NCBI RefSeq assembly: GCF_900104665.1
Contig: NZ_LT629969.1
Span: 839,716 to 903,715, forward strand
Origin: Traorella massiliensis
GTDB taxonomy: Bacteria > Bacillota_I > Bacilli_A > Erysipelotrichales > Erysipelotrichaceae
Direction of reading: 5' to 3'
DNA: 64,000 nt
Shown here: in pieces, positions 1-64,000 of the stretch
How positions within the stretch are numbered: the stretch's first letter is position 1
Layout of the letters: each line of letters starts with the position of its first letter
The notes under the pieces: model-generated
Told to the model about the DNA's origin: nothing
The model's database searches: none
What the model saw: the letters and a program-made list of their open reading frames with translations, nothing else
Program-made: the position numbers and the translations under genes

Positions 1-1
1 A

Positions 2-97
2 CAGTATACGAAAGCATTGAAGATAGCCATTTCAGCTATCGAAAAGATACACCCGGGTTCTTATGAAAAACTTTTGAGAAAATCACAGGGAGTTTAA
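2..97 (+). CDS. ezrA: Septation ring regulator EzrA, C-terminal fragment
   Basis: Only the last 31 codons are in the window; the gene begins outside it. The reading frame is open from base 2 to a TAA at 95-97 and ends in a segment containing AISAIEKIHPGSYEK, which resembles the C-terminus of EzrA, the membrane-anchored spectrin-like inhibitor of FtsZ ring formation. The stop lies three bases before the next start, so the genes are probably co-transcribed. The order ezrA-cysteine desulfurase-thiI is the one known from Bacillus, which supports the call more than the short sequence does. Confidence 0.6.
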   Translation, partial: QYTKALKIAISAIEKIHPGSYEKLLRKSQGV

Positions 98-100
98 ATT

Positions 101-1231
101 ATGATCTTTTTTGATAGTGCATCAACGACACCTCTGCATCCAGAGGTGTTGAAAACGTATGTATATATACTAGAAAATTATTTTGCTAACAGTGATGCGC
201 TTTATGATTATGCATTGAAAAGTTCATCACTGATGGAACAAAGCCGAGAACAGATTGCAAGCATGCTGAAGGTCAAAGATAATGAAATCTTTTTCACCAG
301 CGGTGCCAGTGAAAGCAACAATATGCTGATCAAAGGAATTAGTTTTGCTTATCAGCATAAAGGTAAGCATTTGATTACTTCGGCAGTGGAACATTCTTCG
401 GTAATGGGTGCTTTTAAGCAATTAGAAGAATATTTTGGCTTTGAGGTTACTTATTTGCCTGTTAATTCAAAAGGTGTTGTGGAATGTGAACAGTTAAAAA
501 AAGCATTACGTCCAGATACGATTCTTGTATCAATCATGTCGGTGAATAATGAAGTAGGTTCTATCAATGATTTAAAAGCACTTTCGAAGATAGTTAAAAC
601 TTATTCTCATGCTTTTTTTCATAGTGACTGTACGCAATCGCTTGCCAAGATGGAAATTCCTATGGAATGCTTGGATGCAGCGAGTTTTTCAGCTCATAAG
701 ATTTATGGATGCAAAGGCAGTGGTTTTTTATATAAGAAAGTGAATATCCAGCTTTTGCCATTGATCAATGGCGGTCAGCAGGAAGAAGGACTTCGTGGTG
801 GAACAAGCAATCATCCATGTAATATCGTTTTAGCAAAGACACTTCGTCTAGCAATGGAAAAAATGGATGAACATCGTCAAAAAGTGGCACAGTTAAATGA
901 TCTGTTAAGATGGGAACTGAATCGGATGGATGATATTATTATTAATTCACCTGAGGATGCTACGCCTTATATCTTAAACTTCTCTTGTACTTGCATGACA
1001 AGTGAAATCATGTTAAATGCGCTAAATGAAAGACAGATCTATGTGTCAGCACAAAGTACCTGTCATAGTAAAACTAAAAGTGTCAGTGAAGTTCTTTTAG
1101 CTATGGGAATCGGTCAAAAAAGAGCCTCACAGGCAATTCGCATTTCTTTCTCCTATTTAAATACGGAAGAAGAAGTAATTGAATTTATTAGAAATTTAAA
1201 GGAGATCTTAAATGAGTATCGAATCAAATAA
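101..1231 (+). CDS. iscS: Cysteine desulfurase (IscS/NifS family, NifZ-like)
   Basis: PLP-dependent enzyme of 376 residues that removes sulfur from cysteine as a persulfide. The internal aldimine lysine is K200 in SAHKIYG, and the persulfide cysteine is C321 in the STCHSK loop. An N-terminal FFDSASTTP motif and a TSGASESNN cofactor-binding segment are also present. The gene overlaps thiI by 20 bases and follows ezrA, so it is most likely the dedicated sulfur donor for ThiI in 4-thiouridine formation on tRNA, the NifZ role known in Bacillus, rather than a general Fe-S cluster enzyme. The start has an AGGGAG ribosome site. Family is certain; pathway partner is inferred from position. Confidence 0.93.
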   Translation: MIFFDSASTTPLHPEVLKTYVYILENYFANSDALYDYALKSSSLMEQSREQIASMLKVKDNEIFFTSGASESNNMLIKGISFAYQHKGKHLITSAVEHSSVMGAFKQLEEYFGFEVTYLPVNSKGVVECEQLKKALRPDTILVSIMSVNNEVGSINDLKALSKIVKTYSHAFFHSDCTQSLAKMEIPMECLDAASFSAHKIYGCKGSGFLYKKVNIQLLPLINGGQQEEGLRGGTSNHPCNIVLAKTLRLAMEKMDEHRQKVAQLNDLLRWELNRMDDIIINSPEDATPYILNFSCTCMTSEIMLNALNERQIYVSAQSTCHSKTKSVSEVLLAMGIGQKRASQAIRISFSYLNTEEEVIEFIRNLKEILNEYRIK

Positions 1232-2420
1232 ATTAGTAGTGGATCATATTCTTGTTCGTTATGGAGAATTATCAACTAAAGGTAAAAATAAAAATGATTT
1301 TATCAAAAAGCTTTTAGTGAACATTAAAAATGCATTGCGGACTTTTGATCAATTAACTTATGAAAAAAGTTATGATCGTATTTATATCATGTTAAATGGT
1401 ACAGATCCGGATGAAGTGGCTGTATATCTTCGCCAGGTATTTGGGATCAGTTCTTTTAGTTATGCAATAAAGATAAATAGTGAATTAGAGGATATGGTCA
1501 AAACAGGTGTAGAAGCAGCTAAACAGTCACAGGCAAAAACGTTTAAAATACAGGCTAGACGTCATTATAAGCCATTTCCATATATTTCTGATGAAATTAA
1601 TCGTGCTATTGCCTCTGAAATTCTAAAAAATACAGATATGAAGGTGGATGTTCATCATCCTGAACTATTGCTGATGGTAGAAGTACGTCAGTTTGATACT
1701 TATATCATGCCGAATAAGATCAAAGGAGCCGGAGGCTATCCTGTTGGTATTGGCGGTAAGGCGATGGTAATGCTTTCTGGAGGTATCGACTCACCGGTGG
1801 CAGCTTATCTGATGATGAAGCGTGGTATTCGAGTGGAATGCATTCATTATGCATCACCTCCTTATACTTCTTCGCAAGCTCGTCAGAAGGTTCTTGAACT
1901 GGCACGTATCGTCAGCCTTTATCAGGGGCACATTCGTTTGCATATTGTACCATTTACGGATACACAGCTCGCTATTTATAAAAACTGTGATGAAAGTTAT
2001 GCGATTACGATCATGCGTCGTATGATGTATCGCTTAGCTGAAAGACTCAGTGAAAAACAAAACTGTAAGGCAATTGTTAATGGAGAAAGCATCGGTCAGG
2101 TAGCAAGTCAGACACTTGATTCTATGGGGGCTATCAATGAAGTAGTAAAAATACCTGTTATTCGTCCATGTGTGGCTATGGATAAATTAGAAATCATTGA
2201 TCTGGCTAATAAGATTGGAACTTATGAAACAAGCATTTTGCCTTATGAGGACTGCTGTACGATTTTTACACCTAAAAATCCTGTAACTAAGCCAACAATT
2301 AAAAAATGTGAAAAACTTGAAAGCCGCTTTGACTTTGAAGCATTGCTTGAAGAGGCTTTAGAAAAGGCTGAAACCGTAGATGTTTATCCAACAAAAAAGG
2401 TTGATGAAAATATCTTTTAA
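1212..2420 (+). CDS. thiI: tRNA 4-thiouridine synthetase ThiI
   Basis: 402 residues with an N-terminal ferredoxin-like/THUMP RNA-binding half and a C-terminal PP-loop ATP pyrophosphatase. The ATP-binding signature SGGIDS is at residues 189-194. It adenylates uridine 8 of tRNA before sulfur transfer. The length, without a rhodanese domain, fits the short Firmicute type, in which the persulfide is delivered by a dedicated desulfurase; that enzyme is encoded immediately upstream and overlaps by 20 bases, implying translational coupling. Downstream are 54 non-coding bases and then a small gene. Confidence 0.95.
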   Translation: MSIESNKLVVDHILVRYGELSTKGKNKNDFIKKLLVNIKNALRTFDQLTYEKSYDRIYIMLNGTDPDEVAVYLRQVFGISSFSYAIKINSELEDMVKTGVEAAKQSQAKTFKIQARRHYKPFPYISDEINRAIASEILKNTDMKVDVHHPELLLMVEVRQFDTYIMPNKIKGAGGYPVGIGGKAMVMLSGGIDSPVAAYLMMKRGIRVECIHYASPPYTSSQARQKVLELARIVSLYQGHIRLHIVPFTDTQLAIYKNCDESYAITIMRRMMYRLAERLSEKQNCKAIVNGESIGQVASQTLDSMGAINEVVKIPVIRPCVAMDKLEIIDLANKIGTYETSILPYEDCCTIFTPKNPVTKPTIKKCEKLESRFDFEALLEEALEKAETVDVYPTKKVDENIF

Positions 2421-2447
2421 AAAGTTGGTATATAAGGTTTAAAAGCA

Positions 2448-2470
2448 CTCACTCTATTAGTAGAGGTGAG
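2448..2470 (+). promoter_or_regulatory. Hairpin that could mask a ribosome binding site
   Basis: CTCACTCT at 2448-2455 can pair with AGAGGTGAG at 2462-2470 (eight pairs, one bulged G, six-base loop). The 3' arm is the Shine-Dalgarno sequence of the small gene starting at 2475. Pairing is visible; regulation is inferred. Confidence 0.4.
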
Positions 2471-2474
2471 AAAA

Positions 2475-2741
2475 ATGCAGAACAATCAAAACAGCAAAAA
2501 TCAGAATATCCTAAACAAGAATCGACTCAATCAGAATGATCCAAGCAAAAAGAACAATTCTCTTAATAAACAGCAGCAGAATAATCTGTTTCAGTTTGAA
2601 ATGGGAAATGAACTAGGAGCTGATGTTGAGCAGGAAAAGACGATGTTTAAAGATGAATATTGTAAAGATAAGCTTATCAGCAATAATAATCAGAAACGTC
2701 AAAACAACAATTTTAATACAAAGAAAAATCAGTTTAAATAA
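2475..2741 (+). CDS. Asn/Gln/Lys-rich small protein, possible small acid-soluble spore protein
   Basis: 88 residues, dominated by Asn, Gln and Lys. The ATG at 2475 is preferred over the in-frame GTG at 2466, because the GTG lies inside the GAGGTG ribosome site. The centre reads QFEMGNELGA, which resembles the germination-protease cleavage region of spore SASPs (for example KYEIASEFGV of the alpha/beta type). The rest lacks the SVGGEM block of alpha/beta SASPs and is closer in composition to the gamma type. In Bacillus subtilis an SASP gene (sspA) sits next to thiI, and the same position here favours the idea. The function remains a hypothesis. Confidence 0.45.
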   Translation: MQNNQNSKNQNILNKNRLNQNDPSKKNNSLNKQQQNNLFQFEMGNELGADVEQEKTMFKDEYCKDKLISNNNQKRQNNNFNTKKNQFK

Positions 2742-2747
2742 GTAATT

Positions 2748-2779
2748 GCCAGATGTCAAAACGACATCTGGTATTTTTC
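2748..2779 (+). terminator. Rho-independent terminator
   Basis: Nine-base stem CCAGATGTC/GACATCTGG (2749-2757 with 2763-2771) and a short loop, followed by a T-rich tract. It ends the iscS-thiI-small protein transcript. Confidence 0.85.
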
Positions 2780-2787
2780 TTGGTAAC

Positions 2788-2796
2788 TGTTATAAT
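2788..2796 (+). promoter_or_regulatory. Extended -10 promoter for the pseudouridine synthase gene
   Basis: TGT followed directly by TATAAT at 2791-2796 is a perfect extended -10. No good -35 is seen at the usual distance. The expected transcript start is only about a dozen bases before the ATG at 2815, so the leader would be very short. Confidence 0.45.
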
Positions 2797-2814
2797 GGAT
2801 AGGGGAGGGATGAT

Positions 2815-3762
2815 ATGAGAGATTTTTTGATAAACGAGAATGATGCTGACCAGCGTCTTGATAAATATATTCAAAAAACGTGTAAGAAGATGCCGAAAAG
2901 TCTGATGTATCGTCTGATTCGTCAAAAAAAGATCAAAGTAAATCGTAAAAGAAGTGAACCAAATGCCATCCTCCAAAAAGGAGATCAGGTTCAGATGTTT
3001 ATCAGTGATGAATTTTTTAGTGATGAGAAAATGGATCTGTCACGTATTTCAAAATTAAATGGCATTATATATGAGGATGAACATTTTTTAATTTTAGATA
3101 AAAAGACAGGTATCATTGTTCACAGCAATGAAAAGTTTCAGGAAGATACATTGATCGATCAGGTATTAAAATATCTGATTGATACGCATCAGTATGATCC
3201 TTATAAAGAAAATAGTTTTACGCCGGCTTTTGCGAATCGCCTTGATCAGAATACAGGTGGTCTTATCATCGCATGTAAAAGTGCGAAAAGCTTACGCCTC
3301 ATGAATGAAATGATACGATCTCATCAGGTTGAAAAGCATTATTTATGTATCATAGAAGGAAAAATTAAAGATGGCTTGTATAAACATTATTATATAAAAG
3401 ATGAAGAAAAGAATAAGGCTTTGATTTTTGATGAGCCTAGAAAAAATAGTGTTGAGGTATCCTTAGGGCTTCAGACGTTACATCAGGGAAAACAATATGC
3501 TTTGTTAGATGTCCATTTGATTAGTGGCAGGTCGCATCAGATTCGAGCTCAGTTAGCTCATTTGCATCATCCATTGATCGGCGATGTAAAATATCATGGT
3601 AAAAAAATCATGAAGCATCAGGCGTTATATGCCTATAAGCTTTCTTTTCATACAAAGGAGGCTGGCTTTGAATATCTTAATTCAGTTAAAATTGTCCAAA
3701 AAAATAATTTTGTAATTCAAAAATATAAAAATCTCGAAAATGTTGAAGTTGAAATTGATTAG
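2815..3762 (+). CDS. RluA-family 23S rRNA pseudouridine synthase
   Basis: 315 residues. An N-terminal S4 RNA-binding domain (about residues 5-60, DQRLDKYIQ onward) is followed by the RluA catalytic domain. The catalytic aspartate is D144 in the motif NRLDQNTGG. The segment SGRSHQIRAQL is the usual C-terminal family motif. The enzyme isomerises uridine in rRNA; the exact target (RluC- or RluD-type) cannot be told from motifs. The ribosome site is GGGAGG. The end of the gene carries the promoter for the V-ATPase operon. Confidence 0.9.
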   Translation: MRDFLINENDADQRLDKYIQKTCKKMPKSLMYRLIRQKKIKVNRKRSEPNAILQKGDQVQMFISDEFFSDEKMDLSRISKLNGIIYEDEHFLILDKKTGIIVHSNEKFQEDTLIDQVLKYLIDTHQYDPYKENSFTPAFANRLDQNTGGLIIACKSAKSLRLMNEMIRSHQVEKHYLCIIEGKIKDGLYKHYYIKDEEKNKALIFDEPRKNSVEVSLGLQTLHQGKQYALLDVHLISGRSHQIRAQLAHLHHPLIGDVKYHGKKIMKHQALYAYKLSFHTKEAGFEYLNSVKIVQKNNFVIQKYKNLENVEVEID

Positions 3763-3771
3763 GAGTATAAT
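3743..3771 (+). promoter_or_regulatory. Promoter of the V-type ATPase operon
   Basis: TTGAAG at 3743-3748, a 17-base spacer and TATAAT at 3766-3771. It overlaps the last codons and stop of the preceding gene and lies 24 bases before the first ATPase gene. Confidence 0.75.
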
Positions 3772-3794
3772 AGGTCGAGTTAGGAGAAAAAGGT

Positions 3795-4103
3795 ATGGAA
3801 AAACACATTGAAGAAGTTGTAAATGAAGATAGAAATGCCAGAGAAAAAGTAGAGAACGCAAAACGTGCACTTATGAACATAACAAGCGAAGTTTCTTCCA
3901 AAAGTCATATGATTTATCAACAGTTCATGGAAGATGAAAAAAAACAGATGAATCAGCTCCAAAAAGAAATGGATGAGGAGGTTGCACGAGTGAAAAAACA
4001 GTGCAGCGATGAAACAGAGGAAGGATTAAAAAAACTGAGCGAACAGTTTGAAGCTCATAAAGATGAATGGGTAAGGCAGATCGTAAATAACGTTTTGAAC
4101 TAG
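3795..4103 (+). CDS. ntpF: V-type ATPase peripheral stalk subunit (G/H-like)
   Basis: 102 residues, almost wholly charged heptad-like coiled coil rich in Glu, Lys and Gln, with no membrane segment. Position as first gene of a V-type ATPase operon and the size match the NtpF/AhaH subunit, which pairs with subunit E to form the stator stalk. The ribosome site AGGAGA precedes the ATG. Sequence of such subunits is poorly conserved, so the assignment leans on context. Confidence 0.75.
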   Translation: MEKHIEEVVNEDRNAREKVENAKRALMNITSEVSSKSHMIYQQFMEDEKKQMNQLQKEMDEEVARVKKQCSDETEEGLKKLSEQFEAHKDEWVRQIVNNVLN

Positions 4104-4116
4104 AAAGGAAGTCATT

Positions 4117-5145
4117 ATGGGAAGTAGTAATGCAATAGCGTCTAAAGCAAAAGCTATGTATGCAAAGAGGCTGAAAGATGAAGATTATCGTGCCCTATTA
4201 AAGAAAAGTACGGTAGGCGAGGTTGCTTCCTATCTGAAGAATGAAACAGATTATGCTTCTGCGTTGAGAGATGTTAAAGAGAACAATATTCACCGTGGAG
4301 AGCTGGAAACATTGCTTAATCGAGATCTTTATTATAAAGAACTTCGTCTGGCGACTTATGCACCAATCAAAGAGCGCTCTTTCTATAAAGCAACGCTGCG
4401 AGAAATTGAAATACATAGAATCCTGACAAAAATCAAGCAGGTGACTTCTTCCTTATATAGTGAGATGTTTTCAACAGAAAATTTTCATTATAAAGATTTC
4501 TGTTTTGATCAGAATTTATTAGAAGAAGCAAAAACTTATGACGAGGTAGCTCAAGCACTTGTGAAAACTCCTTATTATAAGATCGTTTTAAAATATCGGC
4601 CGCAAAACAATCATACCGTAGACTATGTTTCTTTAGAAAAGGAAATGGATCAGTTGTATGATGATATGATTCTTGCTGATATTGAAAAATATCTAAAAGG
4701 AAAAGATAAACAAGATGCCTTAACGATATATCTAACGGCTATTGAACTTAGAGTTATTACGAAGATCTATCGTTTAAAGAAATATTATCACTCAAGTGCT
4801 GAGAGTATTCTTAAATATGTTGATTTTTCACATATTAGAATGAGCAAACAGCTAGTAGACGAACTGATTCATGCACAAAGCGGTGAAGAAGTGCTGGCTC
4901 TTTTGGAAAAAAGTAAATATCATTTTTATATGGATGAAAAAGAATATATTTATATTGAATACTATGCTGAGAAAATCAAATATAATCTTTCAAAAAGAAT
5001 TATGCGATTTTCAAGCAGTCCGCCTTTAGTATTTATGACTTATATCATTCTGCATCAGATTGAAATTATGAATCTGGTAAATATCGTAGAAGGCATACGT
5101 TATGGAATGAATGAAGAACAGATAGAAAAGACCTGTATTTTTTAG
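4117..5145 (+). CDS. ntpC: V-type ATPase subunit C
   Basis: 342 residues, a mostly helical soluble protein matching the V-type subunit C/AC39 family (central-stalk cap that joins the V1 rotor to the membrane rotor ring). The N-terminus ASKAKAMYAKRL and the repeated tyrosine-rich three-part helical pattern are typical of this family. It lies 13 bases after the stalk gene and 12 bases before the I subunit. No catalytic residues are expected. Confidence 0.85.
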   Translation: MGSSNAIASKAKAMYAKRLKDEDYRALLKKSTVGEVASYLKNETDYASALRDVKENNIHRGELETLLNRDLYYKELRLATYAPIKERSFYKATLREIEIHRILTKIKQVTSSLYSEMFSTENFHYKDFCFDQNLLEEAKTYDEVAQALVKTPYYKIVLKYRPQNNHTVDYVSLEKEMDQLYDDMILADIEKYLKGKDKQDALTIYLTAIELRVITKIYRLKKYYHSSAESILKYVDFSHIRMSKQLVDELIHAQSGEEVLALLEKSKYHFYMDEKEYIYIEYYAEKIKYNLSKRIMRFSSSPPLVFMTYIILHQIEIMNLVNIVEGIRYGMNEEQIEKTCIF

Positions 5146-5157
5146 AAGGGAGATATT

Positions 5158-7071
5158 ATGGCAATTGAAAAATTGAAAGAAGTCAATCTGATCAGTGATG
5201 CCGATCATATCCAGAATGTGCTATTGAAATTTAAAGATTTAGATTATTTTCATCCTGAATTGGCACAGCGGATCGTGGATCGTGTTTCGGGACTTAAAAC
5301 GCTGAATCAGACGAATCCTTATTCAGAAACACTTGCGAAAATTCATGAGATATGTGAAAGCTGTCAGCTTCAGGTCGATAAAAATGTCCATGAAATATCA
5401 CGTATTGATTTAGAACAGGTGAATGAACAGCTTAATGAAATGAATGAGGAATTTCAGCTGTATGTCAATGCGAGAGCTGATATTCAAAGAATTATCAATG
5501 AAGATAAGCTGGCTTTGGAACAGCTTTTAAATGTTCAGGATTTAGATATTAACTTTGATCATTTATTTCAATGTACGTATTTAAAGCTACGAATTGGAAA
5601 AATGCCGAAGAAAAACCTGGATTGTTTAAACAAATATGGAAGCAGACCTTATTTATGGATCAAATTAAGCGAAGATGATAAAACGGTCTGGATCTTATAT
5701 ATGACAACATTATTGTACGAGGGAGAAGTAGACAATATTTTCTCAAGTCTTGATTTTTCAAGAATCCGTATTCCTGATTTTGTACATGGCAAGCCTGCTG
5801 AAGCGATTGAAACAATTCGTGAGGAAATAGAATCCAATACGAAGATGTTGGCTCATGTAGAAGAAAAGATGGAAAAATTCAAAGCTGAGAAGCGTGAACA
5901 GTTGAGTGTCTATGAGGTGAGCTTAAAAGGCTTGTCTTCAACTTATGAACTGCAGAAATATGTTGTTGTGTATGGACAGCGTGCTTCTATTAGTGGGTTT
6001 ATTCCTGAAAATAAAGAAGAGGCTTTGAAAGAGGTCTTTAAAGATTATGATAAGGTGGAAATCGAAATTAATGATCCGTATTCGGATGCTCGTTTGGTTC
6101 CTCCGACAAAATTGAAAAACAACTGGTTTGTGCGTCCATTTGAAATGTTTGTAGAAATGTATGGCATGCCGGCTTATAATGAAATTGATCCAACCCCTTT
6201 CTTTGCGATTACATATTGTCTTTTGTTTGGTATTATGTTTGCTGATTTAGGACAGGGTTTGGTCGTATCTCTTGTAGGGGCCTTTGCTTATCATAAAATG
6301 AAGTTAAAGCTGGGTGCAATCATGGAAAGGATCGGTATCTTTTCAGCTATTTTTGGATTAATGTTTGGAAGTGTATTTGGTAATGAAGAAATATTAAATC
6401 CAATGTTCCACGCCTTAGGGTTTGAAGAAAAACCGTTTGAAGTATTGGCTCCGGATTTTACGATGACTTTAATTATTGGAGCTATCGTGATTGGAGCAAT
6501 CTTGATCTTATGTTCAATGGGATTGAATATGGCCAACCATATACATAAAAAAGATTGGGGAGGAATGCTATTCTCTCAAAATGGTTTAGCCGGGTTTGTT
6601 CTCTATGGAGGCTTACTTGGTGGTATTGCTGGTATGATGCTGGCTGGGTGGCAGATATTTACACCTGTTTACATTCTGTTAATCATCGTGATTCCTGTGC
6701 TCGTTATTTTCATGCAGGAACCTTTGGAAAGAGCTTTGACTCATGAAAAACTATTTCCTGAAGGTATTGGAAGCTTTTTGATGACAAATGTATTTGAACT
6801 CTTGGAAATCGCTTTGACATTCTTGTCAAATACGATGTCCTATATGCGTGTTGGCGGCTTCGTATTGAGCCACGCCGGCATGATGCTGGTAGTTTCTGTT
6901 TTGATGGAGATTACAGGTGGCGCCGCTCCTATCGTATGTATTTTTGGAAATATCTTCGTTATGGCACTTGAAGGTATGATCGTAGGTATTCAGGTGCTGC
7001 GACTTGAATTTTATGAAATGTTCTCACGTTATTTCAGTGGTAACGGAATCGCTTTTAAGGCAATAAATTAG
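5158..7071 (+). CDS. ntpI: V-type ATPase subunit I (membrane a subunit)
   Basis: 637 residues. Roughly residues 1-330 form the cytoplasmic coiled-coil stator-binding domain; the rest holds several membrane helices, beginning near PFFAITYCLLFGIMFADLGQG and ending with IQVLRLEFYEMFSRYFSGNG. The last motif contains the conserved arginine of the ion channel (VLRLEFYE). This subunit forms the half-channels through which ions reach the K ring. The length is normal for the family, and the gene is followed after 12 bases by the K gene. Confidence 0.92.
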   Translation: MAIEKLKEVNLISDADHIQNVLLKFKDLDYFHPELAQRIVDRVSGLKTLNQTNPYSETLAKIHEICESCQLQVDKNVHEISRIDLEQVNEQLNEMNEEFQLYVNARADIQRIINEDKLALEQLLNVQDLDINFDHLFQCTYLKLRIGKMPKKNLDCLNKYGSRPYLWIKLSEDDKTVWILYMTTLLYEGEVDNIFSSLDFSRIRIPDFVHGKPAEAIETIREEIESNTKMLAHVEEKMEKFKAEKREQLSVYEVSLKGLSSTYELQKYVVVYGQRASISGFIPENKEEALKEVFKDYDKVEIEINDPYSDARLVPPTKLKNNWFVRPFEMFVEMYGMPAYNEIDPTPFFAITYCLLFGIMFADLGQGLVVSLVGAFAYHKMKLKLGAIMERIGIFSAIFGLMFGSVFGNEEILNPMFHALGFEEKPFEVLAPDFTMTLIIGAIVIGAILILCSMGLNMANHIHKKDWGGMLFSQNGLAGFVLYGGLLGGIAGMMLAGWQIFTPVYILLIIVIPVLVIFMQEPLERALTHEKLFPEGIGSFLMTNVFELLEIALTFLSNTMSYMRVGGFVLSHAGMMLVVSVLMEITGGAAPIVCIFGNIFVMALEGMIVGIQVLRLEFYEMFSRYFSGNGIAFKAIN

Positions 7072-7083
7072 GAGGAAAGAAAG

Positions 7084-7524
7084 ATGAACGTATTAGAAAT
7101 TTTATTACCTGCAGTATGTGTTGTGATGATCTGTTTGCCCCTTGTAAAGGTATTTACAGGAAAGGTGACAAAAAAGGAAGCAAAATTTAGACTTTATACT
7201 CATATCGCTTGCTTCTTTGTATGTGTGATTGGTTTCTCTTTATTTCAGTTGAACGGCATGGGAGTTTTTGCGGAAGGTGAAACAGTTGTTAATTCTATAA
7301 CCGGAACAATGGCTCAGGGACTTGGTTTCCTTGCTGCTGCTTTAGCAACAGGTCTTTCAAGTGTTGGTGCTGGTATTGCCGTTGCTGCTGCTGCTCCTGC
7401 TGCTATCGGAGCATTTAGTGAAAATGACAAAAACTTCGGTAAAGCAATGATTTTCGTTGCTTTGGGTGAAGGTGTTGCCATTTACGGTGTATTGATTTCT
7501 ATTTTGATCATCAATAAGCTGTAG
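7084..7524 (+). CDS. ntpK: V-type ATPase proteolipid subunit K
   Basis: 146 residues, hydrophobic. The C-terminal half is a rotor-ring hairpin: a Gly/Ala-rich helix (GAGIAVAAAAPAAIG) and a second helix containing the ion-binding glutamate in ALGEGVAIYG. The N-terminal half has two further hydrophobic segments separated by a basic loop (GKVTKKEAKFR) and does not look like a duplicated proteolipid hairpin. Whether the ring carries sodium or protons cannot be decided from these motifs. Confidence 0.9.
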   Translation: MNVLEILLPAVCVVMICLPLVKVFTGKVTKKEAKFRLYTHIACFFVCVIGFSLFQLNGMGVFAEGETVVNSITGTMAQGLGFLAAALATGLSSVGAGIAVAAAAPAAIGAFSENDKNFGKAMIFVALGEGVAIYGVLISILIINKL

Positions 7525-7532
7525 GCCAAATT

Positions 7533-7841
7533 ATGAAATTTTTTCTGATCAGCGACAATATCGATACACAGATGGGCCTGCGTCTGGTTGGCATTGAAGG
7601 GGTCGTGGTTCATGAACGTCGTGAATTTCTAGAAATTCTAGAAGAAAAAATGCACGATGAATCCATTGCCATCATTTTAATTACTACCAAGCTGGTCATG
7701 ATGTGTCCGAATATTATTTCTGAAATCAAACTGAAGCAGCAGAAACCATTGATTGTGGAAATACCGGATCGACATGGGAACTCCAAAATTGGAGAAACGA
7801 TCGATGCGTATGTTTCAAGTGCAATCGGTGTAAAACTATGA
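7533..7841 (+). CDS. ntpG: V-type ATPase subunit F
   Basis: 102 residues with the alternating strand/helix pattern of the small V-type subunit F (called NtpG in Enterococcus), a central-stalk protein that binds subunit D. The N-terminus KFFLISDNIDTQMGLRLVGIEG and the late segment PLIVEIPD match the family. It overlaps or abuts the next gene: its stop at 7839-7841 lies inside the leader of the E subunit gene. Confidence 0.85.
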   Translation: MKFFLISDNIDTQMGLRLVGIEGVVVHERREFLEILEEKMHDESIAIILITTKLVMMCPNIISEIKLKQQKPLIVEIPDRHGNSKIGETIDAYVSSAIGVKL

Positions 7842-7852
7842 GAGGTGAAACG

Positions 7853-8428
7853 ATGAATGATTTAGATAAAATCGTTTTCTACATGAAAGAGGAAATCAAT
7901 AAGCAGGCGGATGTAGAAGTAGAACGCATCCAAAAAGAAGCTGATGAAATCAGAAAAAGAGAAGAGAAGAAAGTGATGGATGAGGCAAAAAAAGAAGCCG
8001 ATCTTCATTTAGAAGCCGCTAAAAGAAAGATGAATCAAAATAAGGCACAAATGATTTCTCAATATCAAAGTAATAAGACAAAAACACTGATTCAACAGCG
8101 TAATGTTTATACAGAAAAGCTTTTTGAAGAAGCGAAAGAAAAGCTTTTAGATTTCTGTTCAAGTGATGAGTATCTTGAATACATGAAGAAAAAGATCAGT
8201 AAATATACTTTTGATCAAAAGGTAAAGGTATATGTGAAAAAAGAGGATTTAAAGCTAGAGAAGATGTTTAAGGAAAAACTTGATTGTGAAGTTTTAGAAG
8301 GTAACATTGAAATCGGTGGCTTTAAGATAGAAACTTTGAATCAGCAGGTCATGGATGAAACGCTGGATAGTGCATTAAAAGATCAGAGAGTCTGGTTTGA
8401 GGATCATTCCATGATGATCTTACAGTAA
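7853..8428 (+). CDS. ntpE: V-type ATPase subunit E
   Basis: 191 residues from the ATG at 7853. That start is chosen because AGAGGTG at 7841-7847 sits at proper spacing before it, whereas the in-frame ATG at 7838 lacks a ribosome site. The N-terminal 110 residues form a long charged coiled coil and the C-terminal part a compact alpha/beta domain, as in the E subunit of the peripheral stalk. It should pair with the coiled-coil protein encoded at the operon start. Confidence 0.87.
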   Translation: MNDLDKIVFYMKEEINKQADVEVERIQKEADEIRKREEKKVMDEAKKEADLHLEAAKRKMNQNKAQMISQYQSNKTKTLIQQRNVYTEKLFEEAKEKLLDFCSSDEYLEYMKKKISKYTFDQKVKVYVKKEDLKLEKMFKEKLDCEVLEGNIEIGGFKIETLNQQVMDETLDSALKDQRVWFEDHSMMILQ

Positions 8429-8437
8429 GGAGGCTAT

Positions 8438-10189
8438 ATGAGCGAAAATAGAATTTATTCAATCAACGGGCCTGTTGTAAAGGTAAGAAATGCGAAAGAT
8501 TTTTCGATGCTGGAAATGGTCTATGTTGGTCATGCACAGTTAGTTGGTGAAGTCATTTCAATCAGTGAAAAAGAAACGACGATCCAGGTGTATGAATCAA
8601 CGACAGGACTTCGACCGGGAGAACCAGTTGAAGGAACAGGATCTCCTATCAGTGTTACGCTAGGTCCAGGTATCTTAAGAAATATTTTTGATGGAATCGA
8701 ACGGCCTCTTGAACAGATCGAAGCGGAAGCAGGAGCTTTTATTCCAACTGGAAGCCATGTTGCACCGTTAGATGTTCATAAAAAATGGTCTGTTACGGTT
8801 TGTGTAAAAAAAGGAGATAAGGTAAAGGGTGGCGATATTTTTGCGACCACACCTGAAACACATTTAATCGTTCATAAATGTATGATCCATCCTGATTTAA
8901 AGGGTGAGGTTGTAGATTGTGTCAGTGATGGAGAATATACCATTGAAGATACGATCATCAAAGTAAAAGATGACAACGGTATTATACATGAATGTAAATT
9001 AGCTCAGAAGTGGCCAATCAAAGACCCACGTCCGGTTGCAAAGCGATTGCCTTTATCGATTCCTTTGATCACAGGTCAGCGTGTTGTTGATACGCTTTTT
9101 CCAATAGCTAAGGGTGGTACAGCGGCGGTTCCAGGAGGATTTGGTACCGGTAAGACAATGATGCAGCACCAATTAGCTAAATGGTGTGATGCTGATATCA
9201 TCGTCTATGTTGGCTGTGGTGAACGTGGTAACGAAATGACACAGGTTTTGGAGGAGTTCAGAGAACTGATTGATCCAAAAAGTAAACATCCTTTGACAGA
9301 TCGTACAGTATTGATTGCAAATACTTCAAATATGCCAGTAGCTGCTCGTGAAGCATCTATTTATACAGGTGTTACCTTAGCTGAATATTATCGTGATATG
9401 GGCTATCATGTAGCTATCATGGCGGATTCTACGAGCCGTTGGGCTGAAGCATTGCGTGAAATCAGTGGACGTTTGGAAGAAATGCCTGCTGAAGAAGGAT
9501 TCCCAGCTTATCTTCCTTCTAGAATTTCACAGTTCTATGAACGTGCCGGTTATATGGAAACACTCAATGGAAAAAATGGTTCTGTATCAATTATAGGTGC
9601 CGTTTCACCACAGGGTGCTGATTTTTCAGAGCCGGTTACACAGAATACGAAACGTTTCGTACGCTGTTTCTGGGCGCTGGATAAGGCTTTGGCGTATGCC
9701 AGACATTATGCAGCCGTAAACTGGAATCAGAGTTATAGTGAATATGTCAGTGATCTTGAAAATTACTATAACGAAAAAATTAGTCCACGCTTTTTGAAAG
9801 ACCGTCAGGAAATCATGCAGATATTAAATGAAGAAACGAAGCTGATGGAAATCGTGAAGCTGATTGGTGCAGATGTACTGCCAGATGATCAGAAATGTAC
9901 GATTGAAGTTGCTAAGCTGATTCGTGTCGGCTTCCTGCAGCAGAATGCTTTCCACCCGGAGGATACGTATGTACCTTTGGAAAAACAGTTAAAGATGATG
10001 GATGTGATCCTGCATCTTAATAAGCGATGCAAAGAATGTGTTGAAAAGGGTATTCCGGTTAGCACCATTCTTTCATTAGGATTATTTGAAAAGATCGTAA
10101 AAATGAAATATGACGTACCGAATCATGATCTTCATCTTCTTGATGATTACATCAAAGAAATTGATGAGAAGATCTTATCCATTCAATAG
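8438..10189 (+). CDS. ntpA: V-type ATPase catalytic subunit A
   Basis: 583 residues. The Walker A motif is GGFGTGKT, with the catalytic lysine at K239. Downstream are the GCGERGNEM and [13 protein letters not shown] motifs of V-type catalytic subunits. The insertion between the N-terminal barrel and the nucleotide domain (about residues 110-190), absent from F-type beta subunits, confirms subunit A. Together with subunit B it forms the ATP-hydrolysing or ATP-making hexamer. The ribosome site is AAGGAGG. Confidence 0.96.
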
Positions 10190-10203
10190 AAAGGAGGATG
10201 CTT

Positions 10204-11649
10204 GTGAGCTTGCGTTATAAAGGATTGAGTGAAATCAATGGACCTTTGGTTGTTTTGGATCATGTACAAAATGCTAGCTTTGATGAAATTGTTGAGTTAG
10301 AACTTGAAAATGGTTCAACGCGAACAGGTAGAATCGTTCAAATTGAAGGGGAAAGAGTGGTTATTCAGGTATTTGAAGGAACCAATAAGATTTCATTAGT
10401 TAATACAACAACTCGATTGATGGGACATCCAATGGAACTTCCATTATCAAAAGAAATTTTAGGACGTACCTTTAATGGTGCCGGCAAACCTATTGATCAT
10501 TTAGGAAATATTTTTGCGGAAAAAAGAATGGACATTAATGGTCTTCCTTTGAATCCTGTCAGTCGTGTATATCCTAGAAATTATATTAATACTGGAATTT
10601 CTAGTATTGATGCATTAATGACATTGATTCGTGGTCAAAAACTGCCGATTTTCTCTGGTAGTGGTATGCCGCATAATCAATTAGCTGTACAAATCGTAAA
10701 ACAGGCGAATATCGCTGATAAAGAGGGAGCAGGCTTCTGTATCGTATTTGCGGCAATGGGTGTTAAAAACGATGTTGCCGATTACTTTAAAAGAAGTTTT
10801 GAAGAAGCAGGTGTCATGGAGCGTGTTGTCATGTTTGTCAATCTGGCAAACGATCCTATCATCGAGCGTATCTTAACACCTCGTTGTGCTTTGACTGCTG
10901 CGGAATACCTTGCTTATGAAAAAGATATGCATGTACTAGTTATTCTTAGTGATATGACTAGTTATTGTGAAGCAGTTCGTGAATTCTCAAGTTCAAAAGG
11001 TGAGATTCCAGGACGTAAAGGATATCCGGGATACTTATATTCTGATTTAGCTTCTTTGTATGAAAGAGCAGGTATTATTAAAGGAAGCAAGGGTTCTGTT
11101 ACACAGATTCCAATTTTAACGATGCCAAATGATGATATCACACACCCTGTACCTGATTTAACGGGATATATCACAGAAGGACAGATCTCATTGGATCGTA
11201 ACTTGGATCAGATGGGAATCTATCCGCCAGTAGGTGTATTACCTTCATTATCACGTCTGATGAAAGATGGTATTGGTGAAGGATATACGCGTGCAGATCA
11301 TTCAGCTTTAAGTAATCAGCTGTTTGCTGCTTATGCGAAAGTTTCTGATGCAAAGAGTCTAGCCAGTGTTATTGGTGAAGATGAATTAAGTGATGTAGAT
11401 AAAAAATATATGCTATTTGGAAACTTGTTTGAAGAACATTTTCTGAATCAGGGTTTTGATTGTAACCGTACGATCGATGAAACATTGGATCTTGGATGGA
11501 AACTTTTGTCAGTGCTTCCTAGAGGTGAACTGGATCGTGTCGATGATGAAGTACTTGATAAGTTCTATGATCATGAAGCTGCCGTTAAAGAATTTGGCTT
11601 AAAAGAAGAGAAGTTTATTAAGGAACTGGAGAGATCAGTCAATGGCTAA
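10204..11649 (+). CDS. ntpB: V-type ATPase regulatory subunit B
   Basis: 481 residues from GTG 10204. The upstream ATG at 10198 directly abuts the AAAGGAGG ribosome site and so is less likely. The P-loop position reads [14 protein letters not shown], lacking a normal Walker lysine, as expected for the non-catalytic B subunit, and [19 protein letters not shown] is a family signature. The gene overlaps subunit D by eight bases, which implies coupled translation. Confidence 0.95.
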
Positions 11650-12268
11650 TCAGGTATTTCCAACAAAAGGAAATTTGATCGCATCAAAAAAATCATTGGA
11701 TCTTGCGACCATGGGATACGATTTGATGGATCGTAAACGTAATATCCTTATTCGTGAGATGATGGAACAGGTAGAGAGTGTTAAGAAGATCCGTGATGAC
11801 ATTGAAAAAGTATATAGCGAAGCATATTATGCTTTGTCAGAAGCAAATATGTCATTAGGGCTTATCAGTGACATTGTAGATGCCGTGCCGATCGATGATG
11901 GAATTCATGTGACTTATCGTAGTGTTATGGGGGTAGAGCTTCCAAAGATTACTTATGATGAACCAAGTCTTGAATTAACTTATGGTTTAGACCGAGCAAA
12001 TTCAAAACTGGATTATTGTTATCGCTGCTTTACAAAAGTAAAACAGCTGACGATCGTTCTTGTTCAGGTAGAGAATAGTGTCTATCGTTTGGCCAATGCG
12101 ATCATGAAAACGCAGAAAAGAGCCAATGCATTAAAAAATATCGTAATTCCTAATATGGAATCAACGGTAAAATTCATCACGGAATCACTGGAAGAAAAGG
12201 AAAGAGAAGAATTCTCTCGTCAAAAGGTGATCAAAACAATGATGGATCATAAAAGAATGGAATCTTAA
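11642..12268 (+). CDS. ntpD: V-type ATPase subunit D (rotor shaft)
   Basis: 208 residues, with two long helices at the ends and the family N-terminus [18 protein letters not shown]. Subunit D is the coiled-coil central shaft that turns inside the A3B3 ring. It is the last gene of the operon; its start overlaps subunit B by eight bases and a terminator follows 30 bases after its stop. All nine subunits expected for a bacterial V-type enzyme are now accounted for. Confidence 0.93.
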
Positions 12269-12297
12269 GATAGACAAAATGTATATAAAAAAATAGA

Positions 12298-12324
12298 GAT
12301 GATAGTTTGACTGTCATCTTTTTT
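12298..12324 (+). terminator. Terminator of the V-ATPase operon
   Basis: GATGATAG/CTGTCATC stem (one G-T pair) with a five-base loop, followed by TTTTTT. Confidence 0.8.
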
Positions 12325-12349
12325 ATCATGTGCGATTGAACAAGAAAAT

Positions 12350-12367
12350 GATTTTGTAACCAAAATC
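12350..12367. repeat. Short palindrome at the tnpB 3' side
   Basis: GATTTTG-TAAC-CAAAATC, a perfect seven-base stem. It is a candidate right-end hairpin of the element and lies where the guide-like RNA of TnpB elements would end. Confidence 0.4.
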
Positions 12368-12437
12368 ATATGCAAATAAGCGACTCCCTATCTGCATACC
12401 CACCTGCCTTTCTAGCGGCGTGGTTCCACCGACACCT

Positions 12438-12656
12438 TCACATCTCCTTCTTTTGCTCCTCTCTGAAGCGTAAGGCATTGGCGAAATGTTCCAGTGTCAG
12501 CTTATTATTTTTTTCTGGCAGGATTCCATCCCTTTGCCATGCTTCCATCTTCCAGTGAATCGCATGACTGCCGGGTCCTGCTTCTTTTCTATCTGAACAG
12601 GCATAAATACGGGGTCCTCTGACATTCCTCCAATGTCGCTTTCCCCAGATCCCTGA
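12438..12656 (-). pseudogene. Displaced C-terminal segment of the TnpB-related gene
   Basis: A frame shifted by one base from the upstream tnpB frame is open from 12656 to a TGA at 12438-12440. After the tnpB stop it reads like real protein, for example AGPGSHAIHWKMEAWQRDG followed by a charged helix, and shares the GC-rich composition of the gene. It is probably the original C-terminus, cut off by a one-base indel somewhere between 12589 and 12656. A separate small gene is less likely, since no start or ribosome site is seen. Confidence 0.5.
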
Positions 12657-14031
12657 TCACTTCTTTCCATTCCCTGTATTCATGATATTCGTTCGGTATC
12701 CTTTCCCGGTACCCTTCTCCCCTCCTTGCAATCACATACGCTGCACTGTGGTGGATGCTTAGCCCTAGCCGCTTCGCATATTTCAGCTTCCCGATCTGCG
12801 TTGTGTGCCTTGGATCCACCTTCCTTAAATATACTCCTTTTTCCATGCATTTCCTTTCGATCTTCTCCTCCAGCCTCTTATATGCAAATGTTCCCAGCAT
12901 CCGGTTATAGTTCCTGTCCCTGTACAGGCTCTCTTCTTTCTTCCTCTCGAATTCTAAATCTTCCATGATCAGATTCTTTTTCTTGCCCGCACATTCCTCT
13001 ACGATCCGTTTCACTGCCACATACCTTTCATATTCCCTCTGGTTCCTTGTTCCTCTTTCTTTCAATGGAATCCTCCATGCCTTTACCAGATTCCCTTTTC
13101 TGTCGGTTTCTGCCAGCGCTATATGATCCCTGTTGATATCCATTCCGATACTTCCTCTGCCGGATGGTAATACCGGCTCGCCAGGATATTCAGCAATTGC
13201 TTTGATGATAAAATATTCTCCATGATCATACAGCTCATACGCAATGGCCTTCCCGGGAGTATTGTGCTTCATTCTTACTGCTCTTTCTATATGCTCCCTG
13301 TGCTGATGAAAAACAACCGGCATCCTTATTTCCTGTCTGATTCCCCGGTAGACAAGAATCCCTTCATCGATATGATATTTGAAAAGATTATTGCCGTACT
13401 TTCCCTGCCTTCTTCCGCAGATCAGCATCCTTTTTCTGCGGTTATAGCGGTAGGTATCCATATCATGCTTCAGATTCTTCCTTCCTCCGAAGCATACGCT
13501 TTTCGGCTTTTCCATGAATCTTTCCTTTTTCTGCTTTTCTCCTGTTAACCGATACTTTAATAGTTTGATCTGATTCTTCAGATTCTTTATTTTAGGATCG
13601 ATCACAGTTGCTTCATACAGATAGTCCTTTTCTGTAGTTCCATGCAGTTTCGTTTTCCGGATCATCTTTTCCTTTTCACAGATGACCTTTTCCAGTTCCG
13701 TTTCCTTTTCTCTGATCTTCATTCTGATCCTATTCATTCTTTTATCTGTTTTCCGGATCAGTTTTTTATTCAAGGCAGCATTAGCCTTTAGCAGGGCCTT
13801 GGCTTCATGGACAGCAGACAGAGGGATATAGTCATTGAGATGAAACTGCTTTTTAAGGAGCTGGTGAAGCTCGCTGTCCTTAAACGCGGCTCCCTTATAG
13901 GCACGATCGTAAAGACATTTATAGGCCTTATGAAGGACACGGTTATAGACAGCAAGATCATGAAGAACGGTGTTCTTCAGATCAGGGAATTCGCGGTAAT
14001 AGAAACGGTTGGAAAGAGAAAAGACTTTCAT
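12589..14031 (-). CDS. tnpB: TnpB-related RuvC-fold protein (C-terminally frameshifted)
   Basis: 480 residues. RuvC I is GSIGMDINRDHIALA (catalytic Asp), RuvC II is LIMEDLEFERKK (catalytic Glu), and the RuvC III region reads LGLSIHHSAAYVIARRG. In related proteins an Asp usually stands in this third block; here His is seen. The CxxC zinc ribbon of classical TnpB is also absent, as in the subgroup labelled TnpB-related. The N-terminal 170 residues are basic and helical. The ribosome site AAGGAGG is strong. The reading frame stops at 12589, but coding-like sequence continues in another frame to 12438, so the natural protein is probably longer. TnpB proteins are RNA-guided nucleases; activity of this one is doubtful. 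Confidence 0.8.
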   Translation of the reverse strand: MKVFSLSNRFYYREFPDLKNTVLHDLAVYNRVLHKAYKCLYDRAYKGAAFKDSELHQLLKKQFHLNDYIPLSAVHEAKALLKANAALNKKLIRKTDKRMNRIRMKIREKETELEKVICEKEKMIRKTKLHGTTEKDYLYEATVIDPKIKNLKNQIKLLKYRLTGEKQKKERFMEKPKSVCFGGRKNLKHDMDTYRYNRRKRMLICGRRQGKYGNNLFKYHIDEGILVYRGIRQEIRMPVVFHQHREHIERAVRMKHNTPGKAIAYELYDHGEYFIIKAIAEYPGEPVLPSGRGSIGMDINRDHIALAETDRKGNLVKAWRIPLKERGTRNQREYERYVAVKRIVEECAGKKKNLIMEDLEFERKKEESLYRDRNYNRMLGTFAYKRLEEKIERKCMEKGVYLRKVDPRHTTQIGKLKYAKRLGLSIHHSAAYVIARRGEGYRERIPNEYHEYREWKEVIRDLGKATLEECQRTPYLCLFR

Positions 14032-14210
14032 GATGCCTCCTTGACAGAAATGAGATGTTTTGTACAGATATTATATCATAATAATAGATATAATGATACT
14101 ATAATTTTAAAATAATGATATATATTATCATAACATAAATCACACTTAACTTTTTTTTATTTTCTTTCATCATCTTTCTATCAATCAAAAAATGAAATTT
14201 CCTAATATAT

Positions 14211-14244
14211 AAAAAAAAGATGATAGAAATTAAATTCTATCATC
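14211..14244 (-). terminator. Terminator of groESL
   Basis: GATGATAGAA/TTCTATCATC ten-base stem just downstream of groEL. On the minus strand it is followed by a run of eight T (plus-strand A run at 14211-14218). Confidence 0.85.
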
Positions 14245-14254
14245 ACTTATTTAA

Positions 14255-15877
<1,623 letters not shown>

Positions 15878-15892
15878 TTATTCCTCCCTTAA

Positions 15893-16153
15893 TTACTCTA
15901 CAATAGCCAATATGTCTTTTTCTTCAATAACTACATAATCTTCATGATCTAAAGTAATGCTTGTTCCGGAGTATTCCTTGTAAACAACACGATCATTTTC
16001 TTTGATTTCTGATTCGCATTTTGGACCTTTTGCTAATACCTTTCCAACGCTAGGCATTTTCTTGTTTTCTGTTGTTAAAATGATACCACTTGAAGTTTTG
16101 TTTTCAATTTCTTCTTTTTTTAATACTACCTGATTGTGTAATGGCTTTAACAT
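15893..16153 (-). CDS. groS: Co-chaperonin GroES
   Basis: 86 residues, slightly shorter than the usual 94-95. The beta-barrel opening LKPLHNQVVLKKEE and the mobile loop ENKTSSGIILTT, which docks on GroEL, are present, as is the terminal VIEEKDILAIVE strand. It caps the GroEL cavity. It is the first gene of the groESL operon, with an AAGGAGTG ribosome site and the HrcA-type operator about 30 bases upstream of the start. Confidence 0.96.
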   Translation of the reverse strand: MLKPLHNQVVLKKEEIENKTSSGIILTTENKKMPSVGKVLAKGPKCESEIKENDRVVYKEYSGTSITLDHEDYVVIEEKDILAIVE

Positions 16154-16184
16154 AATTTTATATCACTCCTTATTGTTTGTTGTT

Positions 16185-16211
16185 TTAGCACTTGCCAAAA
16201 CTAAGTGCTAA
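16185..16211. promoter_or_regulatory. CIRCE operator 1 (HrcA binding site)
   Basis: TTAGCACTT-N9-AAGTGCTAA: perfect nine-base arms with the canonical nine-base spacer. One base per arm differs from the consensus TTAGCACTC/GAGTGCTAA. It covers the expected transcript start of groESL. Confidence 0.95.
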
Positions 16212-16215
16212 TATA

Positions 16216-16244
16216 TTTATACCACGTTGTTAGCAAACTGTCAA
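16216..16244 (-). promoter_or_regulatory. groESL promoter
   Basis: On the minus strand: TTGACA (plus 16239-16244), a 17-base spacer and TATAAA (plus 16216-16221). The -35 is consensus. The promoter is bracketed by two CIRCE-type operators. Confidence 0.9.
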
Positions 16245-16256
16245 TACGACTGCTAA
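16230..16256. promoter_or_regulatory. Degenerate second CIRCE operator over the -35
   Basis: TTAGCAAAC-N9-GACTGCTAA has the CIRCE architecture with exactly nine spacer bases; three of 18 arm bases depart from consensus. It spans the groESL -35 hexamer. The inverted repeat is visible; binding by HrcA is inferred. Confidence 0.7.
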
Positions 16257-16455
16257 CTTTTTTGTCATTTCATTACAATTTTTATTTATATCGTATTATA
16301 TATTATATGAATAAAATTTATATAAAGAACCTTTTGATCAATGACAGGGAAGATAAGAACAGAATAAAAAATATACCTTATTTATTTAATTATCGTATTT
16401 CAGACAATAACTTTACCAATTTTTCACATTTAATAAAAAAAATTTAAAAAAGTTC

Positions 16456-16484
16456 TTGCATTTTAAGAAAAGCTAGGTTATTAT
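16456..16484 (+). promoter_or_regulatory. Promoter of the tRNA cluster
   Basis: TTGCAT at 16456-16461, a 17-base spacer and TATTAT at 16479-16484, about 27 bases before the first tRNA. Confidence 0.7.
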
Positions 16485-16510
16485 ATATAGGCACTGATTA
16501 GTGCTGATAT

Positions 16511-16587
16511 GCGCCGTTAGCTCAACTGGATAGAGCGTTTGACTACGGATCAAAAGGTTGTGGGTTCGATTCCTGTACGGCGCGCCA
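16511..16587 (+). tRNA. tRNA-Arg(ACG)
   Basis: 77 bases with encoded CCA. The acceptor GCGCCGT/ACGGCGC pairs fully; the anticodon loop CTACGGA gives ACG (A34 normally edited to inosine). Confidence 0.97.
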
Positions 16588-16592
16588 TTTAA

Positions 16593-16669
16593 CGGGATGT
16601 AGCACAGCTTGGTAGTGCACTTGATTTGGGATCAAGGGGTCGCAGGTTCGAATCCTGTCATCCCGACCA
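16593..16669 (+). tRNA. tRNA-Pro(TGG)
   Basis: 77 bases, CCA encoded. The acceptor begins CGGGATG; the anticodon loop TTTGGGA gives TGG. Confidence 0.97.
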
Positions 16670-16676
16670 TTAATTT

Positions 16677-16753
16677 GGCTGGGTAGCTTAGTTGGCTAGA
16701 GCATCCGGTTCATACCCGGAAGGTCATGGGTTCGAGTCCCATCCCCGCCACCA
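16677..16753 (+). tRNA. tRNA-Met(CAT), elongator type
   Basis: 77 bases, CCA encoded. The anticodon loop TTCATAC gives CAT, within the GGTTCATACCC context of elongator methionine tRNA. The acceptor GGCTGGG/CCCCGCC has one mismatch, T4 opposite C69. Confidence 0.9.
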
Positions 16754-16766
16754 TATATTTAATCCT

Positions 16767-16843
16767 GGACCATTAGCTCAGTTGGTTAGAGCATCCGGCT
16801 CATAACCGGTGGGTCGTGGGTTCAAGTCCTACATGGTCCACCA
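16767..16843 (+). tRNA. tRNA(CAT), probably tRNA-Ile2 read with lysidine
   Basis: 77 bases, CCA encoded. The anticodon loop CTCATAA gives CAT. The body (GGACC acceptor, GGCTCATAACC arm) resembles bacterial Ile2 tRNAs, whose C34 is changed to lysidine to read AUA, more than elongator Met. The identity is inferred. Confidence 0.8.
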
Positions 16844-16858
16844 TTTTAATTAAGTAGT

Positions 16859-16949
16859 GGAGGAATACCCAAGTGGCTGAAGGGTCCGGTCTTGAAAACC
16901 GGTAGGTCGGGAAACCGGCGCCTGGGTTCGAATCCCAGTTCCTCCGCCA
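16859..16949 (+). tRNA. tRNA-Ser(TGA)
   Basis: 91 bases with the long class II variable arm and encoded CCA. The acceptor GGAGGAA/TTCCTCC is paired; the anticodon loop CTTGAAA gives TGA. Confidence 0.97.
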
Positions 16950-16973
16950 TTATTTAAAAATTTGTTTACACAT

Positions 16974-17050
<77 letters not shown>

Positions 17051-17053
17051 AAT

Positions 17054-17129
<76 letters not shown>

Positions 17130-17139
17130 TTGGAAAATG

Positions 17140-17176
17140 AGCGAAAGCCTTGTATGAAAGCTTTCGCTTTTTTTTG
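17140..17176 (+). terminator. Terminator of the tRNA cluster
   Basis: AGCGAAAGC/GCTTTCGCT stem followed by eight T. Confidence 0.9.
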
Positions 17177-17440
17177 TTTTAAAATGATGATTTTCATATC
17201 TTTATAAACAATAGTTCAGGAGAAACCAAAAAAATGAATAATAGGTTCATGGTTTTATCCTTTTTTTCAATGAATAAGGATGTTTGGGTTAAATAAACCT
17301 ATATAAACTTGCGATAAATTCTAAATATGTATTTTATTCATTTGTAAAATGTGTTAGAATAATGTTGAAAGTGAGGGTGATAGCATGTTTTTAAATATAA
17401 ACGTATCTCAGTCATTTTCAGAAAATTATATATTGAAATC
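17177..17440. other. Gene-free stretch between tRNAs and the purine leader
   Basis: AT-rich. It holds an extended -10 (TGT-TAGAAT, 17352-17360) and, at 17385, a tiny frame of 19 codons (begins MFLNINV) with only a weak GTGAGGG ribosome site. The -10 is the only promoter-like signal seen upstream of the riboswitch. Confidence 0.4.
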
Positions 17441-17470
17441 ATAGATGTTTTTGACGCATCTATTTTTTCT
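17441..17470 (+). terminator. Hairpin with T-run upstream of the riboswitch
   Basis: ATAGATG at 17441-17447 pairs with CATCTAT at 17457-17463, followed by a T-rich run. It resembles a terminator but lies between the likely promoter and the riboswitch. Confidence 0.5.
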
Positions 17471-17485
17471 TTTATTGGTTTTGAA

Positions 17486-17550
17486 TTGTATAATCGTGAG
17501 GATATGGCTCGCAAGTTTCTACCGCTTTTCCGTAAAAAAAGCGACTACAA
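17486..17550 (+). promoter_or_regulatory. Guanine riboswitch (purine aptamer)
   Basis: P1 is TTGTA (17486-17490) with TACAA (17546-17550). The core contains the conserved TATAATCG and GATATGG, and TTTCTACC before P3. The 3' junction reads GCGACTACAA: the C in GACTA is the position that pairs with the ligand, and C selects guanine (U would select adenine). The layout closely follows the xpt-pbuX aptamer. It should shut down the purine operon when guanine is abundant. Confidence 0.93.
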
Positions 17551-17574
17551 AGCAAAAGTCTTTTTTGTTTTGTG

Positions 17575-17600
17575 GACATTAGATTTCTAATGTCTTTTTA
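17575..17600 (+). terminator. Riboswitch-controlled terminator of the purine operon
   Basis: GACATTAG-ATTT-CTAATGTC followed by TTTTTA, 25 bases after the aptamer and just before purE. It serves as the expression platform: ligand binding should favour this hairpin. Confidence 0.88.
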
Positions 17601-17620
17601 TATTTAAAAAGGAGAGAAAG

Positions 17621-18109
17621 ATGGAAAGAAAACCGTTGGTTGGAATCGTGATGGGTTCCATGAGTGATTTTGACTGTGTTGTGGAAACAACAAAGCTTTT
17701 GGAGGAATTTGATATTCCTTATGAAAAGATCGTATTAAGTGCGCATCGCACACCCGATGAAACGATTGCTTATGCGAAAAGTGCTTATGAAAGAGGACTA
17801 AAGATCATTATTGCTGCTGCAGGCGGAGCTGCACATCTGGCAGGTGTGATTGCGGGATGTACTACGCTTCCGGTCATCGGTATTCCTATTAAGACAAGTA
17901 CGCTGGATGGCCTTGATTCACTTTTAAGTATCGTTCAGATGCCAGCTGGAGTTCCGGTTGCGACAGTTGCTATTGGTAAAGCAGGAGCTAAAAATGCGGC
18001 CGTGCTTTGCGCAACGATATTAGGGGCTTTTGATGAGAAATATCATCAGAAGATGCTTGATCATAAAGAAAGCATGAAACGCAATGTGCTTGAAAATATG
18101 AAATTCTAG
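17621..18109 (+). CDS. purE: N5-carboxyaminoimidazole ribonucleotide mutase PurE
   Basis: 162 residues, class I PurE. The signature GSMSDFDCV near the N-terminus, the SAHRTPD loop and [11 protein letters not shown] are intact. It moves the carboxylate of N5-CAIR to C4 to give CAIR in IMP synthesis. No purK (the ATP-dependent partner that makes N5-CAIR) follows it in the operon, so PurK must be encoded elsewhere, or carboxylation occurs differently. First gene after the riboswitch, with an AAAGGAGAG ribosome site. Confidence 0.95.
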
Positions 18110-18117
18110 GAGGAAAC

Positions 18118-21100
18118 ATGAAGGTTAGCGAGAGAATATTCGTTGAGAAAAAAGAAGGATTTCAAGTTGAGGCTAATGATCTTTTTGCACAGTTAAAAGA
18201 GAATTTTCATATTCAGGCTTCTTCAATGCGTCTAGTAAATGTCTATGATGTTTTTGATATTGAACAGGACATTCTTGAAAAAGCGAAGGCAACAGTTTTT
18301 AGTGAACCGGTTGTTGATGTTGTTTTAGATGATGTAGAAGTTTCAGGAATGAATGTGATTGCGATCGAAACGCTTCCAGGACAGTATGATCAAAGAGCGG
18401 ATAGTGCGATGCAGTGTGTAAGATTGTTAGATTCAACAGATAGCTGTGTGATCACTAGCGGAAAGCTTTTGATCTTTGATCGTGATTTGAGTGAAGAAGA
18501 ATATGAGAAAGTTTCTCATTATGTGATCAATCCTATTGAAACAAGAAAGAAAAATATGGATGTGTTAAGCATTGACTCAAATGTTGATGTGAAGCCGTTA
18601 AAGGATTATAGTGGATTTATTGAATTAAATGAAGAACAGATAGAAGGCTTTCTAAAAGAAGAAGGACTTGCTATGTCCAAAGAAGATCTTTTGATGGTTC
18701 AGGATTATTTTAAGAATACTGAAAAAAGAGATCCAAGTGAAACCGAAATTCGTGTATTAGATACTTACTGGTCGGATCATTGTCGTCATACGACTTTTGA
18801 AACTTGCCTGAAAAATATCAAGATCACGACTTCACGTTTTAAAGAAGATATCCAGGCGGCATTAGACCGTTATATGGAATTAAGAAAAGAAAACGGACGT
18901 TGTGAAAAGCCAGTTACTTTGATGGATATGGCAACGATCAATGCAAGAGATCTAAGAAATAAGAAAATGGCGGATGAGGTTGAAGTCAGTGAAGAAATTA
19001 ATGCTTGCAGTGTTTTCATTGATGTTGATCATGATGGAGTCATGGAAAAGTGGCTGCTTCAGTTTAAAAATGAAACCCATAATCATCCAACAGAAATTGA
19101 GCCATTTGGTGGTGCAAGTACTTGTATTGGAGGAGCCATTCGTGATCCGTTGAGTGGCAGAAGTTATGTTTATCAGGCAATGCGTATCAGTGGCAGCGGC
19201 AATGTCTTAGAAAGCATTGAAAATACGATGGAAGGCAAGCTTCCACAGAAAGTGATTTCTAAAAAAGCAGCTCAGGGAAATTCTTCTTATGGTAATCAGA
19301 TTGGTCTGCCGACAACTTTTGTGCGTGAGATCTATCATGACTCTTATGTCGCAAAACATATGGAAGTAGGAGCTGTTGTTGGTGCCAGCAAGGCTGAAAA
19401 TGTAAGAAGGGAAACTCCTGCAGATAAAGATGTTGTGATTTTATTAGGTGGACGTACCGGACGTGATGGTATCGGTGGTGCGACTGGTTCTAGTAAAGAG
19501 CATAATGTAAAATCACTGGAAGTCTGTGCAAGTGAAGTACAGAAGGGAAATGCTCCTGAAGAAAGAAAGATTCAACGTCTTTTCAGAAATGAAGCTTGTA
19601 CGAAATTAATTAAAAAATGTAATGATTTTGGTGCTGGTGGTGTTTGTGTAGCTATTGGTGAATTGGCAAGTGGTTTAAAGATCAATCTTGATTTGGTACG
19701 TACAAAATATGCTGGTTTGAATGCGACAGAAATTGCGATTAGTGAAAGTCAGGAAAGAATGGCTGTTGTGGTAGCTAGTGAAGATGCAGATACGTTTATT
19801 TCTTTGGCTGAAGCTGAAAATCTAGAAGCTTATGTAGTGGCCACTGTCAATGATTCCAATCGTCTGGTCATGGAATATCATGGTGAAGTGGTCGTTGATC
19901 TGGCACGTGATTTTATTGATACGAGTGGAGCTCGCCAAAATGCGGATGTAGATATTAGCACGTTATCAGGTAAAAATCCATTTAGAAGCGATCTTGAATG
20001 CAATGAAGAAAATATCTATCAGATTCTTTCAGATATGAATGTTGCTTCACAAAAAGGATTGGTAGAAATGTTTGATGCTTCCATTGGAAGTACGACCGTT
20101 TTAATGCCTTTTGGAGGAAAGACGCAGCTGACACCTGCTCAGGCAAGTGTTCAAAAGCTTCCGGTGCGTGATGGCAAAACAAAAACATGTTCCATCCTTA
20201 CATATGGATTTGATCCGGAAGTCATGGAGTATTCCTGTTTTGTAGGGGCTCAAAACAGTGTACTGCAGTCAATGGCTAAGATCATTGCTGTTGGTGGTAA
20301 AATGGAAAATATCCATTTCTCATTCCAGGAATATTTTGAACGCTTAGGAAAGAATGAACGTTCATGGGGAAAAGTAACAGAGGCTTTATTAGGAGCGATT
20401 ACTGTTCAAGATAAATTTAAAATTGCAGCGATTGGCGGTAAAGATTCAATGTCAGGAACTTTCCAGGACATTTCTGTTGTACCTACATTAATTTCCTTTG
20501 CTTGTGCTCATGGTCATGTGGATGGCATTATTTCCAATGAACTAAAAGGAAAGGGTCATGTACTAAGCCTTGTTGCTTATGCATTTGATTTTGAAAAATT
20601 TGATTTAGATAGCGTTCAAAAAGTATTTGAAGATATGGAACGTATCATACAGTCTAAAAAGGTACTGTCCTGCAGTGTCATTGAAAAAGGTGGTGCAGCC
20701 GCAACCTTATTTAAGATGGCTTTCGGCAATATGATCGGCTTTGATGTCAAACTTGACCATGTCTTTGATTTCATGCCAGCCTGCTTTATTGTTGAAAGTG
20801 AAGAGGCGTTGGATAGCGAATATGCAACGATCATTGGTCATACTTCTGATCAGGTACGTATCAATGATATTGAACTTGATATTAATAAGGCTGTAAATGC
20901 TTATACATCCACTTTTGAAAAATTGTATCCAACATCTTCAAAAAGCAGCAAAGATTTAATTCCATATCGTGATACACGATCCGTTCAAGAGTTCAAATCA
21001 AAGTATCCGGTAGATGAGGTACATGTTTGTATTCCGGTTTTCCCTGGAAGCAACTGTGAATATGATACCGCTCGTGCTTTTGAAGAAGAGGGAGCGATTG

Positions 21101-21813
21101 CTCATATCTTTGTATTCAGAAATGAAACAGAGCAGATGATATTTGATAGCATTGATGAATTAGTAAAACTTTTAGGTCAATGTCAGATCCTGGCATTCCC
21201 AGGAGGTTTCTCAAGTGGCGATGAGCCGGATGGCAGTGCCAAGTTTATTGTGAATGTCCTGCAGAATGAGAAGGTCAAGAAGGCAGTTCATGATCTTTTA
21301 GATCGTGATGGTTTGATCTTAGGTATCTGCAACGGTTTCCAGGCCTTAGTGAAGTCAGGACTGCTGCCTTATGGAAGAATCAAAACGTTAGATGAGAGTG
21401 CACCGACGCTGTTTAGAAATGATATTAATCGTCATATTTCAACGATCGTTCATACACGAGTGGCCAGCAATCATTCACCATGGCTAGCGCATGAAAACGT
21501 AGGCGATGTTTATTCGATTGCTGTGAGTCATGGAGAAGGCAAGTTTGTTGTGAGTGAAGAAATGGCTGAAGAACTTTTTGAAAAGGGCTGTGTTGCCTTC
21601 CAGTATTGTGATGCTGAGGGAAGACTGAGCTATGATTCACACAGCAATGTCAATGGCTCTTGTTATGCGATTGAAGGCATTACGTCTTTTGATGGTCATA
21701 TCTTAGGAAAAATGGGTCATTCTGAAAGATATTTTGATGACGTATTTAAAAATATTTCGGGTAAAAAGAAACAAAGTATTTTTGCTAATGGTGTTCAATA
21801 TTTTAAAAAGTAG
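18118..21813 (+). CDS. purL: Phosphoribosylformylglycinamidine synthase, single-chain PurL
   Basis: 1231 residues, so the long form that joins the synthetase and the glutaminase, unlike the PurS-PurQ-PurL split of Bacillus. The synthetase motifs include YWSDHCRHTTFET near residue 220 and FKNETHNHPTEIEPFGGA near residue 320. The C-terminal glutaminase begins around residue 965 (VCIPVFPGSNCEYDTARAF); its nucleophile cysteine lies in GICNGFQALVKSG. It converts FGAR, glutamine and ATP into FGAM. The gene starts eight bases after purE. Confidence 0.96.
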   Translation: MKVSERIFVEKKEGFQVEANDLFAQLKENFHIQASSMRLVNVYDVFDIEQDILEKAKATVFSEPVVDVVLDDVEVSGMNVIAIETLPGQYDQRADSAMQCVRLLDSTDSCVITSGKLLIFDRDLSEEEYEKVSHYVINPIETRKKNMDVLSIDSNVDVKPLKDYSGFIELNEEQIEGFLKEEGLAMSKEDLLMVQDYFKNTEKRDPSETEIRVLDTYWSDHCRHTTFETCLKNIKITTSRFKEDIQAALDRYMELRKENGRCEKPVTLMDMATINARDLRNKKMADEVEVSEEINACSVFIDVDHDGVMEKWLLQFKNETHNHPTEIEPFGGASTCIGGAIRDPLSGRSYVYQAMRISGSGNVLESIENTMEGKLPQKVISKKAAQGNSSYGNQIGLPTTFVREIYHDSYVAKHMEVGAVVGASKAENVRRETPADKDVVILLGGRTGRDGIGGATGSSKEHNVKSLEVCASEVQKGNAPEERKIQRLFRNEACTKLIKKCNDFGAGGVCVAIGELASGLKINLDLVRTKYAGLNATEIAISESQERMAVVVASEDADTFISLAEAENLEAYVVATVNDSNRLVMEYHGEVVVDLARDFIDTSGARQNADVDISTLSGKNPFRSDLECNEENIYQILSDMNVASQKGLVEMFDASIGSTTVLMPFGGKTQLTPAQASVQKLPVRDGKTKTCSILTYGFDPEVMEYSCFVGAQNSVLQSMAKIIAVGGKMENIHFSFQEYFERLGKNERSWGKVTEALLGAITVQDKFKIAAIGGKDSMSGTFQDISVVPTLISFACAHGHVDGIISNELKGKGHVLSLVAYAFDFEKFDLDSVQKVFEDMERIIQSKKVLSCSVIEKGGAAATLFKMAFGNMIGFDVKLDHVFDFMPACFIVESEEALDSEYATIIGHTSDQVRINDIELDINKAVNAYTSTFEKLYPTSSKSSKDLIPYRDTRSVQEFKSKYPVDEVHVCIPVFPGSNCEYDTARAFEEEGAIAHIFVFRNETEQMIFDSIDELVKLLGQCQILAFPGGFSSGDEPDGSAKFIVNVLQNEKVKKAVHDLLDRDGLILGICNGFQALVKSGLLPYGRIKTLDESAPTLFRNDINRHISTIVHTRVASNHSPWLAHENVGDVYSIAVSHGEGKFVVSEEMAEELFEKGCVAFQYCDAEGRLSYDSHSNVNGSCYAIEGITSFDGHILGKMGHSERYFDDVFKNISGKKKQSIFANGVQYFKK

Positions 21814-21830
21814 AGTGAGGAGAGAAAAAA

Positions 21831-22538
21831 ATGGAAAAAAGAGAATTTCTTTATGAAGGTAAGGCAAAACAGATTTATGCGACAGATGATCCAGATAAGA
21901 TTATTATTTATTATAAAGATGATGCGACAGCTTTTAATGGGGAAAAGAAAGCACAGATTGATAATAAGGGGTATTTAAATAATCAGATCAGCTACATCAT
22001 CTTCAAAAAGCTGGAAGAAAAGGGAATCAAGACACATCTGATCGAAAAGTTAAATGAGCGTGAACAGCTTTGTCGTAAAGTTTCTATCATTCCTTTGGAA
22101 GTGATCGTTCGTAATTATATTGCTGGCAGCATGTCAAAGCGTTTAGGTATTGAAGAAGGAACAAAGCCTGAAAATGTAATCTATGAAATCTGTTATAAAG
22201 ATGATAGTCTGGGTGATCCGCTGATCAACGATCATCATGCTGTTGCATTGAAGGTGGCAACTTATGATGAATTAAATAAGATCTATGAAATGACGAAAAC
22301 GATCAATGAAGTGATGATCGATATGTGGGATCGATTAGGAATCATTCTTGTAGATTTTAAAATTGAGTTTGGACGTACAACGGATGGTGAAATCGTTCTT
22401 GCTGATGAAATTTCACCGGATACTTGTCGTCTATGGGACAAAGAAACAAAAGAAAAGCTTGACAAAGACCGTTTCCGCAGAAATCTTGGAAATGTCGAAG
22501 ATGCTTATCAGGAAATCTTAAAGAGATTATCAAAATAA
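21831..22538 (+). CDS. purC: SAICAR synthetase PurC
   Basis: 235 residues. The N-terminal [11 protein letters not shown] and the substrate motif [16 protein letters not shown], then LVDFKIEFG and [12 protein letters not shown], are all family hallmarks. It joins CAIR and aspartate using ATP. It lies 17 bases after purL and nine before purF, in the purine operon. Confidence 0.97.
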
Positions 22539-22547
22539 GGAGAAATT

Positions 22548-23957
22548 ATGAATCAGTCAATCTATCAGGATCAACAAATTCATGAAGAATGTGGGGTCTT
22601 TGGTGTCTTTAATGTAGATAAGGCAAGTGAACTTACTTACTATGCTCTTCATGCCATGCAGCATCGCGGTCAGGAAGGCTGTGGCATCGTTTCTACAGAT
22701 GGGGAAAAGCTGTATGGACATCGTGGCATGGGATTAGTTAAAGAAACTTTTCATGAACAGGAGTTAAGAGCCTGCAAGGGTAACTTTGCGATCGGACATG
22801 TTCGCTATTCTACAGCTGGAGGCAGTGGACCTAATAACGTTCAGCCATTCATGTTCAATCACTCAACGGGTGATTTTGGATTGTGTCATAATGGAAATAT
22901 CGTAAATTCTAAGCAGATTCGTGAAAAATTGGAAAGAAATGGTTCCATTTTTCAGTCGACGAGCGATACAGAGATCCTTGCTCATCTCGTAAAGAAAAAT
23001 GCAACTCGCTCAAGACTTGAATCAATCAAGGAAGCATTGAATATTCTTATTGGCGGTTTTGCATTTTTGATCATTACTAAAGATAAATTATATGCGATGC
23101 GTGATAAAAATGGTCTTCGTCCGCTATCGATCGGTAAGCTGCAGGATGGCTATGTGATCAGCAGTGAAACATGTGCTTTTGATGTTATTGGTGCAGAGTT
23201 TATCAGAGATGTATTGCCGGGAGAAATTGTTACTTTTTCTAAAAATAAAGTGACTTCTTGTTTTTATACAGAAGATACCTGTCATAAAATATGTGCTATG
23301 GAATATATTTATTTTTCAAGACCTGACAGTGATATTTGCGGAATCAATGTTCATGCCTCAAGAAAAATGGCAGGAAAGGTATTGGCACAGGAAGCACCAG
23401 TGGATGCCGATATCGTGATCGGAGTACCCGATTCCAGTCTGAGTGCAGCTGTTGGTTATGCAGAAGAAAGTGGCATTCCTTATGAAGTAGGTTTGATCAA
23501 AAATAAATATATGGGAAGAACTTTTATTGAACCAAGTCAGGAATTGCGTGATAAAGGAGTTCGTATGAAGCTCTCACCGGTAAGAAGTATCGTTAAGGGC
23601 AAACGAATCATTTTGATTGATGATTCGATCGTTCGTGGCACAACTTCTACAAAAATCGTGAAGATGCTTCGTGATATGGGAGCCAGTGAAGTTCATATGA
23701 GAATTGCTTCACCGCCGATGATCTCTCCTTGCTTCTATGGTGTAGATACGAGTACTTATGATGAACTCATCAGTGCCTTCCACAATGTTGAAGAAGTAAG
23801 AAAGATCACGGGTTGTGACTCTTTAGCGTTTATTTCGATGGAAGGATTGAAACGGGCGATTGGTTTGAATGATATGTGTATGGCATGCTTCAGCGGAAAT
23901 TATCCGACAGAATTGTTTGATTCGATCAAGGATGCCAATAAGGAAACAAAATTCTAG
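22548..23957 (+). CDS. purF: Amidophosphoribosyltransferase PurF
   Basis: 469 residues. A short propeptide precedes C15 (EECGVFGV), the N-terminal nucleophile of the glutaminase exposed by processing. The PRPP-binding motif [14 protein letters not shown] lies in the C-terminal half. Cysteines after it ([16 protein letters not shown]) match the Fe-S type PurF of Bacillus, whose cluster makes it oxygen-sensitive. It catalyses the committed step of purine synthesis. Confidence 0.96.
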
Positions 23958-23965
23958 GAGGATAT

Positions 23966-24991
23966 ATGAGCGAACAATATAAAAATGCCGGAGTAGATCT
24001 GGAAGCAGGTTATGAATCTGTCGAGCGAATTAAAAAACATATTTCTGCGACTCATCGCTTAGGTGTGATGGGAAACATCGGTTCTTTTGGAGGATTATTT
24101 GATTTAAGTGCTTTAAATTATAAAAATCCTGTGCTTGTCAGCGGGACAGATGGTGTAGGAACAAAGCTGAAACTTGCGTTTATGATGGATAAGCATGATA
24201 CGATCGGTCAGGATGTCGTGGCGATGTGTGTCAATGATGTCTTAGCGCAGGGAGCTCAGCCTTTACTTTTCTTAGATTATATTGCTGTCGGCAAGAATCA
24301 TCCGGAAAAAATTGAAGCGATCGTTAAAGGGGTCAGTGATGGCTGTGTTTTGGCAAATTGCGCTTTGGTTGGCGGTGAAACTGCCGAAATGCCGGATATG
24401 TATGAAGAAGATGAATATGATGTGGCTGGTTTTACGGTGGGTGTTGTCGAGAAGGATCAGATCATTGATGGTTCAAAAACAAAAGCTGGCGATGTTGTTA
24501 TCGGTTTAGCAAGCTCAGGTGTTCATTCCAATGGTTTTTCATTGGTACGTAAGCTTATTTTTAAGGATCATGATCTGGATTTATCGAAAACATATGAAGG
24601 ACTTTCTAAACCGCTGGGGGAAACGTTGTTAACACCGACACGCATTTATGTAAAAGCAGTCAGTGAAGTAATGAAGAAAATAGATGTACATGGGGTTGCA
24701 CATATTACAGGTGGTGGTTTCCATGAGAATATGCCACGTTGTTTAAATAAGGGATTAGGAATTGAAATTGAAAAGGGTACATGGGAAGTGTTAGAAATTT
24801 TCCACTTCTTACAGAAGCTTGGTAATATTGAAGAAGATGAAATGTATCATGTATTCAATATGGGAATTGGTATGATTCTTGTTGTGGATGAAAATGATGT
24901 TGATGCTGCTTTGTCAATCTTGAAGGATATGGGGGAAAAGGCTTTTGTGATTGGTGAGGTAACAAGTCAGGAAGGAATTTCATTCAAATGA
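23966..24991 (+). CDS. purM: Phosphoribosylaminoimidazole synthetase PurM
   Basis: 341 residues, typical length. It begins [13 protein letters not shown] and contains [24 protein letters not shown] and [13 protein letters not shown], the ATP and substrate motifs of AIR synthetase. It closes FGAM to AIR. Its last four bases overlap the purN start (ATGA), so translation is coupled. Confidence 0.97.
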
Positions 24992-25560
24992 AAAGCATAG
25001 CCGTTTTCGCAAGTGGTACAGGAACGAATTTTGAAGCGATTCAAAAAGCGATCGAAGATCATCAATTAGAGGCTTCGATTGAATGTGTCGTATCGGATCA
25101 TAGAGATGCGAAAGTCGTTGAAAAGGCACAACAAAAAAATATTGAAGTGTTTGCTTTTGATCCAAAAAGCTATCCTTCAAAAAAAGATTATGAAAAAGAA
25201 ATTGTTACACTGTTAGACAGTAAAAAAGTGGACTTAGTCGTACTGGCAGGGTATATGCGCTTATGTGGTGAAGTGCTTTTAAATGCCTATGAGGGTAAAA
25301 TCATAAATATTCATCCATCGCTTTTACCGGCATTTAAGGGAAAAGATGCGATCGGACAGGCGATTGATTATGGTGTCAAGGTCATGGGAGTTACGATTCA
25401 TTATGTGGATAGTGGCATGGACAGTGGCAAGATCATCGCACAGAGAAGTTTTGATGTTGAAGAAGGGTTGAGCAGAGAGGAAATTGAAGCATCGATTCAT
25501 GCGATCGAACATGTGCTTTATCCATCTGTGATTCAAAAATTATTGGAGGAAATGAAATGA
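24988..25560 (+). CDS. purN: Glycinamide ribonucleotide formyltransferase PurN
   Basis: 190 residues. It begins [13 protein letters not shown]; the catalytic region [13 protein letters not shown] and the later [14 protein letters not shown] carry the Asn, His and Asp used with 10-formyl-tetrahydrofolate. It formylates GAR to FGAR. It overlaps purM and purH by four bases on each side. Confidence 0.96.
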
Positions 25561-27095
25561 AAAAGCGTGCTTTAGTAAGTGTAAGTGACAAGACAGACTT
25601 GATTCCTTTTGTGAAGGGATTGGTTGAATGCGGCTATGAGATCATTTCTACAGGAGGAACCTACAAAGCGTTAAAGGAAGCAGGTATCGACTGTTTGGGA
25701 ATTGAAGAGGTCACCCATTTTCCGGAAATTCTGGATGGACGTGTTAAAACATTGCATCCGATGGTTCATGGAGGACTTTTGGCAGTTCGTGATTTAGAAA
25801 GTCATCAAAAACAGCTAAAAGAAAATCACATTGAAACGATCGATCTGGTTTGTGTTAATCTTTATCCATTCAAACAGACGATTTCAAAAGAAGGTTTTAC
25901 ACATGCCGAAGCCATTGAAAATATCGATATTGGCGGTCCTAGCATGTTAAGAAGTGCGGCAAAGAATCATGCTTATGTCACAGTGGTTTGTGATGTCAAG
26001 GATTATGAACAGGTTCTAAATGAAATCAAAGAAAATGGTGATACGAGCCTAGCAACTCGTCAACGTCTGGCAGCCAAGGTGTATCGTACGACGGCAAGCT
26101 ATGATGCGATGATCGCCCAGTATATGAGTGATTATGTACAGGAAGAAAATCCAGAGTCATTAACGATGACCTTTGATTTGAAACAGACATTACGTTATGG
26201 TGAGAATCCACATCAAAAGGCAAGCTTCTACAGTGAGATGTTTACGACACCTTATTCACTTTGTTCTGCAAAGCAGCTTCATGGTAAAGAACTCTCATAT
26301 AATAATATTCAGGATGCAAATGCAACTTTAGAAATTTTGCGTGATTTTGAGGGAAGCAGTGCTGTTGTTGCGGTCAAGCATATGAATCCATGCGGTATTG
26401 GTGTTGCATCTGATCTTTATACGGCTTGGAGAAAAGCTTATGAAGCAGATACAACAAGCATTTTTGGAGGTATCGTTGCTTTTAATGAAACTGTTACGGT
26501 ACAGATTGCGGAAGAATTAAGCAAGATGTTCTTAGAAATTATATTAGCACCGGCTTTTGAAGAGGAAGCTTTTGAAATTTTAAGCCGTAAGAAAAATATT
26601 CGTTTGATGACCTTCACTAAAGAAGCTCAGAAAGAGTATGTACGTAAATTTGTTTCAGTGAGCGGTGGTATCTTAGTACAGGATACAGATCGTGCAGTAA
26701 CGAGAGCAGAAGACTGCAAATGTGTCACTGAAAAACAGCCGACCGAAAAAGAAATGGAAGACTTGTTGTTTGGCTTTAAGGTCGTAAAACATGTGAAATC
26801 AAATGCGATCGTGATCGTCAAGGATGGTCAGACATTAGGTGTTGGTGCCGGACAGATGAATCGTGTCGGTGCGGCTAAAATTGCTTTGGAACAGGCAGGT
26901 GAAAAAGCACGTGGTGCTGTATTGGCCAGTGATGCTTTCTTCCCAATGGATGATACGGTCAAGCTAGCCAGTGAATATGGCATTAGTGCTATCATTCAGC
27001 CAGGTGGTTCGATCAAAGATGAAGATTCAATCAAAGCATGTAACGAAAATCAGGTATCCATGGTGTTTACGGGCAAACGCCACTTTAAACACTAA
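25557..27095 (+). CDS. purH: Bifunctional AICAR transformylase/IMP cyclohydrolase PurH
   Basis: 512 residues. The N-terminal cyclohydrolase (about 1-195) begins RALVSVSDKT and includes STGGTYKAL. The C-terminal transformylase contains VKHMNPCGIGVA and ends with FTGKRHFKH. It carries out the last two steps to IMP. The stop overlaps the purD start by one base (TAATG). Confidence 0.97.
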   Translation: MKKRALVSVSDKTDLIPFVKGLVECGYEIISTGGTYKALKEAGIDCLGIEEVTHFPEILDGRVKTLHPMVHGGLLAVRDLESHQKQLKENHIETIDLVCVNLYPFKQTISKEGFTHAEAIENIDIGGPSMLRSAAKNHAYVTVVCDVKDYEQVLNEIKENGDTSLATRQRLAAKVYRTTASYDAMIAQYMSDYVQEENPESLTMTFDLKQTLRYGENPHQKASFYSEMFTTPYSLCSAKQLHGKELSYNNIQDANATLEILRDFEGSSAVVAVKHMNPCGIGVASDLYTAWRKAYEADTTSIFGGIVAFNETVTVQIAEELSKMFLEIILAPAFEEEAFEILSRKKNIRLMTFTKEAQKEYVRKFVSVSGGILVQDTDRAVTRAEDCKCVTEKQPTEKEMEDLLFGFKVVKHVKSNAIVIVKDGQTLGVGAGQMNRVGAAKIALEQAGEKARGAVLASDAFFPMDDTVKLASEYGISAIIQPGGSIKDEDSIKACNENQVSMVFTGKRHFKH

Positions 27096-28360
27096 TGGCT
27101 AAGGTCTTAGTCATTGGCAGTGGCGGACGTGAACATGCCCTTTGTTATAAATTTGCTCAAAGCCCGTATGTTGAGCAGGTATATGTTGCTAATGGCAACG
27201 GGGGCATGGACGATGTCGCAACGCTTGTAGATATTGATATTCTTGATTTTGAAGGGCTCATTGCTTTTGCGAAAGAAAATAAGATCGATCTGACTTTCGT
27301 AGGTCCAGAGATTCCTTTATGTGCAGGAATCAGTGATGCTTTTCAAAAAGCAGGGTTGAGTATTTTTGGACCCACTCAGGCTGCAAGCCAGCTGGAAGGA
27401 AGTAAGTGTTTTGCCAAGGATATGATGCATAAATACAATATTCCAACAGCCAAATATGCCAGCTTTGATGACTATGAAAAAGCAAGTGTTTATTTATCCA
27501 ATCAAAAATGTCCGATCGTTTTAAAAGCTGATGGGTTAGCAGCCGGAAAAGGAGTTATCATCGCAACTACGATGGAAGAAGCTCAGAAAAGCTTAAAAGA
27601 TATGATGTGCAATGATTTATTTAAAGAAGCCGGGACTTCTTTGGTCATTGAAGAATATCTTGAAGGAGAAGAATTTTCTCTTTTTGCTTTTGTCAATGGT
27701 AAAGATGTTTATCCAATGCAGATCGCTCAGGATCACAAACGTGCTTTCGACCATGATCAAGGATTAAATACGGGTGGTATGGGTGCTTATACACCTGTGG
27801 CACATCTTCCTCAAAGTGCTGTTGATGAAGCGATGGAAAAGGTGATGAAGCCTATTGCTGAAGCGATGGTTTTAGAAGGAATGCCTTATCAAGGTATTTT
27901 ATATGGTGGCTTTATGCTTACGGATGAGGGTGTCAAAACGATTGAATTTAATTGCCGTTTTGGTGATCCGGAAAGTGAAGTGGTCTTACAGGCGATGACA
28001 AGTGATCTATATCAGACGATCATGGATGTCATGGATCATAAAGAGCCAGTCATTACATTCTCTAAAGAGGCTTTTTTAGGAGTTGTATTGGCAGCTGAAG
28101 GATATCCACAAAGCTATCAGAAAAATATTGATTTAAGTGATTTGAAATTGACTTCACCGGCATGTTTCCATATGGGAACTAAGAAAACAGATAAAGGACT
28201 TGTTTCAAGTGGGGGAAGAGTACTATTCATTTCTCAAAGTGCTCCTACTTTGAAAGAAGCTAAACAAAAAACCTATGCTTTGATAGATGAAATTAAAAGA
28301 GAAGGTTTATTTTATCGAAGTGATATTGGAGATCGTGAATTATCAAAAGAAACTGATTGA
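27095..28360 (+). CDS. purD: Phosphoribosylamine-glycine ligase PurD
   Basis: 421 residues, an ATP-grasp ligase. It begins KVLVIGSGGREHAL; ATP-grasp segments include LKADGLAAGKGV and FNCRFGDPE. It links phosphoribosylamine to glycine. It is the last gene of the operon, and its final codons form the 5' arm of the operon terminator. purB, purA and purK are not in this cluster. Confidence 0.97.
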   Translation: MAKVLVIGSGGREHALCYKFAQSPYVEQVYVANGNGGMDDVATLVDIDILDFEGLIAFAKENKIDLTFVGPEIPLCAGISDAFQKAGLSIFGPTQAASQLEGSKCFAKDMMHKYNIPTAKYASFDDYEKASVYLSNQKCPIVLKADGLAAGKGVIIATTMEEAQKSLKDMMCNDLFKEAGTSLVIEEYLEGEEFSLFAFVNGKDVYPMQIAQDHKRAFDHDQGLNTGGMGAYTPVAHLPQSAVDEAMEKVMKPIAEAMVLEGMPYQGILYGGFMLTDEGVKTIEFNCRFGDPESEVVLQAMTSDLYQTIMDVMDHKEPVITFSKEAFLGVVLAAEGYPQSYQKNIDLSDLKLTSPACFHMGTKKTDKGLVSSGGRVLFISQSAPTLKEAKQKTYALIDEIKREGLFYRSDIGDRELSKETD

Positions 28361-28376
28361 CAGTTTCTTTTTTTTG
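28347..28376 (+). terminator. Terminator of the purine operon
   Basis: GAAACTG (28349-28355)/CAGTTTC (28361-28367) stem with eight following T. The purD stop codon is in the loop. Confidence 0.9.
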
Positions 28377-28408
28377 ATGAATCGTTTATAATAGACGAAG
28401 GTGGTAGC

Positions 28409-29149
28409 ATGAAGAAATTTTTAAGAAATTTATTACTTGTTTTATGTATTGGTGTATTTTGCTTTTCTCTATATAAAATCGTAAGCTATTATTATGAAGG
28501 CTATCAGTCAGAAAAAAGAGTTAGTGAACTTCTCTCGCAAGTAAAAGAGGATGAAGGACGGACGATGAGCTTTGTAGAGAAATACGGTGAACTGTTGAAA
28601 CAAAATTCGGATATGGTTGGCTGGATCACCATTGAAGATACTAAAGTCAATTATCCGGTCATGCAGACGCCCAATGATGAGGAATTTTATTTAAGAAGAA
28701 ACTTTGATAAGGAGTATGAATTCAGAGGAACACCTTTTGTCAATGCGAATGCAAATCTTCAGGATGAAGATGACAACATGATCATTTATGCACATAACAT
28801 GGATGATGGAACGATGTTTGGCAATCTTAGAAAATTTACAGATTATAGTTTCTATGAAACGCATAAAACTTTTGAATTTGATACGATTTATCATAACTCA
28901 ACTTATGAGATTTTTGCGGTATTTAAAACAGTGGATGATCCTGATCATGAGCTTTATATTGATTATTATACTTTTTTCAATGCTGAGGATGAAGAAAGTT
29001 TTAATGAACAAATTCAAAAATATAAACAGGCCTCTTATTATGATACAGGAATTACGCCTCAGTATGGGGATAAGCTTTTGACATTGTCAACCTGTGAATA
29101 TTCAAACGACAATGGACGCTTAGTAGTAGTAGCAAGGAAGGTGGAATAG
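28409..29149 (+). CDS. Class B sortase
   Basis: 246 residues. One membrane helix (about 7-27) is followed by an extracellular catalytic domain with VGWITIEDTKVNYPVMQ, H129 in YAHN, C229 in TLSTCEYS and R237 in NGR, the sortase triad. The extra N-terminal helices and spacing fit class B, which attaches selected proteins to the cell wall by a TLXTC cysteine thioester. No substrate with a sorting signal is encoded next to it. A TATAAT at 28387-28392 precedes the gene; the rhodanese-like gene follows directly and is probably co-transcribed. Confidence 0.9.
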   Translation: MKKFLRNLLLVLCIGVFCFSLYKIVSYYYEGYQSEKRVSELLSQVKEDEGRTMSFVEKYGELLKQNSDMVGWITIEDTKVNYPVMQTPNDEEFYLRRNFDKEYEFRGTPFVNANANLQDEDDNMIIYAHNMDDGTMFGNLRKFTDYSFYETHKTFEFDTIYHNSTYEIFAVFKTVDDPDHELYIDYYTFFNAEDEESFNEQIQKYKQASYYDTGITPQYGDKLLTLSTCEYSNDNGRLVVVARKVE

Positions 29150-29150
29150 T

Positions 29151-29795
29151 ATGAAAAAAGGTGACCCAATCGAATATACAGATGAGCATCAGAGTGGTAA
29201 AGAAATTTTTAATGAAGTTTTTATGATGCAGTATACAAGTAAAAAAGCTAAATATGAATGGAATATGTTTTTATATGTACAACTGCTGTTCCTTCTCATA
29301 GCAATGATCCTGAATTATTTCTTTACGTCTTATATGCCTTATATTCTTACAGTAACGATCGTTTTGTTTATCATCTGTTACTATTTGAACACGAAAAAAA
29401 GAAGAGAGATGTTAGTACAGGGGAAAATCAAAAAAGTTCGTCTAACGAATGCTCAGCGCGGTGTTGATGGCTTTATGACGATCAAACCGGCAACGGCTTA
29501 TGAGATCATGAAAGAAGATTGTCTGATTATTGAAGTTAGTGTTCCGGAATATTATGATGAAATGCATGTGGTTGGAGCTGTATCGATTCCTTTAGAGGTT
29601 CTTTCAGAAAAGATCGATGAGATGAACTTAGATCCGAATAAGACGATTCTTGTATACGGCAGAGCAGAAGAAAAAAGTAAGCAGGGTGCACAGCTGTTAG
29701 TGGATAAAGGATTTAAAGATGTATATGAATTTGGTTCAATTATGGATTGGCCATTTGATGTTGTTTTACAGGAAGAAAATGAGACAAGTCTTTGA
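29151..29795 (+). CDS. Membrane protein with inactive rhodanese-like domain
   Basis: 214 residues. Two hydrophobic helices lie at about 40-80, followed by a basic stretch and a C-terminal rhodanese fold (about 105-205). The active-site loop reads LVYGRAEEKSKQGAQLL, where catalytic rhodaneses have Cys (VYCRSG). The cysteine is Gly, so sulfur transfer is unlikely and a binding or regulatory role is more plausible. It starts two bases after the sortase stop. Confidence 0.78.
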   Translation: MKKGDPIEYTDEHQSGKEIFNEVFMMQYTSKKAKYEWNMFLYVQLLFLLIAMILNYFFTSYMPYILTVTIVLFIICYYLNTKKRREMLVQGKIKKVRLTNAQRGVDGFMTIKPATAYEIMKEDCLIIEVSVPEYYDEMHVVGAVSIPLEVLSEKIDEMNLDPNKTILVYGRAEEKSKQGAQLLVDKGFKDVYEFGSIMDWPFDVVLQEENETSL

Positions 29796-29810
29796 TGATT
29801 TGTCTTTTTA
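29782..29810 (+). terminator. Terminator after the sortase-rhodanese operon
   Basis: AGACAAGTC (29782-29790)/GATTTGTCT (29797-29805) with one G-T pair, then T-run. The stem contains the last codons of the gene. Confidence 0.8.
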
Positions 29811-29824
29811 TTTACTGCTTTTGA

Positions 29825-29854
29825 TTGACGATTAATTGGACAGACAGCTATAAT
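29825..29854 (+). promoter_or_regulatory. Promoter cut off from its gene by the IS insertion
   Basis: TTGACG (29825-29830), 18-base spacer, TATAAT (29849-29854). It points rightward into the IS. With the IS and one target repeat removed, the next downstream coding sequence is the uORF/membrane protein gene at 31662-32539. Confidence 0.75.
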
Positions 29855-29897
29855 AAAGTTGTAGATATCATAGAAATGAATGTTTTATATTTAAATC

Positions 29898-29902
29898 ATT
29901 TT
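29898..29902. repeat. Target-site duplication, left (IS copy 1)
   Basis: ATTTT immediately left of the IS, matched by ATTTT at 31640-31644. Confidence 0.65.
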
Positions 29903-31639
29903 GAGTAAGGACGAAAAGTAGTACTTAATCGAAAAGAAAAAGAAGAGATTTTAAATAAAAAAGTTAAATAAAAAAAATGAGCGCACTAAAAACAAGTGAA
30001 CAAATGAAATAAAATAAATTTAGCGAAAATCAGGTTTCATTTTTAATCCAAGCATCAAGATGAATATTGATGGCGGCAAAGATTGAAAAGAAAGCTGCTT
30101 TGGAGTCTTCACGAATTCTCATCTGATGAAGATGATAGTCATTGAGAATTCTATTATTGATTCTCTCAGTACAAGTTCTATTTTTGTATAGTTCTTTCCA
30201 TTTATCTGTTTTGTAAGGAACAGGGCCAAAAAGACGCATATCAAGCGAATCGTTAATGTAAACAGTTCTACCATATGGAGAAGGAGAACATGTATCTGCA
30301 TGTGGACAAGAATCAATCAATCCCATTTTTAGAGGACAACGGAATTTTCTTCTTTGCCTTTGATAGTCGTAGCCACAGTGATACATTTCAACACCACAAT
30401 CACAAATTGGTTTGCCGTTTTCACTAATAGAATCAAAGTGTTTATAAATATTTTTACCCAATTTACGTTGATTGAAATCAATGATTGGGATAATATTATG
30501 GTGACGCAGAAATTGGTAAACGGCAGAAGAATCGCTTGCGGAATCGAAACACATGAATTTTGGAGAGAGTTCAGGGTTAATATCAAGGAAACGAGCGGTA
30601 GAGGAAATGGAAGACAGAGCATCATGACGAGAAGCTTTCTCTAAATCGATAAAGACGGGAAGGTCAGTATGGATTAGAGGGTTATGATAAGAAATGTTAT
30701 AGAGAGTATAACCGAAGTAATACATTCCAAGATCACTGTCCCAGCCAAAATCTGCGTTTTTAGCGCTATAACGATGAGTGTTTAAAATATTGTCATCTTT
30801 AATGATTTGATGACCAAAAGGAGAAGCATGAATATGAAAAGCAGAACCATCACCAGAAAAGACAAGATTGTAGGAATCAATAAAGCCCATGTCATGAGAA
30901 GGAATGACAGCAATAGCGTTAAAAAGTAATTGAAGAGTATAAATCATACGATCACGGTCAAAAACAGAACCATCATGAGTGTAATTATCGAAAAGAGAAT
31001 AAGTATCATCATTAGAGAAGTTCATTAATTTTTCACCTTTCTTAGGTTTAGAAGAATTAGATTTATTCGTAAAAAGGCCTTTAGGAAGAAGATCGTTATG
31101 GTGAGAAAAAGAATGAGTGATACGGTTAATGAAATCGTAATGAGAAGAATGGTTAGGAACATTCCAAGAACCGATAAGATATTGAAGAAGCCTATCGTGA
31201 TGAACTTCATAACACCAATTTTTAAGAGAAGTAAAACCAAGATGAAGCATCAAAACGACAGAACGCAAATAGATAGCAGGATCGTTAGCGGGACGACCCA
31301 AAGGAGAATATAAAGGAAAGATGATATCGGCGACAAGGTCGACATCAAGTTTAGACAACTTATGAATAGCAGACTTAAAATTAGGAGAAGAAAGTCTGAA
31401 AAGATCAGAAGTTGAAAGAGAAGACTTTTCTGTCTTAAGAAATTCTTTGTAATCTTGAGACGAAGAGAAATAAATTAACATTGAAGATCACCACCTACTT
31501 ACTACAGAAAGGCGAGCAAAGCGAGCCCGCAACGAGGGCGATTTGTCAAGCAAAAAGTGAAAAAAGTTGGGGGGATTTCAAAAAAACGGCAATTAAAAAA
31601 GAGCGTAAACAAGCCGTTAAAATGTTTTCGACCACGCTC
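29903..31639 (-). mobile_element. IS element with DDE transposase, copy 1
   Basis: 1737 bp, with borders defined by the extent of near-identity to the copy at 39823-41559. The ends form an imperfect inverted repeat: GAGTAAGGACGAAAA at the left, and GAGCGTGGTCGAAAA read inward from the right (11 of 15 match). It is flanked by ATTTT on both sides, a five-base target duplication. It carries one transposase on the minus strand. Confidence 0.9.
30030..31481 (-). CDS. DDE transposase (copy 1)
   Basis: 483 residues. The N-terminal part (about 45-115) resembles the helical domain of IS5/IS1182-type transposases (RPANDPAIYLRSVVLMLHLGF). The catalytic part contains FSGDGSAFHIH and FDSASDSSAVYQFLRHHNIIPIIDFN, which look like DDE acidic positions, and ends with a zinc-like cluster of Cys and His near CDCGVEMYHCGYDYQ. 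The exact IS family is not certain. The protein is the same as that of the second copy 9920 bases to the right. Confidence 0.88.
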   Translation of the reverse strand: MLIYFSSSQDYKEFLKTEKSSLSTSDLFRLSSPNFKSAIHKLSKLDVDLVADIIFPLYSPLGRPANDPAIYLRSVVLMLHLGFTSLKNWCYEVHHDRLLQYLIGSWNVPNHSSHYDFINRITHSFSHHNDLLPKGLFTNKSNSSKPKKGEKLMNFSNDDTYSLFDNYTHDGSVFDRDRMIYTLQLLFNAIAVIPSHDMGFIDSYNLVFSGDGSAFHIHASPFGHQIIKDDNILNTHRYSAKNADFGWDSDLGMYYFGYTLYNISYHNPLIHTDLPVFIDLEKASRHDALSSISSTARFLDINPELSPKFMCFDSASDSSAVYQFLRHHNIIPIIDFNQRKLGKNIYKHFDSISENGKPICDCGVEMYHCGYDYQRQRRKFRCPLKMGLIDSCPHADTCSPSPYGRTVYINDSLDMRLFGPVPYKTDKWKELYKNRTCTERINNRILNDYHLHQMRIREDSKAAFFSIFAAINIHLDAWIKNET

Positions 31640-31644
31640 ATTTT
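31640..31644. repeat. Target-site duplication, right (IS copy 1)
   Basis: ATTTT immediately right of the IS, matching 29898-29902. Confidence 0.65.
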
Positions 31645-31661
31645 GAAAGGGGAGAATTGTC

Positions 31662-31700
31662 ATGAAAAAAAGAATAATAAATAGAGGAAATCGCTTATGA
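31662..31700 (+). CDS. Short upstream ORF coupled to the next gene
   Basis: 12 codons (MKKRIINRGNRL) behind a strong AAAGGGGAG ribosome site. Its TGA at 31698-31700 overlaps the ATG of the following gene (31697-31699), the classic arrangement for translational coupling. Four basic residues. No known leader peptide is recognised. Confidence 0.5.
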   Translation: MKKRIINRGNRL

Positions 31701-32539
31701 CATTCATTGAGAAATATTTGTTTCGTTTTCTCTTGCTGCTGACAGCAGCTTGGATAGCAGCTTTGGTATATGGGGTGTTAGCGATCTTTCAAAGAAGACT
31801 ATGGAATAAAAATAAGATATTTGGTTGCGTTTTTCCTTTGTTGAGTTTATTTCTTTTTCTATATGCCATATACGATGGAATCGTGAATAGGTATCTGAAT
31901 CCTTTTTATTTTTATTCTAGTTCGCTGCTTGTTATCGTAATAGCTGTTTCAACTTTTATAAAGAGAAGTCCTTCAAAGAAAACAAAGATCATGGGTGCTG
32001 TTGCTTTCAGTTTGTTTATATGGCTATTTTTTGATCATATTAATATCATTACTTATAATGTAGATATAGAAGATGTTCAAAACCAGTATGCCTTGCAATT
32101 TGATGCTGAAGTATGTTCTGTTGATGATCATTTTTCATTAACAAATTTTGATCCGGATGTTATTTATTGTAGGGGTGCTCTTTCTAATGAAAATCTTTAT
32201 GGAATAAATATTTATATTTCTGAAAATGATCATTTTGTAAAGGAAAATATATTATGGGAACTATTGGTCTTAAAAAGAGAAGAAAAGCCGCTCACTTATG
32301 ATGAATGGGAACAAGATAAGATCCTTTTTCAAGTTTATCAATATGAAGAGCCTACTGGATTAGAAGATGAATATATTCCTTATTATCGAATCGTTTTCTC
32401 GTATCAGGAAAGGATATATGAAGTGTATCTTCATAAAGATTCAGAAAATTTTACTGTAGGGGATCGTGCTCATCCTCAGATTTCATCAAAAGATCAGGAA
32501 GATATTTTAAATTGTATGAAACAATTACTTTCTAAATAA
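31697..32539 (+). CDS. Membrane protein of unknown function
   Basis: 280 residues. Four hydrophobic helices lie in the first 115 residues (starting near 8, 42, 70 and 97), followed by a roughly 160-residue soluble, probably extracytoplasmic domain rich in acidic and aromatic residues. No family is recognised. The RBS AGAGGAAA lies inside the upstream ORF. The likely native promoter (29825-29854) is now separated from it by 1.7 kb of IS, so expression may be reduced or changed. Confidence 0.75.
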   Translation: MTFIEKYLFRFLLLLTAAWIAALVYGVLAIFQRRLWNKNKIFGCVFPLLSLFLFLYAIYDGIVNRYLNPFYFYSSSLLVIVIAVSTFIKRSPSKKTKIMGAVAFSLFIWLFFDHINIITYNVDIEDVQNQYALQFDAEVCSVDDHFSLTNFDPDVIYCRGALSNENLYGINIYISENDHFVKENILWELLVLKREEKPLTYDEWEQDKILFQVYQYEEPTGLEDEYIPYYRIVFSYQERIYEVYLHKDSENFTVGDRAHPQISSKDQEDILNCMKQLLSK

Positions 32540-32542
32540 AAA

Positions 32543-32570
32543 GGACAAATCTTTATGATTTGTCCAATTT
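32543..32570. terminator. Bidirectional terminator between convergent genes
   Basis: GGACAAATC (32543-32551)/GATTTGTCC (32557-32565), five-base loop. T-rich on the plus side and TTTTT on the minus side (plus A-run 32538-32542), serving both the membrane protein gene and the cold-shock gene. Confidence 0.88.
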
Positions 32571-32579
32571 TCTGTCAAA

Positions 32580-32780
32580 CTAGATGACTGTTACGTTACT
32601 AGCCTGTGGTCCACGTTCTTTTTCAACAACTTCATAACTGACTGTTTGACCTTCTTCTAAAGTCTTGAAACCTTCAGAATTGATAGCTGAGAAATGAACA
32701 AAAATGTCTTTGCCTGTTTCGTCTGTGATAAATCCATAGCCTTTTTCAGCATTGAACCATTTTACTTTTCCAGTTTTCAT
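32580..32780 (-). CDS. Cold-shock protein (CspA family)
   Basis: 66 residues, a single OB-fold. RNP1 is KGYGFI and RNP2 is DIFVHF. It binds single-stranded RNA and DNA and melts RNA structure at low temperature. The ribosome site AAGGAGGT is strong. The promoter lies far upstream, giving a leader of about 110 bases, the usual arrangement for thermoregulated csp messages. Confidence 0.97.
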
Positions 32781-32898
32781 AGTTGTACCTCCTTATCCGA
32801 ACAAGAAGCACACTCAAGAATTAAATTGTTATTATTGAGTTCATACCTTTACTGCTAGCTTTTTGATAACGTAAAAAATATTGCTTTTATTCAATTTC

Positions 32899-32927
32899 AT
32901 TATGACAGTTGTCTAATCACTTGTCAA
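32899..32927 (-). promoter_or_regulatory. Promoter of the cold-shock gene
   Basis: Minus strand TTGACA (plus 32922-32927), 17-base spacer, CATAAT (plus 32899-32904). The predicted 5' leader runs about 110 bases to the ATG at 32780. Confidence 0.8.
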
Positions 32928-32970
32928 TTGTTTTCTTATATTGTGAAAAAATGTGATTTGTTCGGATGAC

Positions 32971-32999
32971 TTGAAATCATGATGAAAGAAACATACAAT
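32971..32999 (+). promoter_or_regulatory. Promoter of the CBS-domain gene
   Basis: TTGAAA (32971-32976), 17-base spacer, TACAAT (32994-32999), ending 24 bases before the ATG at 33024. Confidence 0.7.
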
Positions 33000-33023
33000 A
33001 TAGCTGTCAACAAGGAGGTTCTT

Positions 33024-33440
33024 ATGAACGTTGCGTTTTTTTTGAGACCTAAATTCCAGGTCGTTTATATGTATGAAAATGACAGTATCCGGGCAGGACT
33101 TGAAAAGATGAAGTATTATGGCTATACTTCGATTCCGGTGATCAATGAAAAAAATGAATATGTAGGTACGGTATCTGAGGGTGATTTTTTATGGTATCTG
33201 GTCGATGAAAATGATGATCAGCTGCATAAGACAAATATGAAAAGTGTTGAGGATACGAAGATCAAGGATATTTTAAGGGCGGATAAGAATCCGAGCATTC
33301 GTATTACAGTAGGTATTGAGGAACTTTTGACTCGGGCGATGCGACAGAATTTTGTTCCTGTAGTGGATGATTCAAATGTATTTATTGGAATCGTTACAAG
33401 AAAGGCAATCATTGAATATTTAGTGAATAAGCACGATTGA
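33024..33440 (+). CDS. CBS-pair domain protein
   Basis: 138 residues from ATG 33024, which has a full AAGGAGGT ribosome site; an earlier in-frame ATG at 32979 overlaps the promoter. The protein is essentially two CBS motifs: YGYTSIPVINEKNEYVGTVSEGDFL and RQNFVPVVDDSNVFIGIVTRKAIIEYL. Such pairs bind adenosine nucleotides and sense energy state. With no effector domain attached, its partner is unknown. It resembles the stand-alone CbpA/CbpB proteins of Firmicutes. Confidence 0.85.
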   Translation: MNVAFFLRPKFQVVYMYENDSIRAGLEKMKYYGYTSIPVINEKNEYVGTVSEGDFLWYLVDENDDQLHKTNMKSVEDTKIKDILRADKNPSIRITVGIEELLTRAMRQNFVPVVDDSNVFIGIVTRKAIIEYLVNKHD

Positions 33441-33471
33441 AAAGAAGCTTTTTTTTGATTATAATAGTTTC

Positions 33472-33972
33472 ATGATTCGTAAAACTGTAAGAAATGATAT
33501 TGATGAATTAATAAGGATCATTGATCAGGCCAAAGCTTATTTAAAAGAGCAGGGAATCGATCAATGGCAGGATGGTTATCCAAATAAAGAAGTGCTTTTG
33601 GAAGACATCAAGCAAGGCTATAGCTATGTCTTAGAGGAGGGGCATATCATAGGCACGATGAGCTTTAAGGTTGCAGATGATCCTGATTATGCAAGAATTG
33701 ATGGCAAATGGCTGTGTGAGGGTTCTTATGGAGTCATCCACCGCATTGTAATCGATGATAAGTATAAAGGTGAGGGAAGAGCTAAAGAGCTCTTAGAATA
33801 TGCGATAAAAGGCTGTAGAGAAAGTCATGCGATAAGTCTTCGTATTGATACGCATCAGGATAATCGTTCGATGAGAAGATTTCTTGAGAAAAATGGTTTT
33901 ATTGAATGTGGAACGATTTATATTGGTGGTGTGTCACCAAGGATTGCTTATGAAAGGTGTTTAGAGTACTAA
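33472..33972 (+). CDS. GNAT-family N-acetyltransferase
   Basis: 166 residues. The acetyl-CoA motif A is VIDDKYKGEGRAKELLEYA (R/Q-x-x-G-x-G/A variant), and the C-terminal half contains NRSMRRFLEKNGFIECG, typical of GNAT enzymes. The substrate is unknown. The start ATG lies at 33472, 31 bases after the CBS gene, with no strong ribosome site visible. A small terminator overlaps its stop. Confidence 0.85.
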   Translation: MIRKTVRNDIDELIRIIDQAKAYLKEQGIDQWQDGYPNKEVLLEDIKQGYSYVLEEGHIIGTMSFKVADDPDYARIDGKWLCEGSYGVIHRIVIDDKYKGEGRAKELLEYAIKGCRESHAISLRIDTHQDNRSMRRFLEKNGFIECGTIYIGGVSPRIAYERCLEY

Positions 33973-33984
33973 AGGTACTCTTTT
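33964..33984 (+). terminator. Terminator overlapping the acetyltransferase stop
   Basis: GAGTAC (33964-33969)/GTACTC (33975-33980) stem, five-base loop, then TTTT. Confidence 0.6.
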
Positions 33985-34082
33985 ATAGTGGTTTCTTTGT
34001 GAAATATCATGAATTATCGTGAACAATGTATAGGTATTTGTAGAAGAATATGGTAAAATATTGTAGGTAGATGGAGGAAATT

Positions 34083-35624
34083 ATGGCAGATAAGATTATT
34101 GTTTTGGATTTTGGCTCACAGTATAACCAGCTGATTGCAAGACGTATTCGTGAGTTTGGGGTTTATAGTGAATTACATCCACATACGTTGACTTTGGAAC
34201 AGATCAAGAGTTTCGAAGATGTAAAGGGTATCGTGTTTAGTGGGGGACCAAATAGTGTATATGAGAAGGATGCATTTATGTGTGATCCAGCTATTTTTGA
34301 TAGCGGAATTCCTATTTTAGGAATTTGTTATGGAATGCAGATGACGCATTATATGAATGGCGGGCATGTAAAGGCTTGTGAAGCAAAGGAATATGGAAGA
34401 TGTGAGATTACGATTGATACGGATTCTTTGATTTTCAAGGGCTTGCCTAAGAAACAGACGGTATGGATGAGTCATGGTGATCAGGTAGATAAGCTTGCAG
34501 ATGGATTTGTAAAGGATGCTTCGAGTGATACTTGTTATTATGCTGCGACAAGCAATGAACAGAAGAAGATCTATACGTTGCAGTTTCATCCGGAGGTACG
34601 TCATTCAGAGTTTGGAAATGATATCTTGAGAAATTTCGTATTTGAAGTCTGCCATGCAAAGAATAATTGGTCGATGAGTTCATTTATCGAGATGCAGATT
34701 GCAAAGATTCGAGAACAAGTAGGCAATGATAAGGTGCTTTTAGGATTATCCGGTGGTGTCGATTCTTCAGTAGTTGCTGCTTTGTTACATAAGGCAATTG
34801 GTAATCAGCTGTATTGTATGTTTATCGATCATGGTCTTTTAAGAAAAGGTGAAGCGGATAGCGTCATGGAAGTATTTGGACGTGAAATGAACCTGAATCT
34901 TGTGAAGATTGATGCGAAAGATCGTTTCTTATCAAAATTAAAGGGTGTCAGTGATCCTGAACAAAAGCGTAAGATCATTGGAAATGAGTTTGTGTATACT
35001 TTTGATGAAGAAGTGAAGAAGCTTGTTGAAGGGGAAGATATTAAGTGGCTGGCTCAGGGTACTTTATATACGGATGTGATCGAGTCAGGGACAAAAACAG
35101 CTCAGACCATTAAATCACATCATAATGTTGGTGGCCTTCCAAAGGACATGCAGTTTCAGTTGATCGAACCTCTAAATACTTTATTTAAGGACGAAGTAAG
35201 AGCGCTAGGAAGCGAATTAGGGCTTCCAGATGAAATGGTATGGAGACAGCCTTTCCCAGGTCCAGGGCTTGGTATCCGCATCATTGGAGAGATTACAGAA
35301 GAAAAGCTGATGATGGTAAGAGAATCTGATGCTATTCTAAGAGAAGAAATCAAGAAAGCCGGATTAGATCGTGAGATCTGGCAGTATTTTACAGCACTTA
35401 CAAATATGAAGTCAGTAGGTGTCATGGGAGATCAGCGTACCTATGCTTATGCTGTAGCGATTCGTGCAGTAACATCGATTGATGGTATGACAGCGGACTG
35501 GGCAAGAATCCCATATGATGTCTTAACGATCGTATCAAATCGTATCGTAAATGAAGTTCCTCATGTGAATCGAGTAATGTTAGATATTACATCGAAGCCT
35601 CCTGGAACGATAGAGTTCGAGTAG
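34083..35624 (+). CDS. guaA: GMP synthase (glutamine-hydrolysing)
   Basis: 513 residues from ATG 34083, which has GGAGG at 34073-34077; the ATG at 34071 overlaps that site. The N-terminal class I amidotransferase has the nucleophile Cys in GICYGMQ and His/Glu in QFHPEVRH. The PP-loop is [13 protein letters not shown]. The C-terminal dimerisation domain ends PGTIEFE, and these last codons form an 11-bp integration-site core. It makes GMP from XMP. No riboswitch is seen upstream. Confidence 0.98.
35613..35623. repeat. Putative attachment core in the guaA 3' end
   Basis: GAGTTCGAGTA covers the last three sense codons and part of the stop. Near-identical 11-mers occur at 38878-38888 and 53056-53066. 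The guaA 3' end is an established integration hotspot for genomic islands. Confidence 0.7.
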
Positions 35625-35720
35625 TATATTTTGTTGTTTTGCAACCATCGATAGCGTGTTTTTCGTAAATTCCGTTATCGTGGGAAGAATGACTAGAGAA
35701 TAAAAAATACACAAAAAATT

Positions 35721-35757
35721 AGACCTTAGGGGCGTAAGCCTTTAAGGTCTTTTTTTG
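35721..35757 (+). terminator. Terminator downstream of guaA
   Basis: AGACCTTA (35721-35728)/TAAGGTCT (35743-35750) with inner pairs, then seven T. Confidence 0.9.
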
Positions 35758-36010
35758 CGAAAAACAATATGAAATCTGTCAGAAACCTTGTAAAATCAAT
35801 ACTTTTACGACTCCTGTAACGAAATCTGGTTACGGAATACAGGAAAAAATCCCGGTGTGACAGTCGTGTCAGAAGGCGTTACAAAAGTTGGGGGACGTTA
35901 ATGAGATTTGCAAAAAAGACGCTAACGGGATTTTTGAAATAACATCAAAAAACGTTAGAAACGCCTTTAAATAGGGTGTTTTTTAAATATTCTTAGAATA
36001 GTGCATAAAT
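35758..36010. other. Gene-free junction DNA
   Basis: No open frame is convincing. Short imperfect inverted repeats are visible (GTAAC-GAAATCTG-GTTAC near 35816). AAAAGTTGGGGG near 35885 also occurs in the right end of the IS copies (near 31563 and 41483), so part of this may be an old IS end. Evidence is weak. Confidence 0.35.
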
Positions 36011-36208
36011 CTAGGTGTTTTGTTCAATGATGGTGTCATTTGTTTCAGGTGAAATAATAGGCTCCTTTTGTAATACAATACTTTTGTCATCGTAAGTTGC
36101 CTTGAAATTATAATTACTATCAATTACTTTATTTGCTAATTCATAAAGTAAATATAATCCGAATGCAACAAGTACGCGGTTTGTTCTATCTTTTATAATA
36201 TCATTCAT
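36011..36208 (-). CDS. Small membrane-associated protein, unknown
   Basis: 65 residues with one hydrophobic segment (about 11-28, RVLVAFGLYLLYELANKVI) and a polar C-terminal tail. It starts 13 bases after the PIN-domain gene on the same strand, so it is probably its operon partner. No family is recognised. Confidence 0.6.
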   Translation of the reverse strand: MNDIIKDRTNRVLVAFGLYLLYELANKVIDSNYNFKATYDDKSIVLQKEPIISPETNDTIIEQNT

Positions 36209-36220
36209 AATGAGTCCTTT

Positions 36221-36916
36221 CTACGCAAAACTCTTACCGAATTTTACGATTTTTTTCCAATTACACAAAATACAAGCTCCTAATCCACCTACTGTAATGC
36301 CAATAGGTAAGCCATAGGATTCAATAAATGTTTTATCACGGGGTATTTCTTTAACAGCTTCTTTTTCAATGATTCTATCTTTGTAGATGATTTCTGGTTG
36401 TTCTTTGGTAGGTTTAGATTTAACACAATCACACATGTTCATATCACCATTTGCTCCAATGTAACAAACACTGACTTTGTTTCCGTAAAATGATTCTATA
36501 TCATTAAATTTATATGCATCCGAAGTAAGTCTTTGATCATTAGATATAAGTAGTTGTGGTATGTTTCTTCTTTTCTCTAAAATTACAGTTAAGATTTTAG
36601 GGTCAGCGAAGTTCTCTCCATTACTAGCGTCATTATTAAGGCGTTCAACTTTAAAAATATCATTGTTTGTTTTAACCAAATTCAAAGCTTCTATTGCACT
36701 AGTTTGTTTGTACTCATCAGACGATAATTGATGTTTTGCTAGTTCAGCCATTACACAATCAGGAATTTGTATTTTCTTATTAGATTCGAGAAGAACTGGA
36801 CGAACATTTTTAATGAAAAGTTCGAATCTTTGGATATACATCATCGTGCACGTATCAATCCATATTATTTGATTGTTTTGGATTTGTTTTGTAATGTAAT
36901 CTAGGTTTGTTGTCAT
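36221..36916 (-). CDS. Membrane-anchored PIN-domain protein
   Basis: 231 residues. Residues about 1-150 look like a PIN ribonuclease fold: WIDTCTMM (first Asp), CVMAELAKH (Glu), ENFADPKIL (Asp) and LLISNDQRLTSDA (Asp) give the four acidic positions in the right order. A charged linker leads to one hydrophobic helix (about 204-222, YGLPIGITVGGLGACILC) close to the C-terminus, so the nuclease would face the cytoplasm while tethered to the membrane. PIN domains are typical toxin RNases, but no small antitoxin gene precedes it. A large HTH protein is encoded divergently. Nuclease call is inference from motif order. Confidence 0.68.
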   Translation of the reverse strand: MTTNLDYITKQIQNNQIIWIDTCTMMYIQRFELFIKNVRPVLLESNKKIQIPDCVMAELAKHQLSSDEYKQTSAIEALNLVKTNNDIFKVERLNNDASNGENFADPKILTVILEKRRNIPQLLISNDQRLTSDAYKFNDIESFYGNKVSVCYIGANGDMNMCDCVKSKPTKEQPEIIYKDRIIEKEAVKEIPRDKTFIESYGLPIGITVGGLGACILCNWKKIVKFGKSFA

Positions 36917-36975
36917 ATTGATTACCTACCTTTCTGTTTTACATTTAGATTGTATAACAAATTCTTATTTGATAA

Positions 36976-37010
36976 AATTAAAGTGGGATAGAAAATATCC
37001 CACTTTAATT
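36976..37010. repeat. 15-bp perfect hairpin between divergent genes
   Basis: AATTAAAGTGGGATA (36976-36990), loop GAAAA, TATCCCACTTTAATT (36996-37010), followed by T on the plus strand and by TTTT on the minus strand. It sits between the PIN gene and the divergent HTH gene. Confidence 0.85.
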
Positions 37011-37055
37011 TTTGAGTCTATTTAAATGTGATATTCTGACTGCGAGGTGATTTAA

Positions 37056-38513
37056 ATGAGAAAAGAAAATGGTTTTAAACTAGAAGAAATTAAATATGTT
37101 CCGTATATACCTGATAAATATGAATTTAAAAAATACTTTGATTCAATGAGGAAGATTGATTGTGAAGATGGTGTTTCAAAAAATAAGAGGATTAGACATA
37201 CATATACATATAAAGAACTGTCTGAAATAACTGGTGCTCCAGAAGAGTCAATTCGTAAGTTGATAAACAAGACACAACCTACTTCAAATCGAGATTTAAT
37301 TATTTCTTTATGTATTGCTATAAAATTAGACTTGGATAGCACAAATCTCGCATTACGCAAATACGGAATGTCAGAATTATATGACGGAAGCTACGGTGAT
37401 TCTATGACACGAGATTATTTATTGATGGAAATTTTAGATAAATATAATGGTGATATGACTTTACATGAAGTTAATAATTATTTAGTCGCCTCGGGATTTT
37501 CACCTTTGCATATACCTATTATAAAGAAACAAATATCAACATTTAGAAAACAGGATGAATATGAAGTGATTAATATTAGAGTATTCCCTTTAATAAATGA
37601 TTATGATTTTTGCTTATCAGAAAAATTTAATATTAAAAATTATGACTGTAGTGCAGAAATGTTAATAAAAAACCTAAATACTGGAGAAAAGTATATAATA
37701 ACAGGATCTAAAGATAAAAAATTTCTTATACATTCTTTATCAGGTTCGACTAGAATTTTACCAATAGAAAAATTTGAACACTATAAAAACCTAAAGACAG
37801 TTCTTTCATTTCTCGTTATGAAAATTGATAAAGAAATATATAAACTACAAATAATACAAAATGATACTAAAAATTACGGTAATCGTACAACAGCAAAATT
37901 TGAAAATGGTAGAATAGTTTTTATTTCAGAGAGTTTTAATAACAAGGTTCCAGAGATTCCACTTTATATACTCGTTGAAGATGATTGCAAAGATACTAAA
38001 ATATTAATTTCAAAGAAAAGTATGTTTATGTCAAAATTATATGACGATATTCGATATCGTGAAGAATATCATTGCGAAAAAATTAAGGCTATATGGGAAT
38101 ATAATAGTGTTGATGATATTAAAGATGATGCTATATATAAAAATCATGAAGTAATACAAAATTCTATAATTAAAATATGCAATGACTTAACTTCGAATAT
38201 CTCAAAATTGAAAAATGAAATTAAGTATAAAAAAGAGTTTATTTCATCAAGTATTTTAATAGATGGAGAACCTGATGAATTCTATTTAATGTGTCGAGCG
38301 CTAAAATTAGTAAAAGAATTTTCATTAAAAAAAGATGGTGAGTTTTATTACACGACAAGAAATAAAATTAACTATAGATATAATGATAAAATTTATATAA
38401 TAACGAGAGAAGATGTTAAAACTGCATGTGAACTCGGAATGAAAAACGCAAATGATATATGTTCAGTTAAAGAAAGAATTGGCTCTTTAGAAGCATTATA
38501 TGAAGAAATGTAG
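37056..38513 (+). CDS. Large HTH-containing protein of unknown function
   Basis: 485 residues. Residues about 48-105 read like a Cro/C1-type helix-turn-helix (YTYKELSEITGAPEESIRKLINKTQPTS then a second helix set). The remaining roughly 380 residues match no family that I recognise: mixed alpha/beta, Lys-rich, with a possible coiled coil at about 360-395. The ribosome site GAGGTGA is close to the start. Base composition is very AT-rich compared with guaA. The gene diverges from the PIN gene across a region with a 15-bp hairpin, which suggests joint control. Confidence 0.7.
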   Translation: MRKENGFKLEEIKYVPYIPDKYEFKKYFDSMRKIDCEDGVSKNKRIRHTYTYKELSEITGAPEESIRKLINKTQPTSNRDLIISLCIAIKLDLDSTNLALRKYGMSELYDGSYGDSMTRDYLLMEILDKYNGDMTLHEVNNYLVASGFSPLHIPIIKKQISTFRKQDEYEVINIRVFPLINDYDFCLSEKFNIKNYDCSAEMLIKNLNTGEKYIITGSKDKKFLIHSLSGSTRILPIEKFEHYKNLKTVLSFLVMKIDKEIYKLQIIQNDTKNYGNRTTAKFENGRIVFISESFNNKVPEIPLYILVEDDCKDTKILISKKSMFMSKLYDDIRYREEYHCEKIKAIWEYNSVDDIKDDAIYKNHEVIQNSIIKICNDLTSNISKLKNEIKYKKEFISSSILIDGEPDEFYLMCRALKLVKEFSLKKDGEFYYTTRNKINYRYNDKIYIITREDVKTACELGMKNANDICSVKERIGSLEALYEEM

Positions 38514-38701
38514 TTAATATAGCTACTTTTTTTAATTTTAGTTAATTTGAATTTTCGATAATTCCATATTTTTATATAATGTATAAATCATTTGAAACAA
38601 TAAGTATACGAGGTAAAATTCAATTATTTAAATTTAATGATATTCTGTGTAGAATATAAAAATCTATGAGTTCGAATTAGATAGGATAAGCTATGGTAGC
38701 T

Positions 38702-38736
38702 AATCAGTTGTTGCATAAATTGCCACAACTGATTTT
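38702..38736 (+). terminator. Terminator-like hairpin
   Basis: AATCAGTTGT (38702-38711)/ACAACTGATT (38725-38734), perfect ten-base stem followed by a short T-run. Confidence 0.65.
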
Positions 38737-38877
38737 AGTTTAAAAATGATTCAATTCGAGTACATATTGAGTACATTATAATATTAAAAGTATTTACAAC
38801 CAATGTAATCTGTAAATATTAGATAAAATAAATGATGAAAAACATTATGATATAGATGAAAATGATATGCAGGAGTC

Positions 38878-38888
38878 GAGTTCGAATA
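38878..38888. repeat. Putative island attachment core (middle copy)
   Basis: GAGTTCGAATA, one base different from the guaA 3' end core and identical to the copy at 53056-53066. Confidence 0.65.
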
Positions 38889-38908
38889 GTGTACAATAAC
38901 GAAAAGTG

Positions 38909-38940
38909 CCTTTAAATGACATTGTTATTTAAAGGGTTTT
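38909..38940 (+). terminator. Terminator-like hairpin next to the middle att core
   Basis: CCTTTAAAT (38909-38917)/ATTTAAAGG (38927-38935), then GTTTT. Confidence 0.55.
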
Positions 38941-38968
38941 GTGAAGCATCGACTTTTTAGGAAAGTGA

Positions 38969-38990
38969 TTTTGATACACTTTTGATACAC
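38969..38990. repeat. Two abutting 11-bp direct repeats
   Basis: TTTTGATACAC twice in a row, with a degenerate third copy TTCTGATACAA at 39008-39018. Spacing and position near an att core resemble integrase arm-binding repeats; this is inference. Confidence 0.6.
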
Positions 38991-39070
38991 GATGACTAAA
39001 AAAGGTTTTCTGATACAAGTGCAATTGTACCAGTAGGCTTGCAAGTTAAAGACAATTTATAACTATAAAA

Positions 39071-39399
39071 TTGAGCTTCTGTAATGTATGCAGAGGTTCT
39101 TATTCCATTTTCATTAGATTTATACATAAAAAAAATTTAGCACATTTTAAGCCATATTCAGCTCTTAAAGATCGTGTAAAACTCTTGAAAATATTTGTAG
39201 CTATGATTAAATCTTTGACTAAGAAATGGGATGTTAACAAATCATCGCTTTACAAACATATAAAAACAAAAGAAGTTGATAAAGATTTTGAAAAAAACTG
39301 CAAAAAAATATTCTAAAGTCTATATCAGAAGATGAAGAAATATCTTTCTTAAAAGAAAGCTCTGAATTAGAAGATTTCTTAATGGAATTTAATGAGTAG
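39071..39399 (+). pseudogene. Degraded gene remnant, unknown
   Basis: A frame open from about 39071 to 39316 encodes a Lys-rich segment (TKKWDVNKSSLYKHIK). Just before its stop, another frame takes over and continues with ISEDEEISFLKESSELEDFLM to a TAG at 39397-39399. A one-base shift near 39300 would join them. No family is recognised. The first 30 codons look non-coding, so the true start is unclear. Confidence 0.3.
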
Positions 39400-39463
39400 T
39401 AATTTTAACTAAGTCGACTTGATACTAATGTAATGCAATAATTTTTCTAAGATGTACTAAAAA

Positions 39464-39510
39464 TCCTTTGAATCGAAGCTCATCAATCTTCGAAACAGAG
39501 GACCTTTTTT
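39464..39510 (+). terminator. Long terminator hairpin
   Basis: TCCTTTGAATCGAAG pairs imperfectly with CTTCGAAACAGAGGA, followed by six T. Confidence 0.7.
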
Positions 39511-39621
39511 ATTGCACAAAAACAGCAAAAACGTCAAGAAATCTTGTTAAATAGAAAGATTTATCTTTATGACATGGAGGTTTTCATTTATAATAAAAAG
39601 TAAGAAAGTTGAGAGATTTCT

Positions 39622-39821
39622 ATGGAACAAGTATCATACAAGAAATTATTTAAGCCGTTAATTGATCGTAATGAAAAGAAAACTGAATTTGCTGCTAAAG
39701 CTGGTATTAGTCAAAGCACTTTAGCAAAAATGGGAAAAGGACAATTCATATCAATGGTATGTTAGTTAAAATATGTAATTAACTTGATTGCACATTGGAT
39801 GATATTGTGGAGATTATATAG
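39622..39821 (+). pseudogene. Broken Cro/C1-type HTH regulator, ended at the IS
   Basis: It begins MEQVSYKKLFKPLIDRNEK with a helix-turn-helix (KTEFAAKAGISQSTLAKMG), as in the small YozG-like regulators of about 65 residues. After residue 46 the frame ends (TAG 39763-39765). The expected continuation (MLVKICN, then LDCTLDDIVEII) is present in another frame, and itself carries an internal TAA. So it has two lesions. The last codon ends one base before the IS border at 39823. Confidence 0.7.
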
Positions 39822-39822
39822 A

Positions 39823-41559
39823 GAGTAAGGACGAAAAGTAGTACTTAATCGAAAAGAAAAAGAAGAGATTTTAAATAAAAAAGTTAAATAAAAAAAATGA
39901 GCGCACTAAAAACAAGTGCACAAATGAAATAAAATAAATTTAGCGAAAATCAGGTTTCATTTTTAATCCAAGCATCAAGATGAATATTGATGGCGGCAAA
40001 GATTGAAAAGAAAGCTGCTTTGGAGTCTTCACGAATTCTCATCTGATGAAGATGATAGTCATTGAGAATTCTATTATTGATTCTCTCAGTACAAGTTCTA
40101 TTTTTGTATAGTTCTTTCCATTTATCTGTTTTGTAAGGAACAGGGCCAAAAAGACGCATATCAAGCGAATCGTTAATGTAAACAGTTCTACCATATGGAG
40201 AAGGAGAACATGTATCTGCATGTGGACAAGAATCAATCAATCCCATTTTTAGAGGACAACGGAATTTTCTTCTTTGCCTTTGATAGTCGTAGCCACAGTG
40301 ATACATTTCAACACCACAATCACAAATTGGTTTGCCGTTTTCACTAATAGAATCAAAGTGTTTATAAATATTTTTACCCAATTTACGTTGATTGAAATCA
40401 ATGATTGGGATAATATTATGGTGACGCAGAAATTGGTAAACGGCAGAAGAATCGCTTGCGGAATCGAAACACATGAATTTTGGAGAGAGTTCAGGGTTAA
40501 TATCAAGGAAACGAGCGGTAGAGGAAATGGAAGACAGAGCATCATGACGAGAAGCTTTCTCTAAATCGATAAAGACGGGAAGGTCAGTATGGATTAGAGG
40601 GTTATGATAAGAAATGTTATAGAGAGTATAACCGAAGTAATACATTCCAAGATCACTGTCCCAACCAAAATCTGCGTTTTTAGCGCTATAACGATGAGTG
40701 TTTAAAATATTGTCATCTTTAATGATTTGATGACCAAAAGGAGAAGCATGAATATGAAAAGCAGAACCATCACCAGAAAAGACAAGATTGTAGGAATCAA
40801 TAAAGCCCATGTCATGAGAAGGAATGACAGCAATAGCGTTAAAAAGTAATTGAAGAGTATAAATCATACGATCACGGTCAAAAACAGAACCATCATGAGT
40901 GTAATTATCGAAAAGAGAATAAGTATCATCATTAGAGAAGTTCATTAATTTTTCACCTTTCTTAGGTTTAGAAGAATTAGATTTATTCGTAAAAAGGCCT
41001 TTAGGAAGAAGATCGTTATGGTGAGAAAAAGAATGAGTGATACGGTTAATGAAATCGTAATGAGAAGAATGGTTAGGAACATTCCAAGAACCGATAAGAT
41101 ATTGAAGAAGCCTATCGTGATGAACTTCATAACACCAATTTTTAAGAGAAGTAAAACCAAGATGAAGCATCAAAACGACAGAACGCAAATAGATAGCAGG
41201 ATCGTTAGCGGGACGACCCAAAGGAGAATATAAAGGAAAGATGATATCGGCGACAAGGTCGACATCAAGTTTAGACAACTTATGAATAGCAGACTTAAAA
41301 TTAGGAGAAGAAAGTCTGAAAAGATCAGAAGTTGAAAGAGAAGACTTTTCTGTCTTAAGAAATTCTTTGTAATCTTGAGACGAAGAGAAATAAATTAACA
41401 TTGAAAATCACCACCTACTTACTACAGAAAGGCGAGCAAAGCGAGCCCGCAACGAGGGCGATTTGTCAAGCAAAAAGTGAAAAAAGTTGGGGGGATTTCA
41501 AAAAAACGGCAATTAAAAAAGAGCGTAAACAAGCCGTTAAAATGTTTTCGACCACGCTC
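39823..41559 (-). mobile_element. IS element with DDE transposase, copy 2
   Basis: It matches copy 1 at 29903-31639 over 1737 bp, with only three differences noticed by eye (for example CCCAACC here for CCCAGCC at 30751-30757), and lies in the same orientation. The flanks are ATAGA on the left and TAATA on the right, so no target duplication is seen. Confidence 0.9.
39950..41401 (-). CDS. DDE transposase (copy 2)
   Basis: 483 residues, the same protein as that of copy 1; the one base change seen in the reading frame is silent. Intact, so either copy could supply transposase. The near-identity indicates very recent duplication within this genome. Its neighbours are a broken HTH gene on one side and a small gene of unknown function on the other. 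Confidence 0.88.
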   Translation of the reverse strand: MLIYFSSSQDYKEFLKTEKSSLSTSDLFRLSSPNFKSAIHKLSKLDVDLVADIIFPLYSPLGRPANDPAIYLRSVVLMLHLGFTSLKNWCYEVHHDRLLQYLIGSWNVPNHSSHYDFINRITHSFSHHNDLLPKGLFTNKSNSSKPKKGEKLMNFSNDDTYSLFDNYTHDGSVFDRDRMIYTLQLLFNAIAVIPSHDMGFIDSYNLVFSGDGSAFHIHASPFGHQIIKDDNILNTHRYSAKNADFGWDSDLGMYYFGYTLYNISYHNPLIHTDLPVFIDLEKASRHDALSSISSTARFLDINPELSPKFMCFDSASDSSAVYQFLRHHNIIPIIDFNQRKLGKNIYKHFDSISENGKPICDCGVEMYHCGYDYQRQRRKFRCPLKMGLIDSCPHADTCSPSPYGRTVYINDSLDMRLFGPVPYKTDKWKELYKNRTCTERINNRILNDYHLHQMRIREDSKAAFFSIFAAINIHLDAWIKNET

Positions 41560-41582
41560 TAATAATAAAAGGAGAAATTATT

Positions 41583-41933
41583 ATGACTTTATATGAAGAA
41601 TTTAAAGAAAAATATCTAAGCGATGATCTTATTGATTTCTTTATCGAAAAAAGAAAGTTCATATTAGAAAATAATAAGAAAGATTATTTGATTTATCTAA
41701 TCAAAGAAGGTCTGTTGGAAGAAGACATCACTAATGTTGCTAAGATGTCATTGGATTTATTTATTGCACAGGCACAAGCGATATTGATCCATGATAAGGA
41801 AATTGTTGAAACTTATTCAAAACTAAATAAGAAACAAAAATCTATGTTATTTAGTGAGATTAATAAAAAACTTCGTTGCATGGTGTTAAATGAAATAACA
41901 TATGGAGCGGAACTTGAACAGTATCAACGTTGA
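41583..41933 (+). CDS. Small helical protein of unknown function
   Basis: 116 residues, acidic and helical, no membrane segment and no recognised motif. It begins MTLYEEFKEKYLSDDLIDFF. The ribosome site AAGGAGA lies just before the ATG, only 24 bases from the IS border, so its original promoter may have been replaced by IS sequence. A terminator follows directly. Confidence 0.6.
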   Translation: MTLYEEFKEKYLSDDLIDFFIEKRKFILENNKKDYLIYLIKEGLLEEDITNVAKMSLDLFIAQAQAILIHDKEIVETYSKLNKKQKSMLFSEINKKLRCMVLNEITYGAELEQYQR

Positions 41934-41948
41934 TGAATAAATGTTAAT

Positions 41949-41975
41949 AAAAGCCTCTAGCCCAGAGGCTTTTTC
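41949..41975 (+). terminator. Terminator
   Basis: AGCCTCT/AGAGGCT stem (41952-41958 with 41964-41970) followed by five T. Confidence 0.85.
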
Positions 41976-42067
41976 AATTTAACAAATAAAAAATCCAATT
42001 ATATGAAAAAACTATTCAATTATATGATGATAATTGATATAATTTTATTGTCGAAAGGAAAATCAAT

Positions 42068-42271
42068 ATGCAAGTCAGTTATAATGATTTATTCAAAAAA
42101 TTAATTGATAAAGGTTTGAAAAAGACGGAATTTGCAAAAGAAGCTGGAATTTCTCCTGGGACTTTAGCAAAGTTGTCAAAAAATGAGACTATTTCGATGG
42201 AAAATTTATTAAAGATTTATAAGTTTTGAGGTTGTAATAGTTTTGATGAAATCATAGAAGTTATTGATTGA
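42068..42271 (+). pseudogene. Cro/C1-type HTH regulator with premature TGA
   Basis: It begins MQVSYNDLFKKLIDKGLKK and contains the helix-turn-helix KTEFAKEAGISPGTLAKLS. The frame stops at TGA 42227-42229 after 53 codons, but the usual family C-terminus (FDEIIEVID) follows in the same frame to 42271. It is closely related to the broken gene at 39622. Being upstream of the methyltransferase, it could have been the controller of the restriction system. The 53-residue product still includes the whole HTH and might function. Confidence 0.7.
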
Positions 42272-42390
42272 TTTTCTTTTTTGAGCTGAGGCTCATTTCG
42301 GTATGGAATCATGATCTATCGTTTGATAGTGTTCAAGGCAAAGCTTAGATTCCGAAAAAATAAGTGAGAAGTGTAAACTAGGAGGACTTT

Positions 42391-43608
42391 ATGAACAAAA
42401 CAATATGTGAATTATTTGCCGGTGTAGGAGGATTTAGATTAGGTTTTGAAAGAGCCGATTCTGGATGGAAAACTACATGGTTTTCACAATGGGAACCAGG
42501 GGCGAGAACACAATGGGCAAATCAGTGCTATGTGCAACATTTTGGAGATTCACCAGATATAAATGGGGAATTTCATACTTGTGAAGATATTTCTACTGTA
42601 GATAAAAATGCTATTCCAGATCATACCCTTTTGGTTGGTGGATTTCCTTGCCAAGATTATTCAGTAGCTCAATCGTTATCTAGTTCAAAAGGTATCGAAG
42701 GAAAAAAAGGAGTTCTATGGTGGCAAATTAGAGATACCATCGAAGCAAAGAGACCAGCATTTTGTATTTTTGAAAATGTTGATAGATTATTAAAATCTCC
42801 AGCAAAGCAACGTGGGAGAGATTTTGGTATCATCTTAAGTTGTTTGAATGCCTTAGGATATTCTGCTGAGTGGAGAGTAATAAATGCTGCTGAATATGGT
42901 GCGGCACAACGCAGAAGAAGAGTATTTATTTTTGCATATAGAAATGATACGGTTTATGCTGATTCAGTAAAAGAAATGGACGAATTATCACTGATCAATT
43001 TAGATGGATTCATGGCGAAATCATTTCCGATTGAACAAGTAGAAAATTGTTTTGAAGGAACTTTGATGAATGATTTATTAGAAATGACAGATAAATTCTC
43101 ATTTGATTTTAAGTCCGCTGGATTGATGAGAAACGGGGAAATATATACAAATAATGTCGTTCCAGTAATGGAGACACCTATACTATTGGGAGATATCTTA
43201 CAGTCTAATGTTGACGAAAGTTTTTATATAACAAACGAAAAAATGAGCAAATGGACTTATTTGAAAGGTGCGAAAAAAATAAATCGTGTATCTAAGACAG
43301 GGCATGAGTATGTCTTTTCAGAGGGTCCTATTGCTTTTCCGGATTCATGGGATAAACCAGGTAGAACCATGCTTACTAGCGAATCTACTTTGAATAGAAG
43401 CACACATGTCGTTTCAGATCCTGGAACAGGAAGATTGAGAACTTTGACTCCAATCGAAGCAGAACGTTTGCAAGGTTTTGATGACGATTGGACTAATAGT
43501 GGAATGCCTAATAGGATGAGATTCTTTTGCATGGGAAATGCTTTGGTAGTGCCAATGATCACAAGAATGGCCAGAGTTTTGGATAAAATAATCGATAAAG
43601 AACAATGA
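42391..43608 (+). CDS. DNA (cytosine-5) methyltransferase
   Basis: 405 residues. Motif I is ELFAGVGGFRLGFE, the catalytic motif IV is GGFPCQDYSVA with C87, motif VI is FENVDRLL, motif VIII is QRRRRVFIFA, and motif X is FFCMGNALVVPM. It methylates C5 of cytosine. Linkage to a Sau3AI-type nuclease suggests that it protects GATC as GATmC, which is inference. The ribosome site is AGGAGG. A GATC and a CTATC/GATAG inverted repeat lie in its leader (42313-42329). Confidence 0.95.
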   Translation: MNKTICELFAGVGGFRLGFERADSGWKTTWFSQWEPGARTQWANQCYVQHFGDSPDINGEFHTCEDISTVDKNAIPDHTLLVGGFPCQDYSVAQSLSSSKGIEGKKGVLWWQIRDTIEAKRPAFCIFENVDRLLKSPAKQRGRDFGIILSCLNALGYSAEWRVINAAEYGAAQRRRRVFIFAYRNDTVYADSVKEMDELSLINLDGFMAKSFPIEQVENCFEGTLMNDLLEMTDKFSFDFKSAGLMRNGEIYTNNVVPVMETPILLGDILQSNVDESFYITNEKMSKWTYLKGAKKINRVSKTGHEYVFSEGPIAFPDSWDKPGRTMLTSESTLNRSTHVVSDPGTGRLRTLTPIEAERLQGFDDDWTNSGMPNRMRFFCMGNALVVPMITRMARVLDKIIDKEQ

Positions 43609-43662
43609 TCTTATGTCTTAGGCATAAGATTTTTGTGCATATAGGGAAAGAGGGTGATAGAT

Positions 43663-45177
43663 ATGAAGTTATTTGATTATGATGATACAGATATCAATAG
43701 TATTTATTCATATGCAAAAAAATTGGAAGGAATGACCTTTCATGAGGTATTGGATGAATATGAAAGAAGTCCAATAAAAAGTTATGGAGGGAAAATATAT
43801 GATGCATATGCCAATTTTGAAAATATGGTAATAAGAGAAAAAGCAGTAGAATATGGTTTTGGAGCATCTTTGAATGACAAAGCGAAAGGTCAATTGGGTA
43901 ATTTTATAGAAAAATACTATTTTGGTTATGATCCAAATGGTAATCAAGAAGCGGATTTTAATAAGATAGGATTAGAATTAAAACAAACACCTATTGATAA
44001 GACGAAAAAAGGTGAATATAGAGCAGGAGAAAGACTGTCCATAACAAATATTTCTTACAATGAACCTGTAGAAGAAGATTTCTATAAAAGTCATGTATGG
44101 AAAAAAATTAAATGTATCCTTTTGATTCATTATTTGAGGGACAAGTCCATTGAACGTTTGGATTATGTTATTAAATTTGTAAATTTATTTAGTCCGCCTA
44201 AGGATGATCTTAAGATCATCATCGATGACTATAATCAGATCAATGAAAAAATCAAACAAGGAAAAGCTCATGAATTAAGCGAAGGAGATACGATGTATCT
44301 GGGAGCTTGTACGAAAGGTGCAACTGCCAAAAAAAGCATGAGGCCGCAATATTATGGTGATCATACTTTAGCTAAGAAAAGAAATTATTGTTTCAAAGTA
44401 TCTTACATGAATTATGTTTTGAAAAATTATATCCTTCAAAACAATGTGCCGTGTGAATCTATCATAAAAGGAGATATTAAAACAAATTTCCAAGAGCATG
44501 TTGTATCTTTGATAAATAAGCACATTGGCATGACAGATAAAGAATTATGTGAAATGTATGATCGCCCTTATAACAATAACAAAGCACAATGGAATGATCT
44601 TGCATTCCGAATGTTAGGAATCAAAGGTAATCATGCTGCAGAATTTCAAAAAGCAAATATCGTAGTTAAGACCATACGAATAGAAGAAAATGGAAAGAAT
44701 AGAGAAAACATGTCTTTTGCACCATTCAAATTCAAAGAACTTGTGCAAGAAGAATGGGAAGATTCTACAGTATTTAATTATTTTGATACAACGCAATTCT
44801 TATTTGTCGTTTTTCAAAAAGTTAGTGATGCTTATGTACTACAGAAAGCAAAATTATGGCACATGCCTTACTATGATTTGAATGAGATTGTGAAAAGTGA
44901 ATGGCAAAATTATAAAAATATAATCAAAAATGGAGTGATTTTCAAAAAGGTTAAAAATCTAGATGGTGAATTAGAAGTTAAGAATAACTTACCTGGAATG
45001 AAAGATACTGAAATCATACATATACGTCCTCATGCCCAGAAATCCGCTTATAAGTTAAATGATGGATTTTTAAAAGGCAATGTTGAAAGAGATGCAGATG
45101 AATTGCCAAATGGAGAATGGATGACAAAACAGAGTTTTTGGTTGAACAAGCAATATATATTAAAACAATTAAAGTAA
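43663..45177 (+). CDS. Sau3AI/MutH-family type II restriction endonuclease
   Basis: 504 residues from ATG 43663; a GTG at 43654 overlaps the GAGGG ribosome site. The MutH-like nuclease motif D-x6-E-x-K is seen as D98, E105, K107 in ADFNKIGLELKQ. A second MutH-like half with LSEGDTMYLGACTKG follows, the two-domain plan of Sau3AI (about 490 residues). Sau3AI cuts before GATC, so this enzyme probably does the same. It lies between its methyltransferase and a Vsr gene. Confidence 0.85.
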   Translation: MKLFDYDDTDINSIYSYAKKLEGMTFHEVLDEYERSPIKSYGGKIYDAYANFENMVIREKAVEYGFGASLNDKAKGQLGNFIEKYYFGYDPNGNQEADFNKIGLELKQTPIDKTKKGEYRAGERLSITNISYNEPVEEDFYKSHVWKKIKCILLIHYLRDKSIERLDYVIKFVNLFSPPKDDLKIIIDDYNQINEKIKQGKAHELSEGDTMYLGACTKGATAKKSMRPQYYGDHTLAKKRNYCFKVSYMNYVLKNYILQNNVPCESIIKGDIKTNFQEHVVSLINKHIGMTDKELCEMYDRPYNNNKAQWNDLAFRMLGIKGNHAAEFQKANIVVKTIRIEENGKNRENMSFAPFKFKELVQEEWEDSTVFNYFDTTQFLFVVFQKVSDAYVLQKAKLWHMPYYDLNEIVKSEWQNYKNIIKNGVIFKKVKNLDGELEVKNNLPGMKDTEIIHIRPHAQKSAYKLNDGFLKGNVERDADELPNGEWMTKQSFWLNKQYILKQLK

Positions 45178-45187
45178 GGTGATGTAT

Positions 45188-45622
45188 GTGAAGCATCAAA
45201 ATTTAAAAACTACTCCGGAAGTTTCAAAGCGTATGAAGGCGTTGAGCCATAAAAAAAGTAAGGTTGAATCTGTGCTTGCAAAAGCTTTATGGCATAAAGG
45301 GTATCGTTATCGATTGAATTATAAAAAATTACCTGGGACACCTGATATAGCATTACCAAAATATAAGATAGCAATATTTGTTGACGGCGAATTTTGGCAC
45401 GGGAAAGATTTCGAAAAAACGAAAGATAAACTTAAGAACAATAAAGATTATTGGATTGAAAAGATTGAGGAGAACATTCAAAGAGATCTAAGAAATGACA
45501 GTTTACTTCATCAAATGGGTTGGACACCATTACACTTTTGGAGTAATGATGTAAAAAGATATTTACCATACTGTATAGATGAGATAGAAGAAAACATTTA
45601 TGAAATATATATCAGAGAATAG
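45188..45622 (+). CDS. vsr: Very short patch repair endonuclease Vsr
   Basis: 144 residues from GTG 45188, which best fits the TAAGG ribosome site; ATG 45182 and GTG 45179 lie too close to it. The Vsr fold is clear: SKVESVLAKALWHKGYRYR, LPGTPDIALPKYKIAIFVDGEFWHG with the catalytic Asp, and the final LHQMGWTPLHFWSNDV. Vsr nicks T:G mismatches made when 5-methylcytosine deaminates, and so is a fitting companion of the adjacent C5 methyltransferase. Start is uncertain by a few codons. Confidence 0.9.
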   Translation: MKHQNLKTTPEVSKRMKALSHKKSKVESVLAKALWHKGYRYRLNYKKLPGTPDIALPKYKIAIFVDGEFWHGKDFEKTKDKLKNNKDYWIEKIEENIQRDLRNDSLLHQMGWTPLHFWSNDVKRYLPYCIDEIEENIYEIYIRE

Positions 45623-45907
45623 ACTGTATTAAATGACTATTGTTTAATTGAGATTTATTAGTATATTTTTACGGTATGGACTCCTAAAATTTCAAAATAG
45701 ATTTATATTCTATATGATGAAATGAAAATTAATGATAAAAACTATTTTTTTGATTTCAAGATAAATATATGGCAATACAATAAGGGGTTTGTGAAATTAT
45801 GTAAGAATTTAATAATGTGTATTGTTAATTAATAAAATGAAACTATGAAAAATAGTAGCAATAGATTTGTTGTATCTAAATTACTAGAGATAAAAAGGAG
45901 AATGCTT
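45623..45907. other. Gene-free, AT-rich spacer
   Basis: No supported feature. There is an in-frame upstream ATG at 45845 for the next gene but no ribosome site for it. Confidence 0.4.
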
Positions 45908-46891
45908 ATGGCTAATAAAACAGAAAGAATAGGGATTAATCATGTTGGAGAGATTGCGGAACGAAACCAATGGATGTTTCGTGAGCAACCGATAAATGAT
46001 ATAGGTATTGATGCTCATATGGAGCTAACAGAACCAACAGGAAAGTCAAAACAGCTTCTCGCTTTACAAATAAAATCAGGAATAAGTTGGTTTAAAGAAA
46101 AAAAAGGTAATTATATTATATTTCGTGACATAGATGAAAGACAGTATAACTATTGGACCATGAACACTTTACCATGCATAATTGTTCTGTACAATCCAGA
46201 TGATAATTTATGTATTTGGCAAAAATTAACTGCTGAAAGCATTGAAAGAACCAATAATGGAAAAGGAAAAGGATTTTTTGTGAAGGTCCCTCTAACTCAA
46301 ATTTTTTTAGATAATGTATCAAATAATAAACTTATTTCTTTAACGAATTTACCGCATCATATTGCTAATTATAATTTTTTGTTATCTCAAAAAAATTTTA
46401 TGAAAATTATTCAAGATGGCGGTCAAATAAAACTACACTCAGAAGAATGGATAAATAAGAGCAACGGAAGAGGAAATATGGAATTTATTGTAAATGATGG
46501 AAAAAGTATTAAAAAGTATTCGTACCCATATTGGTTTCCATTTACACCTTATGTTGAGGTGTTTTCTCGGTTATTTCCTTGGGCAGATTTTGCAGCAGAT
46601 GAAGATTTTTTTTATGAATATGATAGACGTCTTTGGAGAGAGTATCATTGTTATTTTGATAAAGAAATTGGAGAATGGTTGGTTGTAGGTGATGAATTTG
46701 AGGATTTTCGAAAAAAATTAAATCCGATGAGAAGCATCATTCATTCAGGTGAAGTTGCTGAATATATGTTGGATATTAGTTTAAATGAATTAGGGAAATC
46801 ATTTTTAAACGTGGATGAATATGTATCACAAATTCAACCTCATACTGATATAAGACCGAAAGGAGAAGAAAATGAAAGAAATAAAACTTAA
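45908..46891 (+). CDS. DUF4365-like nuclease-fold protein
   Basis: 327 residues from ATG 45908, seven bases after AAGGAG (45895-45900). The N-terminal 150 residues match the DUF4365 pattern: GEIAERNQWMFREQPINDIGIDAHMEL then LLALQIKSG. The D...QxK spacing resembles a PD-(D/E)xK nuclease centre (D in GIDAH, Q and K in LQIKSG). The C-terminal half has no recognised fold and is rich in Trp and Tyr. Its last 20 bases overlap the next gene. DUF4365 proteins are often seen in defence islands; the specific role here is unknown. Confidence 0.7.
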   Translation: MANKTERIGINHVGEIAERNQWMFREQPINDIGIDAHMELTEPTGKSKQLLALQIKSGISWFKEKKGNYIIFRDIDERQYNYWTMNTLPCIIVLYNPDDNLCIWQKLTAESIERTNNGKGKGFFVKVPLTQIFLDNVSNNKLISLTNLPHHIANYNFLLSQKNFMKIIQDGGQIKLHSEEWINKSNGRGNMEFIVNDGKSIKKYSYPYWFPFTPYVEVFSRLFPWADFAADEDFFYEYDRRLWREYHCYFDKEIGEWLVVGDEFEDFRKKLNPMRSIIHSGEVAEYMLDISLNELGKSFLNVDEYVSQIQPHTDIRPKGEENERNKT

Positions 46892-47270
46892 TACAGATGC
46901 AGGAAGAACAAAATCTTTCGATGGATATAGTCTGGATTCCACTGAAAAGTATTTAATTGATATTGAAGAAGAGATGGATTTTCAAATGGCGATAGTAAGG
47001 GCGTTTCATTTTATGGGGCCACCTCCTGCTATTAAAAATTATTATTCTTGGTTATTCGAAAATGGCTTTGATACTGAATCTCCAAATCCTACAAATGTAG
47101 TTGTAGCTAGATATTATGGTGTTAAAGCTCTTTGGAAAACAGATTTTTCACAAGGAATTGTTGTAAAAGCAAAAAATGAGAGTGATTATTTCATAGTTAT
47201 GGAATGTAGTAATAAAAATAAAGGTTATAAGCATACACAAATCATTTTAACTATAGGAGGATGTTACTAA
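46872..47270 (+). CDS. Unknown protein coupled to the DUF4365 gene
   Basis: 132 residues, no membrane segment, no family recognised. It contains FHFMGPPPAIKNYYSWLFENGF and ends in a beta-rich segment, TQIILTIGGCY. The 20-base overlap with the preceding gene and the AAGGAGAAGA ribosome site inside that gene argue for co-expression and perhaps a complex. It could be an immunity or regulatory partner; this cannot be settled from sequence. Confidence 0.65.
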   Translation: MKEIKLNTDAGRTKSFDGYSLDSTEKYLIDIEEEMDFQMAIVRAFHFMGPPPAIKNYYSWLFENGFDTESPNPTNVVVARYYGVKALWKTDFSQGIVVKAKNESDYFIVMECSNKNKGYKHTQIILTIGGCY

Positions 47271-47376
47271 AGTGATGACATATATTGAAAATTTCATAAA
47301 ATATGAAGGAATTAGAGTCTTTACTCATGGAAACAATAAATTATGAGAAAGTGTAATTTGAAATAGAGGTGATTTG

Positions 47377-48702
47377 ATGGTATTTATTCATCATCCAAAT
47401 ATAAGATATAAAGGGATTTCAACGAATTATTCACCGACTATAATGCTTTTACGTTGCACAATAAGGAATTATGCCGATGCATTTGTTGAAAAAGGATTGA
47501 TTAGATTTGGGACTCCAAAGGAATGGCGAAAAATAGATAAAGATGGTCAAGGCGATCAATTAGAGGGCTGCTATTCTGCTGTAGAAAACATAGATGGAGC
47601 TGAAGCATTTTTTTTATCACTGAGAGCTAATTCGTTTTGTGAATATATTGAAGAAGTCGATAAGTTCTGTTTTTTTGACGATGAAATTTTAAATTTGCGT
47701 TCTTTTTGTTTGTATGGACTAAGTAAATCCTTATTTTCAGAAGAATATACAGATCATTTTTTAAATAATCTCAAAAAAGGCGTGATACCTAAAAGTTATT
47801 TTCAAGATTTTACTGAAGTCACTAAAGAGGGGTATGATTCTCTTGATGATGAAGAAAAACCTGTTGATATTTTTATATACAAGCCTAAAGAATTTTTTGA
47901 AAGAATTAGAAAGTCATTGCGTTCTCAAGGAGTATATAATCATGAAATAATCATTAATCCGGTTCATTATGTAGATAGAAGTAAAAATTGGATGTTAGCA
48001 GAACAAGCTCCAAAAGAATTATTTTTTAAACAACTTAGATTTGAACATCAGAGTGAAGTCCGAGTTGTAATAAATACACAAAGAAAAGAGATTTTAGATG
48101 AGTTTGATAAAAATAATGGATTAATCAATATAGGAGATTTATCAGACATTTGCTCTGTTTCTGATTATTACTTTAAGGAGATGAATATTTCTTTAGGAGA
48201 GAGAAGTTTACTTTTTGATTTGCCAAAACCAATTGTTTCTAAAGTTACATTTGATGAAGCGATATCTATTTTATTACAATATTTATGTGATGAAGTACCT
48301 GAGTCTCCTTTATCGATAGATGCTATTAATGATAAGTTAAAGGAGTTCTCTAAATTGTTTGATGAATTATTTAATTGTGATTACACTCCTAAGCAACTAT
48401 TTCTTTATAATCGAAATAATAATCAGACTTATGATTTTTCAAAAAATGTTGAATCAAGACTAATTAAACATAGCAAATATTACTATGAAAAGCACAATTA
48501 TCAGGAATTTTTTAAAGCTAATAAATTGATAACTATATATATACCGACTGCATCATATGCTTGGTGGAATATAGGGGTTTATTATTTTATTGAAAAGGAA
48601 TATTAGAAAATGTTTGAATACTTTGATAGAGCAATTGAACTAGATCCACACAACAAAAAGTATAAATCAGAGTATTCTGACATGCTTAAAATATATAAAT
48701 AG
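47377..48702 (+). pseudogene. DUF2971-like protein with TPR tail, interrupted by amber codon
   Basis: 409 codons run from ATG 47377 (GAGGTGA ribosome site) to TAG 48604-48606. In the same frame after the TAG, sequence continues to 48702 with FEYFDRAIELDPHNKKYKSEY. The junction AWWNIGVYYFIEKEY-stop-KMFEYFDRAIELDP is a textbook TPR repeat split at a position that is often Glu, so one base change (GAG to TAG) would explain it. The N-terminal part (FVEKGLIRFGTPKEWRKID, later RFEHQSEVRVVI) resembles DUF2971-type proteins of unknown function. The truncated 409-residue protein may still be made. Confidence 0.65.
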
Positions 48703-48973
48703 TGCATCATTGATATTATTTAAAATCATATTTGATATAAGAAAATGTATTTTAAAATACGGTTAGTTTAATTTGGAAATTTACAAGAGTTCTTTTTAAA
48801 AAACTTAATTTGGAATAATATGATTAAAAATTATTGAGCACCGTATTCGAGAATAGATGTTACGTAAGAATGTCTCAGATATATAATTTGGTTTAAAATA
48901 ATGAATAATTTAGTAGCTTAACTTATATTTATATGATTAGCGAAAAAAGAAAGGAAAAATAGAAGGGAACATT

Positions 48974-50896
48974 ATGATTATATCTGAATTAAAAATATAT
49001 AATTTCCGTAGATTTAAATCTAAAGATGGTCTTCCAGGATTGCATATTACTTTTCATAAAGGATTAAATGCTTTGATAGGAGAAAATGATTCAGGAAAAA
49101 CTGCAGTAATTGATGCACTCAAGCTAGTTTTGTTAACTCAAAGTAATGAATATATTAGGCCTATGGATGATAATTTTTATAAGTCTACCCATGGAGAGGA
49201 GTGTAGCGAATTTAAAATTGATTGTAGAATTACGAATTTTACTCAAAATGAAGCAAAAAACTTTATCGAGTATTTAAAATTTGAAAAGAATGGCGAAAAA
49301 GTGGAATACATACTTGAACTTCATTATCGTGCATGGAAAGAAGGCCATAAAATATTTCAGGAATTACGGGTAGGGGATGTAGATGACAGTGTTTCAATTG
49401 ATGGAAAAGCAAGAGATTTGTTGAAAGCGGTCTACTTAAAACCACTTAGGGACGCTAAACGTGAAATGAGTTCTGGACGAGGTTCCAGAATTTCACAAAT
49501 ACTTCTTAGCCACCCCGTTTTCAAAGGCAAAAAAGAACATGCTATCAAAGATATTTTTCAAGAAGCGAATACGCAGATAGAGGAATATTTCACGAATGAT
49601 CCTGAGGGAAAGTGTATTCTTCAAACAATCTGTAATAATTTAGAATTGTTTAATGACAGAGGACAAGCCAGTAACGCAGAGTTTAAGACATCAGATATTC
49701 AATTAAAGTCTATACTTGAATCTCTGTCCTTGAATGCTCCAGAGATAAATCCAGGTTTGGGAGAATTAAATCTGTTATTTATTGCAGCAGAACTATTACT
49801 GCTTAAGGATGATAACGATGGTGGCATGAAATTGGCTCTTATTGAGGAATTGGAAGCACATCTTCATCCACAGGCTCAACTTCGATTAATCAATTATCTT
49901 CAAAACGAATATAACGAGAATGATGTTCAGATTATTATATCTACACATAGTCCAATACTTGCTTCAAAAATCAATCTTAAAAATTTGATATTAATGAAAG
50001 ATGGTGCTGGTTATGATTTGGCTGAGGGAAAAACAGGGCTTCAAAAAGGGGATTATTTGTTTCTTCAGCGTTTTCTCGATTCAACAAAAGCTAACTTATT
50101 TTTTGCTAAGGGCATTATAATGGTAGAAGGTGACGCTGAGAATATACTTATTCCTGTAATTGCTGATATTTTAGGTTATCCGTTAGAAAAATACGGGATA
50201 TCCATTGTAAATGTTGGAAGTACTGCATTCCTTAGATACAGTAGGATTATGGTAAGAGAAGATGGACAAACAATTAATATTCCAGTTTCTGTGATTACAG
50301 ATTGTGATGTAAAACCATATGATGTTGACCCAGTAACAAAGAGAAAAACGTTCAATGAAAAAATAATTGAATCTGAGCAAAACGAAAAAGAGAAAAATGA
50401 AAAATACACCGAAGGATCAGTCCACGGATTTACTTCACCTAGATGGACGTTGGAATATTGTATTGCTATGAGTAGTCTTTCAGAAGACTTCCATAAAGCG
50501 GTTCATTACGGAAAGAAAATTTTGAATGCACGAGAACACATTTCACTTACTGATAAAAAAATCACTGAAGCAAACAAAATAGTTGAAGAAGAAAAAAAGC
50601 AGTGGCATGATTTATCTCAGGCAGAAAAAGCATATGAAATTTACAATTTAATGCTCAATGGGGATGGGAAAAGTAGCTTAAAAGCAATCGTTTCTCAATG
50701 TTTAGCATCAATCTTACGTTGGAGAATATCTGTTATTCCAAGCGAACTATCGCAAGAGAAGATGTTTGATCTTGATTTGTATAGTTTAAAGAAAGATGAG
50801 GAAAAGAGATTAGAGTTGAAAACTAAAATTGAAGAAGATCAATTCTTAAGCTATATTGTGAAAGCTATCAAATATGCTGCAGGAGAAAGAGATTAA
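48974..50896 (+). CDS. OLD-family ATPase/TOPRIM nuclease (GajA-like)
   Basis: 640 residues. Walker A is GENDSGKT (residues 36-43); the signature region is near PGLGELNLLFIAAELLLL, Walker B is LIEELEAHLHP, and the H-loop is IISTHSPILAS. A TOPRIM domain follows with E385 in VEGDAEN and the acidic pair in VITDCDVKP. The order ATPase then TOPRIM defines OLD nucleases. Adjacent to a UvrD-like helicase it forms the gene pair of Gabija anti-phage systems. It is longer than the classic GajA of about 580 residues, so a related class 2 OLD system is possible. Confidence 0.85.
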   Translation: MIISELKIYNFRRFKSKDGLPGLHITFHKGLNALIGENDSGKTAVIDALKLVLLTQSNEYIRPMDDNFYKSTHGEECSEFKIDCRITNFTQNEAKNFIEYLKFEKNGEKVEYILELHYRAWKEGHKIFQELRVGDVDDSVSIDGKARDLLKAVYLKPLRDAKREMSSGRGSRISQILLSHPVFKGKKEHAIKDIFQEANTQIEEYFTNDPEGKCILQTICNNLELFNDRGQASNAEFKTSDIQLKSILESLSLNAPEINPGLGELNLLFIAAELLLLKDDNDGGMKLALIEELEAHLHPQAQLRLINYLQNEYNENDVQIIISTHSPILASKINLKNLILMKDGAGYDLAEGKTGLQKGDYLFLQRFLDSTKANLFFAKGIIMVEGDAENILIPVIADILGYPLEKYGISIVNVGSTAFLRYSRIMVREDGQTINIPVSVITDCDVKPYDVDPVTKRKTFNEKIIESEQNEKEKNEKYTEGSVHGFTSPRWTLEYCIAMSSLSEDFHKAVHYGKKILNAREHISLTDKKITEANKIVEEEKKQWHDLSQAEKAYEIYNLMLNGDGKSSLKAIVSQCLASILRWRISVIPSELSQEKMFDLDLYSLKKDEEKRLELKTKIEEDQFLSYIVKAIKYAAGERD

Positions 50897-50912
50897 AAAG
50901 GAGAATTCTACT

Positions 50913-52826
50913 ATGGAATTGGAAATTTCTGATAAAGATATTGAATCAATTGAGAATCTTCTTTTGCCAGAAGGAGCACACTTTCAAGAAGATGCAAGAA
51001 ATGTTATTCGTTGTTGGCATTCCACCGATATATCTGCTTGCCCGGGAAGTGGTAAAACAACTGTCCTTCTTGCAAAATTGAAACTATTGAGTGATCGGAT
51101 GCCATTTGAAAAAGGTGCAGGAATTTGTGTTCTATCTCACACTAATGTTGCTGTAGAGGAAATAAAAAAACGTCTATCAAGTTATGCTGATAAACTTTTT
51201 AGCTATCCAAATTATATCGGAACGATTCAATCATTTGTTGATAAATTTGTTACTATGCCATATTTGAGAAATATTTCTGGTCGTAATGTACAAGTGGTTG
51301 ACAATCATACTTATGCGCAGCATATGCTAGACAGGATGCAAAACATCAAGAAGTATAATGCTCTTGATTATTTAATAAAGAATAGATTTAAAACTGGTGG
51401 TCAATTTAATAATCTACTCGAATATATACAGGAATTTTATATACGTGATGATGGAGCTCTTTGTGTAGGTAAGCAAAAAAATGCGTTAGCTCTTGGAGAT
51501 AAACCTTCTACTAAACAGTACAAAGACTTAATTATTGATCTTTTAAAATACGAAGGTATAATACGATACAAAGATGCATATTTATATGCTAATCAGGCTG
51601 TAAGTGTTCTATCTGAAACGTATCAAGATTTATTTTCATTACGTTTCCAGTATGTCTTTATTGATGAATATCAAGATTGTGATATTATTCAACGACAAGT
51701 CATCTCTGCAATATTTAACCCACAAAAATGTACATTAATCAAAATAGGAGATCCAGATCAAGCTATTTATAATTCTTCAAAAGTCAAAGTGTCAGATTGG
51801 GTGCCACAGGACGGTTTTTTGCCGATACAAACTTCTTGTAGATATAGCCAGGAAATTGCAGATGTGATATGTAAATTAAAGAAATCCGATGAAACTATCA
51901 TTACATCTGTAGGCAATACAGGATTAAAGCCAATATTACTTGTCTTTGATCCTGATAAAATTGACAGAGTAATTAGCGAATTCATAGGTGTTTTAGAGAG
52001 CCATGGTCTTTATGATAATAAAGCTATATATAAAGCTATTGGTGCTATTAGAAATAAAGACTCCCCAGGACTTAAAATAGGAAGCTATTGGACAGAATTT
52101 GATAGTTCCGTTAAAAATCAAGCAAAACACAAGTATTGGAAATTAATAGATGATATTGCTACAAATTTATTAGAGGGTAATTTGTATAAAGTAGAATATA
52201 CTGTTCGTGAAATTTTATGTTGCATATTTCATTATATAAAAATTAAATCTCCAAGTTCGGGCAGAGAATATTCTGTGTATACAATAAGAAGAAAGCTTAC
52301 TAATGAATATAGAGAAGAATATAGCCAGTGGATTTATGAATTGTCTAGGATTCAGAATTTTGATAGGGAGAATATTGACTCTCTGATGCGTCAAAATATA
52401 AATAAAATTTTGAAAGTTAAGAATCCAGATATAGATGATTTTTTTGCTTTGCTACCAGAGGCTTTTCTTGATGAAAATGCCGCTGGAAATCAGGTGCAAA
52501 AGTCGGAAAAAAACATATATATTGATCCAATAAGAGGACGTAGAATAGAATTTGATACTATTCATGGAGTAAAAGGTGAAACACATGATGCAACTCTTTA
52601 TCTTGAAACCGACAGACAAGGATCATCTGACTTAAATAGAATTCTTCCATATTTTGGTGTAGGCAAATGCGGTGATTCGGAGTTGTTTGAGTATAGTCGA
52701 AAGCTTGCTTATGTTGGCATGAGTAGAGCAAAGAAACTGTTATGTGTTGCAATGCAAGCTAAAACTTATGAAAAAAGTCAAGAAGTATTCAAGGATGATT
52801 GGGAAATTATTGATTTGAGAAAATAA
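50913..52826 (+). CDS. UvrD/PcrA-like helicase (GajB-like)
   Basis: 637 residues from ATG 50913, preceded by AAAAGGAG, 16 bases after the OLD gene; a farther in-frame start at 50874 lies within that gene. Motif I is CPGSGKT with K48, motif II is YVFIDEYQDCD, motif III GDPDQAIYN, and motifs V-VI are TIHGVKGETHDA and AYVGMSRAKKLL. It is a superfamily 1A helicase. In Gabija, GajB joins GajA and responds to nucleic acid ends made by the nuclease. Length is above the classic GajB of about 490. Confidence 0.85.
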   Translation: MELEISDKDIESIENLLLPEGAHFQEDARNVIRCWHSTDISACPGSGKTTVLLAKLKLLSDRMPFEKGAGICVLSHTNVAVEEIKKRLSSYADKLFSYPNYIGTIQSFVDKFVTMPYLRNISGRNVQVVDNHTYAQHMLDRMQNIKKYNALDYLIKNRFKTGGQFNNLLEYIQEFYIRDDGALCVGKQKNALALGDKPSTKQYKDLIIDLLKYEGIIRYKDAYLYANQAVSVLSETYQDLFSLRFQYVFIDEYQDCDIIQRQVISAIFNPQKCTLIKIGDPDQAIYNSSKVKVSDWVPQDGFLPIQTSCRYSQEIADVICKLKKSDETIITSVGNTGLKPILLVFDPDKIDRVISEFIGVLESHGLYDNKAIYKAIGAIRNKDSPGLKIGSYWTEFDSSVKNQAKHKYWKLIDDIATNLLEGNLYKVEYTVREILCCIFHYIKIKSPSSGREYSVYTIRRKLTNEYREEYSQWIYELSRIQNFDRENIDSLMRQNINKILKVKNPDIDDFFALLPEAFLDENAAGNQVQKSEKNIYIDPIRGRRIEFDTIHGVKGETHDATLYLETDRQGSSDLNRILPYFGVGKCGDSELFEYSRKLAYVGMSRAKKLLCVAMQAKTYEKSQEVFKDDWEIIDLRK

Positions 52827-53055
52827 GTATTTGTTCGTGTTAAAGCATAGCATAATTATGTGATACGGAATGATTTACAAAATAGAAATTTTGAAGGTAG
52901 CTGAATGACAAATAACTTTGAAGGCATATATACTTGATACCATTGTGCTACCAAAATATAAATATATGTATAATAGGTTGAATAAGATACATAAAATTAG
53001 AGTTTTTCTTGATATATATGTTAACAAATATGTTCATTATAATCATTTCGTTTCG

Positions 53056-53066
53056 GAGTTCGAATA
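53056..53066. repeat. Putative island attachment core (right copy)
   Basis: GAGTTCGAATA, identical to 38878-38888 and one base from the guaA 3' end (35613-35623). Confidence 0.65.
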
Positions 53067-53112
53067 AATGAATTGTACCCGGTGGCTTGCAGGTTGTATA
53101 TAAAATAATAAG

Positions 53113-53148
53113 ATCTCTTTACTGAAATAAAGGTAAAGAGATTTTTTT
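53113..53148 (+). terminator. Terminator
   Basis: ATCTCTTTAC (53113-53122)/GTAAAGAGAT (53133-53142), ten-base stem, then a T-run. Confidence 0.8.
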
Positions 53149-53398
53149 AATGAAAGTAGGGTAACCTACTTCTTTTAATTTGATCATTTACATTTTAATT
53201 TAGTGATTTATCTTGAAAATGACTAAATTAAAGTAAGAGCTTGATAAAAAAATTTTAAAAGTGAAAGAAAAGTATATAAATGACCATAAATAAAATATAT
53301 AATTATAAATAGTATAGGGGGAATGGAATTTGTGAAGATGGAAAAAAATAATATAGGTTGAACTTCAAATATTATAGAATATAGAGGGAGGATGTTTC

Positions 53399-53713
53399 AT
53401 GCAAAAAGCGATAAAAGAAATCATAGAGTTTAATAAAGAAAGAGAGTGGGATCAATTTCATTCACCTGAAAATTTAGCAAAATCTATTGTCATAGAAGCA
53501 GTAGAATTATTGGAATGCTTTCAATGGAATAATAACTATGATAAAGAAAAAGTGTGTGAAGAATTAGCCGATGTAGTGAATTATTGCATTGTAATGGCTA
53601 ATCAATTGCAAGTGGATTTAGAAACAATAGTGTTAGATAAATTAGAGAAAAATCGTCAAAAATATCCAGTCGAAAAAGCAAAAGGAAATTCAAAGAAGTA
53701 TAACGAATTATGA
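53399..53713 (+). CDS. MazG-like nucleotide pyrophosphohydrolase
   Basis: 104 residues. The MazG metal-binding helices are visible: the first Glu cluster in IVIEAVELLECFQW and the second in EELADVVNYCI (E-x-x-E and E-x-x-D pattern). It would hydrolyse nucleoside triphosphates to monophosphates. The ribosome site is GAGGGAGG. It overlaps the following gene by four bases (ATGA). Association with a DUF2075 helicase gene recurs in Firmicutes and suggests a defence or stress role. Confidence 0.85.
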   Translation: MQKAIKEIIEFNKEREWDQFHSPENLAKSIVIEAVELLECFQWNNNYDKEKVCEELADVVNYCIVMANQLQVDLETIVLDKLEKNRQKYPVEKAKGNSKKYNEL

Positions 53714-55564
53714 TTGTATACCAAGAAACAAAAAAGAAATTTTTAAATGATGTTAGACTGGATTTGATTGAAGAGAAAATTGAAAGAAAAGTACTTGAAA
53801 GATTACACAAAAAAACTGCACATAATGAATTTTTATCTTGGATGAATTCGATGCAATACATGTATAAAGTTTTAGAGGAAAAAAGTATTCCAGATGATAG
53901 TGTAATTGCAATAGAGTATAGGATACCTAATTCAAATAAGCGAGTAGACTTCATAATTAGCGGTGAGGATGGATTAGGACGAGAAAGTGCGGTTATTATA
54001 GAACTGAAACAGTGGCAAAAATTAGAAAAAGTGGACTCCAAAGAAGCGGTTGTCAAAACTCATTTACAAGGAAGAATGGTGGAGACAACGCACCCTTCTT
54101 ATCAGGCTTGGTTTTACGTAAGTATGATCGAAGACTATAATGAAGATGTTAGAAAATATAAAATCAATTTACAACCATGCGCTTATTTACACAATTATAG
54201 ACTTCAAGAGCATGATGACTTAACAGATTCATGTTATGAATATTATATTGATAAGGCACCAGTATTCACCAGAGGAGATACAGATAAATTAGCAAAGTTT
54301 ATTTCAAAATATATAAAAAAAAGGGAATCCTGATGTACTTTATCATATCGAACAAGGAAGAATTGTTCCTAGTAAATCTTTACAAGATAGTTTATCATCT
54401 ATGTTAAAAGGTAATAGAGAATTTACATTGATTGATGAACAAAAAGTAGTGTTTGAAAGAGCGTTAGAAATTGTAAGAAATCAAAACAAGAAAAAAGTAT
54501 ATATAATTCATGGAGGTCCGGGTACTGGAAAAACGGTTTTAGCAATAAATATGCTTGTTGCAATATTGAACATGAATCAAAATGTCATGTATGTAACAAA
54601 AAATTCTGCACCGAGAGAAGTTTATCGCAAAAAACTAACTGAAGGAAAATATCGAAAAGCATATATAGATAATCTATTTAAAGGATCAGGAGCTTTTACA
54701 GAAGCTATATCAGATGATTTTGATTGTTTAATTGTCGATGAGGCCCATCGGTTGAACGAAAAATCTGGAATGTTTCAAAATTTAGGGGAAAACCAAATAA
54801 AAGAAATTATAAATGCAGCGAAAACAAATATATTCTTTGTTGATGATTTTCAAATCGTAACTACTAAAGATATCGGATGTACGAATGAAATAAAAAAATG
54901 GTGTCGTTTCTTTGATGCTCAAGTATATGAAGATACACTGATATCACAATTTAGATGCAATGGTAGTGACTCTTATCTTTCATGGATAGATAATGTCTTG
55001 GAAATCAATCCAGAAGCAACAGATGACTTTGATTGTGATTATGATATTCGCATTTGTGATACTCCAGATGAAGTAAGACAATTAATTTTAGAGAAAAATA
55101 AAATTAATAATAAATCGAGAATGGTTGCTGGTTATTGTTGGAAATGGATTAAAGAAGGAAAAAATGATAGTCATGTTCATGATATACAAATTGGAGATTT
55201 TGGAATGTCATGGAATCTTGGATCTTCTTCAACATGGGCCATCGATCCTGAATCTGTAAATGAAATAGGCTGTATTCACACATGTCAAGGGCTTGAGTTT
55301 GATTATGTTGGCGTTATTATTGGTGAAGATATGCGATATGACAATGGTATCATTACTGATTTTATGAAAAGGGCTAGTACAGATCAATCTATTAAAGGCT
55401 TGAAAGGTTTATATAAGAAAGATAAAGATAAAGCTAAAGATATTGCAGATAAAATTATAAAAAATACATATAGAACATTATTAACAAGAGGTCAAAAAGG
55501 ATGTTATATCTATTGTGTTGATGAGAATTTAAAATTGTATTTAAAAGAAAGATTAATGAAATAA
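53710..55564 (+). pseudogene. DUF2075 (Schlafen-like) helicase with N-terminal nuclease-like domain, frameshifted
   Basis: Two frames make up one gene. The first (53710-54333, 207 codons) holds a domain with RVDFIISGEDG and AVIIELKQW, a D...ExK nuclease-like arrangement, and ends at TGA just after a run of eight A (54315-54322). The second is open without a break from the A run to 55564 and encodes LYHIEQGRIVPSKSLQDS, Walker A GGPGTGKT, Walker B LIVDEAHRL and the DUF2075 helicase core. Losing one A would join them into about 617 residues, the normal DUF2075 size. It could be a real inactivation, a phase-variable tract or a sequencing error. Confidence 0.82.
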
Positions 55565-55726
55565 AATTTGTGTGGATTAGAATTTGTGGGATAAATTTTG
55601 AATCGTTAATCGATAATATTGAAAAACAAATTATAGTTTAAAAATAAATCCTACCATATTCTAACAAAATAGATTATAATAGTGAGGCGCATAATAAAAT
55701 GCAATTCATTAGAAAGAGGGTATGAT

Positions 55727-56953
55727 ATGATTCAGTTTTTTAAACAAAACATAGAACCTAAAAAGGGGTTAAGAATGTTTGAAATTATCTTTTCAATTTT
55801 ATTATGTATTGTTTCTATCGTTTCAATCGGATATGGGGCGATTGAAATTAATTCTCATGTTGATGAAATTCAATTTGTCCAGAGTATAGAAATGACAAGA
55901 GATACAGAACTAGAAGATTACAGTGAGGATAACACGATTTGTGATGTTACCTATAGAAATGGTGATAAGGAATTAGTTGTATCTTATACATATGAAGAAT
56001 ATGAGAAATTAGAGAGTGATACAATTACAGCATATGAATTTGAAACAGATAATGGAACAAAATTATATTTTGACCATCAAGATATTAGTGATGATGAAGT
56101 ACAGTATTCTTATCAGCAAGTAAGAGCAAATGAATTAACACAATTGTTTAATTTAGGAATTGCTTCTTTTATTTTGATGTTATCAGTTTTGATCATGATG
56201 TTATTTTCAAAACAGTTTACTACATATGAAAAATCATGGTTTATGTCAATTATGGTATTGGCAACAATTATCTCAGTTATTTTTCCAGAAGAAAGCGCCA
56301 ATGGTGTCAATGGAATTGTCATCATGCTGCTTTATCTGTTAGATACGTTCTTGAATATTCTTTGTGAGTTATTGATTTCGAAACAATCGAGATATAATTT
56401 CCTTGTTTCTGTTTTGGTAGAAATTGTAGAAATTATCTCTTGTATCGTTTTAATGTATCGATTTGCGACAATGGCAACAACCCTGTTCTTCTGGCTGCCA
56501 ATCGATATTATTAGCTTTATAAACTGGTCAAAACACAAGGATGATGAAGAAAATGAACTGACCGTGGTTCGAAAACTAAAAGGATATCAGGAAGTTTTGG
56601 TAATTCTTGGAATCATTATCTGGACATTTGTTGTTGGATATTTGATTAGTGGATTAGATATCGCAACGGATTTCTATAACAATGAATCTTTAGAAACAGC
56701 AATTATCTATATTGATGCTTGTGCATCAGCTGTAGGAATTGCAAATGGATTGTTTATTTTCTTTAGACTACGGGAACAATGGATAGCATGGTACATTTGT
56801 GCATTCCTTGAAGCAATGATAAATATTGTTTCCGGACAGTATGTTTTATTGGTTTTAAAGCTTGGCTATTTCACAAATACGACTTATGGATATATCAAGT
56901 GGACCAAGTATATTCAATCACATACAACGGAAAAACCGGCACAAATATCCTAA
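55727..56953 (+). CDS. PnuC-like nicotinamide riboside transporter with extended N-terminus
   Basis: 408 residues from ATG 55727 (AGAGGG ribosome site). One membrane helix near the start is followed by an extracellular domain of about 100 residues rich in Asp and Glu, then about nine hydrophobic segments. The C-terminal 200 residues match PnuC: WLPIDIISFINW, YIDACASAVGIANGLF and REQWIAWYICAFLEAMINIVSG, ending with YGYIKW. PnuC proteins import nicotinamide riboside. The extra N-terminal domain is unusual. Codon use resembles the core genes, so this may be host DNA beyond the island. Confidence 0.72.
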   Translation: MIQFFKQNIEPKKGLRMFEIIFSILLCIVSIVSIGYGAIEINSHVDEIQFVQSIEMTRDTELEDYSEDNTICDVTYRNGDKELVVSYTYEEYEKLESDTITAYEFETDNGTKLYFDHQDISDDEVQYSYQQVRANELTQLFNLGIASFILMLSVLIMMLFSKQFTTYEKSWFMSIMVLATIISVIFPEESANGVNGIVIMLLYLLDTFLNILCELLISKQSRYNFLVSVLVEIVEIISCIVLMYRFATMATTLFFWLPIDIISFINWSKHKDDEENELTVVRKLKGYQEVLVILGIIIWTFVVGYLISGLDIATDFYNNESLETAIIYIDACASAVGIANGLFIFFRLREQWIAWYICAFLEAMINIVSGQYVLLVLKLGYFTNTTYGYIKWTKYIQSHTTEKPAQIS

Positions 56954-57029
56954 TTAGTCTTGAGGAATAAGACTAAAATTGTTAAAATGAATATGTAAAG
57001 AAAAAATGAAAGGTTAGGAGAAAAAAATT

Positions 57030-57587
57030 ATGGCAATTTCAGCAGGTGATTTTAGAACAGGATTAACTTTAATTGTTGATGGTGATCCTTGTCAGGTATT
57101 AGATTTTCAACATGTAAAACCAGGAAAAGGTGCTGCCATCTTAAAGACAAAGATGAAAAATTTAAAGACGGGTGCAGTTCAAGAGAAAAACTTTAATGCT
57201 TCTACGAAGTTTGAACCAGCAAATATTTCCAAAAAAGCTGCTCAATATTCATATATGGCAGATTCTACTTATTATTTTATGGATATGGAAACTTATGAAA
57301 CATATGAATTGACAGAAGATCAGGTAGGGGATAACAAATATTACATCATTGAAGGGGCAGAAGTATCACTGATGTTCTTTGAAGGATTACTTTTATCCGT
57401 ATCTGTTCCAGAAAAAGTAGAATTAACGATTACACAGACAGATCCAGCAATCAAAGGCGCACCATCAAATCAGACAAAGGATGCTGTTACAGAAACTGGA
57501 TTATCTTTACGTGTTCCTCAGTTCATTGAACAGGGAGAAAAAATCGTTGTATTTACAACAGATGGTAAATATGCAGGAAGAGCTTAA
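57030..57587 (+). CDS. efp: Translation elongation factor P
   Basis: 185 residues, the standard length. The N-terminal KOW-like domain carries the tip loop HVKPGKGAAIL, with Lys at the position modified in many bacteria. Two OB domains follow and the C-terminal GLSLRVPQFIEQGEKI signature is intact. It rescues ribosomes stalled at polyproline. The ribosome site is TAGGAGA. A terminator overlaps its stop. Confidence 0.97.
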   Translation: MAISAGDFRTGLTLIVDGDPCQVLDFQHVKPGKGAAILKTKMKNLKTGAVQEKNFNASTKFEPANISKKAAQYSYMADSTYYFMDMETYETYELTEDQVGDNKYYIIEGAEVSLMFFEGLLLSVSVPEKVELTITQTDPAIKGAPSNQTKDAVTETGLSLRVPQFIEQGEKIVVFTTDGKYAGRA

Positions 57588-57600
57588 TTAAGCTCTTTTT
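57580..57600 (+). terminator. Short terminator overlapping the efp stop
   Basis: The palindrome AGAGCTTAATTAAGCTCT includes the TAA stop and is followed by TTT. Confidence 0.55.
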
Positions 57601-57606
57601 AAAATT

Positions 57607-58353
57607 ATGAACAAAGTTGTATTGATTAGCGGTGGTGCTAAAGGAATAGGGAAAGCAATTGCTTTAGAACTAGGGAAACAAGGTTATGATATCGTCATCA
57701 ATTATTTAACATCTGAATCAGAAGCTCATGCACTAAAAGATGCCATCATTAAAAATTATGGTGTGCGATGCTTGGCTATTCAGGCAGATGTTTCGAAAGA
57801 GGATGAAGTAGATAAAATGGTATCTTTGATTGAATCAGAATTAGGTGGTGTCGATATTCTGATCAATAATGCTGCCATTGACTTATCAAATTTATTTCAT
57901 TTAAAAAATGCTGATGAATTTAGAAAGACATTGGATGTAAATGTCGTAGGGGCTTTTAATTGCAGTAAAAGAGTCTATCGACATATGTTAGATCAAGAAT
58001 ATGGAAGGATCATCAATATCTCTTCAACAAACGGTATTAATACATATTATCCAATGTGTATTGATTATGATGCATCTAAGGCTGCCTTAATTTCGTTGAC
58101 GCATAATCTTGCTTTTGAATTTGCACCATATATTCATGTGAATTGTATTGCTCCAGGTTTTATTGGCACAGAAAATGAACTGGATGGATATGATGAGGAA
58201 TTTCTAAAAGAAGAAGTTGAAAAAATTATGGTCAACCGATATGGGGACCCTAAAGATGTTGCTTATTTAGTTAAGTTTCTAATAAGTGATGAAGCTGATT
58301 TTATCAATAATACAGTCATTCGAATCGATGGCGGACAAAAAGGAAGTTGTTAA
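57607..58353 (+). CDS. Short-chain dehydrogenase/reductase (FabG-like)
   Basis: 248 residues. The NAD(P) motif is SGGAKGIGKA, the NNAA motif is ILINNAAID, the catalytic Ser is in IINISSTNG, and Tyr-Lys is in DYDASKAAL. The C-terminal IRIDGGQKG is typical of 3-oxoacyl-ACP reductase-like SDRs. The substrate cannot be assigned; it is not in a fatty acid operon. It follows efp by 19 bases and is convergent with the next gene, whose 3' end it overlaps by four bases. Confidence 0.88.
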   Translation: MNKVVLISGGAKGIGKAIALELGKQGYDIVINYLTSESEAHALKDAIIKNYGVRCLAIQADVSKEDEVDKMVSLIESELGGVDILINNAAIDLSNLFHLKNADEFRKTLDVNVVGAFNCSKRVYRHMLDQEYGRIINISSTNGINTYYPMCIDYDASKAALISLTHNLAFEFAPYIHVNCIAPGFIGTENELDGYDEEFLKEEVEKIMVNRYGDPKDVAYLVKFLISDEADFINNTVIRIDGGQKGSC

Positions 58354-58365
58354 TCCAACTTCCTT
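58340..58365. terminator. Bidirectional terminator holding both stop codons in its loop
   Basis: AAGGAAGTTG (58340-58349)/CAACTTCCTT (58356-58365) with loop TTAATC. The stops of the two convergent genes both lie at 58350-58353. T-rich exits exist on both strands. Confidence 0.85.
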
Positions 58366-59609
58366 TTCATGTTAGTTAATGCAAGTAAAATAGATAGTTT
58401 TCCATATTCAAAGGTTAATCCACCTTGCATGTATAATGTATAAGGTTCAATGACAGGAGCATCAGCACTTAATTCGATGGTACTTCCTTGTGTAAAACTT
58501 CCTGCTGCCATGACTTCATCAAAAGGATAACCAGGCATAGGAGCAGGTAAAACTCGTACAAATGAATCAATAGGGCTTGTCTGTTGAATGCCTTGAGTAA
58601 AATTGACCAAATTCTCTTTCGTTTTTAATTCGATCGTTTGAATGATGTCTGTTCGTGGTTCATCATAACGAGGGGAGATGTTTGAATATCCTAATTTTTC
58701 TAATATATAAGAGGTAAACACGGCAGTTTTCAAAGCATTTTTCACAGCATTAGGAGCCATAAAGAGACCTTTGAAAAAAGAATTGTTTAAGTTGAAATTA
58801 GCTCCAAGACTTTTTCCAATTCCAGGTGCTGTTAATCGTTCAGCAACCATATGAATCAGTTCTTGATTTCCTGCGACATATCCTCCGGTAGGTGCAATTC
58901 CACCTCCAAGGTTTTTCATCAAAGAGCCAACAACGACATCTGCACCAACATGGCCTGGTTCTTTTGTTTCTACTAATTCTCCATAACAGTTATCAACCAT
59001 GATAATGACATCTTGATTCACTTCACGTATTTTAGAAATGATACGTTCAATTTTTGAAATAGAGAGTGATTTACGATGTGAATATCCTCTTGAACGTTGA
59101 ATTTCAACAAGTTTGACGTTGTTCTCTTTCAATCGTTCAATAATCTTCTCGTCATCAAAATCATCATCAACCAATTCTATTTGCTCATAGTGAACACCGT
59201 TTGCCTTTAACGATTGACTTGAATGACCAATGATACCAATCATTTCCTGCAGTGAATCATAAGGAGTCCCAGATAATGAAATTATCGTATCTCCGTGTTT
59301 TAATAATGCAGAAAGAGCTAAATAAATAGCATTTGTACCACTCATGATCTGTGGACGTACTAAAGCATCTTCACAGCCGAGTACCGTAGCAAATATTTTT
59401 TCTAATTTATCTCTTCCTTCATCATAGTTTCCATACCCATTAATATCACTAAAATCTGAATAAGAAACTCTGTTTTCTATAAAAGCAGATAAGATACGAT
59501 TGGAATTTGATAAACAAATCGTATCAATCTTTTTATAAATATCTTTTAAAACTACATCCGATTCTTCAGCTAGGGCAAGAAGTTGAGGATTGATTTGTTC
59601 GAGTATCAT
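58350..59609 (-). CDS. Methionine gamma-lyase/aluminium resistance family PLP enzyme (YnbB-like)
   Basis: 419 residues from the ATG at 59609, which has GGGAGG (plus 59617-59622) at good spacing; an upstream in-frame start would overlap it. The PLP lysine is in VVGSLMKNLGGG; RPQIMSGTNAIYLAL and NCYGELVE are further cofactor-domain motifs of the aluminium resistance family (Cys/Met metabolism fold type I). The actual reaction is not established for most members; cysteine or methionine lyase activity is possible. Monocistronic. Confidence 0.88.
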   Translation of the reverse strand: MILEQINPQLLALAEESDVVLKDIYKKIDTICLSNSNRILSAFIENRVSYSDFSDINGYGNYDEGRDKLEKIFATVLGCEDALVRPQIMSGTNAIYLALSALLKHGDTIISLSGTPYDSLQEMIGIIGHSSQSLKANGVHYEQIELVDDDFDDEKIIERLKENNVKLVEIQRSRGYSHRKSLSISKIERIISKIREVNQDVIIMVDNCYGELVETKEPGHVGADVVVGSLMKNLGGGIAPTGGYVAGNQELIHMVAERLTAPGIGKSLGANFNLNNSFFKGLFMAPNAVKNALKTAVFTSYILEKLGYSNISPRYDEPRTDIIQTIELKTKENLVNFTQGIQQTSPIDSFVRVLPAPMPGYPFDEVMAAGSFTQGSTIELSADAPVIEPYTLYMQGGLTFEYGKLSILLALTNMKRKLD

Positions 59610-59714
59610 ATAAAAACCTCCCATAAAATAATTCCTTGTATATTATACACGAATCTTGATAATTTGCATTGATATCAGTAAAGAAATAATGAAAGAATCT
59701 AAGAAAATAGCTAG

Positions 59715-59759
59715 TTAACGTTACCGTTTTTGCGATTTTGTCAAAAATGGTAACGTTAA
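59715..59759. repeat. 18-bp inverted repeat upstream of the ATPase gene
   Basis: TTAACGTTACCGTTTTTG (59715-59732) and CAAAAATGGTAACGTTAA (59742-59759) match at 17 of 18 positions with a nine-base centre. It covers the -35 region of the following promoter, so it may be an operator. Confidence 0.85.
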
Positions 59760-59771
59760 ATTCCTATGTTG

Positions 59772-59780
59772 TGCTATAAT
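59772..59780 (+). promoter_or_regulatory. Extended -10 of the ATPase gene
   Basis: TGC-TATAAT at 59772-59780, 18 bases before the ATG at 59798. The right arm of the inverted repeat lies where the -35 would be. Confidence 0.6.
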
Positions 59781-59797
59781 GATATTGGTGATACGTG

Positions 59798-61030
59798 ATG
59801 AAATTATATAAAAGAGAAAATTATTTAAAAAAGATTAGAGGTTTTTATAATGCGGATGATATCATTAAAGTAATAACAGGAGTACGCAGATGCGGAAAAT
59901 CGTCATTGATGCAAACAATTGCTGATGAAATCATATCAAAAGGGGTACCAAAAGAGAATATCATATATCTAGATTTAGACCAAAGGGAATTTAGAAAATT
60001 AAAAAATGCTGATCAGCTAGAATCACTTATTGAAAATAAAACTTCTGGTATTAAGGGCTTAAAATATCTTTTTATCGATGAAATACAGAATGTAGATAAA
60101 TTTGAAGATGTTATAAATAGTTTTAGAAATGATGGCGATTATTCAATATTTATAACCGGTTCTAATTCTTATTTATTAAGTGGTGAGTTAATGACAAAAT
60201 TAACGGGAAGGTATATTGAATTTGAAATATTTACGTTAAGTTTTGAAGAGTATGAAAATATGAAAAAATTCTATAATAAGACAATTCACACGAACCCTTT
60301 AGAAGAACTCAACTCATATATTATGGAAGGCGGCTTTCCACGTGCAATACAATTCGATAATTTAGGTGATAAAAGAACATATACTCAAAGTGTTATAAAG
60401 GAAATATTTGAAAAGGATATACTTAAAAGAATTAAAATTAGAGATAGAAATCACTTCGAAATTGTTAAGAATTTTGTGATTAATAATTTTGGATCATTCA
60501 TGAGTATAAATAGTATTTTAAGTGCTTTAAGAAAAAATGGTATTTTAATTAGCAAGACAACACTTTCTAAATATATTCAAGCTTTACTAGATGCCAAGAT
60601 CATATATGAGTGTTCCAGATATGATATGAAATCAAAAAAAGCTATAAAAGGTGAAAAGAAATATTATATAGCAGATTTAAGTTTTTATTATGCATTGAAT
60701 ACGGATAATCAGATGAATTATGGCCCTTGTTTAGAAAATATTGTATATATCTATGCAAGAAGTCATGATTATTCTATAAGTGTGGGAAGAATTGGTAAGT
60801 TGGAATGCGATTTTATATTACGTGATAGAGAATTAAATTATTCTTATCTCCAGGTATCCTATACAATAATGTTAAGTAAAGATACCGAAGATAGAGAATA
60901 TAGACCGTTGGAACAAATCAGAGATAATTATCCAAAATATGTAGCGACGACAGATTATTTATTACAGAAAAGAAATGGAATCAAACATATCAATATCATA
61001 GATTTCATGAAAAACAACGAACAATTTTAA
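59798..61030 (+). CDS. AAA+ ATPase with DUF4143 domain
   Basis: 410 residues. Walker A is GVRRCGKSS (K34), Walker B is YLFIDEIQN, and sensor 1 is IFITGSNSYLLSG. The C-terminal DUF4143 region carries YIADLSFYYALN and later VGRIGKLECDFILRD, which has a nuclease-like D/E pattern often seen at the end of this family. Such ATPases are common single genes of uncertain role in gut Firmicutes. The ATG at 59798 is preferred to the adjacent GTG. Probably monocistronic. Confidence 0.88.
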   Translation: MKLYKRENYLKKIRGFYNADDIIKVITGVRRCGKSSLMQTIADEIISKGVPKENIIYLDLDQREFRKLKNADQLESLIENKTSGIKGLKYLFIDEIQNVDKFEDVINSFRNDGDYSIFITGSNSYLLSGELMTKLTGRYIEFEIFTLSFEEYENMKKFYNKTIHTNPLEELNSYIMEGGFPRAIQFDNLGDKRTYTQSVIKEIFEKDILKRIKIRDRNHFEIVKNFVINNFGSFMSINSILSALRKNGILISKTTLSKYIQALLDAKIIYECSRYDMKSKKAIKGEKKYYIADLSFYYALNTDNQMNYGPCLENIVYIYARSHDYSISVGRIGKLECDFILRDRELNYSYLQVSYTIMLSKDTEDREYRPLEQIRDNYPKYVATTDYLLQKRNGIKHINIIDFMKNNEQF

Positions 61031-61423
61031 ATGATATATTATTAAAAAAGTAATAAAAATATTGGGGTGTATCAAATAAGATTCATACACCTAAAATAAC
61101 TCAGAAACCATCTCTTATTTAAACAATAATTGTTTTTTATATTAAAATATTCGCTCTTTTCAAACAAATCGCTGATATATACATAAGTAAGGAAATTTAG
61201 ATTTCTTTTGTCTTTATGAGAAAGTAAAGAATATTCATTATTTAGCAAATCACAATGAATATTTTAAGTTTATGGTAAATATTAACGCAAAAGCTTTGGC
61301 ATATAATGATCAACAGTATTCTTGAAAAGAACGAAAATATTAAGAAAAAAATGAGTTAAGCTTAGAATCTAAAAATAGACAAAATAATGTAAATAAAACA
61401 ATGTATTATTGTTATGTGTATTA
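61031..61423. other. Gene-free AT-rich stretch
   Basis: No credible gene. A seven-base inverted repeat GGTGTAT/ATACACC (61066-61091) follows the ATPase gene and may be a weak terminator, though no T-run is seen on the plus strand. Confidence 0.4.
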
Positions 61424-61451
61424 TTGACAATTAATTTAGCTAGTTTATAAT
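61424..61451 (+). promoter_or_regulatory. Promoter of the leader peptide and secreted glycosidase-like gene
   Basis: TTGACA (61424-61429), 16-base spacer, TATAAT (61446-61451); both hexamers are consensus. Confidence 0.85.
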
Positions 61452-61477
61452 GAAATTAACAAGAGGAGGACAGACCA

Positions 61478-61531
61478 ATGGACAGGAAGGCTATATTAAG
61501 TAGAATTCTTAATATTTTTCATTGTTTTTGA
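61478..61531 (+). CDS. Putative 17-residue leader peptide
   Basis: MDRKAILSRILNIFHCF, preceded by a near-perfect AAGAGGAGG ribosome site at good spacing and 27 bases after the promoter. Its stop lies inside a hairpin region (61499-61550). Nothing links it by sequence to a known leader. The strong signals suggest that it is translated and could control the downstream gene by attenuation. Confidence 0.5.
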   Translation: MDRKAILSRILNIFHCF

Positions 61532-61550
61532 TTAAGTAAACTATTCTACT
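61499..61550 (+). promoter_or_regulatory. Hairpin in the leader of the secreted protein gene
   Basis: AGTAGAAT (61499-61506) pairs with ATTCTACT (61543-61550), and inside it CTTAAT (61508-61513) with ATTAAG (61531-61536). Translation of the leader peptide would open its 5' arm. Confidence 0.5.
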
Positions 61551-61621
61551 TATATTTTATGTACTAAGCATTATTCAGCAAATATAATTGAAACAATGAG
61601 AAAGGAAATAAACGGACGTTT

Positions 61622-64000
61622 ATGTATAAAAGTATGAAAAAATGTATTTCATTTCTCATATGTATGTTTTTGGCAGTTGTAACAACATTGGTTAATTTAC
61701 CATTAAATATTCAAGCTGAACAATTATTAACTTATGTTATAGATGATTCAGATATTGGCAATGAATTATATCAAGTTCAGTATAATGGAGTTTGGGATAG
61801 TGGACCTAATTCTGCATGCTATAAAGAAACAGAACATTGGACAACGCCAAATATGTCTGATTGGACAAATGAATCATTATTACCAAGTTATACTATCAGA
61901 TTTAAAGGTGAAAGAATTGAGCTTTATGGGCAAAAGCAGCCTAATTTAGGAATTTATGAAGTTTCTATAGATGGAGAATTTAAAGGGCTTATTGATGCAC
62001 ACCAGGAAGCTTATGAAAATCAAAAATTATTATTTGAGTCTGATCCATTAGCTGATGGAGAACACGTTATAACGGTAAAAATGACACATACAAAAAATGA
62101 AGCTTCAAATGCTTATGACGGACATTTTGATTTTGCAAAAGTATATGTTCAAGGTGAAACACCAAAAAATGTTACGATTGCAGAAGGAGATACATCTATA
62201 GAAATAGAGGATCAAATACAATTAACATTAAAAGTCGATCCTGAAGATGCAATCGTTAATTCAGATATTTTATGGAGTTCAAGTAATCCTAAAATTGCAA
62301 GTGTTGATCAGAATGGCACTGTTACGGCTCACAAAGTTGGAAAAACCAGAATAACTGTAACTCTCGATAATTATCAACTAACTTCAGAAATAATTTTAGA
62401 AGTTTTACCAAAACATAATGCAGCATATTCTAAAATTTTAGATGATATGGATGAAAAATTTCAATATGTAGGAAGTTGGGGTGTTGATGAAAACTTTGAT
62501 TTATTCTATAGTGGTACAAATCACTGGACAACGACACCCAATGACTATGCAATATTGAATTTTGAAGGAACGGGTGTTGAATTATATGGAAGAGTTCAGC
62601 CAGGATTAGGAATATTTGATATTTATATAGATGATGTTTTTATTACTAGCATCGATGGTTATTCTCCAGATATGATTTATCACTATAAATTTTTTGAAAA
62701 ATATGATCTTGAAGATGGAAAGCATTTACTAAAGATTATCAACACAGAAAATAAAAATCCAAGTTCTGGAGGAACTCAATGTTCAATTGATTTTGCAAAG
62801 ATATATCACAATACGATAACCCCGGCTGCGGATTTTGAAATAGGTTTTGATACAATGCAATTACAATTAGGAGATCGATTGATTATTGATCCTATACTAG
62901 AGCCTGTTGACTCTAATGAAGAAGTTATTTGGAAGAGCACATCCCCAGAAATTGTATCTATTGATGCATATGGTGAAGTTACTGCAAATTCTTTGGGTAC
63001 TGCGACTATTATTGGAACAATCCAAAATGGGATTTCTCATGAAATAAATGTTACAGTTGTCGAAGAAAGCAATCTGTATGCAATGTTTGGTAATTCAAAT
63101 ATACATTATCTTCAAAAGGATTATGATGAAATAGTAAATAAATATAGAACCGAATTCAACTTGTATAATTCTGATTTTGGATGGAAAAATGATCAAATAA
63201 ATGCATTAATTGTTTTATTTACGAAACAATCAGAAATTAATCATGTTGAAGTTAAAGCTACAGACTTTAAGAATGAAAATGGATCGATTATCTCCAATGA
63301 ACAGATTCAATTAAATTTTTTAAGGGAAAATTCGGTTGCAATAGGACAAGCAAGTCCGTTTAATATTCATTATGATATTCCAGATATTTTATCAGATGAT
63401 ACAAGCATCAATTTAGAAAAAGAAAGAGTTCGATCTGTCTGGATGAAAGTTATGATTCCAGAAAATGCAGACCCTGGATATTATACAGGAAATATTCAGA
63501 TAACTTCTGATGATGCCTCTGTTTTATTACCTTATTCATTTGAGGTGATAAATTTGACACAACCATCCGTAGATGATTATCAAGGAAATTTAGAATTGTG
63601 GCAGTATCCAAATTCTGTAGCAAAATATTACAATATCGATGATTCAGAATTATATGGAGAGAAACATTTAGAATTATTATCTCAAAATATAAAAGAATAC
63701 CGTTCAGCTGGAGGAAACACAATTACAGCTTCTATTACGGAGTATCCATGGGGTAAGGGACCACGCCCATATCTGTATCCATCAGAAGTAAAATGGATAC
63801 AAAATGAAGATGGAACATTTAGTTTTGATTTTACTCACTTTGATAAGTGGGTTGAATTAAATATTTCATTGGGAGTAGATCAGCGAATTAAATGTTTCAG
63901 TATGTCTCCATATCATGAAATGGTTTACAGAGATGCTCTGACGGGTGAAGAAATATATGAAAGTTTGGAAGTTGGTTCAGAACGATGGAAAGAAGTTTGG
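61622..64000 (+). CDS. Large secreted multidomain glycosidase-like protein (DUF4091), 5' part
   Basis: 793 codons without a stop, running off the right edge. A signal peptide covers residues 1-32 (KKCISFLICMFLAVVTT, cut near IQAEQ). Two copies of a carbohydrate-binding-like module follow (IELYGQKQPNLGIYEVSIDG and VELYGRVQPGLGIFDIYIDD), each trailed by a Big_2 Ig-like domain (WSSSNPKIASVDQNGTV and WKSTSPEIVSIDAYGEV). From about residue 600 it resembles DUF4091 glycoside-hydrolase-like proteins (VWMKVMIPENADPGYYTGNI, LELWQYPNSVAKYYNI, CFSMSPYHEMVYR). A role in breaking down host or dietary glycans outside the cell is likely. The ribosome site is weak; ATG 61634 is an alternative start. Confidence 0.85.
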   Translation, partial: MYKSMKKCISFLICMFLAVVTTLVNLPLNIQAEQLLTYVIDDSDIGNELYQVQYNGVWDSGPNSACYKETEHWTTPNMSDWTNESLLPSYTIRFKGERIELYGQKQPNLGIYEVSIDGEFKGLIDAHQEAYENQKLLFESDPLADGEHVITVKMTHTKNEASNAYDGHFDFAKVYVQGETPKNVTIAEGDTSIEIEDQIQLTLKVDPEDAIVNSDILWSSSNPKIASVDQNGTVTAHKVGKTRITVTLDNYQLTSEIILEVLPKHNAAYSKILDDMDEKFQYVGSWGVDENFDLFYSGTNHWTTTPNDYAILNFEGTGVELYGRVQPGLGIFDIYIDDVFITSIDGYSPDMIYHYKFFEKYDLEDGKHLLKIINTENKNPSSGGTQCSIDFAKIYHNTITPAADFEIGFDTMQLQLGDRLIIDPILEPVDSNEEVIWKSTSPEIVSIDAYGEVTANSLGTATIIGTIQNGISHEINVTVVEESNLYAMFGNSNIHYLQKDYDEIVNKYRTEFNLYNSDFGWKNDQINALIVLFTKQSEINHVEVKATDFKNENGSIISNEQIQLNFLRENSVAIGQASPFNIHYDIPDILSDDTSINLEKERVRSVWMKVMIPENADPGYYTGNIQITSDDASVLLPYSFEVINLTQPSVDDYQGNLELWQYPNSVAKYYNIDDSELYGEKHLELLSQNIKEYRSAGGNTITASITEYPWGKGPRPYLYPSEVKWIQNEDGTFSFDFTHFDKWVELNISLGVDQRIKCFSMSPYHEMVYRDALTGEEIYESLEVGSERWKEVW

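Follow-up and report, generated by a model that had tools for sequence, protein, structure and literature searches.

Where a gene for a predicted PIN nuclease stands back to back with a gene for a large HTH protein, at the 3' end of guaA, do the two belong to one conserved unit, and what would such a unit do? The case arises at positions 36011-38513 of the stretch of Traorella massiliensis DNA analysed here (64,000 nucleotides, hereafter the window). A first-pass annotation had described a membrane-bound PIN protein, a small membrane protein and a 485-residue HTH protein there as a compact unit, and had suggested that they constitute an undescribed system.

The three open reading frames are present exactly as described. 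P0001 and P0002 are separated by 12 nt and are read as one operon, from which P0003 diverges. The features of the locus are as follows.

35613..35623, + strand: left att-like core GAGTTCGAGTA at the guaA 3' end
35948..38540, no strand: cassette body common to the window and Holdemania filiformis (two blastn pieces, 35948-35988 and 35979-38538)
36011..36208, - strand: P0001, 65 aa, with one predicted, marginally hydrophobic helix (aa ~12-30)
36221..36916, - strand: P0002, 231-aa PIN nuclease
36260..36310, - strand: hydrophobic, Gly-rich C-terminal tail of P0002 (aa ~203-219), predicted membrane anchor
36974..37012, no strand: perfect 17-bp palindrome with a 5-nt centre, candidate operator
37056..38513, + strand: P0003, 485-aa HTH protein
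37194..37520, + strand: Xre-like HTH module of P0003 (aa ~47-155), placed by alignment with relatives
37764..38051, + strand: middle region of P0003 (aa ~237-332), common to HTH-TPR proteins of one genus (g8)
38668..38678, + strand: att-like core GAGTTCGAATT
38878..38888, + strand: right att-like core GAGTTCGAATA

The three proteins and the palindrome between them

The assignment of P0002 to the PIN nucleases rests on a match to Pfam PIN_4 (E=6.2e-5; 23.7 bits against a curated cut-off of 21.9) and on an AlphaFold2 model with a core pLDDT of ~90. The model is closer to Utp24 and SMG6 (VIA Z ~10) than to VapC (Z ~6-7), and it matches AF0591 with a Foldseek probability of 1.0. Four acidic residues, D21, E58, D105 and D127, are invariant in an alignment of six PIN relatives, and their places after strands and before helices suggest that they form the PIN active site. 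As modelled, P0002 thus has a PIN fold in which none of the conserved acidic residues is missing; it presumably acts as an RNase on an RNA target. PDB sequence searches, whether with single sequences or with profiles, returned nothing for P0002 or P0003.

Membrane helices had been assigned to both P0002 and P0001, and here the prediction is marginal. The P0002 tail has a KD19 value of 1.55 and an approximate insertion energy of 1.2 kcal/mol on a rough scale, and the P0001 helix has values of 1.32 and 1.6 kcal/mol on the same rough scale. What stands is the tail itself: all six PIN relatives have a similar short hydrophobic stretch with basic residues after it, which makes it a conserved feature. 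For a cytoplasmic enzyme held by a single-pass anchor, basic residues after such marginal tails make an unusual topology. Attachment of P0002 to the membrane through its tail is thus a prediction. P0001 matched no antitoxin profile.

P0003 shows its HTH character only by way of its relatives. Its sole Pfam match, to Sigma70_r4 at E=0.25, is below threshold. The relatives do match HTH_26 (the Streptococcus salivarius homologue at E=0.005, L031 at E=2.9e-4, and L074 above the cut-off), and they align with the corresponding part of P0003, which points to an Xre-like HTH module, in line with the annotation. An AlphaFold2 model built from a two-sequence alignment had a pLDDT of 34.5, and for this reason we claim no fold for the C-terminal part.

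The same module is common to HTH proteins that adjoin kinases, are fused to Macro domains or are metalloprotease-like. One copy is fused to a Macro domain and adjoins a VWA-type protein (L031 1378-2406), and other copies are divergent to membrane kinases (L003-L005). Genus g8, in the same family, encodes HTH proteins of 660-690 aa with TPR-like tails (L071 4959-7019, L073 4875-6857 and L074 3546-5615), a receptor-like architecture without PIN. This family has two collinear blocks in common with P0003, the HTH module and the middle region, in the same order; it differs in its TPR-like C-terminus and in having no PIN neighbour in the stretches read.

Between P0002 and P0003 lie 139 bp, which hold a perfect 17-bp inverted repeat with a 5-nt centre. 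A palindrome of this quality was reached in 0 of 1000 shuffles. In H. filiformis its arms are 94% complementary, so that the stem is kept while the centre is altered. Because the genes diverge on both sides, the palindrome is no terminator for an upstream gene and is read instead as an operator, a candidate that is probably bound by P0003. An Rfam scan of the cassette found no RNA element. An inverted repeat upstream in S. salivarius was dropped as an operator; T-rich sequence follows it, and it may be a terminator.

Recurrence of the cassette and of its parts

The whole cassette recurs in H. filiformis, right after guaA, with 87.5% nucleotide identity over 2560 bp, whereas guaA itself is only 72% identical. 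This difference implies that the cassette moved between species or entered the guaA site twice. Between the window and H. filiformis, dN/dS is 0.062 for the PIN gene (dS 0.76) and 0.18 for the HTH gene (dS 0.41), with dS saturated for guaA; both cassette genes are under purifying selection. A P0001 homologue is also present there and conserved in frame, and it has no ATG, GTG or TTG at the expected start (L013, next to position 6696).

A more distant copy lies on the S. salivarius megaplasmid NZ_CP015284.1. The PIN and HTH proteins were used as queries independently of each other, and their matches (E=9e-13 and E=5e-7, respectively) fell in neighbouring genes. The order is an HTH gene (549 aa), a PIN gene (221 aa) and a gene for a 60-aa hydrophobic protein, all co-oriented and spanning the record origin. 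P0003 aligns over its full length with the HTH protein at 29% identity. The 60-aa protein has no detectable similarity to P0001 (shuffle p=0.64), and conservation of the P0001 sequence in S. salivarius, Butyrivibrio or Clostridiales RUG714 was rejected (shuffle p 0.25-0.64). Divergence of the PIN and HTH genes, a feature of the original description, holds for the window and H. filiformis and not for the co-oriented S. salivarius genes. Given the recurrence in other genomes and the low dN/dS of both genes (0.06 and 0.18), the cassette is not a chance arrangement.

A further genome (G091) has matches to P0003 residues 37-292 and 290-483 at the ends of two different contigs, pieces that we left unjoined. 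Divergent from the first piece is a gene for a 58-aa P0001-like protein (shuffle p 0.0034), a probable homologue. No PIN relative was found in this genome, in which the region is incomplete, both HTH pieces being at contig ends. Two genes away from the pair of P0003-type and small genes is an Abi_2 gene (E=1e-33; L075 1886-2917).

The PIN partner is likewise found in other company. Three PIN proteins with the tail adjoin partners other than a P0003-type HTH protein, and two of these partners are of the MerR/excisionase type: a MerR-type protein in Butyrivibrio WCD3002 and an excisionase-type HTH protein on Butyrivibrio pCY186 (MerR_1 at E=2e-6 and HTH_17 at E=3e-9). The third, in Clostridiales RUG714, has a divergent protein of 224-258 aa and a small hydrophobic protein; the former has no reliable Pfam match and is an HTH protein by eye only. 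Related PIN domains in solitary long proteins (family f8) were set aside as another architecture. Scans of viral contigs and phage records gave no homologue of the cassette proteins.

Co-occurrence of the two genes elsewhere had been proposed as a check on the system, with homologues occurring independently of each other as grounds against it. Both were found in part. The pair is together in H. filiformis and S. salivarius; G091 has the HTH protein and the small gene without PIN, the PIN-tail proteins occur with other partners, and the HTH-TPR proteins occur without PIN. Thus, the PIN-tail proteins are not tied to P0003, and at the family level the pairing is not absolute, while this particular HTH-PIN pair is seen again in two lineages that are far apart.

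The guaA site and its defence-rich surroundings

In Gram-positive bacteria, mobile DNA is known to integrate at the guaA 3' end (PMC4844618). Cores of the form GAGTTCGARTW lie in the window at 35613, 38668, 38878 and 53056, four where 0.09 are expected by chance. Cores do flank the unit, as the first-pass annotation had it, although three rather than two are near it. Between the guaA core and the part common to H. filiformis is a stretch at 35626-35947 (320 nt). In its site of insertion, the 3' end of guaA, and in the layout of short direct-repeat cores around it (35613 and 38878), the cassette resembles the Tn5801-like guaA islands (PMC4844618). It differs from them in that no integrase, tet(M) or conjugation genes are seen in it. 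By eye, no tyrosine integrase was found among open reading frames of at least 40 aa (33-42 kb) or at least 100 aa (rest of the window).

In one congener (G618; L046 2031-6776), matching cores at the guaA 3' end enclose another insert, of 4.7 kb. A second guaA-like gene (429 aa), next to a gene of 398 aa, is present in congeners (L049 4495-6995, and partly L047). The segment of guaA and cassette is flanked by two transposase genes of the same 483-aa sequence and the same orientation (30030-31481 and 39950-41401), a composite-transposon-like layout.

Between the cores at 38878 and 53056, and thus outside the cassette, lie a transposase, a type II restriction-modification cluster (42391-45622: C5 methylase, restriction enzyme and Vsr nickase) and, just before the core at 53056, Gabija (48974-52826: GajA, PADLOC E=2e-211, and GajB, E=7e-174). 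Since an att core and a transposase intervene, we regard Gabija and the restriction-modification genes as neighbours and not partners of the cassette. Directly after the 53056 core come a MazG-like protein, a 207-aa protein and a Schlafen group 3 helicase (53399-55564); a protein of the 207-aa type is fused to such a helicase elsewhere (L072).

The compact unit of the original description is conserved and located on mobile DNA beside defence genes: it is a mobile unit of ~3 kb in a gut commensal. Its position as a tandem neighbour in a defence-rich island supports a conflict role.

Proposed function and its alternatives

We favour, tentatively and at slightly under an even chance, a reading of the three genes as a mobile regulator/effector cassette whose mode of action resembles that of toxin-antitoxin or abortive-infection modules. 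The repression by P0003, the RNase activity, its target, the trigger and the biological role are inferred as follows. P0003 would bind the palindrome between the divergent genes through its Xre-like HTH, keeping the PIN operon low, and it may also keep the PIN protein inactive. Its long C-terminal part would sense a trigger, perhaps phage infection or loss of the element, upon which control would be lifted. Once released, the PIN protein would cleave RNA and growth would stop; its C-terminal tail would hold it at the membrane, and P0001, the small membrane protein, would modulate it. The sensor-effector arrangement that had been thought conceivable is plausible in its regulator/effector part; its sensor part is conjectural, the P0003 model having a pLDDT of 34.5.

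Of the alternatives, a plain type II toxin-antitoxin pair is rather unlikely yet fares best. P0003 could itself be the antitoxin of the PIN protein, and on this account it would be an oversized one that directly blocks the toxin and regulates its own expression; membrane attachment would be incidental, and the main role would be to keep the mobile element. PIN-Xre and PIN-MerR pairs have been predicted as toxin-antitoxin modules (Makarova et al. 2009, PMC2701414), and like these and VapBC the cassette places a PIN gene beside a DNA-binding regulator, is mobile and has an operator-like palindrome. The S. salivarius order, with HTH upstream of a co-oriented PIN gene, the plasmid and island locations, and the swapping of DNA-binding partners among PIN-tail relatives also fit. 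On the other side, the partner is 485-549 aa long, the PIN protein has a hydrophobic tail and a fold closer to Utp24/SMG6 than to VapC, a third gene for a small predicted membrane protein is present, transcription in the window is divergent, and G091 has the HTH and small genes without PIN. Two features that define VapBC are absent: no small (~60-100 aa) DNA-binding antitoxin stands beside the PIN gene, its only DNA-binding neighbour being the 485-aa protein, and there is no bicistronic operon, the genes being divergent in the window and H. filiformis and co-oriented with a third gene in S. salivarius. For these two reasons we do not file the cassette as VapBC, in keeping with the first-pass annotation, although it may work like VapBC.

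A second alternative, which we consider quite unlikely, is that the cassette is a regulatory module belonging to a mobile element. The membrane RNase would then not be toxic; under the control of the HTH protein it would process specific transcripts, such as those made by the element itself or by superinfecting elements. Lysogeny-type control has a similar layout of palindrome and divergent promoters, and related PIN domains occur in the solitary proteins of family f8. Moreover, the HTH relatives that adjoin kinases or are fused to Macro and metalloprotease-like domains indicate that this HTH is not dedicated to toxins. Mobility, the defence-rich island and the PIN fold, however, favour a conflict role, and no other element genes are left in the cassette. 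That the cassette is a remnant, without function today, of what a now decayed guaA element once carried is very unlikely: there is no integrase open reading frame seen near it, several stray att cores surround it and the H. filiformis small gene lacks a normal start, but the frames are intact in two species, dN/dS is 0.062 and 0.18, and the cassette is 87.5% identical between species whose guaA genes are 72% identical.

Returning to the regulator/effector cassette, its kind is known and its variant is new, given that PIN-based defence systems have been validated and PIN-Xre and PIN-MerR toxin-antitoxin modules predicted (PMC13092281; PMC2701414). The validated systems are two, DefensePredictor DS-5 and DS-3 (PMC13092281), and resemble the cassette in that a PIN ribonuclease is found without a classical antitoxin, alone in DS-3 and with a partner protein in DS-5. 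The DS-5 partner is described as having DUF5830/AcrIF4-like domains, and P0003 has no Pfam match of that kind. PADLOC (E<=0.01) gave no family for P0001, P0002 or P0003, in agreement with a candidate undescribed system, and only weak matches for their relatives (for example, CARF_PIN at E=5.6e-4 for a Butyrivibrio PIN protein); the DefensePredictor and toxin-antitoxin literature searched held no description of the cassette. Related PIN domains also occur fused to a kinase with a CFI-box C-terminus, adjoining VWA and PP2C genes, on the Lysinibacillus plasmid pFN9B (L051 4761-9105) and in Fusobacterium (L012 5923-10028); these loci are unlike the cassette in the kinase fusion, the VWA and phosphatase neighbours and the lack of a P0003-type HTH protein.

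A bolder reading, which we hold doubtful, is that the cassette represents an undescribed immune or addiction class, in which a membrane-tethered PIN RNase and a small membrane partner are placed under a large Xre-type sensor. This class would be part of a broader network, in which kinases, Macro-domain proteins and proteases are also driven by this HTH module.

Predicted membrane-tethered PIN RNases under a large HTH regulator lie outside the defence and family libraries searched here. Self-contained within ~3 kb and repeated on a Streptococcus megaplasmid, the cassette offers a way to learn whether PIN nucleases serve as membrane-localised abortive-infection effectors, and it draws attention to an Xre-type HTH module that turns up again next to several effectors of the conflict type.
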